Of a stretch of 64,000 nucleotides of DNA, positions 1 through 64,000 are shown piece by piece. The notes under the pieces are model-generated. The model was not told the origin of the DNA. It saw nothing but the letters and a program-made list of their open reading frames with translations, and ran no database searches. The translations under genes were made by a program, and so were the position numbers. The DNA is taken from the NCBI GenBank assembly GCA_938003835.1, contig CALKXJ010000007.1, forward strand, positions 1-64,000, in the 5' to 3' direction. Positions within the stretch are counted from its first letter, which is position 1. Every line of letters begins with the position of its first letter. This stretch comes from an uncultured Bryobacteraceae bacterium. GTDB lineage: Bacteria; Acidobacteriota; Terriglobia; Bryobacterales; Bryobacteraceae.

Positions 1-205
1 TCATCGGTGACGAGGTACTAAGGGCCGTAAGTCTTAATCCCTTCTGGTTCAGGTCTCGGTTCATACCTATGCCCTATGCGAACCCGGCCGTACTGGCCCG
101 TCTTAATCCCTTCTGGTTCAGGTCTCGGTTCATACGGTCCCGGTCATACGGGGCCGAGTACCGGACCGCGTCTTAATCCCTTCTGGTTCAGGTCTCGGTT
201 CATAC
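1..205 (-). CRISPR. CRISPR array (right end; continues beyond window start)
   Basis: Three identical 36-nt repeats lie at 31-66, 100-135 and 170-205; on the plus strand each begins GTCTTAATCC and ends GGTTCATAC. They are separated by spacers of 33 nt (67-99) and 34 nt (136-169). Bases 1-30 look like the end of another spacer, so the array continues to the left. Read on the minus strand the repeat ends in ATTAAGAC, which resembles the 8-nt 5' handles of known type III crRNAs (AUUGAAAC-like). The minus orientation also matches the adjacent cas operon. On this reading 170-205 is the leader-proximal repeat. Orientation is inferred; the repeats are directly seen. Confidence 0.95.
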
Positions 206-314
206 TGCGGGGGAGGGCAAGCCGTTTGCGTGCAGTGGCATAGATGAGCCGTTGCCAATTTTCATGTGTTGCGGCGAGTTGTTGAGCATACGGTCTCGCT
301 TTCATCAGCTTAGC
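206..314 (-). promoter_or_regulatory. Putative CRISPR leader between csm5 and first repeat
   Basis: This 109-bp non-coding stretch separates the csm5 stop codon from the nearest CRISPR repeat. If the array is transcribed on the minus strand, it is the leader. It contains a partial echo of the repeat at 287-306 (CATACGGTCTCG followed by TTCATC). I see no confident -35/-10 pair, so the array could also be transcribed by read-through from the cas operon. Confidence 0.5.
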
Positions 315-1448
315 TTATGATTCGGGCTCGAGCAGTATCCAGCCGAAGGATACCGGGCGTCCCTGAACGACCACAACGGTCCTCGAGTCTCCTTCTTTGA
401 TGGGGGTCTTCCGTTGCGGGTTGTAGCCGTCGCGGAGTTCCTCGACGGAAAGCGATTCGAAATGGCTGAAGCGGCCGATGCGGAGGAGCATGATACCCCT
501 CTCCCTCCTTGCCGCTTGCGAACGCCAATCATCCCCGTTTGGCTTCTGATCGGGGTCGTGGTTCAGAAACGCGAACCGTTGCGTCTCCGATTGCAGCCGC
601 TGATGAAAGAAGGCATTGGCCGCCTCGGCCAAGGATTGCCAGTCGAAGTTGCGTCCCAGGCGGCCGTCTAGACGCGGGTGGCGCGCCCGGTCGCGGTCCC
701 AGCGGATCTCGAGCGAGAATTCCGCGGCCTGGCCGTCGGCAGCCGAGAGGAGGCGCTCGCAGTGGATCTGGATCTTCTGAGACGCCCGCGCGCCCTCGCG
801 CTTGCGGACCTCAGCCCGGTCGACCTGGACCATCCGGGCGGGCACCGACGCGTCAGAGACTTTGAGCATCTGGAGCGGATCGATCGGCTCCGGCTCGTCG
901 CGGCCCCGCGACTCGATTCGGAGCGCCTTTTCCTCCATGGCCCGCCAGGCGTCGTTGTGCTTGCGCCAGTCCCTGTCCTGGCGCTTGCACCGCTCCACCT
1001 CGGAGCGAATCGGCGCCCGATCGGCCTGGATGCAGGCGTTGACGAATGCCGTCCGGAGCGCGCCTTTGATGGCCGAGCCGGGCACGATCACCTCTCGACG
1101 CGCGAGGTTCCAGGGCAGGAGGTGGACCTCTCCCCGGCGCCGGCTGGGGTCGAGCGCGACGCCGAGCTCCCTGGCCGAGCCCTCACCGGTAGCGATTTCA
1201 TACAACCAGCTCTCCCTCCGAGAAGCTGCGGCGTCCCGCAACTGGTCCCAAGCCGGCCTCAGGGCACCGGCACGCAGGCGGTTTTCGAACGTCTGGCGTT
1301 CCGCCGGAGTCCAGGAGCGCATGACCACCTCCGGGCGGAAGCGCACCAGAAAGGAATCACGGATGAAGTACTCTTCCGGAGCCATTATTTTTCCAGCGCC
1401 GATGTGCACCGGCGTCAAGATCCTCACCCGAAAACGTTTCACCTGCAT
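315..1448 (-). CDS. csm5: Type III-A CRISPR RAMP protein Csm5
   Basis: 377 aa. This Cas7-group RAMP subunit caps the crRNA 3' end of the Csm complex and supports crRNA maturation. The N-terminus has the RAMP start 'LTPVHIGAGK' (about residues 11-20), and 'VPGSAIKGALRTAF' (about 120-133) matches the conserved [IV]PGSSIKGALR motif of Csm5. A long charged helical insertion follows (about 140-190). An AGGAGG site lies just upstream of the ATG, inside the end of csm4, and only 6 bp separate it from the csm4 stop, so it is translated from the csm operon. It is the last cas gene before the array. Csm5 is preferred over Csm3 because of length and position. Confidence 0.93.
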   Translation of the reverse strand: MQVKRFRVRILTPVHIGAGKIMAPEEYFIRDSFLVRFRPEVVMRSWTPAERQTFENRLRAGALRPAWDQLRDAAASRRESWLYEIATGEGSARELGVALDPSRRRGEVHLLPWNLARREVIVPGSAIKGALRTAFVNACIQADRAPIRSEVERCKRQDRDWRKHNDAWRAMEEKALRIESRGRDEPEPIDPLQMLKVSDASVPARMVQVDRAEVRKREGARASQKIQIHCERLLSAADGQAAEFSLEIRWDRDRARHPRLDGRLGRNFDWQSLAEAANAFFHQRLQSETQRFAFLNHDPDQKPNGDDWRSQAARRERGIMLLRIGRFSHFESLSVEELRDGYNPQRKTPIKEGDSRTVVVVQGRPVSFGWILLEPES

Positions 1449-1454
1449 GAAGCT

Positions 1455-2369
1455 TCAATCCTCCTCAGGCTCGTCATAGGGAACGGCGAGATGCCAGGCG
1501 TTGTGCCGCGCGAAACCGGCCGCCGGGTGGACCTCCCGGAGCAGCTCGCCGAAGGGCCCCGCATCGGCCGGCTCGAACGTGGCGCCGGGGCGCAACAGCA
1601 CCAGCGGATATTTGAAAGGGTTCCCGCCTGCCTCCGCCGCGGCCAGCGGGCCCAGCTTGCCAAAATGGGGCTCCAGGCGGTAGCGAGGACGTGCCATGTT
1701 CGGCGTGAGGGAGCCGTGCGAGAGGCTCATGCGCCGGCGCCCGCCCGCCTCGAAGAGTCCTTCCGGGACATCTTCGACGGCAACGCGAAAGCGGCCCCGG
1801 CCGATGGTGGCGTCGCGGCCATAGCCGAGCTGGCCCACCCGCCGGAACAGCTCGGCGAGCTCATCGGCGGAGATCGACGCGCCGACATAGACGTCCCAGC
1901 GGGCGTCACCGTTCGGGGCGCCACCCGGCCAGAACTCGTCGACGAAGTAGAGACCGCCTGCTTCGGGCGTGGTTCCGAGCCGCCGATCGATCGTGTTGTG
2001 GGCTAGGCGGTGCCGGAACCGCCCGGCCTCGCCCCGCGCGTCACACACCTTCTCAGCCAACGCGGCAGCGCTGAGCCGGTTGCGCAGAGCCAGGAAGTCC
2101 GAAAGCGGCAGAAAGGCGCGTTTACGGACCTTCTTTGCCTCGGCGAGCCCGCGCACCGGCGCGAGCATGGGCCGGGGCAGCAGGTCGGCGGGAAAGCCCG
2201 AGGAGATGAGGAACGGCTCGCCCTCTTCGAGCAAGGCCAGCCAGCGAACCAGCGCCTCTTCGCCGTCGAGATAGCGCCGGGCCCAGCAGAGGTGGCCGAA
2301 GAGCGTACCGGAGTGCAGGGGAGTGCCGAGCGGGCCCTCAAGGTCGATACGCACGCGATAGTAGTTCAC
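1455..2369 (-). CDS. csm4: Type III-A CRISPR RAMP protein Csm4
   Basis: 304 aa. Csm4 is the Cas5-group subunit that holds the crRNA 5' handle and contacts Cas10 at the foot of the Csm complex. The N-terminus ('LEGPLGTPLHSGTLFGHLCW', about residues 10-29) is the typical Csm4 start with the S/DTLFGxxxW motif. 'SSGFPADLLPRPMLAP' (about 56-71) matches the family's P[RP]P segment. A glycine-rich stretch 'LGYGRDATIGRGRF' in the C-terminal half fits the RAMP G-rich loop. The start codon is GTG at 2369, preceded by a GGGGAGG site. It lies 15 bp after csm3. Confidence 0.92.
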   Translation of the reverse strand: MNYYRVRIDLEGPLGTPLHSGTLFGHLCWARRYLDGEEALVRWLALLEEGEPFLISSGFPADLLPRPMLAPVRGLAEAKKVRKRAFLPLSDFLALRNRLSAAALAEKVCDARGEAGRFRHRLAHNTIDRRLGTTPEAGGLYFVDEFWPGGAPNGDARWDVYVGASISADELAELFRRVGQLGYGRDATIGRGRFRVAVEDVPEGLFEAGGRRRMSLSHGSLTPNMARPRYRLEPHFGKLGPLAAAEAGGNPFKYPLVLLRPGATFEPADAGPFGELLREVHPAAGFARHNAWHLAVPYDEPEED

Positions 2370-2384
2370 GGCCGCCTCCCCGCC

Positions 2385-3146
2385 TCAGTCCGCCAGGAAG
2401 TCTACCGCGTCGGAGAAACTCCGGAGCGAGTCGAAGCGTTCCTGGATCGGCCGGGGCCTGTCGGGCGCCTGAAGCGAACGGAGTTTCAGATCAAGGAAGC
2501 GCAGCTTGCCATAGCCGCGGGAGCCCGAGCCGCCGAGGGCATCCTGCTCGAGCAGCTTCATCGTCTTGATGAGCTCGCTCAGGCAGGAGCGGTCAGCGGC
2601 GCCCCCGTCATCGTCGACGTCGAAGATCTTGAAGAGCATCTCGAGGGCGAACCGGGCGCCGGCGGGCACGCGCTCCATGGTGCGCGGCCCCATGGCCGCG
2701 GCCTTCCCCTGGATGCGGTCGATGGTGACCTCGGTCTTCTCCTCGACCAAGGGGAGCCCGAGTTTGGTAACCTGCGCGACCCAGTCCGGCGAGGGAAAGC
2801 TGTCGCGGACGATGAGCCGGCTCGGGCCGCCCTTCCACTTCTTGGCCGTCACGCCGAAGATGCGGAGCAAGGGATCGGCTAGTTCGTAGTCGGCGTTGGC
2901 GTCCACGCCGTAGTAGGGCTGGTTGTCGCCCACAGGAACCTTGTTAGTCGCCCATTCCATGAGCGAGCGGAGTTTGCCCTTGAGGCTCGAGCCGGGAATG
3001 TAGGGCTGGCCGGTGTGCGGGTGTTTCACCACGGGGCCATCGACGCCGCCGATCTCGAGCGTCTCCTTGCCCGCGCCAATGTGCAGCCCGGTACGAATCT
3101 CGATCGTACCGGTGAGTTCATAGATTTCAGCAAGGCGAATCTTCAT
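2385..3146 (-). CDS. csm3: Type III-A CRISPR RAMP backbone nuclease Csm3
   Basis: 253 aa, the usual Csm3 size. Csm3 is the Cas7-type subunit that multimerises along the crRNA and cuts target RNA every 6 nt. The RAMP signature 'TGLHIGAGKETLEIGGVDG' (residues 19-37) includes Asp36, the position of the catalytic aspartate known in Csm3 proteins. 'YIPGSSLKGKLRSLME' (about 49-64) is the conserved PGSSLKGKLR motif. A glycine-rich loop 'LGGSGSRGYGKLRF' lies near the C-terminus. The active site looks intact, so RNA cleavage should be functional. An AGGGAGG site precedes the ATG. Neighbours are csm2 upstream and csm4 downstream. Confidence 0.96.
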   Translation of the reverse strand: MKIRLAEIYELTGTIEIRTGLHIGAGKETLEIGGVDGPVVKHPHTGQPYIPGSSLKGKLRSLMEWATNKVPVGDNQPYYGVDANADYELADPLLRIFGVTAKKWKGGPSRLIVRDSFPSPDWVAQVTKLGLPLVEEKTEVTIDRIQGKAAAMGPRTMERVPAGARFALEMLFKIFDVDDDGGAADRSCLSELIKTMKLLEQDALGGSGSRGYGKLRFLDLKLRSLQAPDRPRPIQERFDSLRSFSDAVDFLAD

Positions 3147-3164
3147 GTTGAATCCTCCCTGGCG

Positions 3165-3635
3165 CTACTGCCGATCCTTGGCGCAGTACGCTTTGTGAAA
3201 TGCCATCACCGCCTCGAAGTGCCGGCAGAAGTCCTGGAAGTCTTCGACCGTCTTCACCGAGGCGGTGTGATTGATGAAAAATCTGAGAGCGTCGGTCGGG
3301 AACTGCTTCTCGCTGCGTCGATTGGCGTAGATGGCCCGGGCCTTGAGCATCAGGAACTCCGGATGGAGCGACTGAAAGGCGAGCCGGCGCTTCTCGGTGT
3401 CAAGCCCGGCTTCGACATCCAGGCGGCGCCGGAGTCCCATGACGTATTCGTAGAAGCGGCGCATCTGCGACTCGGCGACCTGGGCGAGCTTCTGCGCCCA
3501 CTCGTCGGCGAGCTGATCCACCAGCCTGGTGTCGAACCGGCCATTGGTCCGATAGACGACCTGCTGGGGCGCGGGTGGGGTCCAGCCGGAGCCGCCGCGC
3601 GGCGGATTGGGATTTCTCGACCTTAGTTCAGGCAT
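3165..3635 (-). CDS. csm2: Type III-A CRISPR small subunit Csm2
   Basis: 156 aa, mostly alpha-helical. Csm2 is the small subunit that forms the second filament of the Csm complex beside Csm3 and contacts the target strand. The core runs from about residue 38 to the end; 'FYEYVMGLRRRL', 'HPEFLMLKARAIYA' and 'FRHFEAV'-like segments match the Csm2 family. A proline-rich N-terminal stretch (residues 1-25) is probably disordered. The gene starts 5 bp after the cas10 stop, with a strong AAGGAGGT site overlapping the cas10 3' end, which implies translational coupling. Confidence 0.9.
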   Translation of the reverse strand: MPELRSRNPNPPRGGSGWTPPAPQQVVYRTNGRFDTRLVDQLADEWAQKLAQVAESQMRRFYEYVMGLRRRLDVEAGLDTEKRRLAFQSLHPEFLMLKARAIYANRRSEKQFPTDALRFFINHTASVKTVEDFQDFCRHFEAVMAFHKAYCAKDRQ

Positions 3636-3640
3636 TTTTT

Positions 3641-6148
3641 CTACCTCCTTGTTTCAGGTGTTCGATTTCGATATAGAGCGATGGTTACCGCCGTGCGCGC
3701 CAGGGGCTGGCGGCCGCCCAGGCCGAGCAGGCCTTCGAGCAGGGCGGTGATCCGTCGCCGTTCCGTGGCATCCAGCTCGTCGCGGGCGTCCAGGTGCCGG
3801 GCGCGCAGGTAACGCCACCGGGCACGCCAGGCGGCGGCATCGAGATCCATCCGGTTGGGATCTTCCGCCCGGCAGCGCATGGCGTCGAGCACCAGGAGTT
3901 TGTATGTGAAAGCGGTGCTCAGCACCTGGTCGCGCACGAGCTGGGTGAGTTCGCCGGATTCCATCCAAGCCCGCTCGAAGAGTTCCCAGGGCGCCGGTGC
4001 CGGGTCGATCAAAGAGATGCGATTTCGTCCGGCGCTTTTCGCCGCCTCGAGGCGCTCCTCGGCGGCATGGGCCGTGCGCGTGAGCGGATGATGGGCCTTC
4101 GCGAACTCGACGCCGGCCGAGATCGTCACCGACGGATTGGCCCCGGTCCAGCGGTCGAACTCTTTTCTCAGCCGCAGCGCGAGCTCGATCGTCTGGCGCC
4201 AAGGGCCGATCAGCAGCAGGTCGTCGCCACCGGCGTAGACGGTGTAAGTGCTTGGGAAACTCTCGCGCACCAGCTTCATGAGCTGCGCCGAGAAGAAAAA
4301 GTCGAGCATGCGCGACAGCGTGGCAAAGCGGGCCAGCGACGGCTGCCCGAGGCCCCGGCCGAAGAGTTCTCCCAGACGGTCGACGTCGGCCTTGAGCACA
4401 GCGATCAGAGCCTCGCCGGCCAGGTCGACTTTGCCGTCATCGGCACGGAGCTCCTCGACCGCATCGGCGGCGATCATCTCGAAGAGCTTGGGGCCGTCCT
4501 TTTCGGCTTCTTCCTGTAACGTCTGCTCGCTCACCAGCCGTTCGTAGACGGGGCTCACGCTGCCGTCCCAGATGGGCACATAGTTAGCCAGGAAGCGCAA
4601 GGGTAGCGACAGATGGTCCCGGGGTGCGGCCCGCTCGTCCCAGAGCCGGAAGGCGGAACGCCAGCAGCTCACATCGGCCTGCCTGAATCCGCCCCAGTCC
4701 AGCCAAAGGCCGCCAAAGAGCGGCAGGCCGCCCTGACCGGTCTCCGTGAAACGAAACACGTGAGCGTGCGGCAGATCGCCGCCCAGGCGGCGCTCCTGGT
4801 CGCAGGGAGCACAGTAGAGCACGCCGTCGCGCTCGAGCGTGGCCGGCCGGATGGCGCAGGCCGAGCAGGCATCGCCGAGCGGATATTCGAAACGGTGAAC
4901 CGCACGGTAGGCGCGGAGCGCGGGCTCGAGCTTGGCCCGGGCGGCCGCATGGCGCATGGCATCCTGCAACTCGGGGAATTGCCCGAGCGCCAGCCTGGCG
5001 GCCGGAAACGGCTCGGTGAGGCCGATGTTGAGCGCCACCTCGCCCAGGAAGCGGTCCATCATCCACTCATCCACCTGGCGGCGCGCGGCCTCGAGACGGT
5101 CATCGAGATCAGACGTGGCGCCGGCGAGAATCAGGAAGCGGCCGCCGGCCGCCTGGAGCACGCTGAAAGGCGCCAGGCGGAGCTCGCGGCGGAGAAGCAG
5201 CGCGCCGGCTTCGACAATCATGCTGAGCAGGAAGGAGCGCGCGCGCAGGATCCGGCTGGCGCCCCGCACCCGCTGGGCCGCCAGGCGGAACAGGCCGTCC
5301 TGAATGCCGGAGAGATCGCCCACGACGAAGCGGAATTTGGGGGTCTCCCGGTCCCTGATGCGGCCGGCGTCCTCGAGCGAACCATCAGCCTCATGGAAGC
5401 GGTAGAGGGCGCAGGCGACGGCGGCGACGGCCCGATGGTGGTCGTGAAGCGGGATGTCGGGCTGGTCGACGGTGGACGACGGCACGGCGAAGGTGTAGCG
5501 CTCCGAGAGCGACAGCAGCGCCTCGGCGAAGAGGTCGAAGGCGGGCAGGCGGGTGGCGGCGTCGACCTCCTCGAGGAACCGTTTCCAGAGCTCGCGATAG
5601 CGGTCCGGGTAGCCGTTCAGATCGAGCTCCGCGCGGGCGCGCGGCACGATCCCCTCGCCGGGGGTGAGCTCGGTTAACGGGACGTAGGTTTTCTGGCGTG
5701 GAGCGCCATCGAGACTGAGGTTCGAGAAGATGCTTTCGAGGGGTGTTTTGATAAACTCGGTCCAGCCCCGTTCAGCCGAGGCGGCCTCTTCGTCCTCGTC
5801 CTTCGGCTTGCGCTCCATGCCGGAGGCGAGCTGATCGGCTACCTGAACGAGGAGCGTCAGGGTATTCTGCTGCAAAGGGCGGTGGTGATAGCAGGCGATC
5901 TGGCGCACCCCGGCGAGCGTGGCGCCGGGAAAAGACACGCCGCGGCGCTCAAGCTCGTCGAAGAAGGCCCAGCTCCAGAGCGCGTGCCGGTGGGTGTAGC
6001 GGCCTTGCGCGCCGGGCAGAACATCCGCCTCGAATTTGCGCACTTCGGGGGGCAAGTCCTCAGCGAGCGCCAGCGCCCGCTGCATGAACTTGCCGATATC
6101 GTGCAGGAAGGCGCCGAGCGCCGTTTCCTCAAAAGTTCCGAAGCTCAT
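3641..6148 (-). CDS. cas10: CRISPR-associated protein Cas10/Csm1 (HD nuclease, cOA synthetase)
   Basis: About 835 aa. Large subunit of the Csm complex: the HD domain cuts ssDNA, and the palm domain makes cyclic oligoadenylates when target RNA is bound. With the start used here, the HD motif is 'FLHDIGK' (His16/Asp17), a four-cysteine zinc site lies at about 428/431/446/449, and the palm-2 motif 'YAGGDDLLL' (GGDD about 640-643) is intact. Both activities are therefore predicted. Start choice: a GGAGGAGG site fits the ATG at 6148 with about 9-10 nt spacing. An ATG at 6157 would overlap the upstream stop (ATGA) but abuts the ribosome site, and the TTG at 6169 lies within it. Confidence 0.96.
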   Translation of the reverse strand: MSFGTFEETALGAFLHDIGKFMQRALALAEDLPPEVRKFEADVLPGAQGRYTHRHALWSWAFFDELERRGVSFPGATLAGVRQIACYHHRPLQQNTLTLLVQVADQLASGMERKPKDEDEEAASAERGWTEFIKTPLESIFSNLSLDGAPRQKTYVPLTELTPGEGIVPRARAELDLNGYPDRYRELWKRFLEEVDAATRLPAFDLFAEALLSLSERYTFAVPSSTVDQPDIPLHDHHRAVAAVACALYRFHEADGSLEDAGRIRDRETPKFRFVVGDLSGIQDGLFRLAAQRVRGASRILRARSFLLSMIVEAGALLLRRELRLAPFSVLQAAGGRFLILAGATSDLDDRLEAARRQVDEWMMDRFLGEVALNIGLTEPFPAARLALGQFPELQDAMRHAAARAKLEPALRAYRAVHRFEYPLGDACSACAIRPATLERDGVLYCAPCDQERRLGGDLPHAHVFRFTETGQGGLPLFGGLWLDWGGFRQADVSCWRSAFRLWDERAAPRDHLSLPLRFLANYVPIWDGSVSPVYERLVSEQTLQEEAEKDGPKLFEMIAADAVEELRADDGKVDLAGEALIAVLKADVDRLGELFGRGLGQPSLARFATLSRMLDFFFSAQLMKLVRESFPSTYTVYAGGDDLLLIGPWRQTIELALRLRKEFDRWTGANPSVTISAGVEFAKAHHPLTRTAHAAEERLEAAKSAGRNRISLIDPAPAPWELFERAWMESGELTQLVRDQVLSTAFTYKLLVLDAMRCRAEDPNRMDLDAAAWRARWRYLRARHLDARDELDATERRRITALLEGLLGLGGRQPLARTAVTIALYRNRTPETRR

Positions 6149-6153
6149 GGTGC

Positions 6154-7296
6154 TCATTCCTCCTCCCAACGGCTGCGCTTGTAATCGATCTGCTCAGACT
6201 CGAGCGCCAGGCCGTAGCGCGTGTCGGGGCGCTTGCCGAAGCCTTGTACCTTGTAGGCCCAGGCGGAGGCGCCGAGCGCCTCCTCAAGCAGCCGGTTGAC
6301 CCGCGATTTCCTTTCAAGAAAGTAGTTTTTCTCCATGCCGTTTCTCAAGGCGCGCCGGGTGCGCGCGCGGGCGGTGGTGCCGGGGTCGGCTTGCAGATAT
6401 TCGCGGAGGAACTCCTTGGCCAGGGCCGGCTCGGGCGCCCCTTCGCTCGGACAGGGGACAGGTTCGGCGCCGCGGAGCTTGCGACGCGCCATCCAGGCAT
6501 AGAAGGCGAACTCGGAGGGTGGCAGGCGGAGGGTGCGGCCTGCGGCGGTGATGGCGCGCTCGTCGGGATCGATGACCAGCTTCGGCGTGCCGAGCGTCTC
6601 TTCGGTGGCGCGTACGAGTTCGGTGTAGCTCGAGTTGGCTGCCAGCAGACGCTCAGGCAACAGGCGGCGCAGGCGCACGAAGGGAATTTCGGCGAGGGCG
6701 ACCTCGGCGGTGCGGGTGTCGAGCGGGCGGCTGTCAGGCGGCGGCGTATAGATAATGCGGCTCGAGCGTGTCGGGTAGTAGAACTCCGGGTGCGCCTCGA
6801 ACGGCGCCGAGACGAGCACGTGCGAAAGAGCGTCCTGCGGCCGGCCGAAGAGGCTGAGCGCATAGCCGGCGTAGAAGCCGATGGTTTTGCGGCCGCCGGC
6901 GATGGAGACGTGCAGCGCCGAGCCGGGGTCCGAGGTGAGCTCGCGCACGAGGGCGGCGATCTGGCCGGCCGCGCTTTCGTTATCCTCGCGGCTGCGGATG
7001 TCGGTCAGGGGGGCGCCCTTGCCGTCGGAAAGCACGTGGATCTGCCGCTCGGTAAAGCGGATCTCGCCAAGCTGATAGTCCCGGCACAGGCGTTGAAACC
7101 AGCCCGGGCTGCGGCCGAGCAGCGTCAGGCGAGCGCGCTGGGCGCCTTCCTGCGTGGTCACCAGATGAACCTCGGTGGGCACCCAGGGCGGCTCGCGCCG
7201 AACGGCGAGCGCGTAGACGGTCTCGGTGAGCACCTGGGGGGAAAGGCCGCAGACGCCGAGCAGGATTCTTCGCTGAAATTCCACACTTTGCGCCAT
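6154..7296 (-). CDS. CRISPR-associated CARF protein, NE0113/TIGR02584 family ('ring nuclease Csm6'), with C-terminal winged helix
   Basis: 380 aa. The N-terminal about 190 residues are a CARF domain of the NE0113 family: 'ILLGVCGLSPQVLTETVYAL' near the start, 'PTEVHLVTT', and the ligand-loop motif 'SIAGGRKTIGFYAGYAL' (about 130-146). These bind, and in some members degrade, cyclic oligoadenylate made by Cas10. Residues about 240-375 look like a winged helix ('LRLPPSEFAFYAWMARR' ... 'RVNRLLEEALG' ... 'RYGLAL'). The C-terminal half has no histidine, so no HEPN RX4-6H RNase motif is present. It is likely a ring nuclease or cOA-responsive regulator rather than the effector RNase. A TAAAAT hexamer upstream could be an internal -10. 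Confidence 0.85.
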   Translation of the reverse strand: MAQSVEFQRRILLGVCGLSPQVLTETVYALAVRREPPWVPTEVHLVTTQEGAQRARLTLLGRSPGWFQRLCRDYQLGEIRFTERQIHVLSDGKGAPLTDIRSREDNESAAGQIAALVRELTSDPGSALHVSIAGGRKTIGFYAGYALSLFGRPQDALSHVLVSAPFEAHPEFYYPTRSSRIIYTPPPDSRPLDTRTAEVALAEIPFVRLRRLLPERLLAANSSYTELVRATEETLGTPKLVIDPDERAITAAGRTLRLPPSEFAFYAWMARRKLRGAEPVPCPSEGAPEPALAKEFLREYLQADPGTTARARTRRALRNGMEKNYFLERKSRVNRLLEEALGASAWAYKVQGFGKRPDTRYGLALESEQIDYKRSRWEEE

Positions 7297-7354
7297 TGCG
7301 TTTCAGAAGGATTTTACGCCGGAACGAGCGGCGAGGAAAGCGGCTGCAAGCTTG

Positions 7355-8314
7355 TCAGGCGAGGATCTCGAGCGTATAACGGCCGAGGCCCATGCTGGTG
7401 CCTTTGCCGACGTGCGTCCACTGGCCGAGCCACAAATAGGGCCAGAATTCGTCACCGGCTTCGAGATCCACGACGGTGGAGCCGACCAGTCCCCCCATTT
7501 TGAGCTTCGTCTGCTGGCGGGAGGAATAGCGGGTCCAGTCCTTCCATTCGAGGCGCGATTCGCTCAGGCGGACGTCGCGGGCGCGCTCGGCGAGGCCTCG
7601 GAAGTCCGTCTCCAGAGGCTCGTCGGTATGGAAATAGGTGAGCAGGGAAATGCGGCGGAGCAGCGTGACGAAAAAGGCACGGAAATCGAGCTCCTCGCCG
7701 GCGACGAGATCGTCACGCAGGCGCAGGCGCAGGGGAGTGTGAAAGTCGATGCGGAGGCGGTGCGCCGGGGCGGGCCATTCAGCGGGAAAAGTGGCGAGGG
7801 GGCTGAGGCCGGCCGCCGGATCGAAAATGGGTTTCCAGTCGCCGGAGCCGGGAGCGGTCTCCTGTTCGACGGCGACAAGTTCGAGCGGGCCGGTGCGCTT
7901 CTTGAGGCCGCCCCGGGCGCCCTCGCGCAGCGCATGAACGAGATAGGCGAGGTAGCGGTTGGCCATGCCGAAGAGATTCAGGCCGAGCTCGATGATGCCC
8001 TCGTTGACGCTGCCGCCGGGGATCAGCACGAACGGATGCGGCGCGGCGATGTAGTTCGGCAGCTTCACAGAGCCGAGCGGTGGCGGCGTCAGGAAGACGT
8101 AAGGGAAGATGCAGGAGCGGTAGACGAAGCAGGGAGGGCACTCCTCCAGCCGCGTGATGCAGACCAGGCGTTTGAGCGAGGTCCCGAGCAGGCCGCGCCA
8201 GGCCGAGCCCCAATAACTCCGCCGGCTTTCGAGAAGCTCGCCCTGAAAACGCAGGCGGTAGCGGCCGATCGGCAGCCGGGGCAACGGGGTGGTTCGCTCG
8301 TGCGCGCCGTTCAT
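7355..8314 (-). CDS. cas6: CRISPR pre-crRNA processing endoribonuclease Cas6
   Basis: 319 aa. Cas6 cuts pre-crRNA within the repeats to give crRNAs with an 8-nt 5' handle. It is the RAMP type with a glycine-rich C-terminal loop, 'GKGTSMGLGRYTLE' (last about 17 residues), diagnostic for Cas6. A cysteine cluster at residues 52, 59, 62 and 68 ('CITRLEECPPCFVYRSC') is typical of the Cas6 subfamily found with type III and may bind metal. It is the first gene of the cas operon; AGGAAGGA precedes the ATG. A 58-bp gap follows before the CARF gene. I see no convincing promoter upstream of it. Confidence 0.9.
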   Translation of the reverse strand: MNGAHERTTPLPRLPIGRYRLRFQGELLESRRSYWGSAWRGLLGTSLKRLVCITRLEECPPCFVYRSCIFPYVFLTPPPLGSVKLPNYIAAPHPFVLIPGGSVNEGIIELGLNLFGMANRYLAYLVHALREGARGGLKKRTGPLELVAVEQETAPGSGDWKPIFDPAAGLSPLATFPAEWPAPAHRLRIDFHTPLRLRLRDDLVAGEELDFRAFFVTLLRRISLLTYFHTDEPLETDFRGLAERARDVRLSESRLEWKDWTRYSSRQQTKLKMGGLVGSTVVDLEAGDEFWPYLWLGQWTHVGKGTSMGLGRYTLEILA

Positions 8315-8686
8315 GGCGTCTGTCCTTCCTAGGGTAGCAGCGGCTCGAAGACAGCGTATCGCGCCGGCGCGGTGCGCTCATTGGGAGCTTAAGCCCCAGC
8401 CGACAGGGCAAGCGCGCCATGAGATGCCAGGTCTGGTGCAATCCGAATGCGGTGCGGTCTCGCTGATCAGGTCCAACGACACGGGCGCTTGAACTTCGTC
8501 GAAGCGCTCGGGGCCGCACTCCGGGGATTCTTCCGCGGCGCATCGACAGCGTTGCGAGTGGAGCGGCGAAGCAATACCACCTTGCCAGCATGACGCAGGC
8601 AGCCTCAGCCGAGCCGCACCTGCCAATTCCTGCCTCGTCGCCGTAGCCTCCGGCGTCGAAGCTGCCGGTTTTTTCCGCTGGCCTGC
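8315..8686. other. Intergenic region upstream of the cas operon
   Basis: About 370 bp with only short unsupported open frames on either strand. It must hold the cas operon promoter, since cas6 starts at 8314 on minus, but I cannot identify a convincing -35/-10 pair. It may include further decayed sequence related to the neighbouring pseudogene. Confidence 0.5.
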
Positions 8687-9358
8687 CTACGCTCGGTCGG
8701 CATCCGCAGAGGCCTGAAATAGCCGTTTGTCGGATTTGACCAGCGCGACACGGTCCTCTGGGTGCCATGGCACGGCGATAGCGAAGGACTTGTGCAGCCG
8801 CTCGAGAGCCTCAAACACTCCGGCGGGAGCTCGGGCCGAACTCACCAAGCCCTCGCTGACCTTTCCGCCCGCCTGGCGATGTCTTTAGTTTACTGGGTGC
8901 TCCCCGGTGCCGAGAACCGACGACCATTTTGTGTCGGGGAGCACCGACACGGGGGGCATGGTCTCGCCCTTGCCATCTGTGCGAGGCTGCCGCTGGCAGT
9001 GCCGAATCAACCTGCTGCCGTGCTCCACTGGGAACAGTTGCCTTCCCCGGTAGTTTGATAGAACCGGCAGGTCCGACTCCAGCCCGCGCTTCAGGAAAGC
9101 CGCCTCCATCTCGTCCCGGGCGCGGTCGGGTTCACCGGTCTCGGGCTGCCCCGGCTGGCCACAGCGAGCAGGATGCAAGCCGGCGCCGCCGGTGAGGACC
9201 AGGCCGTCGAGCTCGCTCGCCTCCCAGTCGGACTCGGGCGAGGTCGGAATCGGCTCGAGGCCGACATCGCGCCCCGCCGCAAGATAGGGATCGAGCCTTC
9301 TTCGGTCCCCGCCGTAGGTTAGGACCGCCCGTGGACCTATGGGCCATTTTTCTCCCAC
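8687..9358 (-). pseudogene. Decayed peptidase C26 / gamma-glutamyl-GABA hydrolase-like glutamine amidotransferase
   Basis: About 224 codons, the normal size of this family. The frame from 9358 reads 'ELDGLVLTGGAGLHPA' (about 49-64), the C26 signature, then 'LPVLSNYRGRQLFPV' where functional enzymes have LPVLxxCRGxQ. The nucleophile Cys is therefore Tyr (a TGC to TAC type change). At 8885-8887 a TAA replaces the Ser of the conserved VNSxHHQA motif. The same frame then continues as 'RHRQAGGKVSEGLVSSARAP' ... 'IAVPWHPEDRVA' to a TAG at 8687, so the WHPE His and Glu of the triad survive. The gene is inactive through point mutation. It sits between the CRISPR locus and tRNA-Val. Confidence 0.85.
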
Positions 9359-9360
9359 GT

Positions 9361-9480
9361 ACGAATTAAAAACGCGATATCACAAGTAAAATAATTATGC
9401 ACACGATGTTACAGGTAAAGGGCCGGCGGAAAAATTGTGATATTCGGATCTTTTCACATGACGTATAATTTGATGGACAG
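9361..9480 (-). promoter_or_regulatory. AT-rich operator-like region upstream of the C26 pseudogene
   Basis: This patch is far more AT-rich than its surroundings. Two direct repeats, 9376-9390 and 9405-9419 (12 of 15 identical, 29 bp apart; on minus TTTACTTGTGATATC and TTTACCTGTAACATC), flank a CATAAT/TATTTT-like -10 on the minus strand. A third, inverted element TTGTGATAT lies at 9435-9443. This looks like a repressor-controlled promoter of the now broken C26 gene. The regulator is not recognised. Confidence 0.4.
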
Positions 9481-9827
9481 CGTAGACAGAGGAGGAAACA
9501 GGAATCTTTTTTCGGTGCAGCCCGGCTCACACAAATGCCGGGAAATGACGCTCCGCCTCGAGTGCGTCGGGTTGGACGGGGCAGAGTTCACGGGCACCTG
9601 AGATTTCGAAATTGCAAATTCACGATACGAAACATACGCTCGTCTTCCGCCTTTGCTTGGGGCCGGATGAAAAGGCCATACCCCGGGGAAGCCACTGCCC
9701 GCAATACGGGGGAAAGCGAGCAGCGCGGAACCCCCGGTTGTGGACCGGTACGTTCTAGCCCTCGCGCCGGCTCGCGCCAACGCGGTTACGCGGAGGGGAA
9801 TCGACTGCGAGATGAAGGGCGAGTTGG
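9481..9827. other. Non-coding region between the AT-rich patch and tRNA-Val
   Basis: About 350 bp with no convincing gene. Open frames of about 110 codons exist on both strands, but one runs through the tRNA and neither has a recognisable domain or a ribosome site. Nothing else is identified. Confidence 0.5.
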
Positions 9828-9904
9828 TGGTGGGCCCGTGGCGACTCGAACGCCAGACCTCTACCGTGTCAAGGTAGCGCTCTAACCAACTGAGCTACGG
9901 GCCC
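9828..9904 (-). tRNA. tRNA-Val (anticodon GAC), CCA encoded
   Basis: On the minus strand the sequence folds as a standard tRNA. The acceptor is GGGCCCG (9904-9898) paired with CGGGCCC, and the D-arm contains GCTCAGTTGGTTAGAGC. The anticodon stem CTACC/GGTAG encloses loop TTGACAC, giving anticodon GAC (valine, GTC codons). The T-arm is TGGCG-TTCGAGT-CGCCA. Discriminator A is followed by an encoded CCA (9830-9828). A TATACT hexamer at 9926-9931 is a plausible -10. Confidence 0.95.
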
Positions 9905-9966
9905 GCGCCAGAGAGGTCCCCCGAGAGTATAGCATACTCGCGGCGCGCCGGTACGGCCAGGCTCGC

Positions 9967-11724
9967 TCAGGCCGGAAACTCCCGGCCGTGGTGCGCCCAG
10001 TACCGCCGGGCTGCTTCGCGGCCCAGATAGCGCGCCAGCGTCGCCGGCGGCACCGCCAGCAGGTCCAGAACGATCAGCCCGTCGACTACGCCGGAGAAGC
10101 TCCGGTCCACGGAGAACTCGAGCACCTGCGCGCCCAGTTGCAGGTAATGACGGAGCAGCACCGGCACAGCCTTGCCGTCAGGCTCGAGCGCCGAGACGAT
10201 CTCGGAAAGCTCGTCGAAGCCGGCGATGCTGCGAGCTAGGCCGCGCAGCCAGGCTTCACTCCGCCGGTCGGGTACGAAGCGGTGAGCCGGCCGCACCAGG
10301 GAGGCGAGCGGCGAACTCTCGAAGCGGCACCGCAGGTATTCGGCGATCAGCGCCCGGGAGGACTTCGTGTATGCCGCACTGATGCTCACCGGACCGAACA
10401 GATACCGGTAGTGCGGATTCCGGTTGATGTATTCTCCGATGCCGCGCCACAGAAGGAACAGCGCCGAGTAACTTTTCTGGTAGCCCGGCTGCACGAAGGA
10501 CCGGCCCAGCTCGAGCGCCGGCTCGAGCTTCCGGAAAAATTCCGGTTCGATCCGGAAGAGCGTCGGCGTGTACAACCGCCGTCGATGATCGGTCCCACAG
10601 AGGCGGTAGGCTCCGACCAGCTCGCGTCGCGCGACATTCCAGATGAAAAGATGCAGGTAGTGGCGGTCGAATTCGTCCAGGTCGAGCGGCCGCCCAGTAC
10701 CCTCCTGCGCCTGGCGGAAGGAGATCTCCCGCAACACGCCGATCTCTTCGAGCAGGCGGGGTATCGCCGGCGCTGGCGCGAGATAGACCTGCTGCCCTCC
10801 GGTTTCCACCAGTCTGGCGTCTGCGGGGAGGGACTCGATTTCGGCGGCGAGCAAGTTTGCCGGAATCCGGGCGGCCAAGGGCTTCGGGCGCGGCGCAAGC
10901 CTGGGGACAATCAACCGCGACCGTCTCCGCGCCGCACCGAGAAGCTCCGTGCAGGAGCGCATGTAGTCCGATGCCTGCCGGGCGGGCATCTGTTGGAGCC
11001 GTTCGGCGGGGATATGCGGGCCGATCGATACCCGGATCAGGCGCCCCTGCTTGTTCAGGAATTCACGTGGCAACAGAACGGTGCGCAGCCGGGGGTGAAT
11101 CAGCCCGGCGAGATGGAATCCCGGCCCGTTGGCGCCCTCGAGGAAGACGGCGACGGCCACCGCGCCGCTCCGGCGCGCCAGCCAACCCGCGGCCTCGCTC
11201 CACGGCGGCTCGGCTACGCCCAGCGACGTGAGGCGGAAGGCAGCCACCTCTCCGGCGGGCAAGACGACGAGCAGGCCTCCGCTTTCCAGCCAACGCAGGC
11301 CCTCACGAAGGGAATGGAAATTCGAGCGCACCGCCTCAGATCCCGTCTCGACGTCCACCGGGATCACATAATCGCGGACGCCAGGCACGAGCGCCAGCAC
11401 GCGATTGGCCAGGAATTTGATGTCGGGCCGGCGGCGAAGGAGAACCGCGCCCAGCACCGGCCCCTCGAGCAGACCGAAAGGATGGTTGGCGACGACGAGG
11501 GTGGGGCCGTGCTGGGGAACGCGCTCCAGCTGGCGGTCATCGACTTCGACCGTGACACGCATCCGGCGCAGGACTTCCTCAAAGCTCAGCCGGCCGTGCC
11601 CGCGGGCGAGCACGTCGCGGAGGCACTCCTCGAGGCGATTCACCCCCAGCAGCCGGCTCACCACCTGCCGGAGCGCGGGCGAGCCGAGTTCTCTTCCGAC
11701 CAGGATGGATTCAATCTCAGGCAT
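9967..11724 (-). CDS. Two-domain acyltransferase: N-terminal PlsC-like plus C-terminal OlsB/GNAT-like (OlsF-like)
   Basis: 585 aa. The N-terminal half (about 55-260) is a lysophospholipid acyltransferase-type domain with 'VVANHPFGLLEG' (about 77-88), the NHPFG variant of the HX4D motif. The C-terminal half (about 310-560) resembles the OlsB/hemolysin-like N-acyltransferase family ('REISFRQAQEGTGRPLDLDEFDRHY', 'GAYRLC', 'ELGRSFVQPGYQ'; each is part of the family pattern). This architecture matches OlsF, the bifunctional enzyme that makes ornithine lipid by N- then O-acylation. Ornithine as substrate is inferred. It is the third gene of a minus-strand operon with a GT4 enzyme (12 bp upstream) and a PHP protein, suggesting a phosphorus-free glyco- or aminolipid pathway. 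Confidence 0.8.
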   Translation of the reverse strand: MPEIESILVGRELGSPALRQVVSRLLGVNRLEECLRDVLARGHGRLSFEEVLRRMRVTVEVDDRQLERVPQHGPTLVVANHPFGLLEGPVLGAVLLRRRPDIKFLANRVLALVPGVRDYVIPVDVETGSEAVRSNFHSLREGLRWLESGGLLVVLPAGEVAAFRLTSLGVAEPPWSEAAGWLARRSGAVAVAVFLEGANGPGFHLAGLIHPRLRTVLLPREFLNKQGRLIRVSIGPHIPAERLQQMPARQASDYMRSCTELLGAARRRSRLIVPRLAPRPKPLAARIPANLLAAEIESLPADARLVETGGQQVYLAPAPAIPRLLEEIGVLREISFRQAQEGTGRPLDLDEFDRHYLHLFIWNVARRELVGAYRLCGTDHRRRLYTPTLFRIEPEFFRKLEPALELGRSFVQPGYQKSYSALFLLWRGIGEYINRNPHYRYLFGPVSISAAYTKSSRALIAEYLRCRFESSPLASLVRPAHRFVPDRRSEAWLRGLARSIAGFDELSEIVSALEPDGKAVPVLLRHYLQLGAQVLEFSVDRSFSGVVDGLIVLDLLAVPPATLARYLGREAARRYWAHHGREFPA

Positions 11725-11736
11725 CGTCTGCTTGCC

Positions 11737-12954
11737 TCACTCCTGAAACAGCACCCCCAGCCTTCGCGGCGCCGGGGGCGCGAAAGCGACGTCGCGGTAG
11801 ACGCGCCAGACGCGGTCAAACACCTCGTCCCACGAGCGCGCCTGCATCGAGCGGGCAGCCTCCCGGCTCATCGCACGGCGCAACAGCGGGTTCCGCGCGA
11901 GTTCGACCACGGCCTCGGCAAGCCCGTCGTCGTCCTGAGTGAGGAAGCCGGTGCGGCCGTGCTCGACGATATGTTTGGGGCCGCCCACCCCGGTGGCGAC
12001 AACCGGGACGCCGCTGGCGAGCGCCTCCTGAACCACGTTCCCGTACGCGTCGGTCCGCGAGGGGAAAACGAAGACGTCCATGTCGGCGTAGGCCGCGGCC
12101 AGGCGTTCGCCACGCAACACCCCCTTCCATTCGACCCGGCGCAGGTTCCTCCGCAGCCAGCCCGCCTCGCCGCCGTCGCCCACCACCAGCAGGCGAAAGT
12201 TCTCCACGCCGGCGCGCTCGAGCGCGGATTCGACGAGCGCCAGCGCGCGGACGTTCTTCTCCGGTGTGAGCCGGCCCACATAGCCGGCGACGAACTCCCC
12301 GCTGGTGCGCGTGCGACGCCCCGGATGGAACAGCCCGGTATCGACGCCGCGCCCCATCAAATAGACCGGCTTGCCGGTGGCCCGCTCCAAGACCTGAACG
12401 AGCTCCGGGTTCGGCGCAAATACGGCGCGCGCGAGCTGGTAGAAGCGCACATTGAGCTTCCAACAGGAGGCCTCGGCGAGTCCGCAAATCTGGCGGCGAA
12501 CGCGTCCCGGAAGCGCGCTGAGACACCGGTCCAGGCGGCGTGCGGCGAATTCATGCAGGTTGGTATGCCAGGAGGCCACCAAGGGCACGCCCAGCCGGTG
12601 GGCAACGATCGCACCCGCCAGACCCAAATCGCCGGGGCTCGTAATATGAATGACGTCCGGTGCGAACCGCTCGAGAGATCTTTCGAGGACACCGAGGTGG
12701 CGGGCGAACAGCAGATCGAATCGCAAATCGACATCGACCGGCAACGCCAGAGGGCTGCGCGGCAGCTCCAGACGCTCGACGCCGACCACGGTTCTGCGCC
12801 GCATCCGGCGCCCCCGGGCGCGGTGCACGGTCAGGATCGGGGCGCCGCGCCGCCGGGCATAGGCTTCGAGCTGACGGCTGGTGAGCGCCGCGCCGTTGAC
12901 TTCCCGAAAGCAGTCGGCAAAGAAGGCCAGGCGAGGGACCCGCGACAGGCTCAT
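11737..12954 (-). CDS. Glycosyltransferase family 4
   Basis: 405 aa GT-B enzyme. The N-terminal domain has 'FREVNGAALTSRQL' (the GT4 acceptor-side glycine loop, about residues 16-29) and 'DVIHITSPGDLGLAG'. The C-terminal donor domain has 'GYVGRLTPEKNV' and 'FPSRTDAYGNVVQEALASGVPVVA', the EX7E-like region with Asp in the first position. The sequence resembles the MgtA / sulfoquinovosyl-transferase-like group that glycosylates diacylglycerol-type lipids, though the substrate cannot be told. The start overlaps the end of the PHP gene by 4 bp, so it is coupled to it; the acyltransferase gene follows. Confidence 0.88.
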   Translation of the reverse strand: MSLSRVPRLAFFADCFREVNGAALTSRQLEAYARRRGAPILTVHRARGRRMRRRTVVGVERLELPRSPLALPVDVDLRFDLLFARHLGVLERSLERFAPDVIHITSPGDLGLAGAIVAHRLGVPLVASWHTNLHEFAARRLDRCLSALPGRVRRQICGLAEASCWKLNVRFYQLARAVFAPNPELVQVLERATGKPVYLMGRGVDTGLFHPGRRTRTSGEFVAGYVGRLTPEKNVRALALVESALERAGVENFRLLVVGDGGEAGWLRRNLRRVEWKGVLRGERLAAAYADMDVFVFPSRTDAYGNVVQEALASGVPVVATGVGGPKHIVEHGRTGFLTQDDDGLAEAVVELARNPLLRRAMSREAARSMQARSWDEVFDRVWRVYRDVAFAPPAPRRLGVLFQE

Positions 12955-14096
12955 GCCGCCTCCTCGTTGCCGCCGAGACTGAGCGTCAGGCGCAGGGCGG
13001 AGCGGCCTTGCGGATGCTCGAGCGCGACTGCGGCCAGCCGCATGAGCCGGACGAAGGCTCGCACCGCGAAAGGCGGCCTCCGCCAGCGCCAGACCTCTCT
13101 AAGCGGCAATACCGCACCGTCATCCGTGCGGTAGAAGACGCGCTGGTCCCAGCGACGCCACCCCAGAGCGTGCGTGGGGTCGTCGCGAAGAATATCCGAG
13201 ATGCTCGCCAGCAGGCGCGTCCGGCGGCACTCCTCGTGTTGTGGCATCAACACTACTTGGTTGGCCCGGCGGTAGCGGGCGCCTTCCACCCACTCCTCGA
13301 AACAGCTCGCCTCCGTGAGGTTAAGTACGGTATTGGGCTCGCGACCGTGACGATCGCCGCCACCGATGACCGGTAGTCCGATTTCCTCGGCCAATCGGAT
13401 GGCCTGTCGGTTTTCGCTCCACGGCCGGAACCCGTTGAACTCGATGCCGTGGATCCAGGGCCGGCAAACCGCCACCAACTCACGCAGGTGCTCCTCGTGG
13501 GCCGTTCTGCCAATGCCCTTCTCGTCCCACGCCGGATGGTTGAACACGATCAGGAGATGAGGAAAAGCAGTCAGTTCGGCCAGGAGAGAGCGCAAGCGCC
13601 TCTCGTCTGGCCCTGCGGTGAATGAGGCCATTTGTTCCATGGCCTCCCGGGCGTGGGAGACGGGGAGGTTATAAACCCCGAAGTGAAAGAAAGTGCTGCG
13701 GAAGGGCACGGTCCATTCCACGGAGACGGGCCCGGCCGCAGAGCCCTCGAGGACCTGGAGGCTCATTGGGGCTTCGATCGAGTCGTGGTCGCTCAGGGCC
13801 ACCAGCGGCTTCAGGCCGAGTTGGTTTTCAATCTGTGCCTTTTCGAGCGAGCTCGCCTGGCGCGCGCTCAGCGGCGGCGTCCAGTACAAGCGCGAGAAGC
13901 TGAAGCCGGCCAGCTCTTCGGCGCCGCATTCCTGCCGGAGCAACCAGGCTAGCCAGCGGGTCCGGTCGAGCAGTGCGGTCAGGAAACTGAGGCTCTCCTG
14001 GGAGTGCAAGGTATGGCTGTGGACGGAAACCGCGGCACGGTGGAGGCGCAACCGCGCGCGGGCCAGGCGAAGGGGAACGATGTTCGGCTTCTCCAC
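12951..14096 (-). CDS. PHP-domain metal-dependent phosphoesterase
   Basis: 381 aa. It carries the metal-binding motifs of PHP phosphoesterases: 'VHSHTLHS' (about 25-32), 'LSDHDSIEA' (about 99-107), 'FNHPAW' and 'GGGDRHG'. The reaction is probably hydrolysis of a phosphoester; the substrate is unknown. No signal peptide is seen. The start is GTG at 14096, with no clear Shine-Dalgarno. It is the first gene of an operon with a GT4 enzyme and an OlsF-like acyltransferase, so it may act on a lipid or nucleotide-sugar intermediate (inference). A 158-bp divergent region separates it from the next GT4 gene on plus. Confidence 0.82.
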   Translation of the reverse strand: MEKPNIVPLRLARARLRLHRAAVSVHSHTLHSQESLSFLTALLDRTRWLAWLLRQECGAEELAGFSFSRLYWTPPLSARQASSLEKAQIENQLGLKPLVALSDHDSIEAPMSLQVLEGSAAGPVSVEWTVPFRSTFFHFGVYNLPVSHAREAMEQMASFTAGPDERRLRSLLAELTAFPHLLIVFNHPAWDEKGIGRTAHEEHLRELVAVCRPWIHGIEFNGFRPWSENRQAIRLAEEIGLPVIGGGDRHGREPNTVLNLTEASCFEEWVEGARYRRANQVVLMPQHEECRRTRLLASISDILRDDPTHALGWRRWDQRVFYRTDDGAVLPLREVWRWRRPPFAVRAFVRLMRLAAVALEHPQGRSALRLTLSLGGNEEAA

Positions 14097-14254
14097 GCTA
14101 CCAGCGTCCGCCCAATGGAGTTACAGGAGGATGAATCCCGCCAGAACATTTCGAAAACTGTTTGTTGCGCTCTCACCGCCCCGTCACACTTCCGTCATGC
14201 CGTTCTAACCACCTCCATCGATACTTCAGGTGTGCGCTCCCCAGGAGCCACCAC

Positions 14255-15553
14255 GTGTTGATGCGTACGCTGCATCTCACCAACTTCTGGCACCCGACTT
14301 CCGGAGGTGTGGCGACCTTTTACCGCGCCCTTACCGAAGCGGCCAACCGCCGCCGCCACCACCTCAGACTGGTGGTGCCGTCGGATCGCGACCGCATCGA
14401 GCAGGTCGGCGACTTTGTCCGAATCTACCACCTGCGGGCGGCGCCGGCGCCACTAAATCCTCGATATCGCCTCCTCCGACCCAGGCTATTCATGCGGCCC
14501 GGAGGGGCGATCGCGAAGATCCTGCGGGATGAAAAGCCCGACTTGGTGGAGATCTGCGACAAGTACACCCTGAACTACCTGGCGGCGCTGCTCCGCAAGC
14601 GGCTTGTTCCGGGCGTGGCGTCGCGCCCTGTCGTGGTCGGCTTGAGTTGCGAGCGCATGGACGTCAATGTCGGCGTCTATCTCGGCCCCTCGCGTCCTTG
14701 GAAATTTTTCGCCCGCCACTACATGAAGTGGCTCTATTTCCCCATGTTCGACCATCACGTGGCCGTCTCCAGTTCCGTGGCGGAGGAGTTGCGCGCGGCC
14801 GCCCGCGGCCATGCTGTGCGGCGCGCCGTCTGGATTCGCGGCATGGGCGTCGATGCCGAGCTGTTCCATCCACGCCGCCGGAATCAGGCCTGTCGCCTGC
14901 GCCTGGCCTCGTCGCTCGGAGCGCCTGCGGAGGCGACCTGGCTGCTCTACGCCGGACGGCTCGTTCCCGAGAAGAATCTCGGTCTCCTCCTGGATACGAT
15001 GCGCGAGCTGAGTCGACCGGCGAACGACAGCTTTCACCTGGTGGTGGCGGGCGATGGCATCCTCCGTGGTGACCTGGAGCACCAGTGGACGGCCGAATTC
15101 CCCGGCCGTATTCATTTCCTCGGCCACATTTCCGAGCGCGAGCGCCTGGCGGACCTCTACGCCAACGCCGATCTGTTTCTCCATCCCAATCCTCGAGAAC
15201 CCTTCGGCATCGCCCCGCTCGAAGCCATGGCCTCGGGCACCCCGCTCCTGGCCGCCAACTCCGGAGGCGTCACCGAATATGCGAACGCCGGGAATGCGTG
15301 GCTTGTCGAGCCGACTGGAGCGGCCTTCGCACAAGCGTGTCTTGAAGCCGTGCAGGAGTCGCAGCTTCGCCGGGAGCGCACGGCGAGAGCACGCCGGACG
15401 GCAGAAGCACATTCCTGGCCGCGGGTCGCCGAGGGATTCCTGGACCTGTACCGCGAAATCTGGAATCTGGTTAGGAATCCCGCCTACTCGGTTGTCTCCG
15501 GTCCGGCGTTTCATTCCACACCCGGCGACTGGCTGGGTCGCGAGATCGCATGA
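14255..15553 (+). CDS. Glycosyltransferase family 4
   Basis: About 432 aa, GT-B fold. It begins 'RTLHLTNFWHPTSGGVATF' (classic GT4 N-terminal loop), carries 'LYAGRLVPEKNLGLLLDTM' in the donor domain and ends in 'NPREPFGIAPLEAMASGTPL', the EX7E motif. The acceptor is unknown. An AGGAG at 14243-14247 is ideally spaced (7 nt) for GTG at 14255; the ATG at 14261 is the alternative, while the frame further upstream (to 14162) has no family similarity. The stop overlaps the start of the next gene (ATGA), so both are co-translated. It diverges from the PHP/GT4/acyltransferase operon and may belong to the same envelope pathway. Confidence 0.9.
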   Translation: MLMRTLHLTNFWHPTSGGVATFYRALTEAANRRRHHLRLVVPSDRDRIEQVGDFVRIYHLRAAPAPLNPRYRLLRPRLFMRPGGAIAKILRDEKPDLVEICDKYTLNYLAALLRKRLVPGVASRPVVVGLSCERMDVNVGVYLGPSRPWKFFARHYMKWLYFPMFDHHVAVSSSVAEELRAAARGHAVRRAVWIRGMGVDAELFHPRRRNQACRLRLASSLGAPAEATWLLYAGRLVPEKNLGLLLDTMRELSRPANDSFHLVVAGDGILRGDLEHQWTAEFPGRIHFLGHISERERLADLYANADLFLHPNPREPFGIAPLEAMASGTPLLAANSGGVTEYANAGNAWLVEPTGAAFAQACLEAVQESQLRRERTARARRTAEAHSWPRVAEGFLDLYREIWNLVRNPAYSVVSGPAFHSTPGDWLGREIA

Positions 15554-16473
15554 GAAACCGTCGCGAAATACTTAAGATACTGGCGGCCGTCGCGCTGCCT
15601 GCCTCTGCCCGGCTCGAGTGCCCGCCCGGCGTCCGGCCCTACCGGGCGGATGCCGTCATCCTGCTAGGTTCCCTGCCGATCTACCGGCGCCGCGGGGTCG
15701 GCAGCGGCTATGCGGTCTGCCGCCGCCTGGAAGGCATGAGCGGGCCGCGTTGGGTGCTCGGCTTTGCCGGCGGCTCGTGGCCGGCGCGGGCCAAAGGCTT
15801 GAACCGGCTCGGTTACTACCGCGAAATCGTTTCCGAGGAGGACCCGGCGCTGGAGGCCTCCTACTTCGGCTTCCTTTCCGTGTCGGAAGAGAACGACCTG
15901 GCCGAGGCGCGCGGGAGCGTCGAAGGCAGCCGCGGCGTAGCGCCTTTTTCCGTGATCGAGGGCCAGCTTGGCCGGGCGCCGCTCTGCCGGACCGCCAGGT
16001 TCGCCGCGCCGGAGGGCAGCGGATGGCCAGAATGGTCCTCGCTGCTGGTGGGAGCACTCGAAGCCGTCCGCTCGGCAAAAGTGGGATGCCGGGAGGCGGC
16101 CGGAGCCATGCCTTTCCTTCACGCCGTGCGGGAAGCGATCCGGTCGCGCACGCCGCAGTATGCCCAATGGTTCGCCTACGGCGGCTACCTGCACCGGCTG
16201 GAAACCAGCAGGCGCCCGGCGCCGCACCTCACGGACCGCCTCGGCCGGCCCGCGGACGTCCTCCTTGGCACCGTGCACTCGGGAAAGACCGGGCAAAAGA
16301 GCCGGTTCACGCTCTGGCTGGAGCAGGATCCGGAGGCTGTCCTGCCGCTCCGCATCGAACTCCAGCCCCGGTCATTTCTGCGCCTCTCATTCGAGTACGA
16401 CCCCTCGGTGATCGAGCGCGACCTCCTCCAGCAGGTACCCTTCACCGCCGAGGAAGTCGGATCTTTGAGCTAG
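15550..16473 (+). CDS. Hypothetical exported protein
   Basis: 307 aa, family not recognised. The N-terminus 'MRNRREILKILAAVALPAS' looks like a signal sequence with a twin-arginine-like RR. The rest is soluble with mixed alpha/beta character, a Trp/Gly-rich segment ('PRWVLGFAGGSWPA', about 67-80) and a late 'ADVLLGTVHSGKTGQKSRFTL' stretch. It overlaps the upstream GT4 gene by 4 bp and is therefore probably in the same pathway. Its 3' end overlaps the convergent glycosyl hydrolase-like gene by 4 bp. No function is assigned. Confidence 0.75.
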   Translation: MRNRREILKILAAVALPASARLECPPGVRPYRADAVILLGSLPIYRRRGVGSGYAVCRRLEGMSGPRWVLGFAGGSWPARAKGLNRLGYYREIVSEEDPALEASYFGFLSVSEENDLAEARGSVEGSRGVAPFSVIEGQLGRAPLCRTARFAAPEGSGWPEWSSLLVGALEAVRSAKVGCREAAGAMPFLHAVREAIRSRTPQYAQWFAYGGYLHRLETSRRPAPHLTDRLGRPADVLLGTVHSGKTGQKSRFTLWLEQDPEAVLPLRIELQPRSFLRLSFEYDPSVIERDLLQQVPFTAEEVGSLS

Positions 16474-18470
16474 CCTTCCCAGACCAGCACGCCGTGGACG
16501 TCGAGCCGCTCGAGCGTGCCCGTCCAGACGCCGTCGCGCCAGGAGCCGCGCACGGCGATTCCGCCCGGCTCGAAGCTGACCCGCGCCGGCGGCCGCCGCA
16601 TCTGGACGCTGAGGCGCAGCGGGCCCACGGGAGGGACAAAGTCAATGGCGCTATACTCGGAAGCTACCTGCATCGCCGTCGCATTGGCCAGATGGAGCAA
16701 CTGGAGGCTGCCTTTGCGGCGCCGCACCGCCTCCACCGTCGGCGGGCCCTCGATGCGGAGGGAGGGCGTGAACAACTGCTCCATTACGCGCGCAATGAAG
16801 CGCCGGGTCTCCGGGGCATGGGTGACGGCAAAGACGGCGCCCGCGGGGCCGTAAATCGCCGCCACCTGCCCGTCCCCGTAAGAATGCAGCGTCGCGGCTA
16901 CCTTTGCGTCGCGCGTCGAATCGTAAGTGGGGAAGCGCGTCTCGAGCACATGAGCGCCCGCAGGCTCGACATCCACCCACTTGCCTCGCACGTTGGCGAA
17001 GACCTCCCGGCCCGCCACATGCGCCGGCTGGTCCGAGGGCTCGCCGATCAAACGCACGCCGAGCGCTTCGCGAAACAGCGCGGCATTGTCGGCCCCGATC
17101 ACCAGCAGCCGGCCCCCGCCTTTCAAATACCGCAGCAGCTCGTCCCGCACGGCCTCTCCGACATTCGACCAATCGGGCAAGACGATGCAGGGATACCGGC
17201 CCGCCACCTCCGCGAGCTTCCAATCCGGGATCACGTCCACCGCGTAATGGCTTTCGATGAGCGCATCCACCACGCCGCGCGCCGGATCCGTGGCGGCGCC
17301 CCATCCGCCGAAAAGGCGTCCTGCGCGCGTGTAAAGCGTCTCCTTGGAGAAGAGAACCCCGACTTCCGGAACCGTCTCGGTCTCGTGGGACCACTTCTGG
17401 CGCGCGCGACAGAAATCGGCAACCTTGCCCATCACTTCGATGTGCCGGTCATCCACCTTACCGGCCCGCGTGGGCTGGTAATAGATCTGAAAGCCGCCGC
17501 CCTGGGCCAGCACGACGGCAGCCTCCTGCATCAGTTGCACCGACGACTTGTGCACATGGCCGACCGGATTGTCCCGCCCCCACTGGAACCCCCAGGCCAT
17601 CAGATCCCAGGGCTTGCCCACCTGCGAGATATAGCGCGCCTCGAGCCGCGCTCGCGAGATGCAGGCGTTGCCCAGGTAATCGCCCGAGATGAAATCGACG
17701 GGCAGATCGGGCTTCTCGGGGACAAAAGTCGTATAAAGCCAGTTACTCGCAATCTGGAAGTGCGGGTGCGACCGGTGGAGCTCTTCGACATAGTGACGCA
17801 CATACTTTCGAAACTGCTCGCGGTTGAACTCGAGAAACTCGAGCCAGCCCGGATCCTCCGGGCCCCTGGGCAGCTTCTCGATGCCGGTGGCCTGGCGGAA
17901 GGCGCGCGCGGCCGCCTCGCCGTAGTCAGGATGCGTCGCCCAGCATTCCCCATCGACCCAGGCGCCGTCGAGCTGATAGTTATCGGCCGCCTCCCGCAAC
18001 TGCGGGATCATGCGCTTGTCGACGTACGGGCCGAAGGTGGAGGTCTGATTGACGTCCGGCTTGCCGTCGGGACCCACGCGCGCCCATTCGGGATGCTCTT
18101 TCACCGCCTGGGAATCCCAAACCCCGGAGAAATGAATGTAAAGCGCCACGCCCCGGGCGGCGGTTACCTTGCGCCAGATCGCCAGCGAATCCTTGACGAT
18201 GGGCGCCGAGGCGCTCACCTTCGAAGGATAGCCGATGAAGCCCACGTGTCCCTTGTAGTCGTACTGGACATAGTCGGGCTTGATGCGGGCCAGAAACCGC
18301 TCCACCATCTCCTCGGTGACGTCGCGCCCGAGCGCGGTGTCCTGGTCGCTCGGGTGGAGGTCCAGGTGAATGCCGAAAAAACTGTCCTTGCGCGCCTTTC
18401 GCGGCGGCGCGGCCTGTGGAGCCGCCACCAGCGGGGCAGCCAGCGTGGAGCCGAATTCGCGCCTTGTCAT
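16470..18470 (-). CDS. Exported glycoside hydrolase-like protein (TIM barrel plus amidotransferase-like domain)
   Basis: 666 aa. It begins with a Tat-like signal 'MTRREFGSTLAAPLVAAP' (start ATG at 18470; the frame upstream to 18860 is antisense to the SDR gene). Residues about 30-330 look like the catalytic barrel of hypothetical glycosyl hydrolases (GHL6/alpha-L-fucosidase-like): 'KPDYVQYDYKGHVGF', 'LDGAWVDGECWATHPDYGE', 'WDLMAWGFQWG'. Residues about 390-520 resemble a beta-galactosidase trimerisation/GATase-like domain ('CIVLPDWSNV', 'LLRYLKGGGRLLVIG'). Periplasmic degradation of a plant or microbial glycan is likely, with the exact substrate unknown. It diverges from the SDR gene. Confidence 0.75.
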   Translation of the reverse strand: MTRREFGSTLAAPLVAAPQAAPPRKARKDSFFGIHLDLHPSDQDTALGRDVTEEMVERFLARIKPDYVQYDYKGHVGFIGYPSKVSASAPIVKDSLAIWRKVTAARGVALYIHFSGVWDSQAVKEHPEWARVGPDGKPDVNQTSTFGPYVDKRMIPQLREAADNYQLDGAWVDGECWATHPDYGEAAARAFRQATGIEKLPRGPEDPGWLEFLEFNREQFRKYVRHYVEELHRSHPHFQIASNWLYTTFVPEKPDLPVDFISGDYLGNACISRARLEARYISQVGKPWDLMAWGFQWGRDNPVGHVHKSSVQLMQEAAVVLAQGGGFQIYYQPTRAGKVDDRHIEVMGKVADFCRARQKWSHETETVPEVGVLFSKETLYTRAGRLFGGWGAATDPARGVVDALIESHYAVDVIPDWKLAEVAGRYPCIVLPDWSNVGEAVRDELLRYLKGGGRLLVIGADNAALFREALGVRLIGEPSDQPAHVAGREVFANVRGKWVDVEPAGAHVLETRFPTYDSTRDAKVAATLHSYGDGQVAAIYGPAGAVFAVTHAPETRRFIARVMEQLFTPSLRIEGPPTVEAVRRRKGSLQLLHLANATAMQVASEYSAIDFVPPVGPLRLSVQMRRPPARVSFEPGGIAVRGSWRDGVWTGTLERLDVHGVLVWEG

Positions 18471-18520
18471 CGTCGCCGGTCCTGTTTCCGCGGCCGATAG
18501 CCCGGCCCGGAAATCGTCCC

Positions 18521-18527
18521 TATCATA
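18521..18527. promoter_or_regulatory. Overlapping divergent -10 hexamers (SDR plus, GH-like minus)
   Basis: TATCATA reads TATCAT on plus and TATGAT on minus. The plus hexamer lies 11 nt from the SDR ATG, and the minus hexamer 51 nt from the glycosyl hydrolase-like ATG. No clear -35 is seen on either side. Confidence 0.4.
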
Positions 18528-18537
18528 CAGTAAGGCT

Positions 18538-19326
18538 ATGGCGATCGAATTCGAGGGAAAGACGGCGGTGGTGACCGGCGGCGCCAACGGCATCGGGCTG
18601 GCCTGCGCGCGCGTGCTGGCCGAAGGCGGCGCCAGTGTATGGATCTTTGACCTCGCGGCGGAACGGCCGGCGGAAGTGGCGGAAGGATTCGGGGCGCGCG
18701 GGCTTGCCGCCGACGTGACCGATCGTGCGGCCCTCGAGGCGGCCTTTGCCCGGCTCGGCGCGCCGGACATCGTGGTCGCCAATGCAGGAACAGTCTTCGA
18801 GCACGACCTCGATTCGGCCACGGCCGGCCACTGGGAGCGAACCCTAGCGGTGAACCTCACCGGCGTCTTTCATACCCTCCAGATCGCCGCGCGGCTCATG
18901 AAACCCCGCCGAAAAGGAAGCATCGTGCTCATGGCCTCGACGAATTCCTGGGACGGCGAGGCCGGATTTCTCGCCTATAACGCGAGCAAAGCCGGTCTGC
19001 TCGGACTCCTCCATACAGCGGCCAACGAACTCGGTCCCCATGGCATCCGCGTGAACGCCGTCTGCCCCGGCCTGATTCGCACGCGCCTCACCACCGGCTT
19101 CTTCGGCAACCCCGAGCGCATGCGCGAATACACGCGGCACATTCCTCTCGGCCGCGGCGGAGAGCCGGAGGAGGTGGCCCAGGCGGTGGCCTTCCTTGCC
19201 TCGGATCTGGCGGCCTTCATCACCGGCGCAACGCTGCTCGTCGACGGCGGCCAGATGGCGGCGAAGTTCGGCACCTGGCGCGAGCCCGCCGCAGTGTTCG
19301 AGACTGAGCGCTGGCGCCTGCTCTGA
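18538..19326 (+). CDS. SDR family NAD(P)-dependent oxidoreductase
   Basis: 262 aa, classical short-chain dehydrogenase length. The cofactor loop 'VVTGGANGIGLA' (TGxxxGxG) is at about residues 9-20, 'VANAGT' is the NAG motif, and the catalytic Ser and YxxxK lie in 'MASTNSWDGEAGFLAYNASKAG'. It ends 'ITGATLLVDGGQ', typical of FabG/sugar-alcohol dehydrogenase-like SDRs. The substrate is unknown. The ATG at 18538 is used because the frame upstream runs into the divergent gene. A TATCAT hexamer (18521-18526) lies 11 nt before the ATG, and there is no Shine-Dalgarno. Confidence 0.9.
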   Translation: MAIEFEGKTAVVTGGANGIGLACARVLAEGGASVWIFDLAAERPAEVAEGFGARGLAADVTDRAALEAAFARLGAPDIVVANAGTVFEHDLDSATAGHWERTLAVNLTGVFHTLQIAARLMKPRRKGSIVLMASTNSWDGEAGFLAYNASKAGLLGLLHTAANELGPHGIRVNAVCPGLIRTRLTTGFFGNPERMREYTRHIPLGRGGEPEEVAQAVAFLASDLAAFITGATLLVDGGQMAAKFGTWREPAAVFETERWRLL

Positions 19327-19346
19327 ACCTTGCGGCGCCCGGCCTC

Positions 19347-20306
19347 TCAGAGCCCCTCGACCACCGCCTCGATCGTGCGCGGCGCGTTTCCCTCGAAGCG
19401 GTTGTTCACGAAGAGGAAGGCCGGCTGCTGCCGGATCCGGGCCTGCCGGATCAGCTCGCGCAACGCCTCACGGCCCCGCGGATTCTCCTCCTGAATCCGG
19501 TCATAGGGAGCGAACCTCTTCACCGCCTCCTCGTATGTGCGGCCGCGCTTGAGCAAGGCGCGCGTCACCGTGAAGCGGGCGGTGAAGGCATCGGGAAGCG
19601 AGATCTGCACGGCGAGCTCCGGCATCCGCGTCCAGGCGTTGAAGACATGCGCGACGCCGTGGCGGCGCAGGCAGGAGAAATACTCGGAGCCCAGGTACTC
19701 GGGATTCCGGATCTCGACCGAGTAGTCGAAGTCTCGCGGCAGCGCCCCGAGAAACCGGTCGAGGTCGGCCAGAAACTCGTCCACTCCCGGATACGCCTGC
19801 CGCGAGAAAGCGCCGAATTCGAAGATCAGCACGGGGATCTGACTCCGGTAGGGCCGCAGCAGTTCGAGGAAAGCCTCCTCGAGCAGTTCAGCGTTCAGGA
19901 ACGCCTCGTTGGCCTGGCCGGCGCGGGCGCCGTAGCGCTCGTGCGAAGGGAAGATTTTCACCGTGATCGCCTCGGGTACTTTGAACGCGTAACGGAGTGT
20001 CGAAGGCGCGGAGGCGAACAGGCGCCGCCAGTAGGAGAGCGAAGGGAACTGATAAAAGGTGAAATCGCCGCCAACGATGGGGAACGTTTCGGCATACTCC
20101 GCCAGACAGGTCTCTTGAAAGCGCTTCATGGAAAAGCGGCCCCGCACGAAGTACCGCTCGGGAGTGTAAATGTGGCCCAGCCAGCCTTCGTATTTCCATG
20201 AGCTGGTGCCGATCCAGACGCCTTCGGCCGCCAGGCCCCGCAGCGTGGCGGCAAGCCGCTCGCGCGGGGAGGATTCCGGGGAATCGAACAGAGGCAACTC
20301 GCTCAT
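19347..20306 (-). CDS. DUF72 domain-containing protein
   Basis: 319 aa. It has the DUF72 (YecE-like) TIM-barrel signature: 'VWIGTSSWKYEGWLGHIYTPERYF' region near residue 30, 'FPIVGGDFTFYQFPS', and 'YSVEIRNPEYL' in the C-terminal half. The biochemical role of the family is not established. It starts 2 bp after the ggt stop on the same strand, so it is the last gene of the minus-strand cluster Gfo/Idh, GT39-like, ggt, DUF72. It converges with the SDR gene (20 bp between stops). Confidence 0.9.
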   Translation of the reverse strand: MSELPLFDSPESSPRERLAATLRGLAAEGVWIGTSSWKYEGWLGHIYTPERYFVRGRFSMKRFQETCLAEYAETFPIVGGDFTFYQFPSLSYWRRLFASAPSTLRYAFKVPEAITVKIFPSHERYGARAGQANEAFLNAELLEEAFLELLRPYRSQIPVLIFEFGAFSRQAYPGVDEFLADLDRFLGALPRDFDYSVEIRNPEYLGSEYFSCLRRHGVAHVFNAWTRMPELAVQISLPDAFTARFTVTRALLKRGRTYEEAVKRFAPYDRIQEENPRGREALRELIRQARIRQQPAFLFVNNRFEGNAPRTIEAVVEGL

Positions 20307-20307
20307 C

Positions 20308-22131
20308 TCACCATGCCCGCGCGGTACGGTAGCCGTACGGATCGGCCGCCGCCTCGATCACCCCGGAGGGCAGCATCCGGATCATCACCGGCGCGGCGCC
20401 GCTCGCCCACCGGCTGCGCACTTCCGTCAGGTGGCCGCGCTCGCGCAACTGGGCGAGGGTCCTCGCCGGAATCCGCTCGTCGAGCAGCAGCACACCCGCC
20501 TTCATCGGGTGATTGTCGAAACTGGCCACCAGGTGCTCGCTCTGAAAGCGGGGCGCCTCCACCGCGGCCTGCGTCCCCATGCCGAACTCGATGACGTTCA
20601 GCAGCAGTTGCAGCTGGGCCTGGTCCTGATTGTCCCCGCCCGGCGTCGCCAGCACGGCCAGCGGGCGACCCGCGCGCGTGACCAGCGTCGGGCTGAGCGT
20701 GATGCGCGGGCGCTTGCCGCCGGCGACCTCGTTCGGATGGCCCTCGAGCAGCAAGAAGCTCTGTGCCCGCTGCGTCAGCGGAATGCCCGTCTCGCCGGCG
20801 ATCACCGGCGGCATCCAGGCCCCAGAAGGCGTCGCCGCGAACATCATCCCGTTGCGGTCGATCGCCGCGATGCAGGTTGTGTCCCGCCCAGCGGAACCCG
20901 CCCGCGCGGCCGCGTCCGCCGCCAGAGCCTCGGAGGGGTGCCGGGGCCGCACCTTGCCAAGCTCGCCCGGGCGGAACTCGAGCGAGGCCCGGGGGCCTAT
21001 GAGCCCGCGGCGTCGCGCGCCGTATTCCTTGTCGAGGAGCTCCCGCGGGATACTTACAAACCGGGGATCGCCGTAATAGGTATCCCGGTCCGCATAGGCG
21101 AGCTTGATTGCTTCGACGATTTGATGGATGTAATCCGGCGAGTTATAGCCCGTTCTGGCCGGCTCCAACCCCTCGACAATGTTCAGCGCCTGAATGAGCG
21201 CGGGACCCTGGCTCCAGAAACCGGGCTTGTGAATCTCATAGCCGCGGTAGGCGCCCGACACCGGCTCTTCGGGCTCGAGCCGGAACGAGGCCAGATCCTC
21301 GTAGCGGAGCAGCCCGTCGTTGCCGCGCGAGAAGGCGTCGATTTTGCGCGCAATCTCGCCCCGGTAGAAGTAGTCGCGCACGGCTTCGATCGCTCGGGCC
21401 CGGCTCGCCCCGGCAGCGCGCGCCCTCGCCTCGGCCGCCGTCATCGCCCGCATCGTCCGGGCCAGATTCGGCTGCCGGAAAATCTCCCCGGGGCGGACCA
21501 TGCGCCCTCCGGGCAGGAAAACCTCGCGCGAGGCCGGCCAAAGCACGAGCAGCGGCCGGTATTGGGCGATGCTCCGCGCGCGGGTCTCATCCATGGGCAT
21601 CCCCTCAGCGAGCTCGATGGCAGGCTTTATGATCTGGGCCAGGCTCAGGCTGCCGAACTCCTTGAGCGCCAGCAGCACCGCATCCACCATCCCGGGCACC
21701 AGCGCGGCCGTCAGGCCCACCGAGGGAAGAAACTCCGGCATCCCGCCGGGCTCGACCTCGAGCACCTCTTCCGGCCGGAGCTTCCGCTTGCGGAACAGTT
21801 CCGCGCTTGCCAGCCTGGGCATGGGGCCCACGCCGGCGATCGAGTGCACCTTGCCGTCGGGCGTGCGCACCAAAATGGGCGCTTCGCCGCCGAAGCCGAA
21901 ATGGGAGAACTCGGCCACCGAGGCCGCGAAGGTGGCCGCGACGCCGGCATCGACGGCGTTGCCGCCTGAATAGTAAGCGCGCATGGCCGCTTCCACCGCA
22001 GCATCGCTGCCGCCGGCCACCGCACCGCGAAGCCCACGCACGGCGTGGCGGGCCTGCGGCTGCTGCGCCTCGATCCGCGATACCGTACCCAGCGCGAAAA
22101 AGCCCAGCAGCGCCCAGAGCCGTCTGCCCAT
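20308..22131 (-). CDS. ggt: Gamma-glutamyltransferase (glutathione hydrolase)
   Basis: About 607 aa, matching the family. It transfers or hydrolyses gamma-glutamyl groups of glutathione and related compounds, and the precursor is cut autocatalytically into two chains. A signal peptide ('MGRRLWALLGFFALGTVSRIEAQ') predicts periplasmic location. 'GGNAVDAGVAATFA' and 'HFGFGGEAPILV' belong to the large-chain fold. The processing and catalytic site is 'GRDTTCIAAIDRNG', where the second Thr is the expected nucleophile. 'TPGGDNQDQAQLQLLLNVIEFG' is the conserved small-chain motif. The start is ATG at 22131, with a GTG at 22137 also possible. Confidence 0.93.
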   Translation of the reverse strand: MGRRLWALLGFFALGTVSRIEAQQPQARHAVRGLRGAVAGGSDAAVEAAMRAYYSGGNAVDAGVAATFAASVAEFSHFGFGGEAPILVRTPDGKVHSIAGVGPMPRLASAELFRKRKLRPEEVLEVEPGGMPEFLPSVGLTAALVPGMVDAVLLALKEFGSLSLAQIIKPAIELAEGMPMDETRARSIAQYRPLLVLWPASREVFLPGGRMVRPGEIFRQPNLARTMRAMTAAEARARAAGASRARAIEAVRDYFYRGEIARKIDAFSRGNDGLLRYEDLASFRLEPEEPVSGAYRGYEIHKPGFWSQGPALIQALNIVEGLEPARTGYNSPDYIHQIVEAIKLAYADRDTYYGDPRFVSIPRELLDKEYGARRRGLIGPRASLEFRPGELGKVRPRHPSEALAADAAARAGSAGRDTTCIAAIDRNGMMFAATPSGAWMPPVIAGETGIPLTQRAQSFLLLEGHPNEVAGGKRPRITLSPTLVTRAGRPLAVLATPGGDNQDQAQLQLLLNVIEFGMGTQAAVEAPRFQSEHLVASFDNHPMKAGVLLLDERIPARTLAQLRERGHLTEVRSRWASGAAPVMIRMLPSGVIEAAADPYGYRTARAW

Positions 22132-22146
22132 GAACACAGGGTAACC

Positions 22147-23661
22147 TCAGCCGCCTTTGCGGTACACCGACAGGCGCGCTGCTTCGCCGCCTTCTTTGCG
22201 TTCCAGTCGGAAGCCGCGGCGCTCGAGCTCCGTCGCCACATTTGAGGGTAGCTGCGGATCTTGATGGAAAACATACACGCGCCCGGTAGTTTCAAAGTCG
22301 ATATGACCGGCGCCGCGATATGGGACAACGGAAAGGCGCTCTCCCTGTTCGAGCGCGCGCCGCTCGTGCACGGAGAGCCCGGCCGCCGGCTCCGGCCGCG
22401 GCGCTTCGATTCGGGCAGGCACGCGCAGCCGGTGTACAAGCTCCCAAGAGATCGGATTGCAAAGCTCGTCCAGACATACAACCAGATCCCCTGGCGACAT
22501 ACGCTGGGCCGTCAGCTCAATCTGCCGGCGCAGAGCCGGCGGTTCGAGGCTTTTCACTACCGCCGCGGCATCCGAAACGAGGACCCAGGGCAAGATGGCT
22601 CCGTAGAGCCACCGCAGCCCGCGCCGCCCTCCCGTCTCGGCCAGACGCACCACCAGGAGCCGGTACGCCGGCAGGATGCCGATCAAAAAGCGCGGCGCCA
22701 GCGCCGGGGTCGCGGTGAGAGAGAACGCCAGCAGCACCCCCACCGGTACGTTCGCAAACACGACCAGAACCCAAAACCATCGATCCTCCGCCGCCTCCCG
22801 ACGGGGCGGCCAGTTATGCCGAAGCGACCGCACCGCGAAGAGGAACAGCACCAGATGCACCGCGCCCGCACATGCGGCCAGGACATAACGCCAGCGTCCT
22901 TCCACCGGCATCGGACCGAGAAACTCATACATCATCAGCGCCAGCCCTTTGTAAGGTTCGGCGAGCAGCATCCTCACCCATCAGAGATTGGTCTCCAGGC
23001 CGCGCGCCTCATAGACCGGAAGCTTGAAAAGCGCCCACGGCAGGAAAGCCGCCAGGGAGGCCGCGCACGCCGCGGAAAACAGGAGCTGGTGCGGTCCGAA
23101 CAACCAGTTGACTGCGAGAAAGGCGGCCACAACCAGCAGCCCCGAGGAATGCGTGTAAACGAGCAGCGTCATGGCCAGCGTCCAGCTCACCAGCGCAAGC
23201 CCGCCGGGCCGCTCCCGCCACCCGTCCCAAACGATCAGGGCGAGCAGCACCCACAGGATGACAAGGCCGTACATGCGGACGAGCGTCAGCGTCTGACCGG
23301 GCGCCAGATCAGCGCCGGCAAACAGGAGCGAGGCCACCCGCCAGTGCGGGCTGACTCGCCGGGCAAACCAGGTGAACAGAATCAGGGCCGGGATGTTGAT
23401 GACGACGGGCAGCAGCCTGGCGGCGCCGTCGCTCGCGCCGAACAGGCGGAACCAGCCGCGCTCGATCAGATAGAACAGCGGCGGATGCACGAGGTCGGCG
23501 CGGACTGCCGCAAGCTGCTCCGCCAACGGCCGTCCGGTGTGATAAAGGGCCCAGATCTCCGTGTTGATCAGCAACCGATGGCGGCCAAGGTAGGCCGAGA
23601 GCAGATGCAGGCCGACCAGCAGCCCCGCCCAGAGGCGCCAGTCACGGGATCGCGACGCCAA
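22147..23661 (-). pseudogene. GT39/ArnT-like membrane glycosyltransferase interrupted by an in-frame TGA
   Basis: The frame from 23661 encodes a multi-pass membrane protein with 'INTEIWALYHTGRPLAEQL' and 'VHPPLFYLIERGWFRLFG' (about residues 32-76), the luminal-loop pattern of PMT_2/GT39 enzymes. After 226 codons it meets TGA (22981-22983). The same frame then runs on without shift ('WVRMLLAEPYKGLALMMYEFLG' and three to five more membrane spans) to 22147. The whole, 504 codons, is the normal family length. The two halves are best read as one gene with a single nonsense codon, perhaps TGG to TGA next to a TGG. The start overlaps the Gfo/Idh gene by 20 bp. Confidence 0.8.
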
Positions 23662-24769
23662 GGTCTTTCCAGCTCATCTGCCGCTTGCGGTAGATCGCCT
23701 CGCGGCCCAGAATCGCCGTCAGCGCCGCCGTCGCCGCCACCTCGATGCCGGCGAACGGCCTGCGCTTTTCCCGAATCGCAGCGAAGAACTCCTCCATCGC
23801 GTTTTCCTGGGCTTTCTTCACCCAGTCCGGCAGCAACGCCATCGGCTCGCCGCTTTCGTGCATGCGGTAGAGGTGCGCGTCGTCGTGCGTGAGCCAGACG
23901 GCGCCACGCTCGCCGAAGATCGAGTACCACTGGCCGTTCGGCAGCCGGCTGAGTCCCCGCGGATGGAAGACGTACTGGCTGTAAGCCACATGCACGCCGT
24001 TGGCGTAGCTGTATTGCACGCTGAAGCCGTCCATCATGGCGCCGCCCGCGGGAATGCGCCGGGGCAGATACGTGCCGCCCTCACCACAGGCGGCCACCGG
24101 ATGGTCCCCAACGATCCAGTTGCAGGCATCCAGGTTGTGAACGGCGTTCTCGACGATCAGGTCGCCGGAGCGCTTCACGTCCAGGTACCACTCCGGTCGT
24201 GGCCGGCGCTTGTCGGGCTCCACCGGCGTCGAGTGGCGCTGCGCTTTGACGGCGAAGATCTCCCCGATTACGCGCTCCTCCTGCAACCGCCGGATCGCCT
24301 CCCGCAGCGCGGGGAAGTAACGGAGCTGCTGGCCGATCTGGAAGACCGCCGCCGAGCGCCTTGCCACGTTCCACACCAGCTCCACCTGCTCCGGCGTGAT
24401 GCCGAGAGGCTTCTCGCAATAGACGTGCTTGCCCGCATCGAGAGAGGCGGCCGCCATCTCGGCATGCAGATCGCACGGCGTCGCGATGATCACGGCGTCG
24501 ACGTCGGAGCGGTCGAGCACCTGGCGGTAATCCGTGAAGGCCTGCGGAGCGTCGCGTCCGGCCGCCGCGAGCGCCCGCTCCCGGGCCTCGGCGTCGATGT
24601 CGCAGATGGCCGCGACCTTGACGTTCTCCTGTCGCATCACCTGCCGGAGCAGCTCCGCTCCCCGGATGCCGACTCCGATCACCGCCGCCCGGAGCTCCTG
24701 CGCCGCGCCCTGCACAAGAGAAGCGGCGGAAGCTGCCAAAAACGTCCGTCTCTCAATTTGACCGGCCAT
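23642..24769 (-). CDS. Gfo/Idh/MocA family oxidoreductase, exported
   Basis: 375 aa. Signal-like N-terminus 'MAGQIERRTFLAASAASLVQGA' (RR motif, Tat type), then a Rossmann nucleotide-binding start 'RAAVIGVGIRGAELLRQ' and the family motif 'YCEKPLGI' (about 110), whose Lys is catalytic. It probably oxidises or epimerises a sugar or inositol derivative with NAD(P). It is first in the minus-strand cluster with the GT39-like gene, ggt and DUF72. TAGAAT ends 7 nt before its ATG and no Shine-Dalgarno is present, so the transcript may be leaderless. It diverges from the TIM-barrel gene with only 19 bp between starts. Confidence 0.92.
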   Translation of the reverse strand: MAGQIERRTFLAASAASLVQGAAQELRAAVIGVGIRGAELLRQVMRQENVKVAAICDIDAEARERALAAAGRDAPQAFTDYRQVLDRSDVDAVIIATPCDLHAEMAAASLDAGKHVYCEKPLGITPEQVELVWNVARRSAAVFQIGQQLRYFPALREAIRRLQEERVIGEIFAVKAQRHSTPVEPDKRRPRPEWYLDVKRSGDLIVENAVHNLDACNWIVGDHPVAACGEGGTYLPRRIPAGGAMMDGFSVQYSYANGVHVAYSQYVFHPRGLSRLPNGQWYSIFGERGAVWLTHDDAHLYRMHESGEPMALLPDWVKKAQENAMEEFFAAIREKRRPFAGIEVAATAALTAILGREAIYRKRQMSWKDLGVAIP

Positions 24770-24788
24770 GGGGTGTATTCTACAGCTT
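24770..24788. promoter_or_regulatory. 19-bp divergent spacer with overlapping bidirectional -10 (TATTCTA)
   Basis: Heptamer TATTCTA at 24776-24782 reads TATTCT on plus and TAGAAT on minus. Each hexamer ends exactly 7 nt before the ATG of its gene (24789 on plus, 24769 on minus). Transcription would therefore start at or next to the start codon in both directions. Neither gene has a ribosome-binding site in the spacer. Confidence 0.55.
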
Positions 24789-25697
24789 ATGACGCGTCGC
24801 GATTCAATCCGCCTCGCCCTCGGCGCGGCCGCTGGAACAGGATTCGCGCAAGCCGCACCCACCCGCTTTCAGATCGCCTGCATGACCTTGCCCTACTCGG
24901 CCTTCTCCTTCGAGAGAGCTCTGGAAGGGATCGTCCGGGCCGGCTACCGCTATGCGGCCTGGGGCACCTCGCATCAGGACGCCGGCGGCAAGCGGGTGCC
25001 CATTCTTCCGCCGGATGCGCCTCCCAAGGCCGCCGCGGAGCTGGCTGCGCGGACGCGTGCCGCGGGCCTCGAGCCGGTCATGATGTTCTCCACCGTCAAC
25101 CTCGAGGATCTGGAGGCGCCTCGCCTGCATGCCTCCCGCATCGAGCAGGCCGCCGCCGCGCGCATCCCTTTCCTGCTCACCTTCGGCCGGACCCGTCCCG
25201 GCGAGTACGAAAATGTGATCCGTTGTCTCAAGCACGTCGGCCCGCTGGCGCGCCAGGCCGGCGTCACGGTCGTCATCAAACAACACGGAGGAAACACCGC
25301 CACCGGGCAGCACTGCGCCCGCATCCTGCGCGACGTCGGCGATGAAGGCATCAAGATCTGCTACGACGCCGGCAACGTGCTTGACTACGAAAATCACGAC
25401 CCCATCCCCGACATCCAGACCTGCTGGCAGGACGTTCGCGCCTTCGCCATTAAGGACCACCGCAACTGGCCCAAAGACGAGGATTGCGGGCCGGGCTTCG
25501 GCGAAATCGACCATTACCGGCTGCTCGCACCGGTGGCGCGCACGGGGCTAACCATGCCGCTGGCCTGCGAGAACATCTTCGAGCCGCTGTTGCCCCGCCC
25601 GCAGACGGCGGAAGGAGTGGACGCCCTGGCCCGGCGCGCTCGCGAGTTCCTCGAAACCGTCACGCGCGGCCTTCTTTCCACGGAGCTCACGGCATGA
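24789..25697 (+). CDS. Sugar phosphate isomerase/epimerase family protein, exported TIM barrel
   Basis: 302 aa. N-terminal Tat-like signal 'MTRRDSIRLALGAAAGTGFAQA', followed by an AP-endonuclease-2-type TIM barrel. Supporting segments are 'GIVRAGYRYAAWGTSH', 'IKQHGGNTATG', 'ICYDAGNVLDYENHDP' (metal-ligand Asp/Asn region), 'AFAIKDHR' and 'FGEIDHYRLL'. The family isomerises or epimerises sugars or cyclitols; the substrate is unknown. It shares a very short divergent promoter with a Gfo/Idh/MocA gene, a common catabolic partner, and its stop overlaps the next gene's start (ATGA). Confidence 0.88.
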   Translation: MTRRDSIRLALGAAAGTGFAQAAPTRFQIACMTLPYSAFSFERALEGIVRAGYRYAAWGTSHQDAGGKRVPILPPDAPPKAAAELAARTRAAGLEPVMMFSTVNLEDLEAPRLHASRIEQAAAARIPFLLTFGRTRPGEYENVIRCLKHVGPLARQAGVTVVIKQHGGNTATGQHCARILRDVGDEGIKICYDAGNVLDYENHDPIPDIQTCWQDVRAFAIKDHRNWPKDEDCGPGFGEIDHYRLLAPVARTGLTMPLACENIFEPLLPRPQTAEGVDALARRAREFLETVTRGLLSTELTA

Positions 25698-27529
25698 AGG
25701 TCGTACTCGTCGCTCTGCTTGTCTCGGCGCCGTTGCCCGGCGCGGTCACGCTTTGGGCTGTCTCTGACGGCGTCCGCGTCGATCCGGTGACCGGCAAGTT
25801 GATCGAAGCCCGGCCCGACATCCACAAGGATTACCCGGCGGGCGATTACCGCCGCTCGAACCTCGTCTGGGACGGCGCGAGCCGGACCGTCTCGCTCAAA
25901 GCCGCGCGGAACGAGTTCGTCGCCTTCCAGCTCATCGTGGAAAGCGACGAGCCGGTATCCGAGGTCGACATCGAACCCATCGAACTCAGTCACGCCTCCG
26001 GAACCGTTCTCTCCGGGCGCAATGTCCAGATCTTCAAGCAGTGGTACGTCCAGGTCAGGCGTCCCTCCACCGGTTATGAAAAGACGTCGCTCGGGCCGGC
26101 CTGGTATCCGGACGCGCTGCTCCCCTATCGGCCGGCGCGGCTCAACACCGGCTTTCCCTTTTCGATTCCTGACCTTTACAACAACATCCCCGGCCAGCGA
26201 AATCACGCCCTCTGGATTGACGTCTACGTACCCTACGAGCGCACGAGCGCTCCGCCGGGCCGTTACAGCGGCACGGCCCGCGTGCGTGCCGGGGGCGCCG
26301 TTCCAAGCGTTCGGATCAACCTCGACGTCTGGGATTTCGCTTTGCCCCACGAGAACCACCTCCAGGGCGACATCTGGAACGGCTCGATGCGCCAGATGCA
26401 CCCGGACGAGGAGCTGCGTTATTACCAGCTTGCGAAACAGCACCGGTTCCTGCCGCTCATCTACGCCTACCGCCCACGGCTGAAGGTCTCGGGTACTCAG
26501 GTCGAGCTCGACTGGAGCGACTACGACCGGCGCGTGGCGCGCTACCTCGACGGCTCCGCCTTCACCGACAGGTACGGCTACTGGGGCCCCGGCTACGGCG
26601 TCCCGGTCTCCCACTGGATGCTGCCGTTCGATATCGAAAAAGGCGAATCGAAAAGCGGCGCCTGGCCCATCCCGCTGCCCGCCGCGGGCCGCACGCCCGA
26701 CTACGAGGCGGTGTGGCGGGAAACGGCCCGCCAGGTGCGCGAGCATCTCGACAGCCGGCCGGAATGGCGCCGAGTGATGAAAGTGGCCTTCCTGAACGGC
26801 CTCGATGAGTCCTACTACGAAGAGGCCTATGAGAAGATGCTCTACTACGGACGGCTCCTGCACGAGGCCATGGGCCGCGGCTGGTTCAAGTACCGCGTCG
26901 ACGGCGGTTACTCGCGCGAGGCGATGGAGAAGCTGGCCGCCGAGGTCGACCTCTGGGTTTGCCACACGGTGGCCTTTGATATCGATACCGTCGAACACTT
27001 CCGCCGCCGCGGCGTCGAGGCCTGGTTCTACGGGCCCATGATCTACGAGCAGCGCAAGAACTCCGGCTGCGGCTCGAACACCTTCCTCGACCTGGATCTG
27101 CTGGTGAACCGCGCCATCGGCTGGGTGGGCTGGAAGTACCGCTCCGGCTGGGTCCAGTGGGAGTTCGACTGGAACGCCTTCGCCGCTTGGTACGAGGCGG
27201 AAAACTTCAAGGAGCCGAAGAGGATCTACAACGGCTCCGGCCAGCTCATCTATCGCGGCGCGGTGATGGGTTACTCCCAGCCGATTCCGAGCATCCGGCT
27301 CAAGGCGCAGCGCCGCGGTCTTCAGGACTACGAGTACTTCTGGCTGCTCGCCGAGCGCACGGGCAGCAAGGCGGCCACCGACGCCATCGTGAACGAGATC
27401 ATTTACAAGAATCCGTTTGGCAAGGCCGCGATGCTCGACACGGAGATCTGGCGCAACAACCCCGACGAATGGGAGCGCGCCCGCATCGCCGCGGGTGAAC
27501 GGATCGCCTCTACCGGATCATCTCGATGA
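25694..27529 (+). CDS. DUF4091 domain-containing exported protein (GH123-like)
   Basis: 611 aa. A signal peptide 'MKVVLVALLVSAPLPGAV' is followed by a beta-rich N-terminal domain ('VSLKAARNEFVAFQLIVES', about 58-76) and a (beta/alpha)8-like region ending in a DUF4091 C-terminus ('RIYNGSGQLIYRG' ... 'RLKAQRRGLQDYEYFWLLAE'). DUF4091 proteins are related to glycoside hydrolase family 123. Activity here is unproven. ATGA overlap with the upstream isomerase gene indicates one operon for periplasmic sugar breakdown. The 3' end overlaps the convergent esterase by 20 bp. Confidence 0.88.
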   Translation: MKVVLVALLVSAPLPGAVTLWAVSDGVRVDPVTGKLIEARPDIHKDYPAGDYRRSNLVWDGASRTVSLKAARNEFVAFQLIVESDEPVSEVDIEPIELSHASGTVLSGRNVQIFKQWYVQVRRPSTGYEKTSLGPAWYPDALLPYRPARLNTGFPFSIPDLYNNIPGQRNHALWIDVYVPYERTSAPPGRYSGTARVRAGGAVPSVRINLDVWDFALPHENHLQGDIWNGSMRQMHPDEELRYYQLAKQHRFLPLIYAYRPRLKVSGTQVELDWSDYDRRVARYLDGSAFTDRYGYWGPGYGVPVSHWMLPFDIEKGESKSGAWPIPLPAAGRTPDYEAVWRETARQVREHLDSRPEWRRVMKVAFLNGLDESYYEEAYEKMLYYGRLLHEAMGRGWFKYRVDGGYSREAMEKLAAEVDLWVCHTVAFDIDTVEHFRRRGVEAWFYGPMIYEQRKNSGCGSNTFLDLDLLVNRAIGWVGWKYRSGWVQWEFDWNAFAAWYEAENFKEPKRIYNGSGQLIYRGAVMGYSQPIPSIRLKAQRRGLQDYEYFWLLAERTGSKAATDAIVNEIIYKNPFGKAAMLDTEIWRNNPDEWERARIAAGERIASTGSSR

Positions 27530-29624
27530 AAGCGCGCGCCGCCGGCTCCGCGGCCGAGCGCCGCACGATGCGAACCTGCTTTGCCGCCTGCCAGGCCGCC
27601 TCCACGGCAGGCCTGGTCAGCGGCCTGCCCATCGGATCCGCGGCGTCGATGACCCAGACCGGACGCGGCGCCAGCGAGGCCGCCAGCTCGGGCAAGTCGT
27701 AATAGCGCAGGACACCCCGAATGACGTTCTCGAAGACCTGCTGGTGCACCTGCGCTTCCACCACCGCCCGCCAGGAGACCAGCATCCCGTCGAGCGCCAC
27801 CCGGTTGAGCCGCGCCTCCAAAGCAGCGGCATGAAGCACCGGCACCGCGGCGGCGCCCCGGCCGATGGCATAGATACGGGCCGGATCGACCTCCTCGCGC
27901 GAGGCCAGCCAGCTTGTGGCGTGCAGAACGTCCCGCACGCGCATGCCCACCAGCGGCCGGCCGATCAGCAACGCCGTCATGGCGCTGTCGTAGTCGCCGA
28001 GGAACCGGTTCCACTCGCCACCCTTGGTCGCCTCCGTCGAGCGCGTCTCTCCCATCCCGCGCAGATCGAGCGACAGCACGGCCGCACCGGCGCGGACCAG
28101 CTCGGTCGCTTCGGTGTCGGCGGCAGATTTGCCGCGCCCGTCCGCCAGGACGATTGCGGGGCGCCTGCCGCCCCCGGCCGGGACGTAGTACAGCGCCGGA
28201 ACCACGATGTCCGGATCGGTCTCAAAGACCCATTTTTCGATCCTGTGACCCTCGCGCTCGATGACGCCGTACGGCCAAGCGACAGGCTGCACGCGCGTAT
28301 CCTCCAAGCCGATCACGCGCCGCATCTCCTCTTTGGAGAAGGCCGGCCGCAACCGCACCGCGCGCTCGGCGCGCCGGCGGTTCATGCTGTAGACGGTCTC
28401 CCCGCCCAGGGCGGTGACCACCTGCCCGGTCGAAGTACAGTTCAGTTCCTCGCGGCTGAGCGGCTCGATCTCCGGCTCCGGTTCGTTGTCTTCCACACCC
28501 TTCAGCCAGCGGCCGAACCACCGGTAGGCTGCCATGCGCCGCGGTTTCGAAAAGCCGTGACCATCGTCAGCCTCCGTCATGTCCACCTTCTCGCCCGCAC
28601 CCACCAGACCATAGATCTGCCTGGCTTCCTCGAAACTCTGGCGGGTTCCCGTGATCGAGAAAAAGTCCCGGATCGCCGCCAGCATCAGATAGGGCTTCGG
28701 TGCAAAGGCGATCACGAAGTCGGCATGGTCGAGCCCGTCGGCAAGCCAGGGAGGAAGGCACTGCTCGGCATCCTGCGGGCCGATCGTCTCGAGCAACTTC
28801 CGCCACGAAGTCAGATAGCAGGAGGGCGCGGCCACCTTCAGGCGGTCATCGAGCGCCGCCAGATACGCCGTATGGGTCCCGCCGCCGGAGTTGCCCGAAA
28901 CGGCGATGCGGCTGGCGTCCACCTCCGGGCGTGACGCCAGGTAGTCGAGCGCCCGGATGCCGTCCCAGATCGTGTAGCGCGCCAGATTGTCGCCCGCCAG
29001 CAGACACTGGATGCCCAGAATCGTATGCTCCATCGTCGAGCCGCCCAGGCGCTGCTCGCCAAAGGCGGCGTCCCACAACTGCACGCGCTCGCCCTGCCCC
29101 AGCGGATCCCAGGTCAGGCCGACATAGCCTTTGCTGGCCAGCGTGCCGAGCATCTGCTGCCAGACGGGATACGCCTTGCCGCCGGGCTCATGGCCGAGCG
29201 GGTACAACACGGCCGGGTACGGCGGCTTGCCCTGCTTGGGCAGGTAGAGGTTCCCGGTGACGAAAAAGCCCGGTTGGCTCTGGAAGATGATCTTCTCGAT
29301 CCGGTAGTCCGGCCGCTCGATCGTGCCCACGACGCGCGCATTCAACGGCGTGCGCTCCGGCAGCTCGCCGAGCGTCGCCAGGAAGCGCTCCCGTATGTAC
29401 GCCTTCCGCGCTTCGACGTCGGAGACGCTGCGTAAGGCGCCCACAGTGCGCCGCCGCGCTTCGAGCAGTTCGACCGCCCGTGCATTCACGTGACGGCCCA
29501 GCATGGAGCGAACCAGCCGATATTCGGTGAGGCCTGTGAGGAAATCGAGCGGCGAAGCCTGCTGCGCATCCACGCGCCCCGGCAGGCAGGCCAGGAGCAC
29601 GACCAAAGGTATCCGGTGTCTCAT
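27510..29624 (-). CDS. Exported tandem alpha/beta-hydrolase, acetyl-xylan esterase-like
   Basis: 704 aa with signal peptide 'MRHRIPLVVLLACLPGRVDA'. Module 1 (about 100-390) is a complete alpha/beta-hydrolase with nucleophile Ser246 in 'AVSGNSGGGTHTAYL' and a 'DDGHGFSKPRR' His near its end. Module 2 (about 440-700) has the same fold ('RRPAIVLADGRG', 'VLSLDLRGMGET'). At its nucleophile elbow it reads 'YAIGRGAAAVP', with Gly in place of Ser, so it is probably non-catalytic. Likely removes acetyl or other ester groups from polysaccharides. TATCCT ends 7 nt before the ATG without a Shine-Dalgarno. Confidence 0.85.
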   Translation of the reverse strand: MRHRIPLVVLLACLPGRVDAQQASPLDFLTGLTEYRLVRSMLGRHVNARAVELLEARRRTVGALRSVSDVEARKAYIRERFLATLGELPERTPLNARVVGTIERPDYRIEKIIFQSQPGFFVTGNLYLPKQGKPPYPAVLYPLGHEPGGKAYPVWQQMLGTLASKGYVGLTWDPLGQGERVQLWDAAFGEQRLGGSTMEHTILGIQCLLAGDNLARYTIWDGIRALDYLASRPEVDASRIAVSGNSGGGTHTAYLAALDDRLKVAAPSCYLTSWRKLLETIGPQDAEQCLPPWLADGLDHADFVIAFAPKPYLMLAAIRDFFSITGTRQSFEEARQIYGLVGAGEKVDMTEADDGHGFSKPRRMAAYRWFGRWLKGVEDNEPEPEIEPLSREELNCTSTGQVVTALGGETVYSMNRRRAERAVRLRPAFSKEEMRRVIGLEDTRVQPVAWPYGVIEREGHRIEKWVFETDPDIVVPALYYVPAGGGRRPAIVLADGRGKSAADTEATELVRAGAAVLSLDLRGMGETRSTEATKGGEWNRFLGDYDSAMTALLIGRPLVGMRVRDVLHATSWLASREEVDPARIYAIGRGAAAVPVLHAAALEARLNRVALDGMLVSWRAVVEAQVHQQVFENVIRGVLRYYDLPELAASLAPRPVWVIDAADPMGRPLTRPAVEAAWQAAKQVRIVRRSAAEPAARAFIEMIR

Positions 29625-29631
29625 CGCGGAC

Positions 29632-29637
29632 AGGATA
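29632..29637 (-). promoter_or_regulatory. Possible -10 of the esterase gene, leaderless spacing
   Basis: On minus the hexamer TATCCT is followed by 7 nt and then the esterase ATG (29624). No Shine-Dalgarno lies in between, which fits a transcript starting at the start codon. No clear -35. Confidence 0.35.
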
Positions 29638-29653
29638 CCGCGCCGGCCCGGGG

Positions 29654-30148
29654 TCAGGCGTTGCTGCGAGCCAGTGCGAGCGAGGGCGTCAGGTACCAGC
29701 GCAGCACGCCTTGCGGCTGCCGCGAGGGCGCATCGACGTCGATCCGCAGCAGGGAGCCCTTCTTGAGATCGATCTGCACGGACGGCGAGCCGAGCAACAC
29801 TGCGGCCAGGTGGCTGAGCTGCGGCTCGTGGCCGCTCACCAGCACCTGGCCCTTGTCCTCGTGCTCCCGGATCTCCTCCCAGACGTCCAGCGGCGAACGC
29901 TCCGGCAGCAAGGCGTCAGTCCGCAGGATCTCGCCGCGATAGCCCAGCACCTCCGCCGCCAGCTCCGCCGTCTCGACGGCGCGCCGCAAGGGACTGGTCA
30001 GGATCACGTCCGGCTCCACACCCGCTTCGGCGGCGATCCGCAGCACCGCCCGCAGCTTCTTCTTCCCCTCGGGCACCAGGGCGCGTTCAGCGTCCTCGAT
30101 CCCGCCGCGGGATTCTGCGATTCCATGACGGAGAATGTAGATCTCCAT
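29654..30148 (-). CDS. sixA: Phosphohistidine phosphatase SixA
   Basis: 164 aa, the usual SixA size. Histidine-phosphatase fold: catalytic 'YILRHGIAES' (RHG at residues 7-9), 'LTSPLRRAVETAEL' (second Arg) and 'VLVSGHEPQLSHLA' with the second catalytic His. It removes phosphate from phosphohistidine, known in phosphorelay or PTS regulation. It diverges from the O-antigen ligase-like gene with 47 bp between starts; that spacer contains TATTCT (30174-30179) and CATACT (30182-30187). Confidence 0.9.
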   Translation of the reverse strand: MEIYILRHGIAESRGGIEDAERALVPEGKKKLRAVLRIAAEAGVEPDVILTSPLRRAVETAELAAEVLGYRGEILRTDALLPERSPLDVWEEIREHEDKGQVLVSGHEPQLSHLAAVLLGSPSVQIDLKKGSLLRIDVDAPSRQPQGVLRWYLTPSLALARSNA

Positions 30149-30195
30149 GGCCGTGTCGGCTTCTGTGAAAGCTTATTCTGTCATACTGAAGTACT

Positions 30196-31428
30196 TTGAC
30201 TGCGCAAAGCCTTCTCCGGCAAGCCGCCCTGTATTTGACCTTCGGCGCCGCCGTCTCGGTGCTTTTCTCGATCGCCGTCTCGCAGAGCTTGATGGCGCTG
30301 GCGCTGGCGGCGCTGCTCGCCTCCGGCGAAAAGCTGCGCTTGCCCCCAATCAAGCTTCCACTCGGACTGTTCCTGGCGCTCACCGTCGTCTCGCTGGCGC
30401 TTTCCGAGCAGCCCTCCGCCGGGCGACCCCAGCTCCGGAAATTCTTCGTCTTTGTGATTCTCCTGCTCGTGTTCAGCCTGCTGCGCGAACCCGTTCTGCT
30501 GCGCCGTCTGGTGATCGCCTGGGCCGTGCTGGCCGCTCTGTCGGCCGCCGCCGGCGCAGCGCAGTTCGTCGCCAAATACCGGCAAGCAGCGGCGCTTGGA
30601 GCCGATTTCTACGAATACTACGTCGCCGAGCGGATCACCGGCTTCATGAGCCACTGGATGACTTTCGGCGGGCAGATGATGCTCGTGCTGCTCGTCGTCG
30701 CCGCCTACGCGCTGTTCGGATCCCCGTCGCGCCGGGCAGCGGGACTGGCGCTCGCCTGTTGCACCATCATTTTCGCCTCGATCGTGCTCGGCTTCACCCG
30801 GGGCATCTGGCTCGCCACCGGCGTCGCGGGACTGTATCTCATCTGGCACTGGCGCCGCTGGGCCGTCCTGCTGGCGCCCGTTCTGGCCGCCGCCGTCCTC
30901 ATCGCCGGCCCCGCCGCCCTGCGCGACCGCGTCGCCAGCGCCCTGCGCCCGCGCGGCGAAATCGATTCCAACCAGCACCGCGTCGTCTCCTGGCGCACCG
31001 GCTGGCGAATGATTCGCGCCCACCCCTGGTTCGGCCTTGGCCCGGAGCACGTCAAACTCCAGTTCGAGCGCTTCGTCCCGGAGGACGTGCCGCGCCCCCT
31101 GCCGAAAGGCTGGTACGGCCACCTCCACAACATCTACCTGCACTACGCAGCCGAGCGGGGCGTACCGGCCCTCCTCGCCTTGCTCTGGCTGCTCGGCAAG
31201 ATGTTCCTCGATTTCACCCGGGCCGCGCGGCGCGCCCCGCCGGCGCTTCAGGTCTTCCTCCGGGGAGGGGCAGCAGCCGTACTGGCCATCCTCGTCGAGG
31301 GCGTCTTCGAGCTCAATCTGGGCGATACGGAGGTGCTCACTCTCTTTCTGGCAATTGCCGCCGCCGGTTACGTGGCGGTGGACGCGGCCCTCACACGCTT
31401 ACCACCGGACACGGCGACTGCCGGATGA
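30196..31428 (+). CDS. O-antigen ligase family membrane protein
   Basis: 410 aa with about ten hydrophobic segments throughout. 'LVSLALSEQPSAGRPQ' near residue 70 and, in the C-terminal half, 'HRVVSWRTGWRMIRAHPWFGLGPEH' (Wzy_C-type loop) followed by 'GHLHNIYLHYAAERG' match O-antigen ligase/polymerase proteins; the His in HNxYL is characteristic. It probably joins or polymerises glycans in the inner membrane. The start used is TTG at 30196, 8 nt after CATACT; no in-frame ATG fits. The 3' end overlaps the convergent universal stress gene by 38 bp. Confidence 0.85.
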   Translation: MTAQSLLRQAALYLTFGAAVSVLFSIAVSQSLMALALAALLASGEKLRLPPIKLPLGLFLALTVVSLALSEQPSAGRPQLRKFFVFVILLLVFSLLREPVLLRRLVIAWAVLAALSAAAGAAQFVAKYRQAAALGADFYEYYVAERITGFMSHWMTFGGQMMLVLLVVAAYALFGSPSRRAAGLALACCTIIFASIVLGFTRGIWLATGVAGLYLIWHWRRWAVLLAPVLAAAVLIAGPAALRDRVASALRPRGEIDSNQHRVVSWRTGWRMIRAHPWFGLGPEHVKLQFERFVPEDVPRPLPKGWYGHLHNIYLHYAAERGVPALLALLWLLGKMFLDFTRAARRAPPALQVFLRGGAAAVLAILVEGVFELNLGDTEVLTLFLAIAAAGYVAVDAALTRLPPDTATAG

Positions 31429-32263
31429 TGGAGTAGGCGTTCGTCCGCAGCCGGCCGAAAACGCCCGCCGCCGACCCCCGGCCGATCACCAGCACGTCCG
31501 CGCCAACCTGTTGCGCCAGGCTGGAGACGGTCCGGGGCGGATCGCCGCTCTCGATGATGATTTCCGGCTGCGCCGGGACCTTCTCGAGCAGCTTCTTGAT
31601 CTCCGCCATGGCCTCCGCGGCCAGGTGTTCCCGCCAGTCCGGATCGAAGTACTCGCCTGCCCGCCCCTCGATCGACAGCGTCACATGGCACAGGATCAAA
31701 CGCGCCCCGACGGCGGAGGCGAAGCCGGCCGCCCAGGCGAGCGCCTTCTCGCTCTGAGGCCCCAGATCGACCGCCGCCAGCACGGTCCGGAAATCGATCT
31801 GCTCCAGCTCGGGCGCCTCTTCCAGATGCACACCTGTCCAGACGGGACAGTCGGCATCATGCAGGACCTTGGCGGTCACCGAACCCAAAATGAACCGCCG
31901 GAAAGGCCCGTAGCCGTGGGTGGGCACCACGATCAGGTCCACCTTCTCGTTGTGCGCGTACTCGACGATGCGCCGCGCCGGATCTCCTTCGAGCAGCACG
32001 CGCTCCGCCTCCAGGCGCGGCAGCTCCTCACGAGCAAACGCGTCCAGCTCCGCCTTGACTTGAGCGGTGCGGGCCTCGAACAGCTCCGTCAAGACGCTCC
32101 CGCCCACCTCCATCGAACTGAACTCGTAATGCGGCGGCGGCAGCACGTGCAAGAAAATGACCTGGGCGCCGAACCGCTCCGCAAGCGCCTCGGCGTAACG
32201 AGCCGCCCCGAGCGAGCGCTGCGAAAAATCCACCGGAGTGAGGATCCGTTTCATGGCGAACAT
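31391..32263 (-). CDS. Universal stress protein, two UspA domains
   Basis: 290 aa. Two tandem Usp domains: residues 4-145 ('KRILTPVDFSQRS' ... 'VVPTHGYGPFRRFILGSVTAKVL') and about 155-290 ('TVLAAVDLGPQSEKAL' ... 'VIGRGSAAGVFGRLRTNAYSII'). Domain 1 keeps the ATP-binding pattern GxxG(x)9GS; domain 2 has a weaker version. Likely an ATP-binding stress protein. A strong GGAGGGAGG site sits 8 nt before the ATG at 32263. It diverges from the first PIG-L gene (85 bp spacer). Confidence 0.92.
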   Translation of the reverse strand: MFAMKRILTPVDFSQRSLGAARYAEALAERFGAQVIFLHVLPPPHYEFSSMEVGGSVLTELFEARTAQVKAELDAFAREELPRLEAERVLLEGDPARRIVEYAHNEKVDLIVVPTHGYGPFRRFILGSVTAKVLHDADCPVWTGVHLEEAPELEQIDFRTVLAAVDLGPQSEKALAWAAGFASAVGARLILCHVTLSIEGRAGEYFDPDWREHLAAEAMAEIKKLLEKVPAQPEIIIESGDPPRTVSSLAQQVGADVLVIGRGSAAGVFGRLRTNAYSIIRQSPCPVVSV

Positions 32264-32304
32264 GTGAGCTGCCTCCCTCCTCTCATTCCATCACAACCGC
32301 CCGG

Positions 32305-32310
32305 TATACT
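32305..32310 (+). promoter_or_regulatory. Possible -10 of the PIG-L gene pair
   Basis: TATACT lies about 39 nt before the first PIG-L ATG. It overlaps a GTATAC palindrome, so a minus-strand -10 (TATACC) for the universal stress gene occupies nearly the same bases. No convincing -35. Confidence 0.35.
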
Positions 32311-32348
32311 TATTCCGCTTGAAATTAGCACCAGGAGGAATCCTTCCC

Positions 32349-33407
32349 ATGCAACGACGTGACTTTCTGGCCGGCGCCGTCACCGCCGGCGCTCTTCCGG
32401 GACCGGCAGCACCGCCCGGCCAGGCGCCTGCTTCCCGGCCCGGCTCGGCGCTGCCCCGCGGCGTAACGGCGACCGCTTACGCCAACCGCCGCTCTGAATT
32501 CAGCCCGTTCACCACGCCCGACTACTACACTTGGGCCGACGACCTCGTCATCGAGCGAAACCGGCCCGGCAAGCCTCATCAGAGCAAGGTGCTCGCCGCC
32601 ATCCAGGCTCACTCCGACGACATCCCCCTCTACGCCGCAGGCACCGTCGCCAAACTCATTGACGAAGGCTACACCGGTTATCTCATCCGCATCTCCAACG
32701 ACGAGGCCGCGGGCAAGAGCGTGGGCCACGGCGTCGTGCAAAACGAAATCGACAATAACGCGGTGGCCAGGGCGCTCGGATGCAAGAAGGCCTTCTCGTT
32801 CTATTACCGAAACCACCGCATGGATGATTGCGCCGAGGCGGAGATCCGCGCCCGCCTGATCTTCCTGTTCCGGCTCCTGAGGGTCGACACGATCGTCGCC
32901 ATGGACCCCTACAACCACTACGAGGAGAACCCCGACCATCTGGTGGCCTCGCGCGCCGCCGAGGGCGCCTGCTGGATGGCCGCCGGCCGCCACGACTATC
33001 CGGAGCATTTCCGCGCGGGCCTGAAGCCCGTTGCCGTGCGGGAGAAGTACTACCATGCCCGCTCGCCCCAGGGCCACAACCTGGTCAACCGCATCGTTGA
33101 CATCAGCTCCTATATCGACGCCAAGGTCCGCTCCAACGTCGCCAACCGCGGCAAGGGACCGGCCGGCGCGCACGGCTCGCGCCTGCGTCAGGAGCTCGAA
33201 CAACAGGGCAAGAGGCTGCCGCTGCTCGGCTCCACCGACGAGGAGGCCGATTTCAACTACGTCAAGCACTTCCTCATGGAGGATTTCCGCCTGCTCGGAG
33301 AACGCTTTGGCTTAGGTTACGCCGAGGCCTTCCGCTACATCGGCCCGGAGGCCAACTACACGGAAAACATCCGCCGCTATGCGGAAAAACACGCCGTGGC
33401 GCTCTGA
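32349..33407 (+). CDS. PIG-L family deacetylase, exported
   Basis: 352 aa. Tat-like signal 'MQRRDFLAGAVTAGALPG' and a Pro/Ala-rich linker precede a LmbE/PIG-L domain. The metal motif is 'AIQAHSDDIPLYAAG', with AHSDD in place of the usual AHPDD and no Glu after it; 'ENPDHLVASRAAEGA' supplies a second His. Members remove acetyl groups from N-acetylglucosamine-type sugars using zinc. AGGAGG about 8 nt before ATG 32349 sets the start. A close paralogue without signal peptide follows 16 bp later. Confidence 0.88.
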   Translation: MQRRDFLAGAVTAGALPGPAAPPGQAPASRPGSALPRGVTATAYANRRSEFSPFTTPDYYTWADDLVIERNRPGKPHQSKVLAAIQAHSDDIPLYAAGTVAKLIDEGYTGYLIRISNDEAAGKSVGHGVVQNEIDNNAVARALGCKKAFSFYYRNHRMDDCAEAEIRARLIFLFRLLRVDTIVAMDPYNHYEENPDHLVASRAAEGACWMAAGRHDYPEHFRAGLKPVAVREKYYHARSPQGHNLVNRIVDISSYIDAKVRSNVANRGKGPAGAHGSRLRQELEQQGKRLPLLGSTDEEADFNYVKHFLMEDFRLLGERFGLGYAEAFRYIGPEANYTENIRRYAEKHAVAL

Positions 33408-33423
33408 GGCAAGGAGGATCGAA

Positions 33424-34344
33424 ATGCACAACCAATTGCTCGAAAAACTCGGTATCGCTCCCTTTCAGCGAGCCGATCTGGGCGAGATTCAGGTGATCCG
33501 GGACGCGCCCGGCCGCCCGCACGAGGGCAAAGTCTTCGCCGCCGTCCACGCCCACCTGGACGACGTGCCTTACTACGCCGCAGGCCTCTGCGCCAAGCTC
33601 ATCAGCGAGGGTTACACCGGCTACATCATCCGCACCAGCAACGACGAGAAGCGCGGCGGCGGCACCCCGGCCGAGAACATCCTGCGCAACGAACAGGAAC
33701 ATTACCGCATGGCCGCCGCCCTCGGCTTCAAGGAAGTGTTTGACTTCTACTACCAGAATCACGAAATGGACGCCATCTCCTCGCTCGACATTCGCGGCCG
33801 GCTGATCCTGCTCTTCCGCCTGCTGAAGGTCGACACGGTGATCTCCTTCAACCCCTGGGGCCACGGCGAGGAGAACCCGGACCATTGGGTAACGGGCCGC
33901 GCCGTCGAGGAGGCCTGCTGGATGTGCGGCGTCGAAACCGATTTCCCTGAACACCTCGAAGCGGGCATCCAGCCTTACCCGGTGCGCGAAAAGTATTACT
34001 TCTACGGCCGGCCCGGCCAGCCCTATAACCGCGTGGTCGACATCAGCTCTCACATCGAGAAGAAGATCGACGCCATTGTCGAGTGCCGTGCCCAGGGCGG
34101 CGGCAACTTGGGCTCGCAGCTCCGCGCCCGCCTGGCTCGCGAGGGCAAGCGGCTTCCGCTGCTCGGCGATGATGACCGCACCGCTGACCGCGCCTTTGTG
34201 CGCGAGTTCCTCCTCGACGACGACCGCGAATTCGGCCGCCCTTACGGCCTGGCCTGCGCCGAACGGTTCTACTACATCGACCTGCGCCCCCCGGCGCGCA
34301 CGAAGGTCGACGAGTACGTCGAGAAGTACGCGGTGCCGTTATAG
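33424..34344 (+). CDS. PIG-L family deacetylase, cytoplasmic paralogue
   Basis: 306 aa. Clearly related to the preceding gene along its whole length ('GYTGYIIRTSNDE', 'NHEMDAISSLDIRGRLILLFRLLKVDT', 'EENPDHWVTGRAVEEACWM', each matched upstream). Metal motif 'AVHAHLDDVPYYAAG'. There is no signal sequence, so it should stay in the cytoplasm while its partner is exported. AAGGAGG precedes ATG 33424. The pair could deacetylate the same type of amino sugar in two compartments, which is inference. Confidence 0.88.
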   Translation: MHNQLLEKLGIAPFQRADLGEIQVIRDAPGRPHEGKVFAAVHAHLDDVPYYAAGLCAKLISEGYTGYIIRTSNDEKRGGGTPAENILRNEQEHYRMAAALGFKEVFDFYYQNHEMDAISSLDIRGRLILLFRLLKVDTVISFNPWGHGEENPDHWVTGRAVEEACWMCGVETDFPEHLEAGIQPYPVREKYYFYGRPGQPYNRVVDISSHIEKKIDAIVECRAQGGGNLGSQLRARLAREGKRLPLLGDDDRTADRAFVREFLLDDDREFGRPYGLACAERFYYIDLRPPARTKVDEYVEKYAVPL

Positions 34345-34711
34345 CGCTTTCCGCCGGCGGCCGCCGCCTCGGGCTCTTTCTCCGAACGCAGAATCACGAT
34401 CCCAACAACAGCCAGGGCGATCGAAATGAGCTACAGCCCGGCTCGTTCGGAATCCGTCAGCCGCAACGGATAGCTTGGATTGGTAGCGATCGCGCTCACC
34501 GCGTACACGCCGGCTAGCGCCTCGTTCAGCTCCCAGGCGATCTTGAGTGCCAGATAGAAAAAACCGGGCAGCAGACCCATCGAATGACACTGTGGTAGCC
34601 CGCCGGAATCGAAGGAACCAGTCCGTGCACGAGCGCGACGATGGAGACGAGTGCCGGAATCCAGACACGTTTCTGCCGGCGCCGCCCTATCTTCGCAGCC
34701 GGCATCACCAC
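34345..34711 (-). pseudogene. Broken small membrane protein gene
   Basis: From ATG 34711 the minus strand encodes 'IPALVSIVALVHGLVPSIPA'. Around 34575-34590 the hydrophobic coding sense jumps by one frame to 'MGLLPGFFYLALKIAWELNE' and continues with 'LRLTDSERAGL', a TAG at 34431-34433, then 'LISIALAVVGIVILRSEKEP'. The pieces together look like one three-helix membrane protein of about 120 aa with a frameshift and a nonsense codon. The family is not recognised. It begins 10 bp after the Gfo/Idh stop, so it was once the second gene of that operon. Confidence 0.6.
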
Positions 34712-34721
34712 CTCCGGCCGA

Positions 34722-36002
34722 TCAGAGCAGACGCGAGATCCCCGGCGTGAACGGCACTGGATAGATGCCGTCCGGCCCCGGCTTCACCGGTGGTTCGATT
34801 CCCGGGCGGACCTCCTCGGGCTTGGGTGGATAGTAGAAGTCCGACGCCGAGACCTGGTCCCAGGTGATCTCCTTGCCGCTGTAGCAGGCGATCTGGCCCA
34901 TCACCGCCGTCAGCGTGCTCGCCACCATGTAGTCGCCGTTGTTGACCGGCTTGCCGGAGCGAATCGACTCGAACAGCGCCACGTGCTCGAGATCATAGGC
35001 GGGATTCTTCGATGTCGCGCCCGGATGCTGCCACTCGGTCTCGCCCGTGATTCGCAGCCGCAGCAGGTCGCACCGGCCCTTGGTCCCGATGAGCAAGCTG
35101 GAGTTCTCGTTGTAGCAGTTGTCGATCGTCCGGCAGTAGGCGTAGATGCGCACGCCGTTCGCGAACTCGTAGACCACGGCGTGGTGATCGAAGACGTTGC
35201 CGTAGATCTCGCCCCGCAGCGTCGAGCGCCCACCCATGCCCCAGGCGCGCACCGGCGAAGCCTCGCGCATCGCCCAGCGGGACCGGTCGAGGTTATGAAT
35301 CAGCGTCTGCGGCACATCGTCGCCCGAAAGCCAGTGAAAGTGATATTGATTCGCCGCCTGATGCTCGAGCTCGCTTACGCCCGGCACGCGCTCTCGCAGT
35401 ACGTAGGGCGCCCGCAGCCAGGTCTCCTGAATCGCCACGATGTCGCCGATGGCGCCGTCATGCACCCGCTCAAGCGTTTCCCGGTAGCCGGGGTGATAGC
35501 GGCTTTGCAGGCCCGAGACCACCGACAAGCCCTTTTTTCGAGCCAGTTCGCAAGCTTCGCGCACCACCTTGACGCCTGCCGGATCGATGGCATGCGGCTT
35601 CTCGACGAAGACGTGCCGGCCCGCTTCGATCGCCGCCTTCATCTGCATGGGATGGAACTTGGCGGCGTTGGCGATGATAACCACCTGCGAAGCTTCGATC
35701 ACATGCCGGTAGCCGTCAAAGCCGGCAAACAGATGATCATCGCGCACCTCGACCTGGCCCGGATACTTCAGGCGCAGCTCGGCCCGGCTCTCCTCCATGC
35801 GGTCCCGCCGTATGTCCGCCATGGCTACGATCCGCACGCCTTTGTCGGCATTCATGGCGTTCATCGCCGCCGCCGTCCCGCGTCCTCCACAGCCGATCAC
35901 GCCGACGCGGATCGTGTCGCTTGCGGCGGCGAACAGCCCGAGCGGCACCCATCCGGCCGAAGACCTCAGAAACTCGCGGCGCGAACTCACCTGCTTGTCC
36001 AT
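34722..36002 (-). CDS. Gfo/Idh/MocA family oxidoreductase, Tat-exported
   Basis: 426 aa. Strong Tat signal 'SSRREFLRSSAGWVPLGLFAAA' (residues 6-27), Rossmann start 'IRVGVIGCGGRGTAAA' and catalytic-Lys motif 'HVFVEKPHAI' (about 130). Trp/Tyr-rich C-terminal half as in the Bacteroidetes/Acidobacteria exported clade. It likely acts on a sugar in the periplasm. GGGAGG precedes the ATG. It diverges from an alpha/beta-hydrolase with 61 bp between starts, where TACAAT (minus) and TATCCT (plus) overlap. Confidence 0.92.
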   Translation of the reverse strand: MDKQVSSRREFLRSSAGWVPLGLFAAASDTIRVGVIGCGGRGTAAAMNAMNADKGVRIVAMADIRRDRMEESRAELRLKYPGQVEVRDDHLFAGFDGYRHVIEASQVVIIANAAKFHPMQMKAAIEAGRHVFVEKPHAIDPAGVKVVREACELARKKGLSVVSGLQSRYHPGYRETLERVHDGAIGDIVAIQETWLRAPYVLRERVPGVSELEHQAANQYHFHWLSGDDVPQTLIHNLDRSRWAMREASPVRAWGMGGRSTLRGEIYGNVFDHHAVVYEFANGVRIYAYCRTIDNCYNENSSLLIGTKGRCDLLRLRITGETEWQHPGATSKNPAYDLEHVALFESIRSGKPVNNGDYMVASTLTAVMGQIACYSGKEITWDQVSASDFYYPPKPEEVRPGIEPPVKPGPDGIYPVPFTPGISRLL

Positions 36003-36030
36003 GATCAGCGACCTCCCAACTGCGCCGTCA

Positions 36031-36040
36031 ATTGTATCCT
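36031..36040. promoter_or_regulatory. Overlapping divergent -10 hexamers (Gfo/Idh minus, hydrolase plus)
   Basis: ATTGTATCCT contains TATCCT on plus (36035-36040) and TACAAT on minus (36036-36031). They point to the hydrolase (ATG 36064) and the oxidoreductase (ATG 36002), each with a Shine-Dalgarno downstream. Confidence 0.45.
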
Positions 36041-36063
36041 AACGAGGCAGGAGGAAACATCGG

Positions 36064-36942
36064 ATGAGCCGCGCTGCCGCCGTCTTGCTCGCGATCTCGA
36101 TGGGGACGGCTTTTGCCGCCGAAGGCCCAACCCTTAAGCTCTGGCCGGGCCGGCCGCCGGGCGAGACGGGCGACTTCGGCCCGGAGCGCGAGGAGCCGCC
36201 CAAGGAGGGCCAGCGAAAGGTTCTGCGGCTCACCGGCATTACTGAGCCATCCATCACGCTGCTCCGTCCTGACCGCCCGAACGGCACCGCCGTCCTGATC
36301 GCCCCCGGCGGCGGCTACAACATCCTGGCCTGGGACCTCGAAGGCACCGAGGTGGCCTCCTGGCTGAACGGGCTCGGCATCACCGCAGTCCTGCTCAAGT
36401 ACCGCGTGCCGCGCCGCGACAAAGAATCGCCCCACACGGCGCCGCTCATGGACGCCCAGCGGGCTGTGCGGCTGGTTCGCCGGAACGCCGCGTCCTGGGG
36501 TATCGATCCGAACCGGCTGGGCATGCTGGGCTTCTCGGCCGGCGGTCATCTCGCCATCCTTACCGGCACCCATTTCGACGTCCAGACCTACGAGCCGGTG
36601 GACGAGGCGGACCGGCTGAGCGCCCGTCCCGACTTTCTGATCCCTATCTACGCGGCCTACCTGGGAGACCCGCAGGATCCGTTCAAGCTCAACGCCTTGG
36701 TCCGCGTGAGCGAGCAGACACCGCCCATGTTCCTCGCCGTCACGTATGACGACGAAAACCGGGGCGCCCAGGCCGCCCTGCTGCTGGCGGAACTAAAAAG
36801 GAAAGGGGTGCCCGCCGAGCTCCACGTCTTCCTGCGCGGCGGGCACGGCTACGGACTGCGCCCCTCGGCAGACGCGGTCTCGGGCTGGCCTCGGCTCTGT
36901 GAGCAGTGGCTCCGCGCCTCCGGGTGGCTCGAAAACAATTGA
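36064..36942 (+). CDS. Exported alpha/beta-hydrolase (acetyl-esterase/BD-FAE-like)
   Basis: 292 aa with signal peptide 'MSRAAAVLLAISMGTAFAA'. Oxyanion motif 'VLIAPGGGYNILAWDLEG' (about 79-96), nucleophile elbow 'LGMLGFSAGGHLAI' (Ser in GFSAGG) and terminal 'LRGGHGYGL' His. This fits esterases that deacetylate carbohydrates. AGGAGG precedes the ATG. It may work with the divergent Gfo/Idh gene in sugar use (inference). Confidence 0.88.
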   Translation: MSRAAAVLLAISMGTAFAAEGPTLKLWPGRPPGETGDFGPEREEPPKEGQRKVLRLTGITEPSITLLRPDRPNGTAVLIAPGGGYNILAWDLEGTEVASWLNGLGITAVLLKYRVPRRDKESPHTAPLMDAQRAVRLVRRNAASWGIDPNRLGMLGFSAGGHLAILTGTHFDVQTYEPVDEADRLSARPDFLIPIYAAYLGDPQDPFKLNALVRVSEQTPPMFLAVTYDDENRGAQAALLLAELKRKGVPAELHVFLRGGHGYGLRPSADAVSGWPRLCEQWLRASGWLENN

Positions 36943-36947
36943 GGTCT

Positions 36948-36987
36948 TGCCGGACTATGAGTTCAAGTGCCGGACTATGAGTTCAAG
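36948..36987. repeat. Perfect 20-bp tandem duplication at the aldo/keto reductase stop codon
   Basis: The 20-bp unit TGCCGGACTATGAGTTCAAG occurs twice, at 36948-36967 and 36968-36987, with no mismatch. The right copy contains the reductase stop codon (36975-36977) and its last codons; the left copy lies just beyond the stop. The duplication leaves the protein unchanged. Confidence 0.9.
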
Positions 36988-37871
36988 TGGCGATTGATCC
37001 GCTCGATCGCCTCGTCGATCTCCGCCGTCGACTTGAAGCCGATCGTCACTGAATCGACCGTGCCCAGCTTCATGACGAACTTGAGCGAGGCGTCGCGCTC
37101 GTCGGGCTCGCGGAACCGGCCCTCTCCCATCAGTTTCATCCCGATCACGCCCGCGCCCTGCGCGTGGATCTTGCGGATGTGGGAAACCACCTCGTTTACG
37201 TCGCCCTTCTCCTCGCCCTCGCTGCCGCGCAGATCGTCCATCCGCGTGCCGTCGTGATTGATCCGCAGGAGCGCGACGTCCACCCACTGGTTGCCGGGGA
37301 AGGCCCGCAGCGGCAGCAGGCCGTGGCAGGAGGCGCCGTGCGCGAGCAAAATCTTCTTGTGCTTGGCCTCGGAGAAGATATCGCGCAGCCGGGCGAACTG
37401 CTGCGGCCAGTCCGGCGTCCGCACGCAGTGCAGCAGCAGAATGTCGAAGTACTCCGAGTTCAGCTCGCGCCGGAACCGGTCGATCGTCTCCATCGGATCG
37501 GCCGTCTCGCGCAACCGGAACTTGGTCATCAGCCGGTAGGAGTCGCGCGGCAACCCCTTCAAAGCCTCGGCGAGCATCTGGTGCATGCCCCGGTAGGCGT
37601 CGGCCGATTCGAAGAACCGGATGCCGCGATCATAAGCGTGACGCACCAGCCGGGTGAACTCCGCCTGGCCCAGCTCGCGCTGCACCTTGCCGCCGAAGGT
37701 TCCGGTGCCGAAGGCCAGACGCGTCACCTGGACGCCGGACTTGCCCAGTGGAACCCAGTCCGTGGCGGAACGCCTGGCCGCCTGAACGGGTGCGGCCGCG
37801 CCGCCCGCCACCAACGCGCCGGCCACGGCCATCGTATTCTTCAAGAAGTCACGTCGACTGGAGTGAGACAT
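36975..37871 (-). CDS. Aldo/keto reductase, Tat-exported
   Basis: 298 aa. Tat signal 'SHSSRRDFLKNTMAVAGALV', then an AKR (beta/alpha)8 barrel. 'GIRFFESADAYRGMHQML' carries the Asp and Tyr of the tetrad, 'YRLMTKFRL' the Lys and 'DILLLHCVRT' the His. The cofactor-binding C-terminal part ('SVTIGFKSTAEIDEAIERI') is present. The RR signal and neighbours suggest a periplasmic sugar or quinone reductase of the exported clade. The start ATG 37871 follows GGGGGAGGGG. The frame to 38237 overlaps the divergent receptor and is not used. Confidence 0.9.
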   Translation of the reverse strand: MSHSSRRDFLKNTMAVAGALVAGGAAAPVQAARRSATDWVPLGKSGVQVTRLAFGTGTFGGKVQRELGQAEFTRLVRHAYDRGIRFFESADAYRGMHQMLAEALKGLPRDSYRLMTKFRLRETADPMETIDRFRRELNSEYFDILLLHCVRTPDWPQQFARLRDIFSEAKHKKILLAHGASCHGLLPLRAFPGNQWVDVALLRINHDGTRMDDLRGSEGEEKGDVNEVVSHIRKIHAQGAGVIGMKLMGEGRFREPDERDASLKFVMKLGTVDSVTIGFKSTAEIDEAIERINRHLNS

Positions 37872-37977
37872 AATCAGCCCCTCCCCCTGAGTATACCGGC
37901 CCGGCCGCTCTCCGCCAAACGGGCCGGACCGCGGGCCGCCTCGGATTCGGTTCTTAATTTCAGACTGCAAAAAATGC

Positions 37978-38006
37978 TTGCCTCGCGTCCCGTTCCCGTG
38001 TAAACT
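37978..38006 (+). promoter_or_regulatory. Sigma-70-type promoter of the first Oar-like receptor
   Basis: TTGCCT (37978-37983), 17-bp spacer, TAAACT (38001-38006), about 140 nt upstream of the receptor ATG. The remaining 5' leader holds no obvious structure, apart from the GGGAGG site. Confidence 0.55.
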
Positions 38007-38148
38007 TTCTGAAGGGAGTCTGTCTCGAATAGAATCGGCCGCGTGGGGCTTCGTCTGACCGCAGGTGTACGGTTGGCCGGAGGGCACAGTACGGGGTCGG
38101 TTGGGTGGGAAAAGGCTCCCTGACAAAGCCAGATTGAGGGAGGTTTCG

Positions 38149-41100
38149 ATGGCAACATCTGCCTTTCGCGTCCACGCCGTCTGGGTCGTCATCCTTGCCG
38201 TCGCTCTCGCGATGCCGGTCTGGCCCCAGGCCAGCACCGCGCGGGTGAGCGGAACCGTCCGCGATCAGACCGCAGCGGTGATCCCCCAGGCCACCGTCAC
38301 CTTGACCAACACCGCCACGAACGTGACTCTGCGTTCCACCACGAACGAGGCCGGCTTCTTCCTCTTTCCCGGCGTCATTCCCGGCACCTATCGCCTCACC
38401 GTCGAATCCGCCGGCATGCAGAAGTGGGAGGGCGAGCTCAACGTGCAGGTCGGCCAGAGCGTCGTCATCGACCCGGTTCTCGAGGTCGGCCAGACGGTCA
38501 CCGAGATCTCCGTGCGCGACGTCACACCGCTCGTCACGACGGACAATCCGACGCTCGGCCACGTGCTCGAACGCGAGCGCATCGAGCAGTTGCCCATCAA
38601 CGGCCGTAACGTGCTGACGCTGCTGCAAACCGTGCCCGGCATGGAGGGCACCCGCGCCTACGGGCTGCGGGAAGGCTCGCACGAGGTCGTGCTCGACGGC
38701 GCCGCAATGAGCGACCGCCTCTGGGGTGGCGCCATGCGCCGCATGCCCGGACTGGACACCATCCAGGAGTTCAAGGTCGAAAACAACAACTCCTCGGCCA
38801 AGTTCAACCGGCCCACCACGGTGTTGATGTCGACCCGCAGCGGCACCAATCAGATCCACGGCGCGCTCTTTGAAACCCACCGCAACAACTCGCTCGGCGT
38901 GGCGCGCCGCCGCCAGGACTATTTCAGCAAGGCGCCCCAGTTGATTCGCAACGAGTTCGGCGCCTCGGCCGGCGGGCCGGTCTACATCCCGAAGCTGTAC
39001 AACGGCAAGGACCGCACCTTCTGGTTCTTCGCCTACGAAGGCTACCGCCAGGTGAGCCGCACCAACTGGAGCGGTTCGGTGCCCACCGAGGCGATGCGCA
39101 ACGGCGACTTCCGCGGCCTGGTGGACGCCAACGGGCGCCAATTCGTTCTTTACGATCCCTGGTCGACCAATCCCCAGACCTGGACCCGCCAGCCGTTCGC
39201 CTACCGCGGCGAGCTCAACGTCATCGACCCGTCCCGCATCAGCCCGCTGGCCAAGCACCTGTACTCGGTAACCCCGCTGCCGACGCACCCCCAGGTCAAC
39301 CCGCTGGTGGAGGCCAACTGGTGGGGCACCGCGCCTTACCGGCGCAACGAGTGGACCATCACCGCGCGCTTCGATCACAGCTTCACCGACAATGACCGGG
39401 TCTACGTCCGCTACGGCCAAGGCGACCAGCGCATCTTCTCGCAAGATTGGAACCTCCCGATGCTGGACCTGGTGGCGGGCAGCGTGCGGCGCCAGGCGCC
39501 GAACAAAACGCTGGCGCTCTCTTACGTGCGGACCTTCTCGCCGACCTTCTTCAACGAGCTGCTGGTGAGTGGCGCCCGCGAGTTCTGGTGGAAGGGTACC
39601 GGCGAGCCCGGCGTCAAGTATACCGACCGGCTCGGTCTGCCCAATCCCTTCGACGTCGTCGGCTGGCCGGCCATTTATGATACCGGCTTCACCAACTATG
39701 TCTCCGACAACACGCAGGCGTCCGCCAACACTTACCTCATCATCGACAACAACGCCACGAAGATCGCCGGGCGCCACGAATTTCAGTTCGGCTACCACTA
39801 CCGCTACGATCAGTTGAACCTGCTGCCCGATCAGCAGCAGAACCAGGGGCTCATTCAGGGCAATACGCTGGCCACAGCCCTCTACGATCCGAGGACCGCG
39901 CGCACCAACCCGCTGGCCACCCCGTTTACGGGCCATAATGCCGCCAACACGTTCCTCGGCATCATGAACTACTCCAACCAGTTCGTGCGCGGCTACTTCT
40001 ATGCGCGCGGCCGCGAGTATGCCCTCTACTTCCAGGACAACTGGAAGGTCTCGCCGCGGCTCACCTTGAACCTCGGCCTGCGCTGGGAGTACTGGCCGGC
40101 CTTCCGCGAGAAGCGGAACATCATGACCAGCTTCGATCCGAACCAGAAGGCGGCTGTGCTCGGCACCTCGCTCGAGGAAATGTACAAGCTGGGAGCGACG
40201 CTGCCGGCCATCGTGAACCGGCTCGAGTCCTTAGGGGCCAAGTTCATCACCTGGGAACAGGCCGGCCTGCCCCAGAACCTGATGCGTAGCCCCAAGCGGG
40301 ACTTCGGCCCACGGCTGGGCTTCGCCTATCGGCTGGGCGACGGCGCGCGCTCCTTGGTCCTGCGCGGAGGTTACAGGATCTCCTACTTCCACATTCCCGC
40401 CCGGCCCTGGGTGGCGCGGATGCGCCTGAACGCCCCGCTCACGGCGCGCTTCAACAACAGCCTGACCGACCCGGCCTTGGCGCCCGACGGCCTGCCCAAC
40501 TACGGCATGCGCTCCGTGCCCACCATCATCGCCGGCCAGAACAGCCGCAACGCCGTCAGTCTGGCCATGGCCAGCGGCCTCACGCGAGGTTCGCCGAACG
40601 CCAGCTATTTCGCTCCCAACCAGCCCGACGCGCGCGTGCAGGATTGGAACTTCACCATCGAGAGAGAGATTATGGAGAACACGCTGGTGCGCGCCTCCTA
40701 TGTCGGCAACCACTCCAGTCACCTCGAGCAGTTCTACCAGTACAACTTGCCCACTCCGGACTACATCTGGTTCGTAACCACCGGCGAACGCCTCCCCACG
40801 GGCGAGTATTCCGGCGTCGCGCGGCGCCCGTATGACAAAGTCGTCTGGGGCAATGTGGAGGAGTACCGCATGAGCGGTTGGGGTAACTTCAACGGCGTGC
40901 AACTGGAAATCGAGCGCCGGTACAGTAAGGGCTACGGCTTCCAGCTCTTCTACGTCATGGGCAACAACCTCGCCGCGGGCGGCCAGCAGTGGAGCGGCAC
41001 CTCGGTCATCCCCGAACTGAATCAGTTCCTGCCCGGCCTGGTGCCCACCGACATCCATGCTCGCAACCGGTTCCTCAATTATCAGCGCGACACGAGCGTG

Positions 41101-41820
41101 CCCAAACACCGCCTGCGCTGGAACTGGATCGTCGATCTTCCATTCGGCCGTGGCAAGCCGATCGGCTCGAATGCTGGCGGCTTCCTGAACCGGGTGATCG
41201 GGGGCTGGCAGGTGGCAGGCATCGGCTCCTGGGGCACCCGCTACTTCGCGCTGCCCACGAATATCTATCCCAACGGGAACAAGATCGAGATCTACGGCAC
41301 CAGGTACAAGATCGAGGACTGCACGAGCGGCGTCTGTTACCCCGGCTATCTCTGGTGGAACGGCTACATTCCCGCCCATCGGATCAACAGCGTCAACCCG
41401 GCCACCGGACGGCCCAACGGCATCATGGGCGTTCCGGCAAATTACAAGCCTGCCGGCGAGCCGCTGATTCCCTGGCCGAAAGAGCCGAACCCTGCCGATC
41501 CCATGTACGCCTTTTATGGAACGAACACGGCCTGGGTAACACTCAAGGACGGTACCGTGCAGCGCACCACCTTTAACGACGGCCTCCATCCCTGGCGGCA
41601 GCAGTACTTCCCGGCACCCGGCCAGTGGGTGCTCGACGCCGCTCTGTTCAAGACCATCCCCATCACCGAGCGCGTTCAGATGCGCCTGAACGCCGACTTT
41701 TTCAACGTCTTCAATCGGCCGGGAACGCCCGGCTCGGTCGGGGGCAACGGCGTGATCAGCACCCGTGTTTCTGACCTCGCCCCGCGTGAGCTCCAGTTGA
41801 CGCTGCGGCTCATGTGGTAA
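38149..41820 (+). CDS. Oar-like TonB-dependent outer-membrane receptor with carboxypeptidase regulatory domain
   Basis: 1,223 aa. Signal peptide (about 1-30), carboxypeptidase-regulatory Ig-like domain ('ARVSGTVRDQTAAVIPQATV' ... 'PGTYRLTVESAGM', about 30-110), plug-like domain ('QLPINGRNVLTLLQTVPGM', about 145-165; 'DTIQEFKVENNNSSAKF', 'VLMSTRSGTNQIHG'). A long beta-barrel region follows, ending in an outer-membrane-type terminus '...LQLTLRLMW' (final aromatic residue). Such proteins are abundant in Acidobacteriota and probably import oligomeric substrates. The ATG at 38149 follows GGGAGG; codons upstream lack similarity. Confidence 0.92.
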   Translation: MATSAFRVHAVWVVILAVALAMPVWPQASTARVSGTVRDQTAAVIPQATVTLTNTATNVTLRSTTNEAGFFLFPGVIPGTYRLTVESAGMQKWEGELNVQVGQSVVIDPVLEVGQTVTEISVRDVTPLVTTDNPTLGHVLERERIEQLPINGRNVLTLLQTVPGMEGTRAYGLREGSHEVVLDGAAMSDRLWGGAMRRMPGLDTIQEFKVENNNSSAKFNRPTTVLMSTRSGTNQIHGALFETHRNNSLGVARRRQDYFSKAPQLIRNEFGASAGGPVYIPKLYNGKDRTFWFFAYEGYRQVSRTNWSGSVPTEAMRNGDFRGLVDANGRQFVLYDPWSTNPQTWTRQPFAYRGELNVIDPSRISPLAKHLYSVTPLPTHPQVNPLVEANWWGTAPYRRNEWTITARFDHSFTDNDRVYVRYGQGDQRIFSQDWNLPMLDLVAGSVRRQAPNKTLALSYVRTFSPTFFNELLVSGAREFWWKGTGEPGVKYTDRLGLPNPFDVVGWPAIYDTGFTNYVSDNTQASANTYLIIDNNATKIAGRHEFQFGYHYRYDQLNLLPDQQQNQGLIQGNTLATALYDPRTARTNPLATPFTGHNAANTFLGIMNYSNQFVRGYFYARGREYALYFQDNWKVSPRLTLNLGLRWEYWPAFREKRNIMTSFDPNQKAAVLGTSLEEMYKLGATLPAIVNRLESLGAKFITWEQAGLPQNLMRSPKRDFGPRLGFAYRLGDGARSLVLRGGYRISYFHIPARPWVARMRLNAPLTARFNNSLTDPALAPDGLPNYGMRSVPTIIAGQNSRNAVSLAMASGLTRGSPNASYFAPNQPDARVQDWNFTIEREIMENTLVRASYVGNHSSHLEQFYQYNLPTPDYIWFVTTGERLPTGEYSGVARRPYDKVVWGNVEEYRMSGWGNFNGVQLEIERRYSKGYGFQLFYVMGNNLAAGGQQWSGTSVIPELNQFLPGLVPTDIHARNRFLNYQRDTSVPKHRLRWNWIVDLPFGRGKPIGSNAGGFLNRVIGGWQVAGIGSWGTRYFALPTNIYPNGNKIEIYGTRYKIEDCTSGVCYPGYLWWNGYIPAHRINSVNPATGRPNGIMGVPANYKPAGEPLIPWPKEPNPADPMYAFYGTNTAWVTLKDGTVQRTTFNDGLHPWRQQYFPAPGQWVLDAALFKTIPITERVQMRLNADFFNVFNRPGTPGSVGGNGVISTRVSDLAPRELQLTLRLMW

Positions 41821-41834
41821 ACCAGGATCCGGCT

Positions 41835-41867
41835 CCGGGCGGCGGCGCCCCGCCGGCCGCCGCCCGG
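41835..41867 (+). terminator. Strong GC hairpin after the receptor gene, terminator-like
   Basis: A perfect 12-bp stem (CCGGGCGGCGGC at 41835-41846 with GCCGCCGCCCGG at 41856-41867) encloses a 9-nt loop, 15 bp after the receptor stop. Only CTTT follows, so it is an atypical intrinsic terminator or an mRNA-stabilising hairpin. Confidence 0.55.
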
Positions 41868-41868
41868 C

Positions 41869-41897
41869 TTTACCCGCACTTCCAACTGGTGTATATT
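41869..41897 (+). promoter_or_regulatory. Promoter of the beta-propeller/PHP gene
   Basis: TTTACC (41869-41874), 17-bp spacer, TATATT (41892-41897), 18 nt upstream of the ATG at 41916, with CCGGAGG as ribosome site in the short leader. It directly follows the hairpin, so this gene appears to be an independent unit. Confidence 0.6.
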
Positions 41898-41915
41898 GCA
41901 CCCGGAGGTGCGGCG

Positions 41916-44768
41916 ATGTCCAAGCGCTGGTCACGGTTTGGCCCATTCGGTATTGCGGCCGCAGCAGCGATCGCCTTCGCGCTGCTGGCGCCGTCCAAGG
42001 CGGTTCTCACCCAGTCCTCCCCCACGTTGTCCCCAGACGATGAGTCGCTGGTCTCCTTTCGCCTCCGCTTCGGCCTGACTGACACGGAGTCCCGGCGCTG
42101 GGACGGCAATCTCACGGTCTCCGGAGGCGAGATGGTCAACTTGCGGCTGTGGCGGCCTCGCCCGGGAGACCGTATCGAGGGTTCGAACCGCTGGCAGGCC
42201 GTCAGCCGCCAGGGAATCAATTTTCAGAAGCGCGCCTGGGAAGCGGAGGAGCCCGCCGGTCCGCAGCCGTACATTCTCCCCACGGGGATCATCGCCGACG
42301 TCAGAGGCTCCAGTGGAACTCGCGTCCAGGTGCGCACGGCGCAGGGCAGCTTCGAAGTCCGGCCCTTCGAGCTGGCGCCGGGCTCCCCGAGAAGCTACCT
42401 CAGCGGCGCCGTCGTCGCCGACCGGGTTCCGACCGCTCAGATGGTGTCGACTCGCGACCGGCAGAACGATTTCGCCACCCTGGTCACGGGGCCGGGCGGG
42501 GAGATCTGGGTCGGCTGGCTCGCTTACGCCGGCTGGAAGAATCAGGTAATGGCACGGCGCTGGAATGGTGCGGCGTGGGAGGAGGCCGTCACGGTCTCCG
42601 ACACGCACGACGACATCTTCCTGGTCAAGGCCGCCCGCGACGCCAAAGGCCGTGTCTGGTTCGTCTGGTCAGCGCAGGTGGACGGCAACTGGGACCTCTA
42701 CGCCCGCTGCCGCGAAGGCTCCTCGTGGTCGCCCATCGAGCGCCTGACCACGGCGCCGCAGCCGGACCTCTTCCCTGCCCTCGCCCTCGATGCGCGCGGC
42801 AACCTCTGGGTGGTCTGGCAAGGCTTTCGTAACGGGGCTTCGGATATCTTCGCGCGCTATCACGACGGCGCTGCCTGGTCAGCCGAGCAGAAGGTCTCCG
42901 ACTCACCGGCCAACGACTGGGAACCGGCCATCGCCGCCGATGCGCAGGGCACCGTCTGGGTGGCCTGGGACACTTACGAGAAAGGCAACTATGACGTCGT
43001 GGTGCGCCGGCGCCAGGGCGATCAGTGGTCCGAGATCATCCCCCTGGCCGCCACGCCCAGGTTCGAGGCCCATGTGAGCCTCGCCTGCGATGGCCGAAAC
43101 CGCCTCTGGGCTGTCTGGAATGAGAGCGGCACGCAGTGGGGCAAGGACACCGGCTTCTTGTTGAACCGGCAGGGGACGCGGCTGTATCAGGGCCGCTGGA
43201 TGGCGGTGGCCGTCTTTGACGGGGCCTGGCAGGAGCCCGCCGCCCGGCTCGAATCCTCTCTCCCGCCGGAGCTCCGCGGCAACAACGATATGCCGCTCGT
43301 CACTGCCGACGGGAAAGGACGCATCTGGCTGCTCTTTCGCCACCGCTTCCCCCGGATCCTGGACACGCCGAGCGATGCGCCGATGCACCGTGCCGCCTGG
43401 GAGATCTTCGCTACGACGCTCGACGGCGACCGGTGGCTCGAGCCGATCCCCATCCCCTTCAGCCAGGGCCGCACCGACATGCGAGCCGGCTTCGCCTCCG
43501 ACGGCGCCGGCCGTCTCTATGCCGCCTGGCCGATGGACAACCGCGATTACGCCGAGTTCCTCTTCACGCAGGCCGACGTCTACCTGGCGCGAATCCCCGC
43601 ACCGGCCTCCGCACCTCGCGAACCCAGGCTCCAGCCGCGAAAGCCCGCGGAGATCCCGACCTTCCCCCTGCATCCCAACGAGCCCGAGGAGCTCGCCCGC
43701 ATCCGAAACTACGAGATCCGCTCCGGTGGCGCCACCTACCGGATCTATCGCGGCGACACGCATCGCCATACGGAATTTTCTATGGACGGCAACAATGACG
43801 GCAGCCTGATCGACACCTATCGCTACGCATTGGATGCGGCCGCTCTGGACTTTCTCATGGTCAGTGACCACAACAACTTCGCCGGGCCGGATATCGAGTA
43901 CATCAACTGGCTGCTCCAGCAGATGGCCGATGTGCTGCTAATTCCCAACCGGTTCGTGCCTTTGTTCGGCTACGAACGCAGCGTTCCCTACCCCAACGGC
44001 CACCGCAACGTCATCTTCGCTCGCCGCGGTAATCCGACGCTGCCGATTCCTCCGGAGGAGACCAAGGGCGTTAGCGGCGCGCAGGCCCTCTACGAATACC
44101 TGCGCAACTACGACGGCATCGCCATTTCGCATACTTCGGCAACTGGCATGGGCACCGACTGGCGAGACAACGATCCCGAGCGCGAGCCGCTCGTCGAGAT
44201 CTTCCAGGGCGACCGCGTCTCGGCCGAATACGAGGGAGCCCCGAAGGCCGCTTGGGGCGGCAAGCTCACCGGGGCGCCCGGAGGCTACCGCCCCGCCGGA
44301 TATGTCTGGAACGCGTGGGCCAAGGGCTACAAGCTCGGCGTACAGGCCTCTTCTGACCATCTGTCAACTCACATCTCCTACGCCTGCACCATCGCCCGCC
44401 AGTTCACGCGCGAGGGGCTGCTCGAGGCGATGAAGATGCGGCACTCCTACGGCGCCACCGACAACATCGTGCTCGACTACCGGCTCCGCACCCACGACGG
44501 CGCCGAGTACTTGCAGGGCGACATTCTCCGCACCGGCCCGGGTTTCACCCTCTGGATCAAGGTGATCGGCACCGCCCCCATCCGCCAGCTCGACATCATC
44601 AAGAACAACACCTTCATTCACACCGCCCACCCGCTGCGCCAGGAGGTCGAGCTGACCTTCGCCGACGCACGAGCCGAGGACCAGATCGACAACTACTACT
44701 ACGTTCGCGTCATGCAGGTCGACGACCAGATGGCCTGGAGCTCGCCGATCTGGGTGACGGTGAAATAG
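41916..44768 (+). CDS. Exported beta-propeller (sialidase-like) plus PHP-domain fusion protein
   Basis: 950 aa. Signal/anchor segment 'FGIAAAAAIAFALLAPSKAV' (about 8-27). Residues about 180-570 contain repeated blades with Trp-rich strands ('GEIWVGWLAYAGWKN', 'GRVWFVWSAQVDGNWDLYA', 'GNLWVVWQGFRNGASDIFA', 'GTVWVAWDTYEKGNYDVVV', 'NRLWAVWNESG'), a BNR-like propeller. Residues about 620-900 carry PHP metal motifs 'YRGDTHRHTEFSMDGN', 'LMVSDHNNFAG', 'ISHTSATGMGTDW' and 'VQASSDHLSTH', as in DUF3604-like proteins. The substrate is unknown. Own promoter; it lies between the Oar-like receptor and nrfHA. Confidence 0.82.
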   Translation: MSKRWSRFGPFGIAAAAAIAFALLAPSKAVLTQSSPTLSPDDESLVSFRLRFGLTDTESRRWDGNLTVSGGEMVNLRLWRPRPGDRIEGSNRWQAVSRQGINFQKRAWEAEEPAGPQPYILPTGIIADVRGSSGTRVQVRTAQGSFEVRPFELAPGSPRSYLSGAVVADRVPTAQMVSTRDRQNDFATLVTGPGGEIWVGWLAYAGWKNQVMARRWNGAAWEEAVTVSDTHDDIFLVKAARDAKGRVWFVWSAQVDGNWDLYARCREGSSWSPIERLTTAPQPDLFPALALDARGNLWVVWQGFRNGASDIFARYHDGAAWSAEQKVSDSPANDWEPAIAADAQGTVWVAWDTYEKGNYDVVVRRRQGDQWSEIIPLAATPRFEAHVSLACDGRNRLWAVWNESGTQWGKDTGFLLNRQGTRLYQGRWMAVAVFDGAWQEPAARLESSLPPELRGNNDMPLVTADGKGRIWLLFRHRFPRILDTPSDAPMHRAAWEIFATTLDGDRWLEPIPIPFSQGRTDMRAGFASDGAGRLYAAWPMDNRDYAEFLFTQADVYLARIPAPASAPREPRLQPRKPAEIPTFPLHPNEPEELARIRNYEIRSGGATYRIYRGDTHRHTEFSMDGNNDGSLIDTYRYALDAAALDFLMVSDHNNFAGPDIEYINWLLQQMADVLLIPNRFVPLFGYERSVPYPNGHRNVIFARRGNPTLPIPPEETKGVSGAQALYEYLRNYDGIAISHTSATGMGTDWRDNDPEREPLVEIFQGDRVSAEYEGAPKAAWGGKLTGAPGGYRPAGYVWNAWAKGYKLGVQASSDHLSTHISYACTIARQFTREGLLEAMKMRHSYGATDNIVLDYRLRTHDGAEYLQGDILRTGPGFTLWIKVIGTAPIRQLDIIKNNTFIHTAHPLRQEVELTFADARAEDQIDNYYYVRVMQVDDQMAWSSPIWVTVK

Positions 44769-44780
44769 CCCTCCCGGCGT

Positions 44781-44810
44781 TTGCCCGAGCAACGGCGGGC
44801 GGGATACAAT
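44781..44810 (+). promoter_or_regulatory. Promoter of nrfHA
   Basis: TTGCCC (44781-44786), 18-bp spacer, TACAAT (44805-44810), only 10 nt before the nrfH ATG. Transcription would begin within about 4 nt of the start codon; no Shine-Dalgarno is present. Confidence 0.6.
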
Positions 44811-44820
44811 AGTTTCTACC

Positions 44821-45276
44821 ATGCAGGCAGAAGGCGCTCTGGCGGCGCTCCTCGGGGTTCCTCTGGGGGTGCTGGTTGGATTGGGCCTTTACACGTTCGG
44901 TTACGCTCGGGGCTACTCCTACCTGTTGGACGATCCTGAGGCCTGTGCGAACTGCCACGTCATGAGGGAGCAACTCGCCACCTGGATGCGGTCGAGCCAC
45001 CGCCGGGCCGCCGTGTGCAACGACTGTCATACACCCCACTCCCTCCTGCCCAAATACTTCACGAAGGCCGTCAACGGCTTCAACCACTCGGCTGCCTTCA
45101 CCACCGGGCGCTTTCCGGACCAGATCCGGATCAAAGCCCGGAACCGCCGCCTCGCCGAGGAGGCGTGCCTGCGGTGCCACCAGGAGATCACCGCCGCCAT
45201 CCGCACCCCGCATCGGCCCGGCGATGAGAGCTTTTCCTGCGTCGCCTGTCACGCCCAGGTCGGACATGCAGACTGA
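44821..45276 (+). CDS. nrfH: Cytochrome c nitrite reductase small subunit NrfH
   Basis: 151 aa NapC/NirT-family quinol dehydrogenase that passes electrons from menaquinol to NrfA. An N-terminal membrane anchor (about 8-28) is followed by four heme c sites: CANCH (42-46), CNDCH (66-70), CLRCH (116-120) and CVACH (140-144). The first is followed by Val-Met, with Met48 in the place of the axial Met of heme 1 in known NrfH. Four hemes and length match NrfH. NrfA follows after 24 bp. Confidence 0.95.
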   Translation: MQAEGALAALLGVPLGVLVGLGLYTFGYARGYSYLLDDPEACANCHVMREQLATWMRSSHRRAAVCNDCHTPHSLLPKYFTKAVNGFNHSAAFTTGRFPDQIRIKARNRRLAEEACLRCHQEITAAIRTPHRPGDESFSCVACHAQVGHAD

Positions 45277-45300
45277 ATTCTCTCCGGGGAAAGACATTCC

Positions 45301-46686
45301 ATGAAACTGGATCGCCGCATCGTCTGGACGATCGTGGCCTCCGCCGTGCTGACCATGGCCGTGGCGGCCCTGCTCGTCAGCATCATTGAGCGCAAGCAGG
45401 AGGCTCGCCACACCTTCTTCCGCGTGGCCGAAATCGACGAGGACACCGAAGACCCCGCCATCTGGGGACGCAATTTTCCGCTTCAGTACGACTCCTGGAA
45501 GCGGACCGTCGACATGGTTCGCACCCGCTACGGAGGCTCCGAGGCCCTCCCGCGCAATCCCACCGCAGCCGATCCGCGCGAGCGCGTCTCGCAGGAGAAG
45601 ATCGAAGAGGACCCGCGCCTGAAGCGCATGTGGGCCGGCTATCCCTTCTCGGTCGACTTCCGCGAGGAACGCGGTCACGCTTACATGCTGATCGACCAGC
45701 GTTACACCCGCCGGGTGCTCGAGTTCAACCAGCCGGGCGCATGCCTCAACTGCCACGCCTCCACCGCCGTCATCTATCGGAAGCTCGGCGGAGGCGACAT
45801 CTTCAAGGGTTTCGAGGCGCTCAATCGCATGCCCTACGCCGAGGCCACCAAATACGCCACTCACCCCGTCGCCTGCGTGGATTGCCACGAGCCCCAGACC
45901 ATGCGCCTGCGCATCACCCGCCCCGCCTTCCTCGAGGGAATCCGCGCGCTCAAGGCTTCCCAGGGCGTGCCCGACTACGATCCCAATCGGATGGCGTCGG
46001 CGCAGGAGATGCGCACGTTTGTCTGCGCCCAATGCCACGTGGAGTACTACTTCAAGGGCGAGGAAAAACGCCTGGTCTATCCCTGGTCCAAAGGACTACG
46101 CGCCGAAGAGATGCTCGCCTACTACGAAGAAGCGGCTCACCGGGACTGGGTTCACGCCGAAACCGGAGCTCCGGTGCTCAAGGCGCAGCATCCGGAATTT
46201 GAAATGTTCAGCCAGGGCATCCATGCCCGCTCGGGCGTTGCCTGCGCCGACTGTCACATGCCGTACAAGCGCGAAGGCGGCATGAAGGTAAGCGATCACC
46301 AAGTCCGCAGCCCGCTGCTCAACATCAACCGGGCCTGCCAGGGCTGTCACCGCTTCTCCGAACAGGAGCTTAAAGACCGTGTCGAGGAGATCCAGGACCG
46401 TTTCATCGGCGCCCGGAATATCGCCCTTGACGCGCTCATGGACCTGATCGCCGAGATCGCCCGCTTCCGCGCTGCTGGAGCCTCCGATGCCCAGCTTGCG
46501 CCCGCCTGGCAGGCCCAGCGCCACGCCCAGTTCTTCATCGACCTGGTGGAGGCGGAAAACTCCGCCGGTTTCCACGCACCCGGCGAGATGCTCCGCGTGC
46601 TGACCCAGGCGCTCGACATCATCCGCCGCGGCCAGGTCTCGCTCCGTGAGCTTCAGCCACTGCGTCCTACCGCCGCTAGCCGGTGA
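45301..46686 (+). CDS. nrfA: Cytochrome c nitrite reductase NrfA (ammonia-forming), CXXCH-type
   Basis: 461 aa periplasmic pentaheme enzyme that reduces nitrite to ammonium (DNRA). N-terminal signal or anchor about 8-28. Heme sites: CLNCH (148-152), CVDCH (192-196), CAQCH (242-246), CADCH (315-319), CQGCH (346-350). In most NrfA the first, catalytic heme is CXXCK; here it is CXXCH, as in a minority of NrfA clades. The active-site pattern 'CHVEYYF' (Tyr) and 'AQHPEFE' (His) is retained, which supports true nitrite reductase rather than octaheme or other cytochromes. Expressed with nrfH. Confidence 0.94.
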   Translation: MKLDRRIVWTIVASAVLTMAVAALLVSIIERKQEARHTFFRVAEIDEDTEDPAIWGRNFPLQYDSWKRTVDMVRTRYGGSEALPRNPTAADPRERVSQEKIEEDPRLKRMWAGYPFSVDFREERGHAYMLIDQRYTRRVLEFNQPGACLNCHASTAVIYRKLGGGDIFKGFEALNRMPYAEATKYATHPVACVDCHEPQTMRLRITRPAFLEGIRALKASQGVPDYDPNRMASAQEMRTFVCAQCHVEYYFKGEEKRLVYPWSKGLRAEEMLAYYEEAAHRDWVHAETGAPVLKAQHPEFEMFSQGIHARSGVACADCHMPYKREGGMKVSDHQVRSPLLNINRACQGCHRFSEQELKDRVEEIQDRFIGARNIALDALMDLIAEIARFRAAGASDAQLAPAWQAQRHAQFFIDLVEAENSAGFHAPGEMLRVLTQALDIIRRGQVSLRELQPLRPTAASR

Positions 46687-46750
46687 GGCATAAGGGCCGC
46701 ACGGCAGAAAGCGCGGCATCCACCGGCCGGATTCCGCCCCGCGGCAGCGG

Positions 46751-49700
46751 TTAGAAGGTCAGCCGGACTCCCAGCTCGACCTGCCGGCCCGTGATGGTGC
46801 CCATCGACATCGTCTGCGCGCCGAACGTCGCCGTGGGAGCACCTTGATACAGCGTCTTGCCGAAGTTGGCGCTCACCGGGCTCACGTCGGGATTGCCACG
46901 GTTCAGCCGGTTCGTCGCGTTGTAGGCGGTCATCTCGAGCTCGGCCTTGAGCCGCTCAGTGATGCGGAACGTTTTGCCGAGGCTGGCATCGATTACCCAG
47001 AAGCTCGGCCCCGTCAGTCCCGGATACTGCCACGGGTTGGTGCGGATCACATAGACGCCCGAGGGCACCGGCGTGATCTTCGTCGTGTCGAACCAGCGCT
47101 CCGGCTTCGGGTTTGGAATCGTCGGATCGCCCGTGGCGATGGCTTTCGGGAAGCGCAGGAAGGCGCCCGAGGTGTAGGTCAGCAACCCCGTGATCTGCCA
47201 GCCTCCGATCAACGCGTCGGCTGCGGCTGGCAAGTCGGCCCCGTAGGCGCGGCCCCGGCCGAAGGGCAGCTCCCAGGTCCCCGCCGCCGTGATGCGATGC
47301 CGCGGCTGGTTGCTATCTAGGTAACGTAGCATGTTGGTGTATTCGTCGAGTTCGCTCTGGAACAGCTGCGTTTTTTCGCGGATGTAGGCATACGCCGCCA
47401 GGAAGTTCCAGCCCTTCGTGAACGCCTTTTGAGCCTTGAACTCGAGCGAATGATAGCGTTCAGCGGCGCCGAGCGTGCCGACCTCGTACAAGCCTCCGTA
47501 GTGAGGATAGGGCCGCAACAGGCTCTCGAGCGGAATCGTGCGCTGGTTGCGCAAGGGCCCGGGGAAAAGCGTTGCGTTCAGGTACTGGTAGAAGGGATTC
47601 GGGACGCTCACGCGTACCGCCGCCTGCTCGCGCTCCAAAATCCGCGGATCGACCATGTTGATGTTCATCCGCGTATAGTGCTGATTTCCAATGTTGAAGA
47701 ACCAGGTGAACGACGTCACGATCTCGCCGGGGATCTGGCGCTGAAGGTTGAAGCTCAACCGGTCGTTGCGCGCCTTCTTGAGCGGCTCGCGCGGGAACCA
47801 CAACAGCGGCTCGCCGCCACGGCCCAGATTCGGGCCGTAGCCCTTGCCCAGCACCGGCAGCAGCGGGTTCACATCCGCCGGGAACGGATCGGAGATTCGC
47901 TGCTGCGGCACGCCGTCGCGCAATGGGGCCGTGTTTTGGTATCGCCGCATGCCGAAGAACGGGGGCTCGAGGAAGCTCACCGTCTCGAAGCCGGTCACCG
48001 GCGCCTGACTCAGCACCTGCTGGTACGGAACCAGGAATCGCCCGTAGCCGATGCGAAGCGCGGTCCGGTCATCGATGCGGACGGCGACGCCCGCGCGCGG
48101 AACTAGAGCTAGCCGCTGCGGATCCCACATACCCCGCTTGTCCTTGCTGGTCCAGAGCCATTGGCCGTTCCACTTGTAAAAGCCGCTACCGACGAGCGCC
48201 ACCGCCTGGGGCGGCATCTGCGGCGGGTTGGCCTGCATCTCGGGGATCGGCGCACTCAGATCGAGCCCGCGCGAGAAGTTATAGTTCGGGTCGTACCAGG
48301 CGGTCTCGGTTTCGTTGCGGACACCGAAGCTCAGCGTGATTCGTCGGGTCAGCTTCCAGTCGTCCTGGAAAAACATCCCCCAGAACTGGATGTGTGGGTC
48401 CGGAGCCGGCCCGCCAATCACCTGCGAGGTGTCGTCCAGCGCGCCGAGCAGGAAGGTGGCAAAGCCGTCACCGTTGCGCCGCACGTCAGGGCTGAGAAAA
48501 GTTTCAGCTGTCAGCCCGGTCGGGAAGAAGAAGCGCTCGGTGTTGCCGACGAAGGTCACGCCGTAGCTGCGCCGATATTCGAGCCCTGCTTTCAGATAGT
48601 GAGAGCCGCGCTGCTGCGACAGCCGGCCGTAAAGTTTCATCGCCTTCGGTCGCTGATCCCAATAAAAGCCCGGGCCGCCGAACACGCCGCGGCCGCCTAT
48701 ATTGAGATACGGGAAGTAAACCGGAACGCCCTTAGAGGCATCGTGATTCACCTTGTACCAGGGATTGTTTGGCCACAGCGACGCCCAGCCCTGGCTGCCG
48801 AAGACCGGCGAAACCCGCGCGTCCACAATGTTGTCCCAGCTTCCCCGGATGTTGAGCACGGTTTGCGGATTGATCGTCCAGACGGCGTCGCCCGAGATCT
48901 GGTTGGCCTGGCGCAGGCTGCCGGTCGGGACAAACAGCATGGAATTGTTCGGCGTCGGGTTGGTTTGCGTGTTGTCGGTGTGGTACCGGCTGATGCGACC
49001 GTAGACTTTCCAATTGTCGTTGATGCTGTAGTCGACACGGTCGGAGAAGTTGTAGTAATCCCAACTGTTGATCAAACCGATCTTGAAGTTGTTCACGCCG
49101 GTGATGTTATCGCCCGGGTTGTTCGGGTCCCAGAAATGCTTCAGCAGCCCGGCGGCAAAGGAATCGAAGCGGGCACGCGGGATCACGTTGCCGGGAAACG
49201 GCGTCCGCACGAAGCGCCCGCTCGCCGCATCGAGCCGCGTGGTCCAGGGATCGTAGAGAGTTCTCAGGCCGCCCTCAATGTTAAAGGACTTGGAAAAATC
49301 GCCCTCGCGCTCGAGCGGCGTCGGGACCGTCGTCACCAGGCTGCCCGGCGAGCGCACCTTCCAGTACTCGAGCGAAAAGAAGTTGAACAACCTGTTCTTC
49401 AGAATCGGATTGCCGAGCGTTCCGCCCATCATGTGCTGGCGCGTGGCGATCCGCGTGTTCCGCGTCCGGTCAGCGATCGCGTTCAGCCAGGGATAACGGC
49501 CGAGATAGAACGTCGTGCCGTGCCATTCATTCGTGCCCGCTTTGAGCGTAAGGCTGATCAGGCCGCCGGCGCTATGGCCCGTCTCCGCGTCGACCGGATT
49601 TTGCGAAACGACCACCTCCTGAACGGCATCGATGTTCGGCGGGTAGCTGTTCTTGTGACCGATGCCGATAGGGCTGCCGTCGACCTGAAGATCGTTTTTA

Positions 49701-50275
49701 AGGTTGGTGCCGCCGCCGAGGTCGACGCTGTTGGCCGCCCAGGAATGAAACGGCATCATTTCGCCGCGCGTGTTGATCGCCGAAGGCGCCAGCAGGGTTA
49801 GCTTGAACGGGTTGCGATCGATACGCGGCACCTCGGCGGCCAGCCGCGCGTCGATGGTGAAGTCCTTGGCAGCCGAGTTGAACTGCACCGCCACAGGTGA
49901 TTCCGTAACGGTGATGCTCTCCTGAACCATGCCCGGCTGCAAGGTGACGTTGACGGTGACATCGCCGCGCATCTGGACGACGATGTTCTCCTGCACAAAC
50001 CGGTTGAAACCGGCGTGCTCGACGGTCAGCGTGTAAGTGCCGGGGTCGACGAAATCGAACAGATACAGGCCGGTCTCGCTCGTCTGGCGGACCGTGCGGA
50101 CGCCGGTGTGAACGTTGAGCAGCGTGACGGTGGCCCCGGCGACCACCGCCTGGGTCTGGTCGGTGACGAGGCCCAAGATACGGGCGCGATAGCTCTGGCC
50201 GGAAAGCGGCGCATGGACGAGAGTCAACGCACACAATAGAGCTATCGGCCAAACGGAAATTCCGCGAGTTTTCAT
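46751..50275 (-). CDS. Oar-like TonB-dependent outer-membrane receptor with carboxypeptidase regulatory domain
   Basis: 1,174 aa. Signal peptide 'MKTRGISVWPIALLCALTLV', regulatory Ig-like domain ('ARILGLVTDQTQAVVAGATV' ... 'PGTYTLTVEHAGF', about 30-110). Plug-like region with 'DLGGGTNLKNDLQVDGSPIG', 'DAVQEVVVSQNPVDAETGHS' and 'LISLTLKAGTNEWHGT', then the barrel, ending 'QVELGVRLTF' with the C-terminal Phe typical of outer-membrane proteins. The same family as the receptor at 38-42 kb, but with clearly different sequence. Substrate unknown. Converges with nrfA (64 bp apart). It has its own strong promoter at 50327-50355. Confidence 0.92.
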   Translation of the reverse strand: MKTRGISVWPIALLCALTLVHAPLSGQSYRARILGLVTDQTQAVVAGATVTLLNVHTGVRTVRQTSETGLYLFDFVDPGTYTLTVEHAGFNRFVQENIVVQMRGDVTVNVTLQPGMVQESITVTESPVAVQFNSAAKDFTIDARLAAEVPRIDRNPFKLTLLAPSAINTRGEMMPFHSWAANSVDLGGGTNLKNDLQVDGSPIGIGHKNSYPPNIDAVQEVVVSQNPVDAETGHSAGGLISLTLKAGTNEWHGTTFYLGRYPWLNAIADRTRNTRIATRQHMMGGTLGNPILKNRLFNFFSLEYWKVRSPGSLVTTVPTPLEREGDFSKSFNIEGGLRTLYDPWTTRLDAASGRFVRTPFPGNVIPRARFDSFAAGLLKHFWDPNNPGDNITGVNNFKIGLINSWDYYNFSDRVDYSINDNWKVYGRISRYHTDNTQTNPTPNNSMLFVPTGSLRQANQISGDAVWTINPQTVLNIRGSWDNIVDARVSPVFGSQGWASLWPNNPWYKVNHDASKGVPVYFPYLNIGGRGVFGGPGFYWDQRPKAMKLYGRLSQQRGSHYLKAGLEYRRSYGVTFVGNTERFFFPTGLTAETFLSPDVRRNGDGFATFLLGALDDTSQVIGGPAPDPHIQFWGMFFQDDWKLTRRITLSFGVRNETETAWYDPNYNFSRGLDLSAPIPEMQANPPQMPPQAVALVGSGFYKWNGQWLWTSKDKRGMWDPQRLALVPRAGVAVRIDDRTALRIGYGRFLVPYQQVLSQAPVTGFETVSFLEPPFFGMRRYQNTAPLRDGVPQQRISDPFPADVNPLLPVLGKGYGPNLGRGGEPLLWFPREPLKKARNDRLSFNLQRQIPGEIVTSFTWFFNIGNQHYTRMNINMVDPRILEREQAAVRVSVPNPFYQYLNATLFPGPLRNQRTIPLESLLRPYPHYGGLYEVGTLGAAERYHSLEFKAQKAFTKGWNFLAAYAYIREKTQLFQSELDEYTNMLRYLDSNQPRHRITAAGTWELPFGRGRAYGADLPAAADALIGGWQITGLLTYTSGAFLRFPKAIATGDPTIPNPKPERWFDTTKITPVPSGVYVIRTNPWQYPGLTGPSFWVIDASLGKTFRITERLKAELEMTAYNATNRLNRGNPDVSPVSANFGKTLYQGAPTATFGAQTMSMGTITGRQVELGVRLTF

Positions 50276-50326
50276 ACCCCTTCCTCCCCGTCGACGAATG
50301 AGGAAGACGCCTGTCCTCCCTCCAGA

Positions 50327-50355
50327 ATTCTATTGTGGTTTTCTCAAGAGGTCAA
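50327..50355 (-). promoter_or_regulatory. Promoter of the second Oar-like receptor
   Basis: On minus: TTGACC (50355-50350), 17-bp spacer, TAGAAT (50332-50327), about 50 nt before the ATG, whose ribosome site is GGGGAGGAAGGGG. It is the closest match to a consensus promoter in the window. Confidence 0.7.
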
Positions 50356-50719
50356 GGCCCGGTTCTAGATTTCTCGCCGACAGGCAACGGCTGAGCGGTC
50401 CGCGTTGACGCACGCCCACGCCTGCGGTCGCAACAGGCGCGAGCAGCCGGGAAGTGATTGTGGTTGGCTCGGCCCGGAGCGCTTTAGGCTCGTTGCAACG
50501 CTCCGTCGCGGGGAGCGCGCCTCGAGCGGAAGTGTGCGGCGTTCGTGAACCCCCAGGAGTCGCAAGAGCGGTGCCGCTAGGTCTGCCCCGTGGCGACCGG
50601 CCGCCCAGCCCCGCGCATTCGCCGCCGCTAGATTCCCTGGGACTTTTCCGTTATCCTCGAAATTTAGAACAAGCGGGCGTGGATCGCCCGAGACGGGACG
50701 CCACAGCGAGGGGCGAATC
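50356..50719. other. Intergenic region between receptor and ywiC-like gene
   Basis: About 360 bp between divergent genes. No convincing gene: a 150-codon minus frame crosses into the ywiC-like start and has no recognisable domain. TATCCT at about 50652-50657 may serve the plus-strand gene. Nothing else is identified. Confidence 0.4.
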
Positions 50720-51544
50720 GTGGAGGCGACATTCCGGAGAAATCTCACGCCGGAGCAGGTGAGGCCGCGCCTGCGCTCCATCGCGCTGCCGGTGGAGCAC
50801 GGCGGTTGGGGCTTCACGCTGGAGCCGGTCCTGCTCGGCCTGCTCGTCGCGCCGACCTTGACCGGAGTCGCTCTCGGCGCTTTCGCTCTGAGCGCGTTCC
50901 TGACGCGCCATCCGCTGAAGTTGTGGCTGGCGGACCGCCTCGCACGCCGTCAGTACCCCCGGACGAAATATGCCCGGCGCTTCGCGCTTCTTTATGCCGG
51001 TGCGGCGGTGGCGGCACTGGCGGTCGCCGCGCAATTCGCCCGGCAAGAGTTCTGGTCGCCGCTCATCGCCGCGCTGCCGCTTGTCCTCATCCAGCTCAGC
51101 CTCGAGCTCAGAGATCAGGCGCGAAACCTCGCGGCAGAGCTTGCCGGAGCCCTCGCCATGGGCGCTCTGGCGCCGGCCATCGCGCTGGCAGGCGGCGCGG
51201 ATCGGCAAACGGCATACGGTCTCTGGCTGGTCCTCGGCGCGCGGAGCATCGCCGCAATCTTCTACGCCCGCGTCCAGGTGCGACGGGCGCGGGCCAAAGG
51301 CGAACCGGTGCGCCTCGGTCCTGCCTGGCTGGCGATGGCGCTTTCGACCGCGATCCTGTTCGCTGCCGCCTGGGGTGGCCGGATTCCCTGGCTCGGAGCG
51401 ATCTCCGTCGCTCTGCTGCTGCCGCTGGCCGGCATCACCTTCCGTCGGCCCCCGGCGCCGGCAAAGGTGGTCGGCTGGACGCAGATTGCCTTTGGGTTGC
51501 TGGTGGCGGTTGCGACCGCCACGGGAGTTCGCGCAGGCTGGTAG
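50720..51544 (+). CDS. YwiC-like family membrane protein
   Basis: 274 aa, with eight or so hydrophobic segments. The conserved N-terminal motif 'ALPVEHGGWGFTLEPVLLGL' (about 22-41) identifies the YwiC-like family, followed by 'FLTRHPLKLWLADR'. The role of the family is not established; in Bacillus the gene lies by anaerobic nitrate/nitrite genes. The proximity to nrfHA here (4 kb) fits a link to respiratory nitrogen metabolism but is only suggestive. GTG start with GAGGGG upstream. Converges with the TlpA-like gene (11 bp). Confidence 0.85.
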   Translation: MEATFRRNLTPEQVRPRLRSIALPVEHGGWGFTLEPVLLGLLVAPTLTGVALGAFALSAFLTRHPLKLWLADRLARRQYPRTKYARRFALLYAGAAVAALAVAAQFARQEFWSPLIAALPLVLIQLSLELRDQARNLAAELAGALAMGALAPAIALAGGADRQTAYGLWLVLGARSIAAIFYARVQVRRARAKGEPVRLGPAWLAMALSTAILFAAAWGGRIPWLGAISVALLLPLAGITFRRPPAPAKVVGWTQIAFGLLVAVATATGVRAGW

Positions 51545-51555
51545 GAGCTCGATCG

Positions 51556-52029
51556 CTACAGAAGCCCGAGAATGGCTTTTTCGACCGCCTTCATGTCCGC
51601 TTCGCCGATGAAGCTTTTCACCAGCTTCCCTTTGCGGTCGTAGAGAAACAGGGCCGGAAGCGCCCCGCTCCAGTTCTTGTCGACGAAAGTGATGAACCGG
51701 TCGTCGTCGGCCACCTGCTTGAGGTAAGCGGGCGGACTCACCTTGTGTTGCTGAAGGAACTTGAGCGCCGCCGCCCGGTCCTCCTCCTCGTCAGCGGAGA
51801 CGGTGATGAGCCGCAACCCTTTCGCCTCATACTTGCGGTGAAGCTCGACGAGCAGCGGCATCTCCTCGCGGCACGGCGCACACCACGTGGCCCAGAAATC
51901 GAGGAGCAGAACCCTGCCCCTGCTCTCGGCGATCACCTTCTGGTGCGTCTTTTCGTCGTAAGGGAGAAGCTGGTCGGGCGCCGACCATGCGGCGCCCGCC
52001 AGAACAAGCAAGGCGGCCAGCCGCTTCAC
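51556..52029 (-). CDS. TlpA-like thioredoxin-fold protein, exported
   Basis: 157 aa. Signal peptide 'MKRLAALLVLAGAAWSA', thioredoxin fold with redox motif 'FWATWCAPCREEMP' (CXXC Cys51/Cys54 approximately) and 'ITVSADEEED', cis-Pro region 'GALPALFLYDRKGK'. Typical of periplasmic TlpA/ResA proteins that keep cysteines reduced, for example in cytochrome c assembly; nrfHA is near. Its start overlaps the stop of the redoxin gene upstream (ATGA), so both are one unit. Confidence 0.9.
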   Translation of the reverse strand: MKRLAALLVLAGAAWSAPDQLLPYDEKTHQKVIAESRGRVLLLDFWATWCAPCREEMPLLVELHRKYEAKGLRLITVSADEEEDRAAALKFLQQHKVSPPAYLKQVADDDRFITFVDKNWSGALPALFLYDRKGKLVKSFIGEADMKAVEKAILGLL

Positions 52030-52601
52030 GAAGCCTTTACTCGCTTGATGGTGCAGCCAAACGCCTTGGTCTCCGCCACGGCCGGCGCCTTACCGGCCAG
52101 CAGCGCATCCAGGGCATTCCTCAAACTATGGTCCTTGATTTCGCCCTTGCGCGCGTCATCGATCCGGCCGTGATAGGCGACCTTGCCGCCCTTCATCACG
52201 TAAACCTCGGGCGTGAACTGAGCGCCGAACATGTCGGCCACGACGTTGCCCGGATCCTTGTAGACCTGGAACTGGAAGCCGTTGCTGGCGGCATGCTGTT
52301 TGACCTCAGCCGCAGGCTCCGTATTGTTTGAGTTGATGAAAACGAACTTGACCCCTTTCGGTTGGTAATCGGCGTAGATGGCCTTCATCCGCTCGTTGTA
52401 GTCGTTGGAGATGGGACACTGCGTGGCGATGAAGGTCACCACGGTGATGTCGCCCGCCAGTTCGGCGTACTGCACATCCATGCCGTCCAGCGTCTTGAGG
52501 GTGAAGTTCTCGACCGCCGAGCCGACCTTCAACCCAGCCGCCACCAGAGCGCCCGCCATGAGCAGCGCCAAAGACACAGACTGAAGAAAACTCCTCTTCA
52601 T
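52026..52601 (-). CDS. Exported redoxin (AhpC/TSA-like) protein
   Basis: 191 aa. Signal peptide 'SFLQSVSLALLMAGALVAAG', thioredoxin-like fold with 'VVTFIATQCPISNDYNERM' (about 54-72) where only one Cys of the usual pair is present (CPIS), typical of the redoxin family with conserved N-x-Y. 'FINSNNTEPAAEV' and 'FGAQFTPEVYVM' match the family. Function is probably thiol or peroxide chemistry in the periplasm. Overlaps the TlpA-like gene by 4 bp. Confidence 0.85.
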   Translation of the reverse strand: MKRSFLQSVSLALLMAGALVAAGLKVGSAVENFTLKTLDGMDVQYAELAGDITVVTFIATQCPISNDYNERMKAIYADYQPKGVKFVFINSNNTEPAAEVKQHAASNGFQFQVYKDPGNVVADMFGAQFTPEVYVMKGGKVAYHGRIDDARKGEIKDHSLRNALDALLAGKAPAVAETKAFGCTIKRVKAS

Positions 52602-52634
52602 TTCCTCTCCTTCCCGCTCCGGTCCGAAAACCGG

Positions 52635-53039
52635 CTAGCCCTTTGGTTCTAGTCTTAAGTCGATCGTCGCTTTCTTACGCGAATCGAAAACACTCAAGCG
52701 GCGAGTTCTGCTTTCCCGCCCCTCATGAGTTGCCTTGAGCTCATAGTCCGTGTCCGGACTGAGCCCGTGGAACTGATAAGAGCCGTCTTCGAGCGTAATG
52801 AACGAACGCACGCGAAGAGTTTTGACATCTTTCAGTTGGACGACCGCGCCCGCCACTGCCTGGTCGGAGGCATCGAAGACTTTTCCTTGCACCGAGCGAC
52901 TTCCCTCAGGCTCCTTCTCTCTTTTCTCGTAAACCCGATAGCCGCCCGGCTTGCCCGGCTCGCGGGGCGCCATCGGATCTTGCGCGAAGCCGGCCGGCAC
53001 AATCAGAAACAAAGCTGGAAGGAAACGGTACAGTTTCAT
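52635..53039 (-). CDS. Small exported carboxypeptidase-regulatory-like protein
   Basis: 134 aa. Signal peptide 'MKLYRFLPALFLIVPAGFAQ', then one carboxypeptidase-regulatory/Ig-like fold: 'RSVQGKVFDASDQAVAGAVV' ... 'DGSYQFHGLSPDTDYELKAT' (about 48-110). Similar to the N-terminal domain of Oar receptors but free-standing. Role unknown; possibly surface or outer-membrane adaptor. Its ATG overlaps the stop of the preceding gene (ATGA), giving a three-gene coupled unit with the zinc-ribbon gene. Confidence 0.8.
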   Translation of the reverse strand: MKLYRFLPALFLIVPAGFAQDPMAPREPGKPGGYRVYEKREKEPEGSRSVQGKVFDASDQAVAGAVVQLKDVKTLRVRSFITLEDGSYQFHGLSPDTDYELKATHEGRESRTRRLSVFDSRKKATIDLRLEPKG

Positions 53040-53449
53040 TTCTGTTTCTCCGCTCCCTGGATGGCCTTCAGCCGGAAGAAGACCTCCACCCGCTGATCCC
53101 ACTCCACCTGGACCTCTTTTTCAGCGGGCTCGAAGCCCCTCGCTTCGACTTTGACATTATAGCGCATGGAACCCGCGGGGACTCGAATCGCGAATTCCCC
53201 TTGCAAGTTCGACGTACCTCGCACCGCCTTCGTTACCTTCCGCCCGCCCTCGCTTTCCAGGGCAGTCACGGTAATCTGGGCCCCGGGCAAAACAAGGCCG
53301 GTCTCCTGGAAGACCGTCCCGGCGATCACCGCGTAGGACTGCGCTGGCTTGCGCCGCTGGGCTTCCACCGGCGCCGCCAGCGAAAGCACGGCCGCCAGCG
53401 CCACCAGCCACGCCCGAGGACGGCGTCCGGCAGCCTGACGCCGTAACAT
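53036..53449 (-). CDS. Small exported carboxypeptidase-regulatory-like protein
   Basis: 137 aa. A basic N-terminus and hydrophobic segment ('RAWLVALAAVLSLAAPVEA', about 12-30) form a signal peptide. One regulatory Ig-like fold follows ('AVIAGTVFQETGLVLPGAQI' ... 'RGTSNLQGEFAIRVPAGSM'), related to the next gene. The ATG at 53449 overlaps the zinc-ribbon stop (TGATG). Another in-frame ATG at 53473 is possible. Function unknown. Confidence 0.78.
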   Translation of the reverse strand: MLRRQAAGRRPRAWLVALAAVLSLAAPVEAQRRKPAQSYAVIAGTVFQETGLVLPGAQITVTALESEGGRKVTKAVRGTSNLQGEFAIRVPAGSMRYNVKVEARGFEPAEKEVQVEWDQRVEVFFRLKAIQGAEKQK

Positions 53450-53664
53450 CAGTAGCGGCGGGAGCCCCTCCATGGGTCGTCCTCGTCCTCTTCGTACTCC
53501 TCGTCCTCGTCTTCGTAGTCCTCTTCGACTTCCTCCAGCTCCAGGGGGTCGACGCTCACCACCCGGATGTTGGCACCGCACTCTTCGCAGACCAGCGTGT
53601 CGCCCTCATCCAGTTCGTCTTCTTCCACCCCAAGCGGGGAATCGCACAACGGACATTCGACCAT
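53449..53664 (-). CDS. Acidic LysW-like zinc-ribbon protein
   Basis: 71 aa. 'MVECPLCDSPLGVEEDELDEG' and 'LVCEECGANIRVVSVDPLEL' form a four-cysteine zinc ribbon very like LysW, the amino-group carrier in lysine/arginine synthesis. However, the tail is a long run of Glu/Asp/Tyr ('EDYEDEDEEYEEDEDDPW') and lacks the C-terminal EDWGE of LysW, whose last Glu is the acceptor. No lysine genes lie nearby. Function therefore unknown. AAGGAGGT gives the ATG at 53664. Promoter at 53696-53723. Translationally coupled to two exported proteins. Confidence 0.8.
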   Translation of the reverse strand: MVECPLCDSPLGVEEDELDEGDTLVCEECGANIRVVSVDPLELEEVEEDYEDEDEEYEEDEDDPWRGSRRY

Positions 53665-53695
53665 AGAAAGACCTCCTTCTGGGTACGCACTTTCT

Positions 53696-53723
53696 GTTAT
53701 ACAGAACCACACGCCAAATGCAA
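53696..53723 (-). promoter_or_regulatory. Promoter of the zinc-ribbon operon
   Basis: On minus: TTGCAT (53723-53718), 16-bp spacer, TATAAC (53701-53696), about 30 nt upstream of the ATG at 53664. It lies in the 84-bp gap behind the DinB-like gene. Confidence 0.6.
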
Positions 53724-53748
53724 GTGTTCCTCGCCGGCAGCAGCTCCC

Positions 53749-54255
53749 CTACCCGTTCCGGGCCCGCTTGCGCCGCGTCGTCGGCGGCACGATGCCCTTC
53801 AGGCGCAGGTAGAGGAAAAGCTGCGCCCGGTGCGCCAGCTCATGATCCTTGATGAATTCGAGCATCTCGAGACGGGTCAGGCGGGCGCCGTCGAATTTGG
53901 TGATGATTTCCGAGAAGAATTCCGGGGGCTGAGAAGCCAGCGCCCGGCAATCCTGCTCGACGAGGCGGCGCATCTCACCGGCCAGCAAAAGGCTCCCGCA
54001 ATCCGGCGCCAGCGGCAATGCATACCGCGCCAGCTTCTCAGGAAAATCGGGCCGGCTGAAGTCCGTCTCTCCGTCAAGCAACATTCCGGTGAGTCCGCGG
54101 CCGACGTTGAGGATGTGCTCGGCGATCTCCCGAAAGCTCATCAGATCCGGCTGCGGGCGGAAGTCCAGCCCGTCGGCCGGCATGTCCTCGACGGCCTGAG
54201 CCGCATCGGCGCGGGTCGACTTCCAGGAATCCAGAAACCAGTCGAGCCTCACCAT
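53749..54255 (-). CDS. DinB-like four-helix protein
   Basis: 168 aa. DinB/YfiT-like metal-binding four-helix bundle: 'FREIAEHILNVGRGLTGML' (first His, about 44-62) and 'FIKDHELAHRAQLFLYLRLKG' (two further His, about 134-154), the characteristic triad. The family includes thiol-dependent transferases; the reaction here is unknown. The ATG at 54255 is 7 nt after a TAGAAT hexamer with no Shine-Dalgarno. Divergent to aroC (61 bp). Confidence 0.85.
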   Translation of the reverse strand: MVRLDWFLDSWKSTRADAAQAVEDMPADGLDFRPQPDLMSFREIAEHILNVGRGLTGMLLDGETDFSRPDFPEKLARYALPLAPDCGSLLLAGEMRRLVEQDCRALASQPPEFFSEIITKFDGARLTRLEMLEFIKDHELAHRAQLFLYLRLKGIVPPTTRRKRARNG

Positions 54256-54261
54256 ATGCCC

Positions 54262-54268
54262 TATTCTA
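54262..54268. promoter_or_regulatory. Overlapping divergent -10 hexamers (DinB minus, aroC plus)
   Basis: Heptamer TATTCTA again reads TATTCT on plus and TAGAAT on minus, identical to the one at 24776-24782. The minus hexamer ends exactly 7 nt before the DinB-like ATG. Downstream on plus, a CCGGGGC/GCCCCGG hairpin (54275-54281 with 54291-54297) lies in the aroC leader. Confidence 0.5.
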
Positions 54269-54316
54269 TCCGGCCCGGGGCAACCGCAACGCCCCGGACG
54301 CAGGCCCTTTGTTAGC

Positions 54317-55504
54317 ATGAACATTTCGAGCATGCTTCGTTTCGAGACGGCGGGGGAGTCGCACGGGGAGTGTCTGGTCGCCACGCTGGTGGGCTTGCCG
54401 GCAGGCGTGCCCGTCTCCATCGCCGAAATTAACCGCGAGCTGCGAAGGCGCCAGCTCGGCTACGGCCGCGGCGGACGCATGAAGATCGAAACGGACAGCG
54501 TCCGCATCGTGGCGGGAGTTCGCCATTCGCAAACCATCGGCGCGCCCATCGCTTTGATCATCGAAAACCGCGACTGGGCGAACTGGACCGAGGCGCTGCC
54601 GGTGGAGGCGGCACCCGATAGCGAACAGAAGAAGCGGCCCCTCACCCGGCCACGTCCCGGCCACGCCGACCTGGCCGGGGCGCTCAAGTACAACTTTCAC
54701 GATGCCCGCTATGTTCTCGAACGCGCCAGCGCCCGGGAAACTGCTGCGCGCGTCGCCCTCGGCGCCCTCGCCAAGGCCTTCCTGCGCCAGTTCGGCATCG
54801 AGGTGCTCAGCCACGTCGTCGCAGTCGGCCCGGCCCGGCTCGAGCGGCGGGCCTCCTGGGAGGAGATCGTCGCGCTCAGCCGCCGCGAGGAGATCCTGCT
54901 CGGCTGCGTGGATCCGGAAGCCGAGGCTCGCATGAAAGAGGTCGTCGACCAGGCGCTTCGCACAGGCGACACCGTCGGCGGCGTCTTCGAGGTGGTCGCG
55001 CACGGCGTGCCCGCCGGCCTCGGCTCTCACACCAGTTGGGACCGGCGCCTGGACGCCAGATTGGCTCAGGCCATCGTCTCCATCCAGGCGGTCAAGGGCG
55101 CCGAGATCGGCGACGCGCACCAGGCAGCCGCCTCCTTCGGCTCCGAGGTGCAGGACACGATTCATTACGACGCCGCGGCCCGGCGCTTCACTCGCGGTTC
55201 CAATCGCGCCGGCGGCCTCGAAGGCGGCATCACCAATGGCGAGGACGTCGTCGTCCGAGGATTCCTGAAACCGATCTCGACGCTGCGAAGGCCGCTCGAA
55301 TCGGTCGACCTAATCACGCGCGAGCCCTCGGCCGCCGCCTACGAGCGCAGCGACGTCTGCGTCGTGCCGGCCGCGGGCGTCATCGGCGAAGCCATGGTCG
55401 CCCTCGTGTTGGCGCAGGCGTTCCTCGAAAAATTCGGCGGCGATTCACTCGAGGAGACCCGGCGGAATTTTTCCTCCTACATGGAGCAGCTACGCGAATT
55501 CTGA
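54317..55504 (+). CDS. aroC: Chorismate synthase
   Basis: 395 aa. Converts 5-enolpyruvylshikimate-3-phosphate to chorismate using reduced FMN, the last step of the shikimate pathway. Signature segments 'LRFETAGESHGECLVATLVG' (about 7-26), 'RRRQLGYGRGGRMKIE' and 'RPRPGHADLAGALKY' are fully conserved, and 'SNRAGGLEGGITNGEDVVV' contains the C-terminal motif. Start ATG 54317; a second ATG at 54332 begins exactly at the conserved MLRF. The stop overlaps the def ATG (TGATG). Confidence 0.97.
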   Translation: MNISSMLRFETAGESHGECLVATLVGLPAGVPVSIAEINRELRRRQLGYGRGGRMKIETDSVRIVAGVRHSQTIGAPIALIIENRDWANWTEALPVEAAPDSEQKKRPLTRPRPGHADLAGALKYNFHDARYVLERASARETAARVALGALAKAFLRQFGIEVLSHVVAVGPARLERRASWEEIVALSRREEILLGCVDPEAEARMKEVVDQALRTGDTVGGVFEVVAHGVPAGLGSHTSWDRRLDARLAQAIVSIQAVKGAEIGDAHQAAASFGSEVQDTIHYDAAARRFTRGSNRAGGLEGGITNGEDVVVRGFLKPISTLRRPLESVDLITREPSAAAYERSDVCVVPAAGVIGEAMVALVLAQAFLEKFGGDSLEETRRNFSSYMEQLREF

Positions 55505-56019
55505 TGATCTACGACATCGTCAAGTACGGCCACCCGGTTCTGGAGACGCCCGCCGAGCAGATCACGGAGTTCGGCACCGAGGAGCTGGAGCGGCTCATCG
55601 CCGACATGTTCGAGTCCATGTACGCGGCCAAGGGGGTCGGCCTGGCGGCGCCGCAAATCGGCATCGGCAAGCGTATCGCCGTCATCGACATCTCCGCGGG
55701 CCAGGATCCGAACTCCAGGCTGGTGCTCATCAATCCCGAAATCGTCCACACCGAAGGTCGCCAGCGCGACGAGGAGGGCTGTCTGAGCCTGCCGGGATTC
55801 CGCGAACCGGTGACCCGCCCGAAACGCGTCACCGTGCGGGCCCAGGATGCCTCCGGCAAGACGTTCGAGATCACCGGCGAAGATCTGCTGGCCCGCGCGC
55901 TGTGCCACGAGACCGACCACTTGAACGGGAAGCTTTACATCAGCCACATCAGTGCGCTGAAACGTGACCTGATCCGCCGCAAGGTGCGGAAGCTCGTCAA
56001 GGCGGGCGAGTGGGCCTGA
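55504..56019 (+). CDS. def: Peptide deformylase
   Basis: 171 aa. Removes the formyl group from new protein N-termini. All three motifs are present: 'GVGLAAPQIG' (about 41-50), 'EEGCLSLPG' (EGCLS; metal Cys) and 'CHETDHLNG' (HEXDH, two metal His and catalytic Glu). Start codon overlaps the aroC stop by one base, and fmt starts 10 bp before its end: translation of the three is coupled. Confidence 0.97.
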   Translation: MIYDIVKYGHPVLETPAEQITEFGTEELERLIADMFESMYAAKGVGLAAPQIGIGKRIAVIDISAGQDPNSRLVLINPEIVHTEGRQRDEEGCLSLPGFREPVTRPKRVTVRAQDASGKTFEITGEDLLARALCHETDHLNGKLYISHISALKRDLIRRKVRKLVKAGEWA

Positions 56020-56963
56020 GGCTGGCATTTTTCGGCACGCCGGACGCCGCCGTTCCGTCGCTCGAGCGGCTCGCCGATGCCGGCCATGACATCGCCCTCG
56101 TCATCACGCAACCGGACCGGCCCAAGGGGCGCGGCTATGAGCCCGCGCCATCCCCCGTCAAGCGTGCGGCGCTGGCGCGCGGCCTGCCGGTCTCGGAACC
56201 CCTCAAGATCAGGCAGCCTGAATTCATCGACACCCTGCGCGGCCTCGGCCTGGAGGTGATGGTCGTGGTGGCCTATGGCAAGATCATCCCCCAGGCCATC
56301 ATCGACATCCCGCCGCTCGGCATCGTCAACGTCCACTTCTCGCTGCTCCCGGCCTACCGCGGCGCAGCGCCTGTCGAGTGGGCCATCGCCAACGGCGAGA
56401 CTCGCACCGGCGTCACCACCATGCGCATCGACGCGGGGCTTGATACCGGCGACATTCTGCTCCAGCGCGAGGTTGAGATCGGCCCGGAAGAGACGGCAGC
56501 GGAGCTCAGCCGGCGGCTCGCGCCGATGGGCGCGGACCTGCTCCTGGAGACGCTCGAGGAACTCCGGACAGGCGCCGTCACGCCGCGCCCGCAGGACCAC
56601 TCGCGCGCCACCTACGCGCCGATGCTCACCAAGGAAGACGGGCGGATCGACTGGTCCTGGCCGGCCCTGAAGATCCACCATCGCGTGCGGGGCTTCCAAC
56701 CCTGGCCGGGCGCCTACTGCCTGTTCCGCGGCCGGCTCCTGCACATCTGGAGGACGCGCCCCACACCGGAAACCGTCTCCGGCCCGCCCGGAACGCTGCA
56801 CCCGCAACGGCGCCGGCTGCTCGTCGCCTGCGGAGAGGACACGGCGCTCGAGCTGATGGAGTTGCAGCTCGAGGGTCGCAAGCGCCTCCCGGTGGAGGCC
56901 TTCCTCGCCGGACAGCGCGTCGTCGAGGGAGAGCGCCTGGAACCGGCGCCCTTGCCGGGTTAA
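56010..56963 (+). CDS. fmt: Methionyl-tRNA formyltransferase
   Basis: 317 aa. Formylates initiator Met-tRNA using 10-formyltetrahydrofolate. N-terminal 'RLAFFGTPDAAVPSLERL', catalytic segment 'GIVNVHFSLLPAYRGAAPVEWAI' (Asn, His and the SLLPxYRG motif) and 'GLDTGDIL' (catalytic Asp); C-terminal OB-like tRNA-binding domain (about 205-310). GTG start at 56010 overlapping def, the usual def-fmt pairing. Converges with potD (4 bp overlap). Confidence 0.97.
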   Translation: MGLRLAFFGTPDAAVPSLERLADAGHDIALVITQPDRPKGRGYEPAPSPVKRAALARGLPVSEPLKIRQPEFIDTLRGLGLEVMVVVAYGKIIPQAIIDIPPLGIVNVHFSLLPAYRGAAPVEWAIANGETRTGVTTMRIDAGLDTGDILLQREVEIGPEETAAELSRRLAPMGADLLLETLEELRTGAVTPRPQDHSRATYAPMLTKEDGRIDWSWPALKIHHRVRGFQPWPGAYCLFRGRLLHIWRTRPTPETVSGPPGTLHPQRRRLLVACGEDTALELMELQLEGRKRLPVEAFLAGQRVVEGERLEPAPLPG

Positions 56964-57973
56964 GCCGCCCGGATCTCCGTCCAGATGCGGTCGCGCAACC
57001 GCTGTGCCGCCGCGGGCAAAGCTGTGAACCATTCGCCCCGCCGGAGAACCTCTGCCGGAGGATATAGCACGGGATTCAGCCGCAGCCGCTCGGGGAGTAG
57101 CGCTTTCGCTTTTGCGTTCACCGTTGCGGTCTTGGTCGCCTTCACGACTGCCACCGCCACGTCCGGGCGCAGCAGGTAGTCGATGAAGCGGTGAGCCAGC
57201 TCGACGCGCCCGCTCTCGCGCAGGATCACGGCGTTGTCAGCGTAAAGCGGGAAGCCCTCCGCCGGCCACACGAAGGCAAGCTCGGCGGTCTCTTCCATCG
57301 CCTGAAGCGCGGTCGTTGCCCAGAGCTGCGCCGCGAGCACGTCGCCCGCCACCAGTTGATCGCGCACCTCGGCGTTGACGTAGGCCCGCAGCAGCGGCTT
57401 TTGCGCGCGCGCCTCCTCACCGGCGCGCCGCAACTCGACCGGATCGGTCGAATTCACCGACCAGCCCAGCTTCTTGAGGCACGCCCCCAGCACTTCCGCC
57501 GGATCATCCAGCATCGTCAGGCGGCCGCGCCACCGCTCCTCCCAAAGACTTGCCCAGCCCGCCGGCGGCGTCACCTCGCGCCGGCAGGCGATGCCCGTGC
57601 CGCCCCACATGTAGGGCACACACCAGTCCAGCTTCGGATCCCAGGGCGGCCGGCGAAAGCCCTCCTCGAGATTGTCCAGATTGGGAAGCCAGGCGTGCCG
57701 CAGCGGCGCCAGCAGCCCCTGCTCCCGCATCGGCTCCACCAGCGAATTCGACGGGAAAACGACGTCCCAGCCGGAGTTGCCGGAGAGGACCTTGGCCAGC
57801 ATCTCCTCGCCGCTCTCATAAGTGCCGTAACGAACCCGGACGCCGAACTCGGCCTCGAAGGCGGGAACCGTCTCCGGAGCAACGTAGTCCGACCAGTTGA
57901 ACACGTTCAGCCGCGGACGCCCCGAGCGGCACGCCAGTCCGGGAAGCGCCACGACAAACTCGCGCCTTCTCAT
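56960..57973 (-). CDS. potD: Spermidine/putrescine ABC transporter substrate-binding protein
   Basis: 337 aa periplasmic binding protein. A short basic/hydrophobic start 'MRRREFVVALPGLAC' is the export signal; its Cys15 sits in a poor lipobox (GLAC). 'LNVFNWSDYVAPETVPAFEAEF' (about 22-43) is the PotD/PotF signature, and 'VPYMWGGTGIAC' and 'ADNAVILRESGRVELAHRFIDYLL' follow the family. Last gene of the potABCD operon; ATG overlaps the potC stop (ATGA). Confidence 0.93.
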   Translation of the reverse strand: MRRREFVVALPGLACRSGRPRLNVFNWSDYVAPETVPAFEAEFGVRVRYGTYESGEEMLAKVLSGNSGWDVVFPSNSLVEPMREQGLLAPLRHAWLPNLDNLEEGFRRPPWDPKLDWCVPYMWGGTGIACRREVTPPAGWASLWEERWRGRLTMLDDPAEVLGACLKKLGWSVNSTDPVELRRAGEEARAQKPLLRAYVNAEVRDQLVAGDVLAAQLWATTALQAMEETAELAFVWPAEGFPLYADNAVILRESGRVELAHRFIDYLLRPDVAVAVVKATKTATVNAKAKALLPERLRLNPVLYPPAEVLRRGEWFTALPAAAQRLRDRIWTEIRAA

Positions 57974-58728
57974 GCCCGCCGCAGCCTCTCCGCCAGCAGG
58001 ATGAACACGCCCAGGCCGAAGACGATGGCCGTCGAAACCGCGTTCACCACCGGGCTGACGCCCCGCCGCGCCATGGCGTAGATGACCATGGGAAGCGTCT
58101 CGCTGTCGACGCCCGCCACCAGGCTCGTGATGACGTAATCGTCGAAGGAGAGCGCAAAGCACAACAGCGCCGCCGCGGCGATTCCCGGCCCGGCAAGCGG
58201 CAGCGTCACGCGCCGAAAGGCCTGCCATTCGGTTGCACCCAGGTCCATGGCCGCCTCCTCGAGCGCCGGCTCGAGCGTGCGCAGTCGCGCCAGCACCACC
58301 AGCACCACATACGCCAGGCAGAAGGTCACGTGCGCCAGTACCACGGTGTGCATGCCCAGGCGCACATCGAAATAGCGGAACAGCCACTGATAGAACGCGA
58401 GCAGCGAGATCCCCATGACCACTTCCGGGGTCACCAGCGAGACGTACAGGCCCGCCTCGATCGGCGCCGAGCGCCGCTTCCACAAGCCATAAGCACACAG
58501 GGTCCCCAGAGCCGTTGCCAGCAGGGTCGCCGCCGCGGCAACCAGGAGACTGTTCCAGCACGCCTCGAGCAGTTGGGGATTCTCGAGCGCCGCGCGGTAC
58601 CACCGCAACGAAAAGCCCTCCCAGACGGTGAATCGCGAGGCGTTGAAGCTGAAGACGCCGAGAATGATGAGCGGCAGGTGAAGAAAGGCATAGACGGCCG
58701 CCGCGTACACCCCGAGCAGGCGGCTCAC
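57970..58728 (-). CDS. potC: Polyamine ABC transporter permease PotC
   Basis: 252 aa, six membrane segments. BPD_transp_1 permease with 'LPLIILGVFSFN', the PotC-type 'ALEEAAMDLGATEWQAFRRVTLPLAGPGIAA' EAA loop (contacting the ATPase) and 'DDYVITSLVAG'. The GTG start at 58728 overlaps the potB stop (GTGA); the open frame upstream of it is antisense-like to potB and not used. Confidence 0.93.
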   Translation of the reverse strand: MSRLLGVYAAAVYAFLHLPLIILGVFSFNASRFTVWEGFSLRWYRAALENPQLLEACWNSLLVAAAATLLATALGTLCAYGLWKRRSAPIEAGLYVSLVTPEVVMGISLLAFYQWLFRYFDVRLGMHTVVLAHVTFCLAYVVLVVLARLRTLEPALEEAAMDLGATEWQAFRRVTLPLAGPGIAAAALLCFALSFDDYVITSLVAGVDSETLPMVIYAMARRGVSPVVNAVSTAIVFGLGVFILLAERLRRA

Positions 58729-59555
58729 AGAAACCGCTCCCCTCCGCGCCTCAGCAAGAGGCCGAGCATCAGCATCACCAGCACCATCAGCGCCAGCGAC
58801 GCCGCGGCGCCGAACGGCCAGTCCCGCGCGGCGGTGAACTGGTTCTGAATGAGATTGCCGATCATCACCGTCTTGCCGCCGCCGAGCAGATCCGGCGTCA
58901 GGAAGGCGCCGAGGCACGGGATGAAAACGAGCAGGGAACCCGCGGCGATCCCCGGGCGGGCCAGTGGCACCACCACCCGGAAGAAGGTCTCCCGCGGCGG
59001 CGCGCCCAGATCCCCCGCCGCTTCCACCAGGCTGCGGTCCAGCCGTTCGAGTGTCGCAAACAGCGGCAGAACCATGTAGGGCAGGTGCCCGTGAACCAAC
59101 CCCAGAATCACCGCGCCGTCGTTATAAAGCAGGGCGAGCGGCCGCTCCAGCCATCCTGCTTCGATGAGCAGGGTATTCACGAGACCCGTGTCGCGGAGCA
59201 GGAACATCCAGGCGTAGGTCCTCACCAGATAACTCGTCCAGAACGGCAGAATCACCAGCGCCAGGTAAAGGTGTTTCCGCTCGCCCGAGCGCGCCAGAAA
59301 CAACGCCAGCGGGAAGCCCAGAATCAGGCACAGCAGGGTGGTCAGTCCGGCAATCCAGAACGAGCGCGCCAGGATCTTCAGGTACAGCGGATCGGCCAGC
59401 CGCAGGTAATTCTCCAGCGTCCAGGGCTCCGAGAGTCCGCCGTAGGTTCCGCGCGTCAGCAGGCTGTAGGCCGCCACCACGCCGAGCGGCGCAGCGACGA
59501 AGAACGCAATCCAGAGCCCGGCCGGCGCCAGGAACCAGCTCCGCAGGCGGCTCAT
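58725..59555 (-). CDS. potB: Polyamine ABC transporter permease PotB
   Basis: 276 aa, six membrane segments. 'LLPFWTSYLVRTYAWMFLL'-type segment (about 110-128) and 'LVEAAGDLGAPPRETFFRVVVPLARPGIAAG' EAA loop are typical of PotB. Forms the inner-membrane channel with PotC, powered by PotA. The ATG at 59555 overlaps the potA stop (ATGA). Confidence 0.93.
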   Translation of the reverse strand: MSRLRSWFLAPAGLWIAFFVAAPLGVVAAYSLLTRGTYGGLSEPWTLENYLRLADPLYLKILARSFWIAGLTTLLCLILGFPLALFLARSGERKHLYLALVILPFWTSYLVRTYAWMFLLRDTGLVNTLLIEAGWLERPLALLYNDGAVILGLVHGHLPYMVLPLFATLERLDRSLVEAAGDLGAPPRETFFRVVVPLARPGIAAGSLLVFIPCLGAFLTPDLLGGGKTVMIGNLIQNQFTAARDWPFGAAASLALMVLVMLMLGLLLRRGGERFL

Positions 59556-60508
59556 TCGCTCACGCGGAGCTCGTCGGCAGGCTCCCACCAGAGGTAGACC
59601 CGGTCGCCGCGCTCAAATCGCCCGTCCTGGGCGCCGACTTCAGCCACCACCACGTGCCCTCCGCCGGTCTCCGCCTCCACGTGAATGCAGTTGCCCAGGA
59701 ACACCGTCTCGCGCACGGTTGCCGGAATCGAAGCCGCTTGCGGCGGCCGGTCGCGACTGATCCGGGTGGCCTCCGGGCGGATACCCACGCCGTTGATCCA
59801 GTTCACCGTCCCCAGGAAGGACGCGACGAATCTGGTCCGCGGCCGCTCATAGACCTCGCGCGGTTCCCCCACCTGCTCCAGCCGCCCCTCGTTCATCACA
59901 CCGATCAGGTCGGAAATCGACAGCGCCTCCTCTTGGTCATGGGTCACGAGCACGAAAGTGACGCCGACGCGCCGCTGCAAGCTGCGGAGCTCGGAGCGCA
60001 CCTGCTTGCGCAGCTTCGGATCGAGCGCCGAAAGCGGCTCGTCCAGCAGCAACACCTCCGGCGCGACGGCGAGCGAACGCGCCAGCGCCACCCGCTGCCG
60101 TTCGCCGCCGGAAATCTCCCAGATGCGCCGGTTCTCCTTGCCCTCCAGGCACACCAGCTCGATGAGCTCCCGGAGACGTCGCTCGGCTTCAGCCGTCCGG
60201 CGCCGCAAGCCGAACTCGATGTTGCCGCGCACCGTCAGGTGCGGAAACAGCGCATAGTTTTGAAAGACGGTCGAGACATTGCGCTGGTGGGGCTTGAGCG
60301 AGTTGATGCGCACGCCGTTTAGATAGATGTCTCCCGCCGTGGGCTGCTCGAAGCCGGCCACCAGCCTCAGCGTCGTCGTCTTGCCGCAGCCGGAGGGGCC
60401 GACCAGGCTGAACAGCGCGCCCCGCGGCACGGCGAAGGAAAGCTCCTTGACGGCCTCGTGCCCGGGATAGTACTTGGAGACCTGCCGCAACTCCAATACA
60501 GGTTCCAT
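59552..60508 (-). CDS. potA: Polyamine ABC transporter ATP-binding protein PotA
   Basis: 318 aa. ABC ATPase: Walker A 'GPSGCGKTT' (about 37-45), Q-loop 'VFQNYALFPH', signature 'ISGGERQRVALARSL', Walker B 'VLLLDEPLSALD' and switch 'LVTHDQEEA', then a shortened TOBE domain (about 240-318). First gene of potABCD. The signature has Ile and Glu in place of the usual LSGGQ, which is common in this group. A 29-bp gap separates it from glmM on the same strand. Confidence 0.94.
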   Translation of the reverse strand: MEPVLELRQVSKYYPGHEAVKELSFAVPRGALFSLVGPSGCGKTTTLRLVAGFEQPTAGDIYLNGVRINSLKPHQRNVSTVFQNYALFPHLTVRGNIEFGLRRRTAEAERRLRELIELVCLEGKENRRIWEISGGERQRVALARSLAVAPEVLLLDEPLSALDPKLRKQVRSELRSLQRRVGVTFVLVTHDQEEALSISDLIGVMNEGRLEQVGEPREVYERPRTRFVASFLGTVNWINGVGIRPEATRISRDRPPQAASIPATVRETVFLGNCIHVEAETGGGHVVVAEVGAQDGRFERGDRVYLWWEPADELRVSE

Positions 60509-60537
60509 TGGAAAAAAATGGTACCGCAGGCGGCGGC

Positions 60538-61899
60538 TCAGGCAAAGGCGCCGGGGCCGAGCTCGCGCCGGAGCGCGGCGGCGATCCGCTCGGCATGCTC
60601 GGCCACCAGAATGGCGTCCGGCCCCTCGACCATCACCCGGGCCAGCGGTTCCGTGCCCGAGAAGCGCACCACGACACGGCCGCGCCCGCCGAAGCTCCGC
60701 CGGGCTTCCTCGATCTCGCGCTGCACGGCCGCCAGCTCTTCCAGGGGCCTCTTCATCGCCACCGGAACATTCTCCAGCCGCTGCGGATAGCGCGGAAACT
60801 CCGCGGTGAGCTCATCCAGGCTCTTGCCGGTTTCGCGCATCACTTCCAGCACGCGGAGCGCCGTCAGCAACCCGTCGCCCGTGGTGGCGTAGTGCCGGAA
60901 GATCACATGCCCGCTCTGCTCCCCACCGAGCAGCGCCCCGCGCCGCAGCATCTCCTCGAGAACGTACTTGTCGCCGACCGGCGTCCGGACCAACTCCGCG
61001 CCCCAGCTCCGGACCGCCTCTTCCAGACCCAGATTGGACATGACCGTCGCCACCACCACCGGCTTGCCGTTGCTCCCGCCGAGCAGCCCCTTCGCCGCCA
61101 GCGCGCGGCCGCAGAGAAACAGCACCAGATCCCCGTCGATCACCCGGCCGGAACGCGAGACGAAAATCGCCCGGTCGGCATCACCGTCGAAGGCAACGCC
61201 TAAGTCCGCGCCGCGCGCGGGCACCTCGCGCGCGAGCAGCTCCGGGTGAAGCGCTCCGCAGCCCAGGTTGATGTTCCGCCCATCCGGAGCGCAACCCACC
61301 GTATGGACCTCGGCCCCGAGCCGGCGAAACAGCTCCGGAGCAAGCTCGTAGGCCGCCCCGTTGGCGCAGTCCAACACCAGGCTCAGCCCGTCCAGCCGGT
61401 CGCTGGTCGCGGCCAGCGCCTCCAGGTACTCGCGGTCCAGACCCGGCTCTGTCGCCAGATCGGCCTCGCGCACCGCAGCGGTCTCTTCCCGCAGGCGCAG
61501 GATCTCCTCCTCGAGCTGCTGCTCGACCTCATCGGGAAGCTTGTAGCCCGAATGATCGAACACCTTGATCCCGTTGTCCCGGTAAGGATTGTGCGAGGCC
61601 GAGATCATGACTCCGGCCACATGGGGGCCGCTTCGAGCCAGGTGGGCAATGCCCGGCGTCGTGATCACGCCGGCGAACCGGCTCTTCACTCCTGAGGCGG
61701 CCAAGCCGCCTGCCACCAGCGCCGCCAGTTGCGGGCCGGACTCGCGGGTGTCCATGCCGAGAACGACCTCCGGCCTCTCCTGCCGCCTACGGGCCCAGTT
61801 GCCGAGGGCCCGGCCGACAGCGAATGTCGTCGCCCGATCCAGGGGAAACTCCCCTGCGACGCCGCGAATGCCGTCCGTGCCAAACAGTTGCCTTCCCAT
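60538..61899 (-). CDS. glmM: Phosphoglucosamine mutase
   Basis: 453 aa. Interconverts glucosamine-6-phosphate and glucosamine-1-phosphate for peptidoglycan and envelope synthesis. 'LFGTDGIRGVAGEFPLD' at the N-terminus, phosphoserine loop 'VMISASHNPYRDNGIKVF' (about 98-115), metal loop 'VAFDGDADRAIFV' and terminal phosphate loop 'VVRFSGTEPLARVMVEG'. Follows cdaA-cdaR, the conserved arrangement in which GlmM can modulate diadenylate cyclase. Confidence 0.97.
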   Translation of the reverse strand: MGRQLFGTDGIRGVAGEFPLDRATTFAVGRALGNWARRRQERPEVVLGMDTRESGPQLAALVAGGLAASGVKSRFAGVITTPGIAHLARSGPHVAGVMISASHNPYRDNGIKVFDHSGYKLPDEVEQQLEEEILRLREETAAVREADLATEPGLDREYLEALAATSDRLDGLSLVLDCANGAAYELAPELFRRLGAEVHTVGCAPDGRNINLGCGALHPELLAREVPARGADLGVAFDGDADRAIFVSRSGRVIDGDLVLFLCGRALAAKGLLGGSNGKPVVVATVMSNLGLEEAVRSWGAELVRTPVGDKYVLEEMLRRGALLGGEQSGHVIFRHYATTGDGLLTALRVLEVMRETGKSLDELTAEFPRYPQRLENVPVAMKRPLEELAAVQREIEEARRSFGGRGRVVVRFSGTEPLARVMVEGPDAILVAEHAERIAAALRRELGPGAFA

Positions 61900-61926
61900 G
61901 GCCCTCTCTGAAGTTAGTTGCCCCGC

Positions 61927-62580
61927 TTAGCGGGCTTTCTCGACGAAGACCTTCACCTGCACGACCGGAGCGGACTCAAACCGCACCCACGGATCCCCGA
62001 CAAAAGCATTCACCCGGAACTCCGCCGCGGCCACCACCGAGCTCAGGTCGATCGCATCGGTCTCCACGAAGTTCACCTGCGCGACATTGGTCTCCGGTCC
62101 AACGATTCGGAGCTTGTCCGGCGCCGCCTCCTGGCGGACGACACGATAGCCCGGAGGCGGCCCTTTGGCGATCCGGATTCGCACCGGAACACCCCGCTCC
62201 AGCCGGTGCTCGAAATTCAGGCGGATCTGCGAAGGGATGGCGCGGGTGAGCTGCACGCCGGTAGGCAGCGAAACGTTCTCCGGGGTGATGGTGTAGGTCC
62301 GCTCGCCCGGATCGTGCACGCTCCCCAGATCCAGCACGACCGCTGCGGTTGCCAGGCTCCCCGGCGCAAGCTGCTTGGACGGCCCCCTGACTTCGAGCTG
62401 CACACGGTCCGGAAGGTCCGAGCTGATCTCCAGCTCGTGCGGCATCCCCCGGAAAAGCACCGGCACGGTGACCGAGGTCGCCAGATCCGGATCGCGCACG
62501 ATGAGGTACCACAGCGTCAGGGCAAGCGCGAGCGACAGGATCTTCCAGCCGAGATTCCTCCTGAAAAAGCTCCAGATCAA
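61927..62580 (-). CDS. cdaR: YbbR-domain protein CdaR
   Basis: 217 aa. One N-terminal membrane helix ('NLGWKILSLALALTLWYLIV', about 9-28) and an outside region with two YbbR-like repeats (about 30-115 and 120-210). CdaR binds and tunes CdaA. It sits between cdaA and glmM as in most genomes; ATG overlaps the cdaA stop by 4 bp. Two repeats is fewer than the four of Bacillus CdaR. Confidence 0.92.
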   Translation of the reverse strand: MIWSFFRRNLGWKILSLALALTLWYLIVRDPDLATSVTVPVLFRGMPHELEISSDLPDRVQLEVRGPSKQLAPGSLATAAVVLDLGSVHDPGERTYTITPENVSLPTGVQLTRAIPSQIRLNFEHRLERGVPVRIRIAKGPPPGYRVVRQEAAPDKLRIVGPETNVAQVNFVETDAIDLSSVVAAAEFRVNAFVGDPWVRFESAPVVQVKVFVEKAR

Positions 62581-63407
62581 CGCCGAGCCTCCTCCAGCGC
62601 GGTCTCGGCCTGGGCCGCCGGCTCGACCGCTTCGCGGCGCCGGAAGTGCCGGATGATGCGCTGTTCGACATCCTCCGGGGTGAGACGGGAAATAATCTCC
62701 CCGCTCACCGCAATCGATATCGCTCCAGTCTCCTCAGAAACCACAATCGCCAGGCAGTCCGACTCCTCGGAAATCCCCACCGCCGCACGGTGACGCGTGC
62801 CCAGCGTTGCCGCCAGCCGCGGATTGACGCTCAACGGCAGGAAACAGGCAGCCGCCGCAATGCGGTCTCCCTGAATGATCACGGCGCCGTCGTGCAGCGC
62901 GCCGTTGGGCTGAAAGATCGCGAGCAGCAGGTTCCGCGACAGGACTCCATCGATCCGCACCCCGCTTTCGATGAAGGTCCGCAGCCCGATGTCGCGCTCG
63001 AGCACCAGGATGGCGCCGATCTTGTTCGCCGCCAGATCGCGCACCGTGAGTGCGATCTCCTCGGCCACCTCGTGCCGGCTGGAGCCCTCGCCGGCGAACA
63101 CCCACCGGCGACGGCCGATGCGCGCCAGAAACCGCCGGATCTCCGACTGAAAGATCACGATCAGGGCAAAGACCGAATAGGGCGCCAGCGTCTCGAGCAG
63201 CGTGCGCAAGAGCTGCAAGCGAGCCACCGCGGCCACCAGGTACACGACGGCCAGAATCCCCAGGCCGGCCAGGATGTGAAAGGCGCGCCGGCCGTGAATC
63301 ATCATGAAGAACTGGTAGAGAAGAAAGGCGACGGCGAGAATGTCGAGAATCGAAATCAGGCTCAGGGTAGGCCACAAACCGAGAGAGGCGTCCGCCGGCC
63401 AGTTCAT
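62577..63407 (-). CDS. cdaA: Diadenylate cyclase CdaA
   Basis: 276 aa. Makes c-di-AMP from two ATP. Three N-terminal membrane helices (about 17-37, 44-62 and 68-88), then a DAC domain with the two catalytic motifs 'GALHDGAVII' (DGA, about 168-177) and 'LGTRHRAAVG' (RHR, about 203-212). A TACAAT hexamer about 40 nt before the ATG is a likely -10, with GGGGGAGG in the leader. First gene of cdaA-cdaR-glmM. Confidence 0.97.
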   Translation of the reverse strand: MNWPADASLGLWPTLSLISILDILAVAFLLYQFFMMIHGRRAFHILAGLGILAVVYLVAAVARLQLLRTLLETLAPYSVFALIVIFQSEIRRFLARIGRRRWVFAGEGSSRHEVAEEIALTVRDLAANKIGAILVLERDIGLRTFIESGVRIDGVLSRNLLLAIFQPNGALHDGAVIIQGDRIAAAACFLPLSVNPRLAATLGTRHRAAVGISEESDCLAIVVSEETGAISIAVSGEIISRLTPEDVEQRIIRHFRRREAVEPAAQAETALEEARR

Positions 63408-63524
63408 GCTCGTTGTCGCGCCCGGTGCTCGATCCTCCCCCCTGATTGTACCCCAAGGGCGAGAAAAACGCTAGGAACCAGTCTTGTTTCGAATCAGTTA
63501 GCCGCTTCGCGCAGCCCCGGCCCG

Positions 63525-64000
63525 CTAGCTCCGGAACCGAAACTGCGCCTCCGCCACCGGCACGCCGATCACTTCGATCCTCGCTAGGTCCGCCGTGCCG
63601 ATCCCCCTGGCCTCGGCGAGCAGCAGCGTGTTGTCGCAGTCAGTGAACGGAACCTCACCCCGGCGGGCGCGCGGGTTGAAACCCATGATCGCCGTCGCCA
63701 CGGCGTCTGTCGCCACGGGGTTCGTTCCCACCACCACCACGCCCGGGCGCACATGCCGCACGCCGGGAATCCACGGGCCCTCCCCGCCGGCGATCGTCTC
63801 GATACCGTCAATGATCGCCAAATCGATCGGCCGCGCCGCCACCAGCTCCACCGTGATGCGCGGCACCCGGTAGCCTGGCTCGCGGCTCGAGCGGGGATCG
63901 ATCTCTTGCGGGGCGCTCTTCGACGGCGCCCGCTTGCCCAAGTGACACACGTCGACGCGCCCTTTCGTCGGCTGCTCGTTCGGCTCCTCGGCGCCCGCAT
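63525..64000 (-). CDS. DUF362 domain-containing protein, 5'-truncated by window end
   Basis: The C-terminal about 158 codons are present; the frame is open to the right edge ('NEQPTKGRVDVCHLGKRAP' just inside), so the gene begins outside. 'LAIIDGIETIAGGEGPW' and 'PGVVVVGTNPVATDAVATAIMGF' are DUF362 signatures; the family is of unknown function and sometimes fused to ferredoxin domains. Stop at 63525, 117 bp after the cdaA start region. Confidence 0.8.
   Translation of the reverse strand, partial: AGAEEPNEQPTKGRVDVCHLGKRAPSKSAPQEIDPRSSREPGYRVPRITVELVAARPIDLAIIDGIETIAGGEGPWIPGVRHVRPGVVVVGTNPVATDAVATAIMGFNPRARRGEVPFTDCDNTLLLAEARGIGTADLARIEVIGVPVAEAQFRFRS

Follow-up and report, generated by a model that had tools for sequence, protein, structure and literature searches.

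Organization of the nrfHA locus

The window, i.e., the whole 64,000-nucleotide stretch of DNA analyzed here, carries on its forward strand an nrfA gene (positions 45301 to 46686), which is assigned by sequence, Pfam, and fold to a pentaheme cytochrome c nitrite reductase and whose start and stop agree with the original prediction. The translated open reading frame (ORF) is 461 amino acids long and contains five heme motifs, all of them CXXCH. The catalytic heme-1 site, located by translation and alignment, is CLNCH (residues 148 to 152; 45742 to 45756), and the translation places CVDCH at heme 2 (residues 192 to 196; 45874 to 45888), CAQCH at heme 3 (residues 242 to 246; 46024 to 46038), CADCH at heme 4 (residues 315 to 319; 46243 to 46257), and CQGCH at heme 5 (residues 346 to 350; 46336 to 46350), all on the forward strand. 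An antisense ORF of 442 amino acids (44710 to 46038, reverse strand) runs across nrfA and was taken to be a by-product of GC-rich coding sequence.

The nrfH gene (44821 to 45276, forward strand) encodes the tetraheme partner, with the motifs CANCHVM, CNDCH, CLRCH, and CVACH and a TIGR03153 score of 167.9 bits against a cut-off of 134.2. It stops 24 bases ahead of the nrfA start, and the adjoining genes form an nrfHA pair. On the same strand, a gene for a CehA/McbA-like or DUF3604 protein (41814 to 44768) ends 52 bases before nrfH and is possibly cotranscribed with it. An outer-membrane β-barrel protein with a carboxypeptidase-regulatory-like domain (46751 to 50275; PF25183 and PF13620) and a YwiC-like membrane protein (50720 to 51544; PF14256, 82.5 bits) are encoded beyond nrfA, and ABC transporter genes (binding protein, permease, and ATPase) and a CdaA-type diadenylate cyclase gene occupy 56960 to 60508 and 62577 to 63407. 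By eye, the very large ORF at 38065 to 41820 looks like that at 46751 to 50275, and the two flank nrfHA together with the gene before it.

Five window genes were searched for around nrfA at 80 contig loci (tblastn, E ≤ 1e-6, flanks of up to 6 kb), 74 of which could be judged. NrfH was matched at 69 of the 74 loci, and at 61 it shares the strand of nrfA and lies no more than 1500 bases upstream of it; the locus L067 has room upstream of nrfA, and tblastn found no NrfH match there. The ResA-like and outer-membrane proteins were matched at one locus each, and the CehA-like and YwiC-like proteins were not matched near nrfA at any of the 74; these neighbors were rejected as a functional unit with nrfA. 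The pattern TTGAT-N4-ATCAA, which we take to be that of an FNR box, occurs 17 times in the window when as many as 2 mismatches are allowed, whereas shuffled sequence gives a mean of 7.6 (1 of 100 shuffles was as high), and none of the 17 matches lies upstream of nrfH within positions 44700 to 44820.

Heme 1 and the active site

The heme-1 motif CLNCH lacks the lysine of CXXCK NrfA. H152 aligns with K126 of Escherichia coli NrfA, and translation and alignment together confirm the original claim that CLNCH stands in place of CXXCK. The alignment comprises 115 CXXCH rows (the window protein among them), 3 rows of octaheme nitrite reductases (ONRs), and 8 CXXCK rows, which are few and narrow (Bacteroidota, 3; Gammaproteobacteria, 3; Pelobacter, 1; Acidobacteriota, 1).

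Three further residues, all encoded on the forward strand, align with R106, Y216, and H264 of E. coli NrfA, which we take to be the catalytic residues: R138 (45712 to 45714; 115/115 CXXCH rows and 7/8 CXXCK rows), Y249 (46045 to 46047; 114/115 and 8/8), and H297 (46189 to 46191; 115/115 and 8/8). The E. coli numbering is backed by the PDB titles for H264N and Q263E. The active-site tyrosine and histidine are retained, as had been proposed, in the form of Y249 and H297. E248, Y249, K294, and Q296 align with E215, Y216, K261, and Q263 of E. coli NrfA, presumably its calcium ligands; the calcium-site residues are kept and the XXRH variant is absent, with the window protein reading KAQH up to H297. 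Histidines 126, 308, 333, and 425, which we assume to be the distal ligands of hemes 2 to 5, are present in at least 113 of the 115 CXXCH rows and in all eight CXXCK rows. Another histidine, H188 (45862 to 45864), lies just ahead of heme 2 and is found in 110/115 CXXCH rows and 0/8 CXXCK rows.

Phylogeny and distribution

The 136 ORF hits were reduced to 127 by removal of identical sequences and to 126 by removal of near-identical ones, and the CXXCH rows entered the trees after thinning at 68% identity. In the tree built without ONRs, for which the fifth residue of the heme-1 motif was masked, 42 CXXCH rows including the window protein are separated from the 8 CXXCK rows with a branch support of 96/89. 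In the tree with ONRs, from which the window row was left out, 41 CXXCH rows fall on one side (support, 86/37), and deep placements are uncertain owing to the long branches of L135, L138, and L139. With CXXCH at heme 1 and grouping with the CXXCH rows, the window protein is a member of the CXXCH clade.

Heme 1 is CXXCH in all 80 of the best genome-contig relatives, which were taken from at least 589 by similarity to the window protein, a choice that favors CXXCH; because the histidine is kept in all of these 80, H152 is no lone sequencing error. Their taxa include Acidobacteria, Verrucomicrobia, Planctomycetota, Bdellovibrio, Gemmatimonadetes, and Actinomycetes. The original prediction, which proposed a phylogenetic check, assigned CXXCH-type NrfA to minor clades. 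The well-supported placement on the CXXCH side of the tree agrees with the assignment, but the word minor does not hold, given best relatives that are CXXCH throughout and come from many phyla, and given the finding of Saghai et al. 2023 (Nat Commun; PMC10716430) that roughly 90% of nrfA fragments from soil fall in the CXXCH clade. That survey already counts the clade, and nrfAH was known earlier from 23 acidobacteriotal genomes (PMC8100337); the window gene represents one more genome with a known form of the enzyme.

PF02335 exceeded its cut-off in 113 of 297 sampled Acidobacteriota genomes, although a good part of these were short matches. Among the 30 best-scoring Acidobacteriota loci, one per genome and with that of the window included, 29 are CXXCH and one is CXXCK (genome G162). 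When the window protein was searched against its own genome and those of 60 relatives, 17 of the 61 gave a match (12 with at least 368 bits), so nrfA is patchy even among near relatives.

Two other kinds of sequence were observed. L146 (4025 to 5545, reverse strand; genome G146) encodes a deep-branching CXXCH NrfA, the same protein as in L084, with a heme-1 to heme-2 spacing of 38, as in 7/8 CXXCK enzymes; the other CXXCH enzymes examined have at least 43. The L146 protein may be an early branch. Octaheme ONR-type proteins whose fourth motif is CXXCK are also found within the phylum, at L139 (G324, of the same family as the window genome), L144 (G158), and L145 (G205).

Detection by primers and profile models

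The organism had been expected to be missed by surveys based on CXXCK. For PCR, this expectation fails: the primer sites for nrfAF2aw (46030 to 46046, forward strand) and nrfAR1 (46249 to 46265, reverse strand), with primer letters from PMC7325967, match the window with 0 mismatches and overlap the sites of hemes 3 and 4 rather than that of heme 1. In the alignment set, nrfAF2aw matches 108/115 CXXCH genes and 3/8 CXXCK genes without mismatch, and nrfAR1 matches 112/115 and 6/8, respectively. These primers fit the CXXCH clade well, and for them the worry about oversight by PCR is unfounded.

For profile models the expectation holds in part. The window protein falls below the NCBIfam cut-offs of NF008339 (301.3 versus 595) and TIGR03152 (231.9 versus 692.5), as does a second CXXCH protein, L010. 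Only 5/8 CXXCK enzymes exceed the NF008339 cut-off (2/8 for TIGR03152); since 3/8 thus lie below NF008339 as well, the heme-1 motif need not account for the miss.

Cytochrome c maturation

Three proteins of the window genome match PF01578, one of the CcmF/NrfE family, one CcmC-like, and one CcsB-like, and among them no second, dedicated heme lyase of the CcmF/NrfE type was seen. CcmE exceeds its Pfam cut-off, and the profile search gave no ResB match in this genome; the positive controls, E. coli for CcmE and Bacillus subtilis for ResB, both matched. The CcmF-, CcmC-, CcmE-, and CcsB-like proteins all score below their NCBIfam cut-offs (e.g., CcmF, 441.9 versus 569.05; CcmC, 139.1 versus 186), and the names denote the best family. 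Judged by these profile matches, the genome has markers of System I cytochrome c maturation. A 2025 review supposes System II to be most likely for CXXCH NrfA (PMC12285233), a supposition that the System I markers and the absence of a ResB match in the window genome do not fit.

Maturation markers were tallied by hand in the 29 Acidobacteriota genomes in which a CXXCH NrfA had been verified at the best-scoring locus. CcmE without a strong ResB match was found in 12 of the 29 (G000, which is the window genome, G026, G054, G125, G134, G145, G151, G196, G231, G242, G269, and G293); ResB scored 83 bits in G145 and 50 in G026, gave weak matches (E ≥ 2.5e-5) in six, and was not matched in four. The other 17 have no CcmE match; 15 of them have ResB at more than 120 bits, and G133 and G236 have short partial ResB matches. 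G162, the sole CXXCK genome of the 30, has ResB and no CcmE match. In Bacillus azotoformans, according to PMC3475470, System I genes are linked to a CXXCK NrfHA, and so System I beside NrfHA is not new and need not go with CXXCH.

The single CcmF-type heme lyase seen in the genome would suffice to mature the window NrfA, whose heme 1 has a standard CXXCH attachment site and would therefore need no dedicated lyase. It is conceivable, though we offer the idea tentatively and with more doubt than conviction, that CXXCH NrfA is a portable form of the enzyme that requires no dedicated lyase and works with either maturation system. If true, such portability would help to explain why CXXCH NrfA is spread over many phyla and dominates in soil.

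Nitrogen metabolism of the window genome

The window genome (5.0 Mb in 38 contigs) is listed as 100% complete. A scan of all six of its molybdopterin-family places gave one protein above the NuoG cut-off and none that reaches the cut-off for NarG or NapA. NirK was not matched (TIGR02376) and the best NosZ match (TIGR04246; cut-off, 625) reached 22.1 bits, in a denitrification search that consisted of these two models. One protein (L151) combines a NorB cytochrome-c-like domain (221 bits) with a COX1 domain in Pfam and has no NCBIfam match at 1e-10. A CtaD-type oxidase subunit exceeds its cut-off. Judged by its gene content, the organism can apparently use oxygen for respiration and reduce nitrite, and it may also reduce nitric oxide.

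Fold, heme-1 ligation, and function

The window protein, with its five c-type heme motifs, scores 443.4 bits with PF02335 (Cytochrom_C552) against a cut-off of 24.1, and a solved NrfA (PDB accession number 1fs9) is its first PDB match by phmmer (E = 3.4e-70). The predicted model (27 rows; pLDDT, 85.2; pTM, 0.83) has the NrfA fold and superimposes on E. coli NrfA (2rdz) with a Z-score of 38.0 and an RMSD of 2.1 over 372 residues. A common fold alone is no proof of function, and part of this one is shared with other multiheme families, from which one might argue, together with a heme-1 motif that departs from textbook NrfA, that the protein is a multiheme cytochrome that does not reduce nitrite, such as a relative of OTR, MccA, OcwA, or HAO. 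We consider this extremely improbable. ONRs score up to 34.7 with the model, whereas the undecaheme S-layer cytochrome (16.2), OcwA (15.5), HAO (11.1), and MccA (10.2) score far lower, and VIA-align places nothing but nitrite reductases among its top 20 structural matches. The PDB sequence search returned 22 distinct sequences under 0.001, with NrfA followed by ONRs from E = 2.7e-31 and no family besides these two; R138, Y249, and H297, moreover, are intact. Placement in a non-nitrite-reducing family, which the original prediction named as its refutation, finds no support in sequence, tree, or fold, and these same three lines support an assignment to NrfA among the nitrite reductases.

Within NrfA, the proximal ligand of heme 1 may be sought in the motif histidine or in a lysine from elsewhere in the protein; the 2025 review names both, the latter for some enzymes, and calls the ligand unreported (PMC12285233). 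The predicted model contains no heme, and the ligand is not visible in it. Only two lysines, K294 and K329, are invariant in the 115 CXXCH rows and could act in this way. Both, however, also occur in CXXCK enzymes that have their own lysine ligand (7/8 and 6/8 rows, respectively) and in ONRs (3/3 and 2/3), and K294 aligns with E. coli K261, which we assume to be a calcium-site residue. No further lysine column reaches 95% (the next best are 106, 93, and 92 of 115), and no lysine in the 115-row alignment is specific to the CXXCH clade. Ligation by K294 or K329 is therefore improbable, and H152 is likely the proximal ligand, because lysine conservation offers no candidate specific to the clade. 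In Wolinella succinogenes NrfA, replacement of the lysine by histidine led to a significant loss of activity (PMC8840924), which implies that histidine ligation needs other adjustments. For the form that dominates soils, histidine is thus a clear prediction of the conservation pattern.

As to its role, NrfA could mainly detoxify nitric oxide or hydroxylamine instead of serving nitrite respiration. No internal source of nitrite was identified in the window genome at the NarG and NapA cut-offs or with the NirK model, the L151 protein there carries a NorB cytochrome-c-like domain, and PMC3475470 ties NrfHA elsewhere to nitric oxide and hydroxylamine stress. Other organisms can supply nitrite, however, and the nrfH partner is of the respiratory NrfHA type, and we regard a mainly detoxifying role as unlikely. 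The organism is likely a nitrite ammonifier, because its CXXCH NrfA has the catalytic tyrosine and histidine intact and adjoins nrfH. Given that NarG, NapA, NirK, and NosZ all fall short of their cut-offs, the capacity suggested is for nitrite reduction and not for nitrate to ammonium; the dissimilatory nitrate reduction to ammonium (DNRA) originally proposed is likely from nitrite onward but is not supported from nitrate.

The protein is thus very probably an ordinary CXXCH-clade NrfA that acts on nitrite, with H152 the likely heme-1 ligand, in the NrfHA complex of an acidobacterium related to Bryobacterales, to judge from its nearest named relatives. By analogy with the family, NrfH would draw electrons from the quinol pool, and these would reach heme 1 of NrfA by way of hemes 2 to 5; there R138, Y249, and H297 would bind nitrite for its reduction to ammonium. 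The conservation pattern would make H152, not a lysine from elsewhere, the proximal ligand at this heme, and nitrite would be the substrate in a genome with no identified nitrate reductase.

Comparison with known enzymes

The window NrfA shares heme-1 CXXCH, an NrfH partner, and calcium-site residues with the CXXCH-clade NrfA described in PMC10716430, as well as a broad bacterial spread within one clade. Examples of this clade are the NrfA of Intrasporangium calvum (PMC6349771) and those of Campylobacter jejuni and Anaeromyxobacter dehalogenans, named in PMC12285233. No difference of substance from these enzymes was seen, apart from the System I markers of the window genome where the 2025 review supposed System II. 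The NrfA entries among the PDB matches listed share no more than 36% identity with the window protein by VIA-align, and none of them seems to belong to the CXXCH clade.

The classical CXXCK NrfA of E. coli, W. succinogenes, and Desulfovibrio vulgaris have a fold like that of the window protein (Z-scores of 36 to 38 for the three) and have in common with it the catalytic arginine, tyrosine, and histidine, hemes 2 to 5, and four further conserved histidines. They carry lysine at heme 1, whereas the window protein carries histidine; S154, a residue specific to the CXXCH clade like H188, is replaced by proline in 7/8 CXXCK rows, and the identity of the window protein to six CXXCK rows is 25 to 36%. 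ONRs, the first described member of which is ammonia-forming (PMC8840924), have the same core fold as the window NrfA (Z-scores of 33 to 35) but differ in three extra N-terminal hemes and, in three examples, in CXXCK at the catalytic heme.
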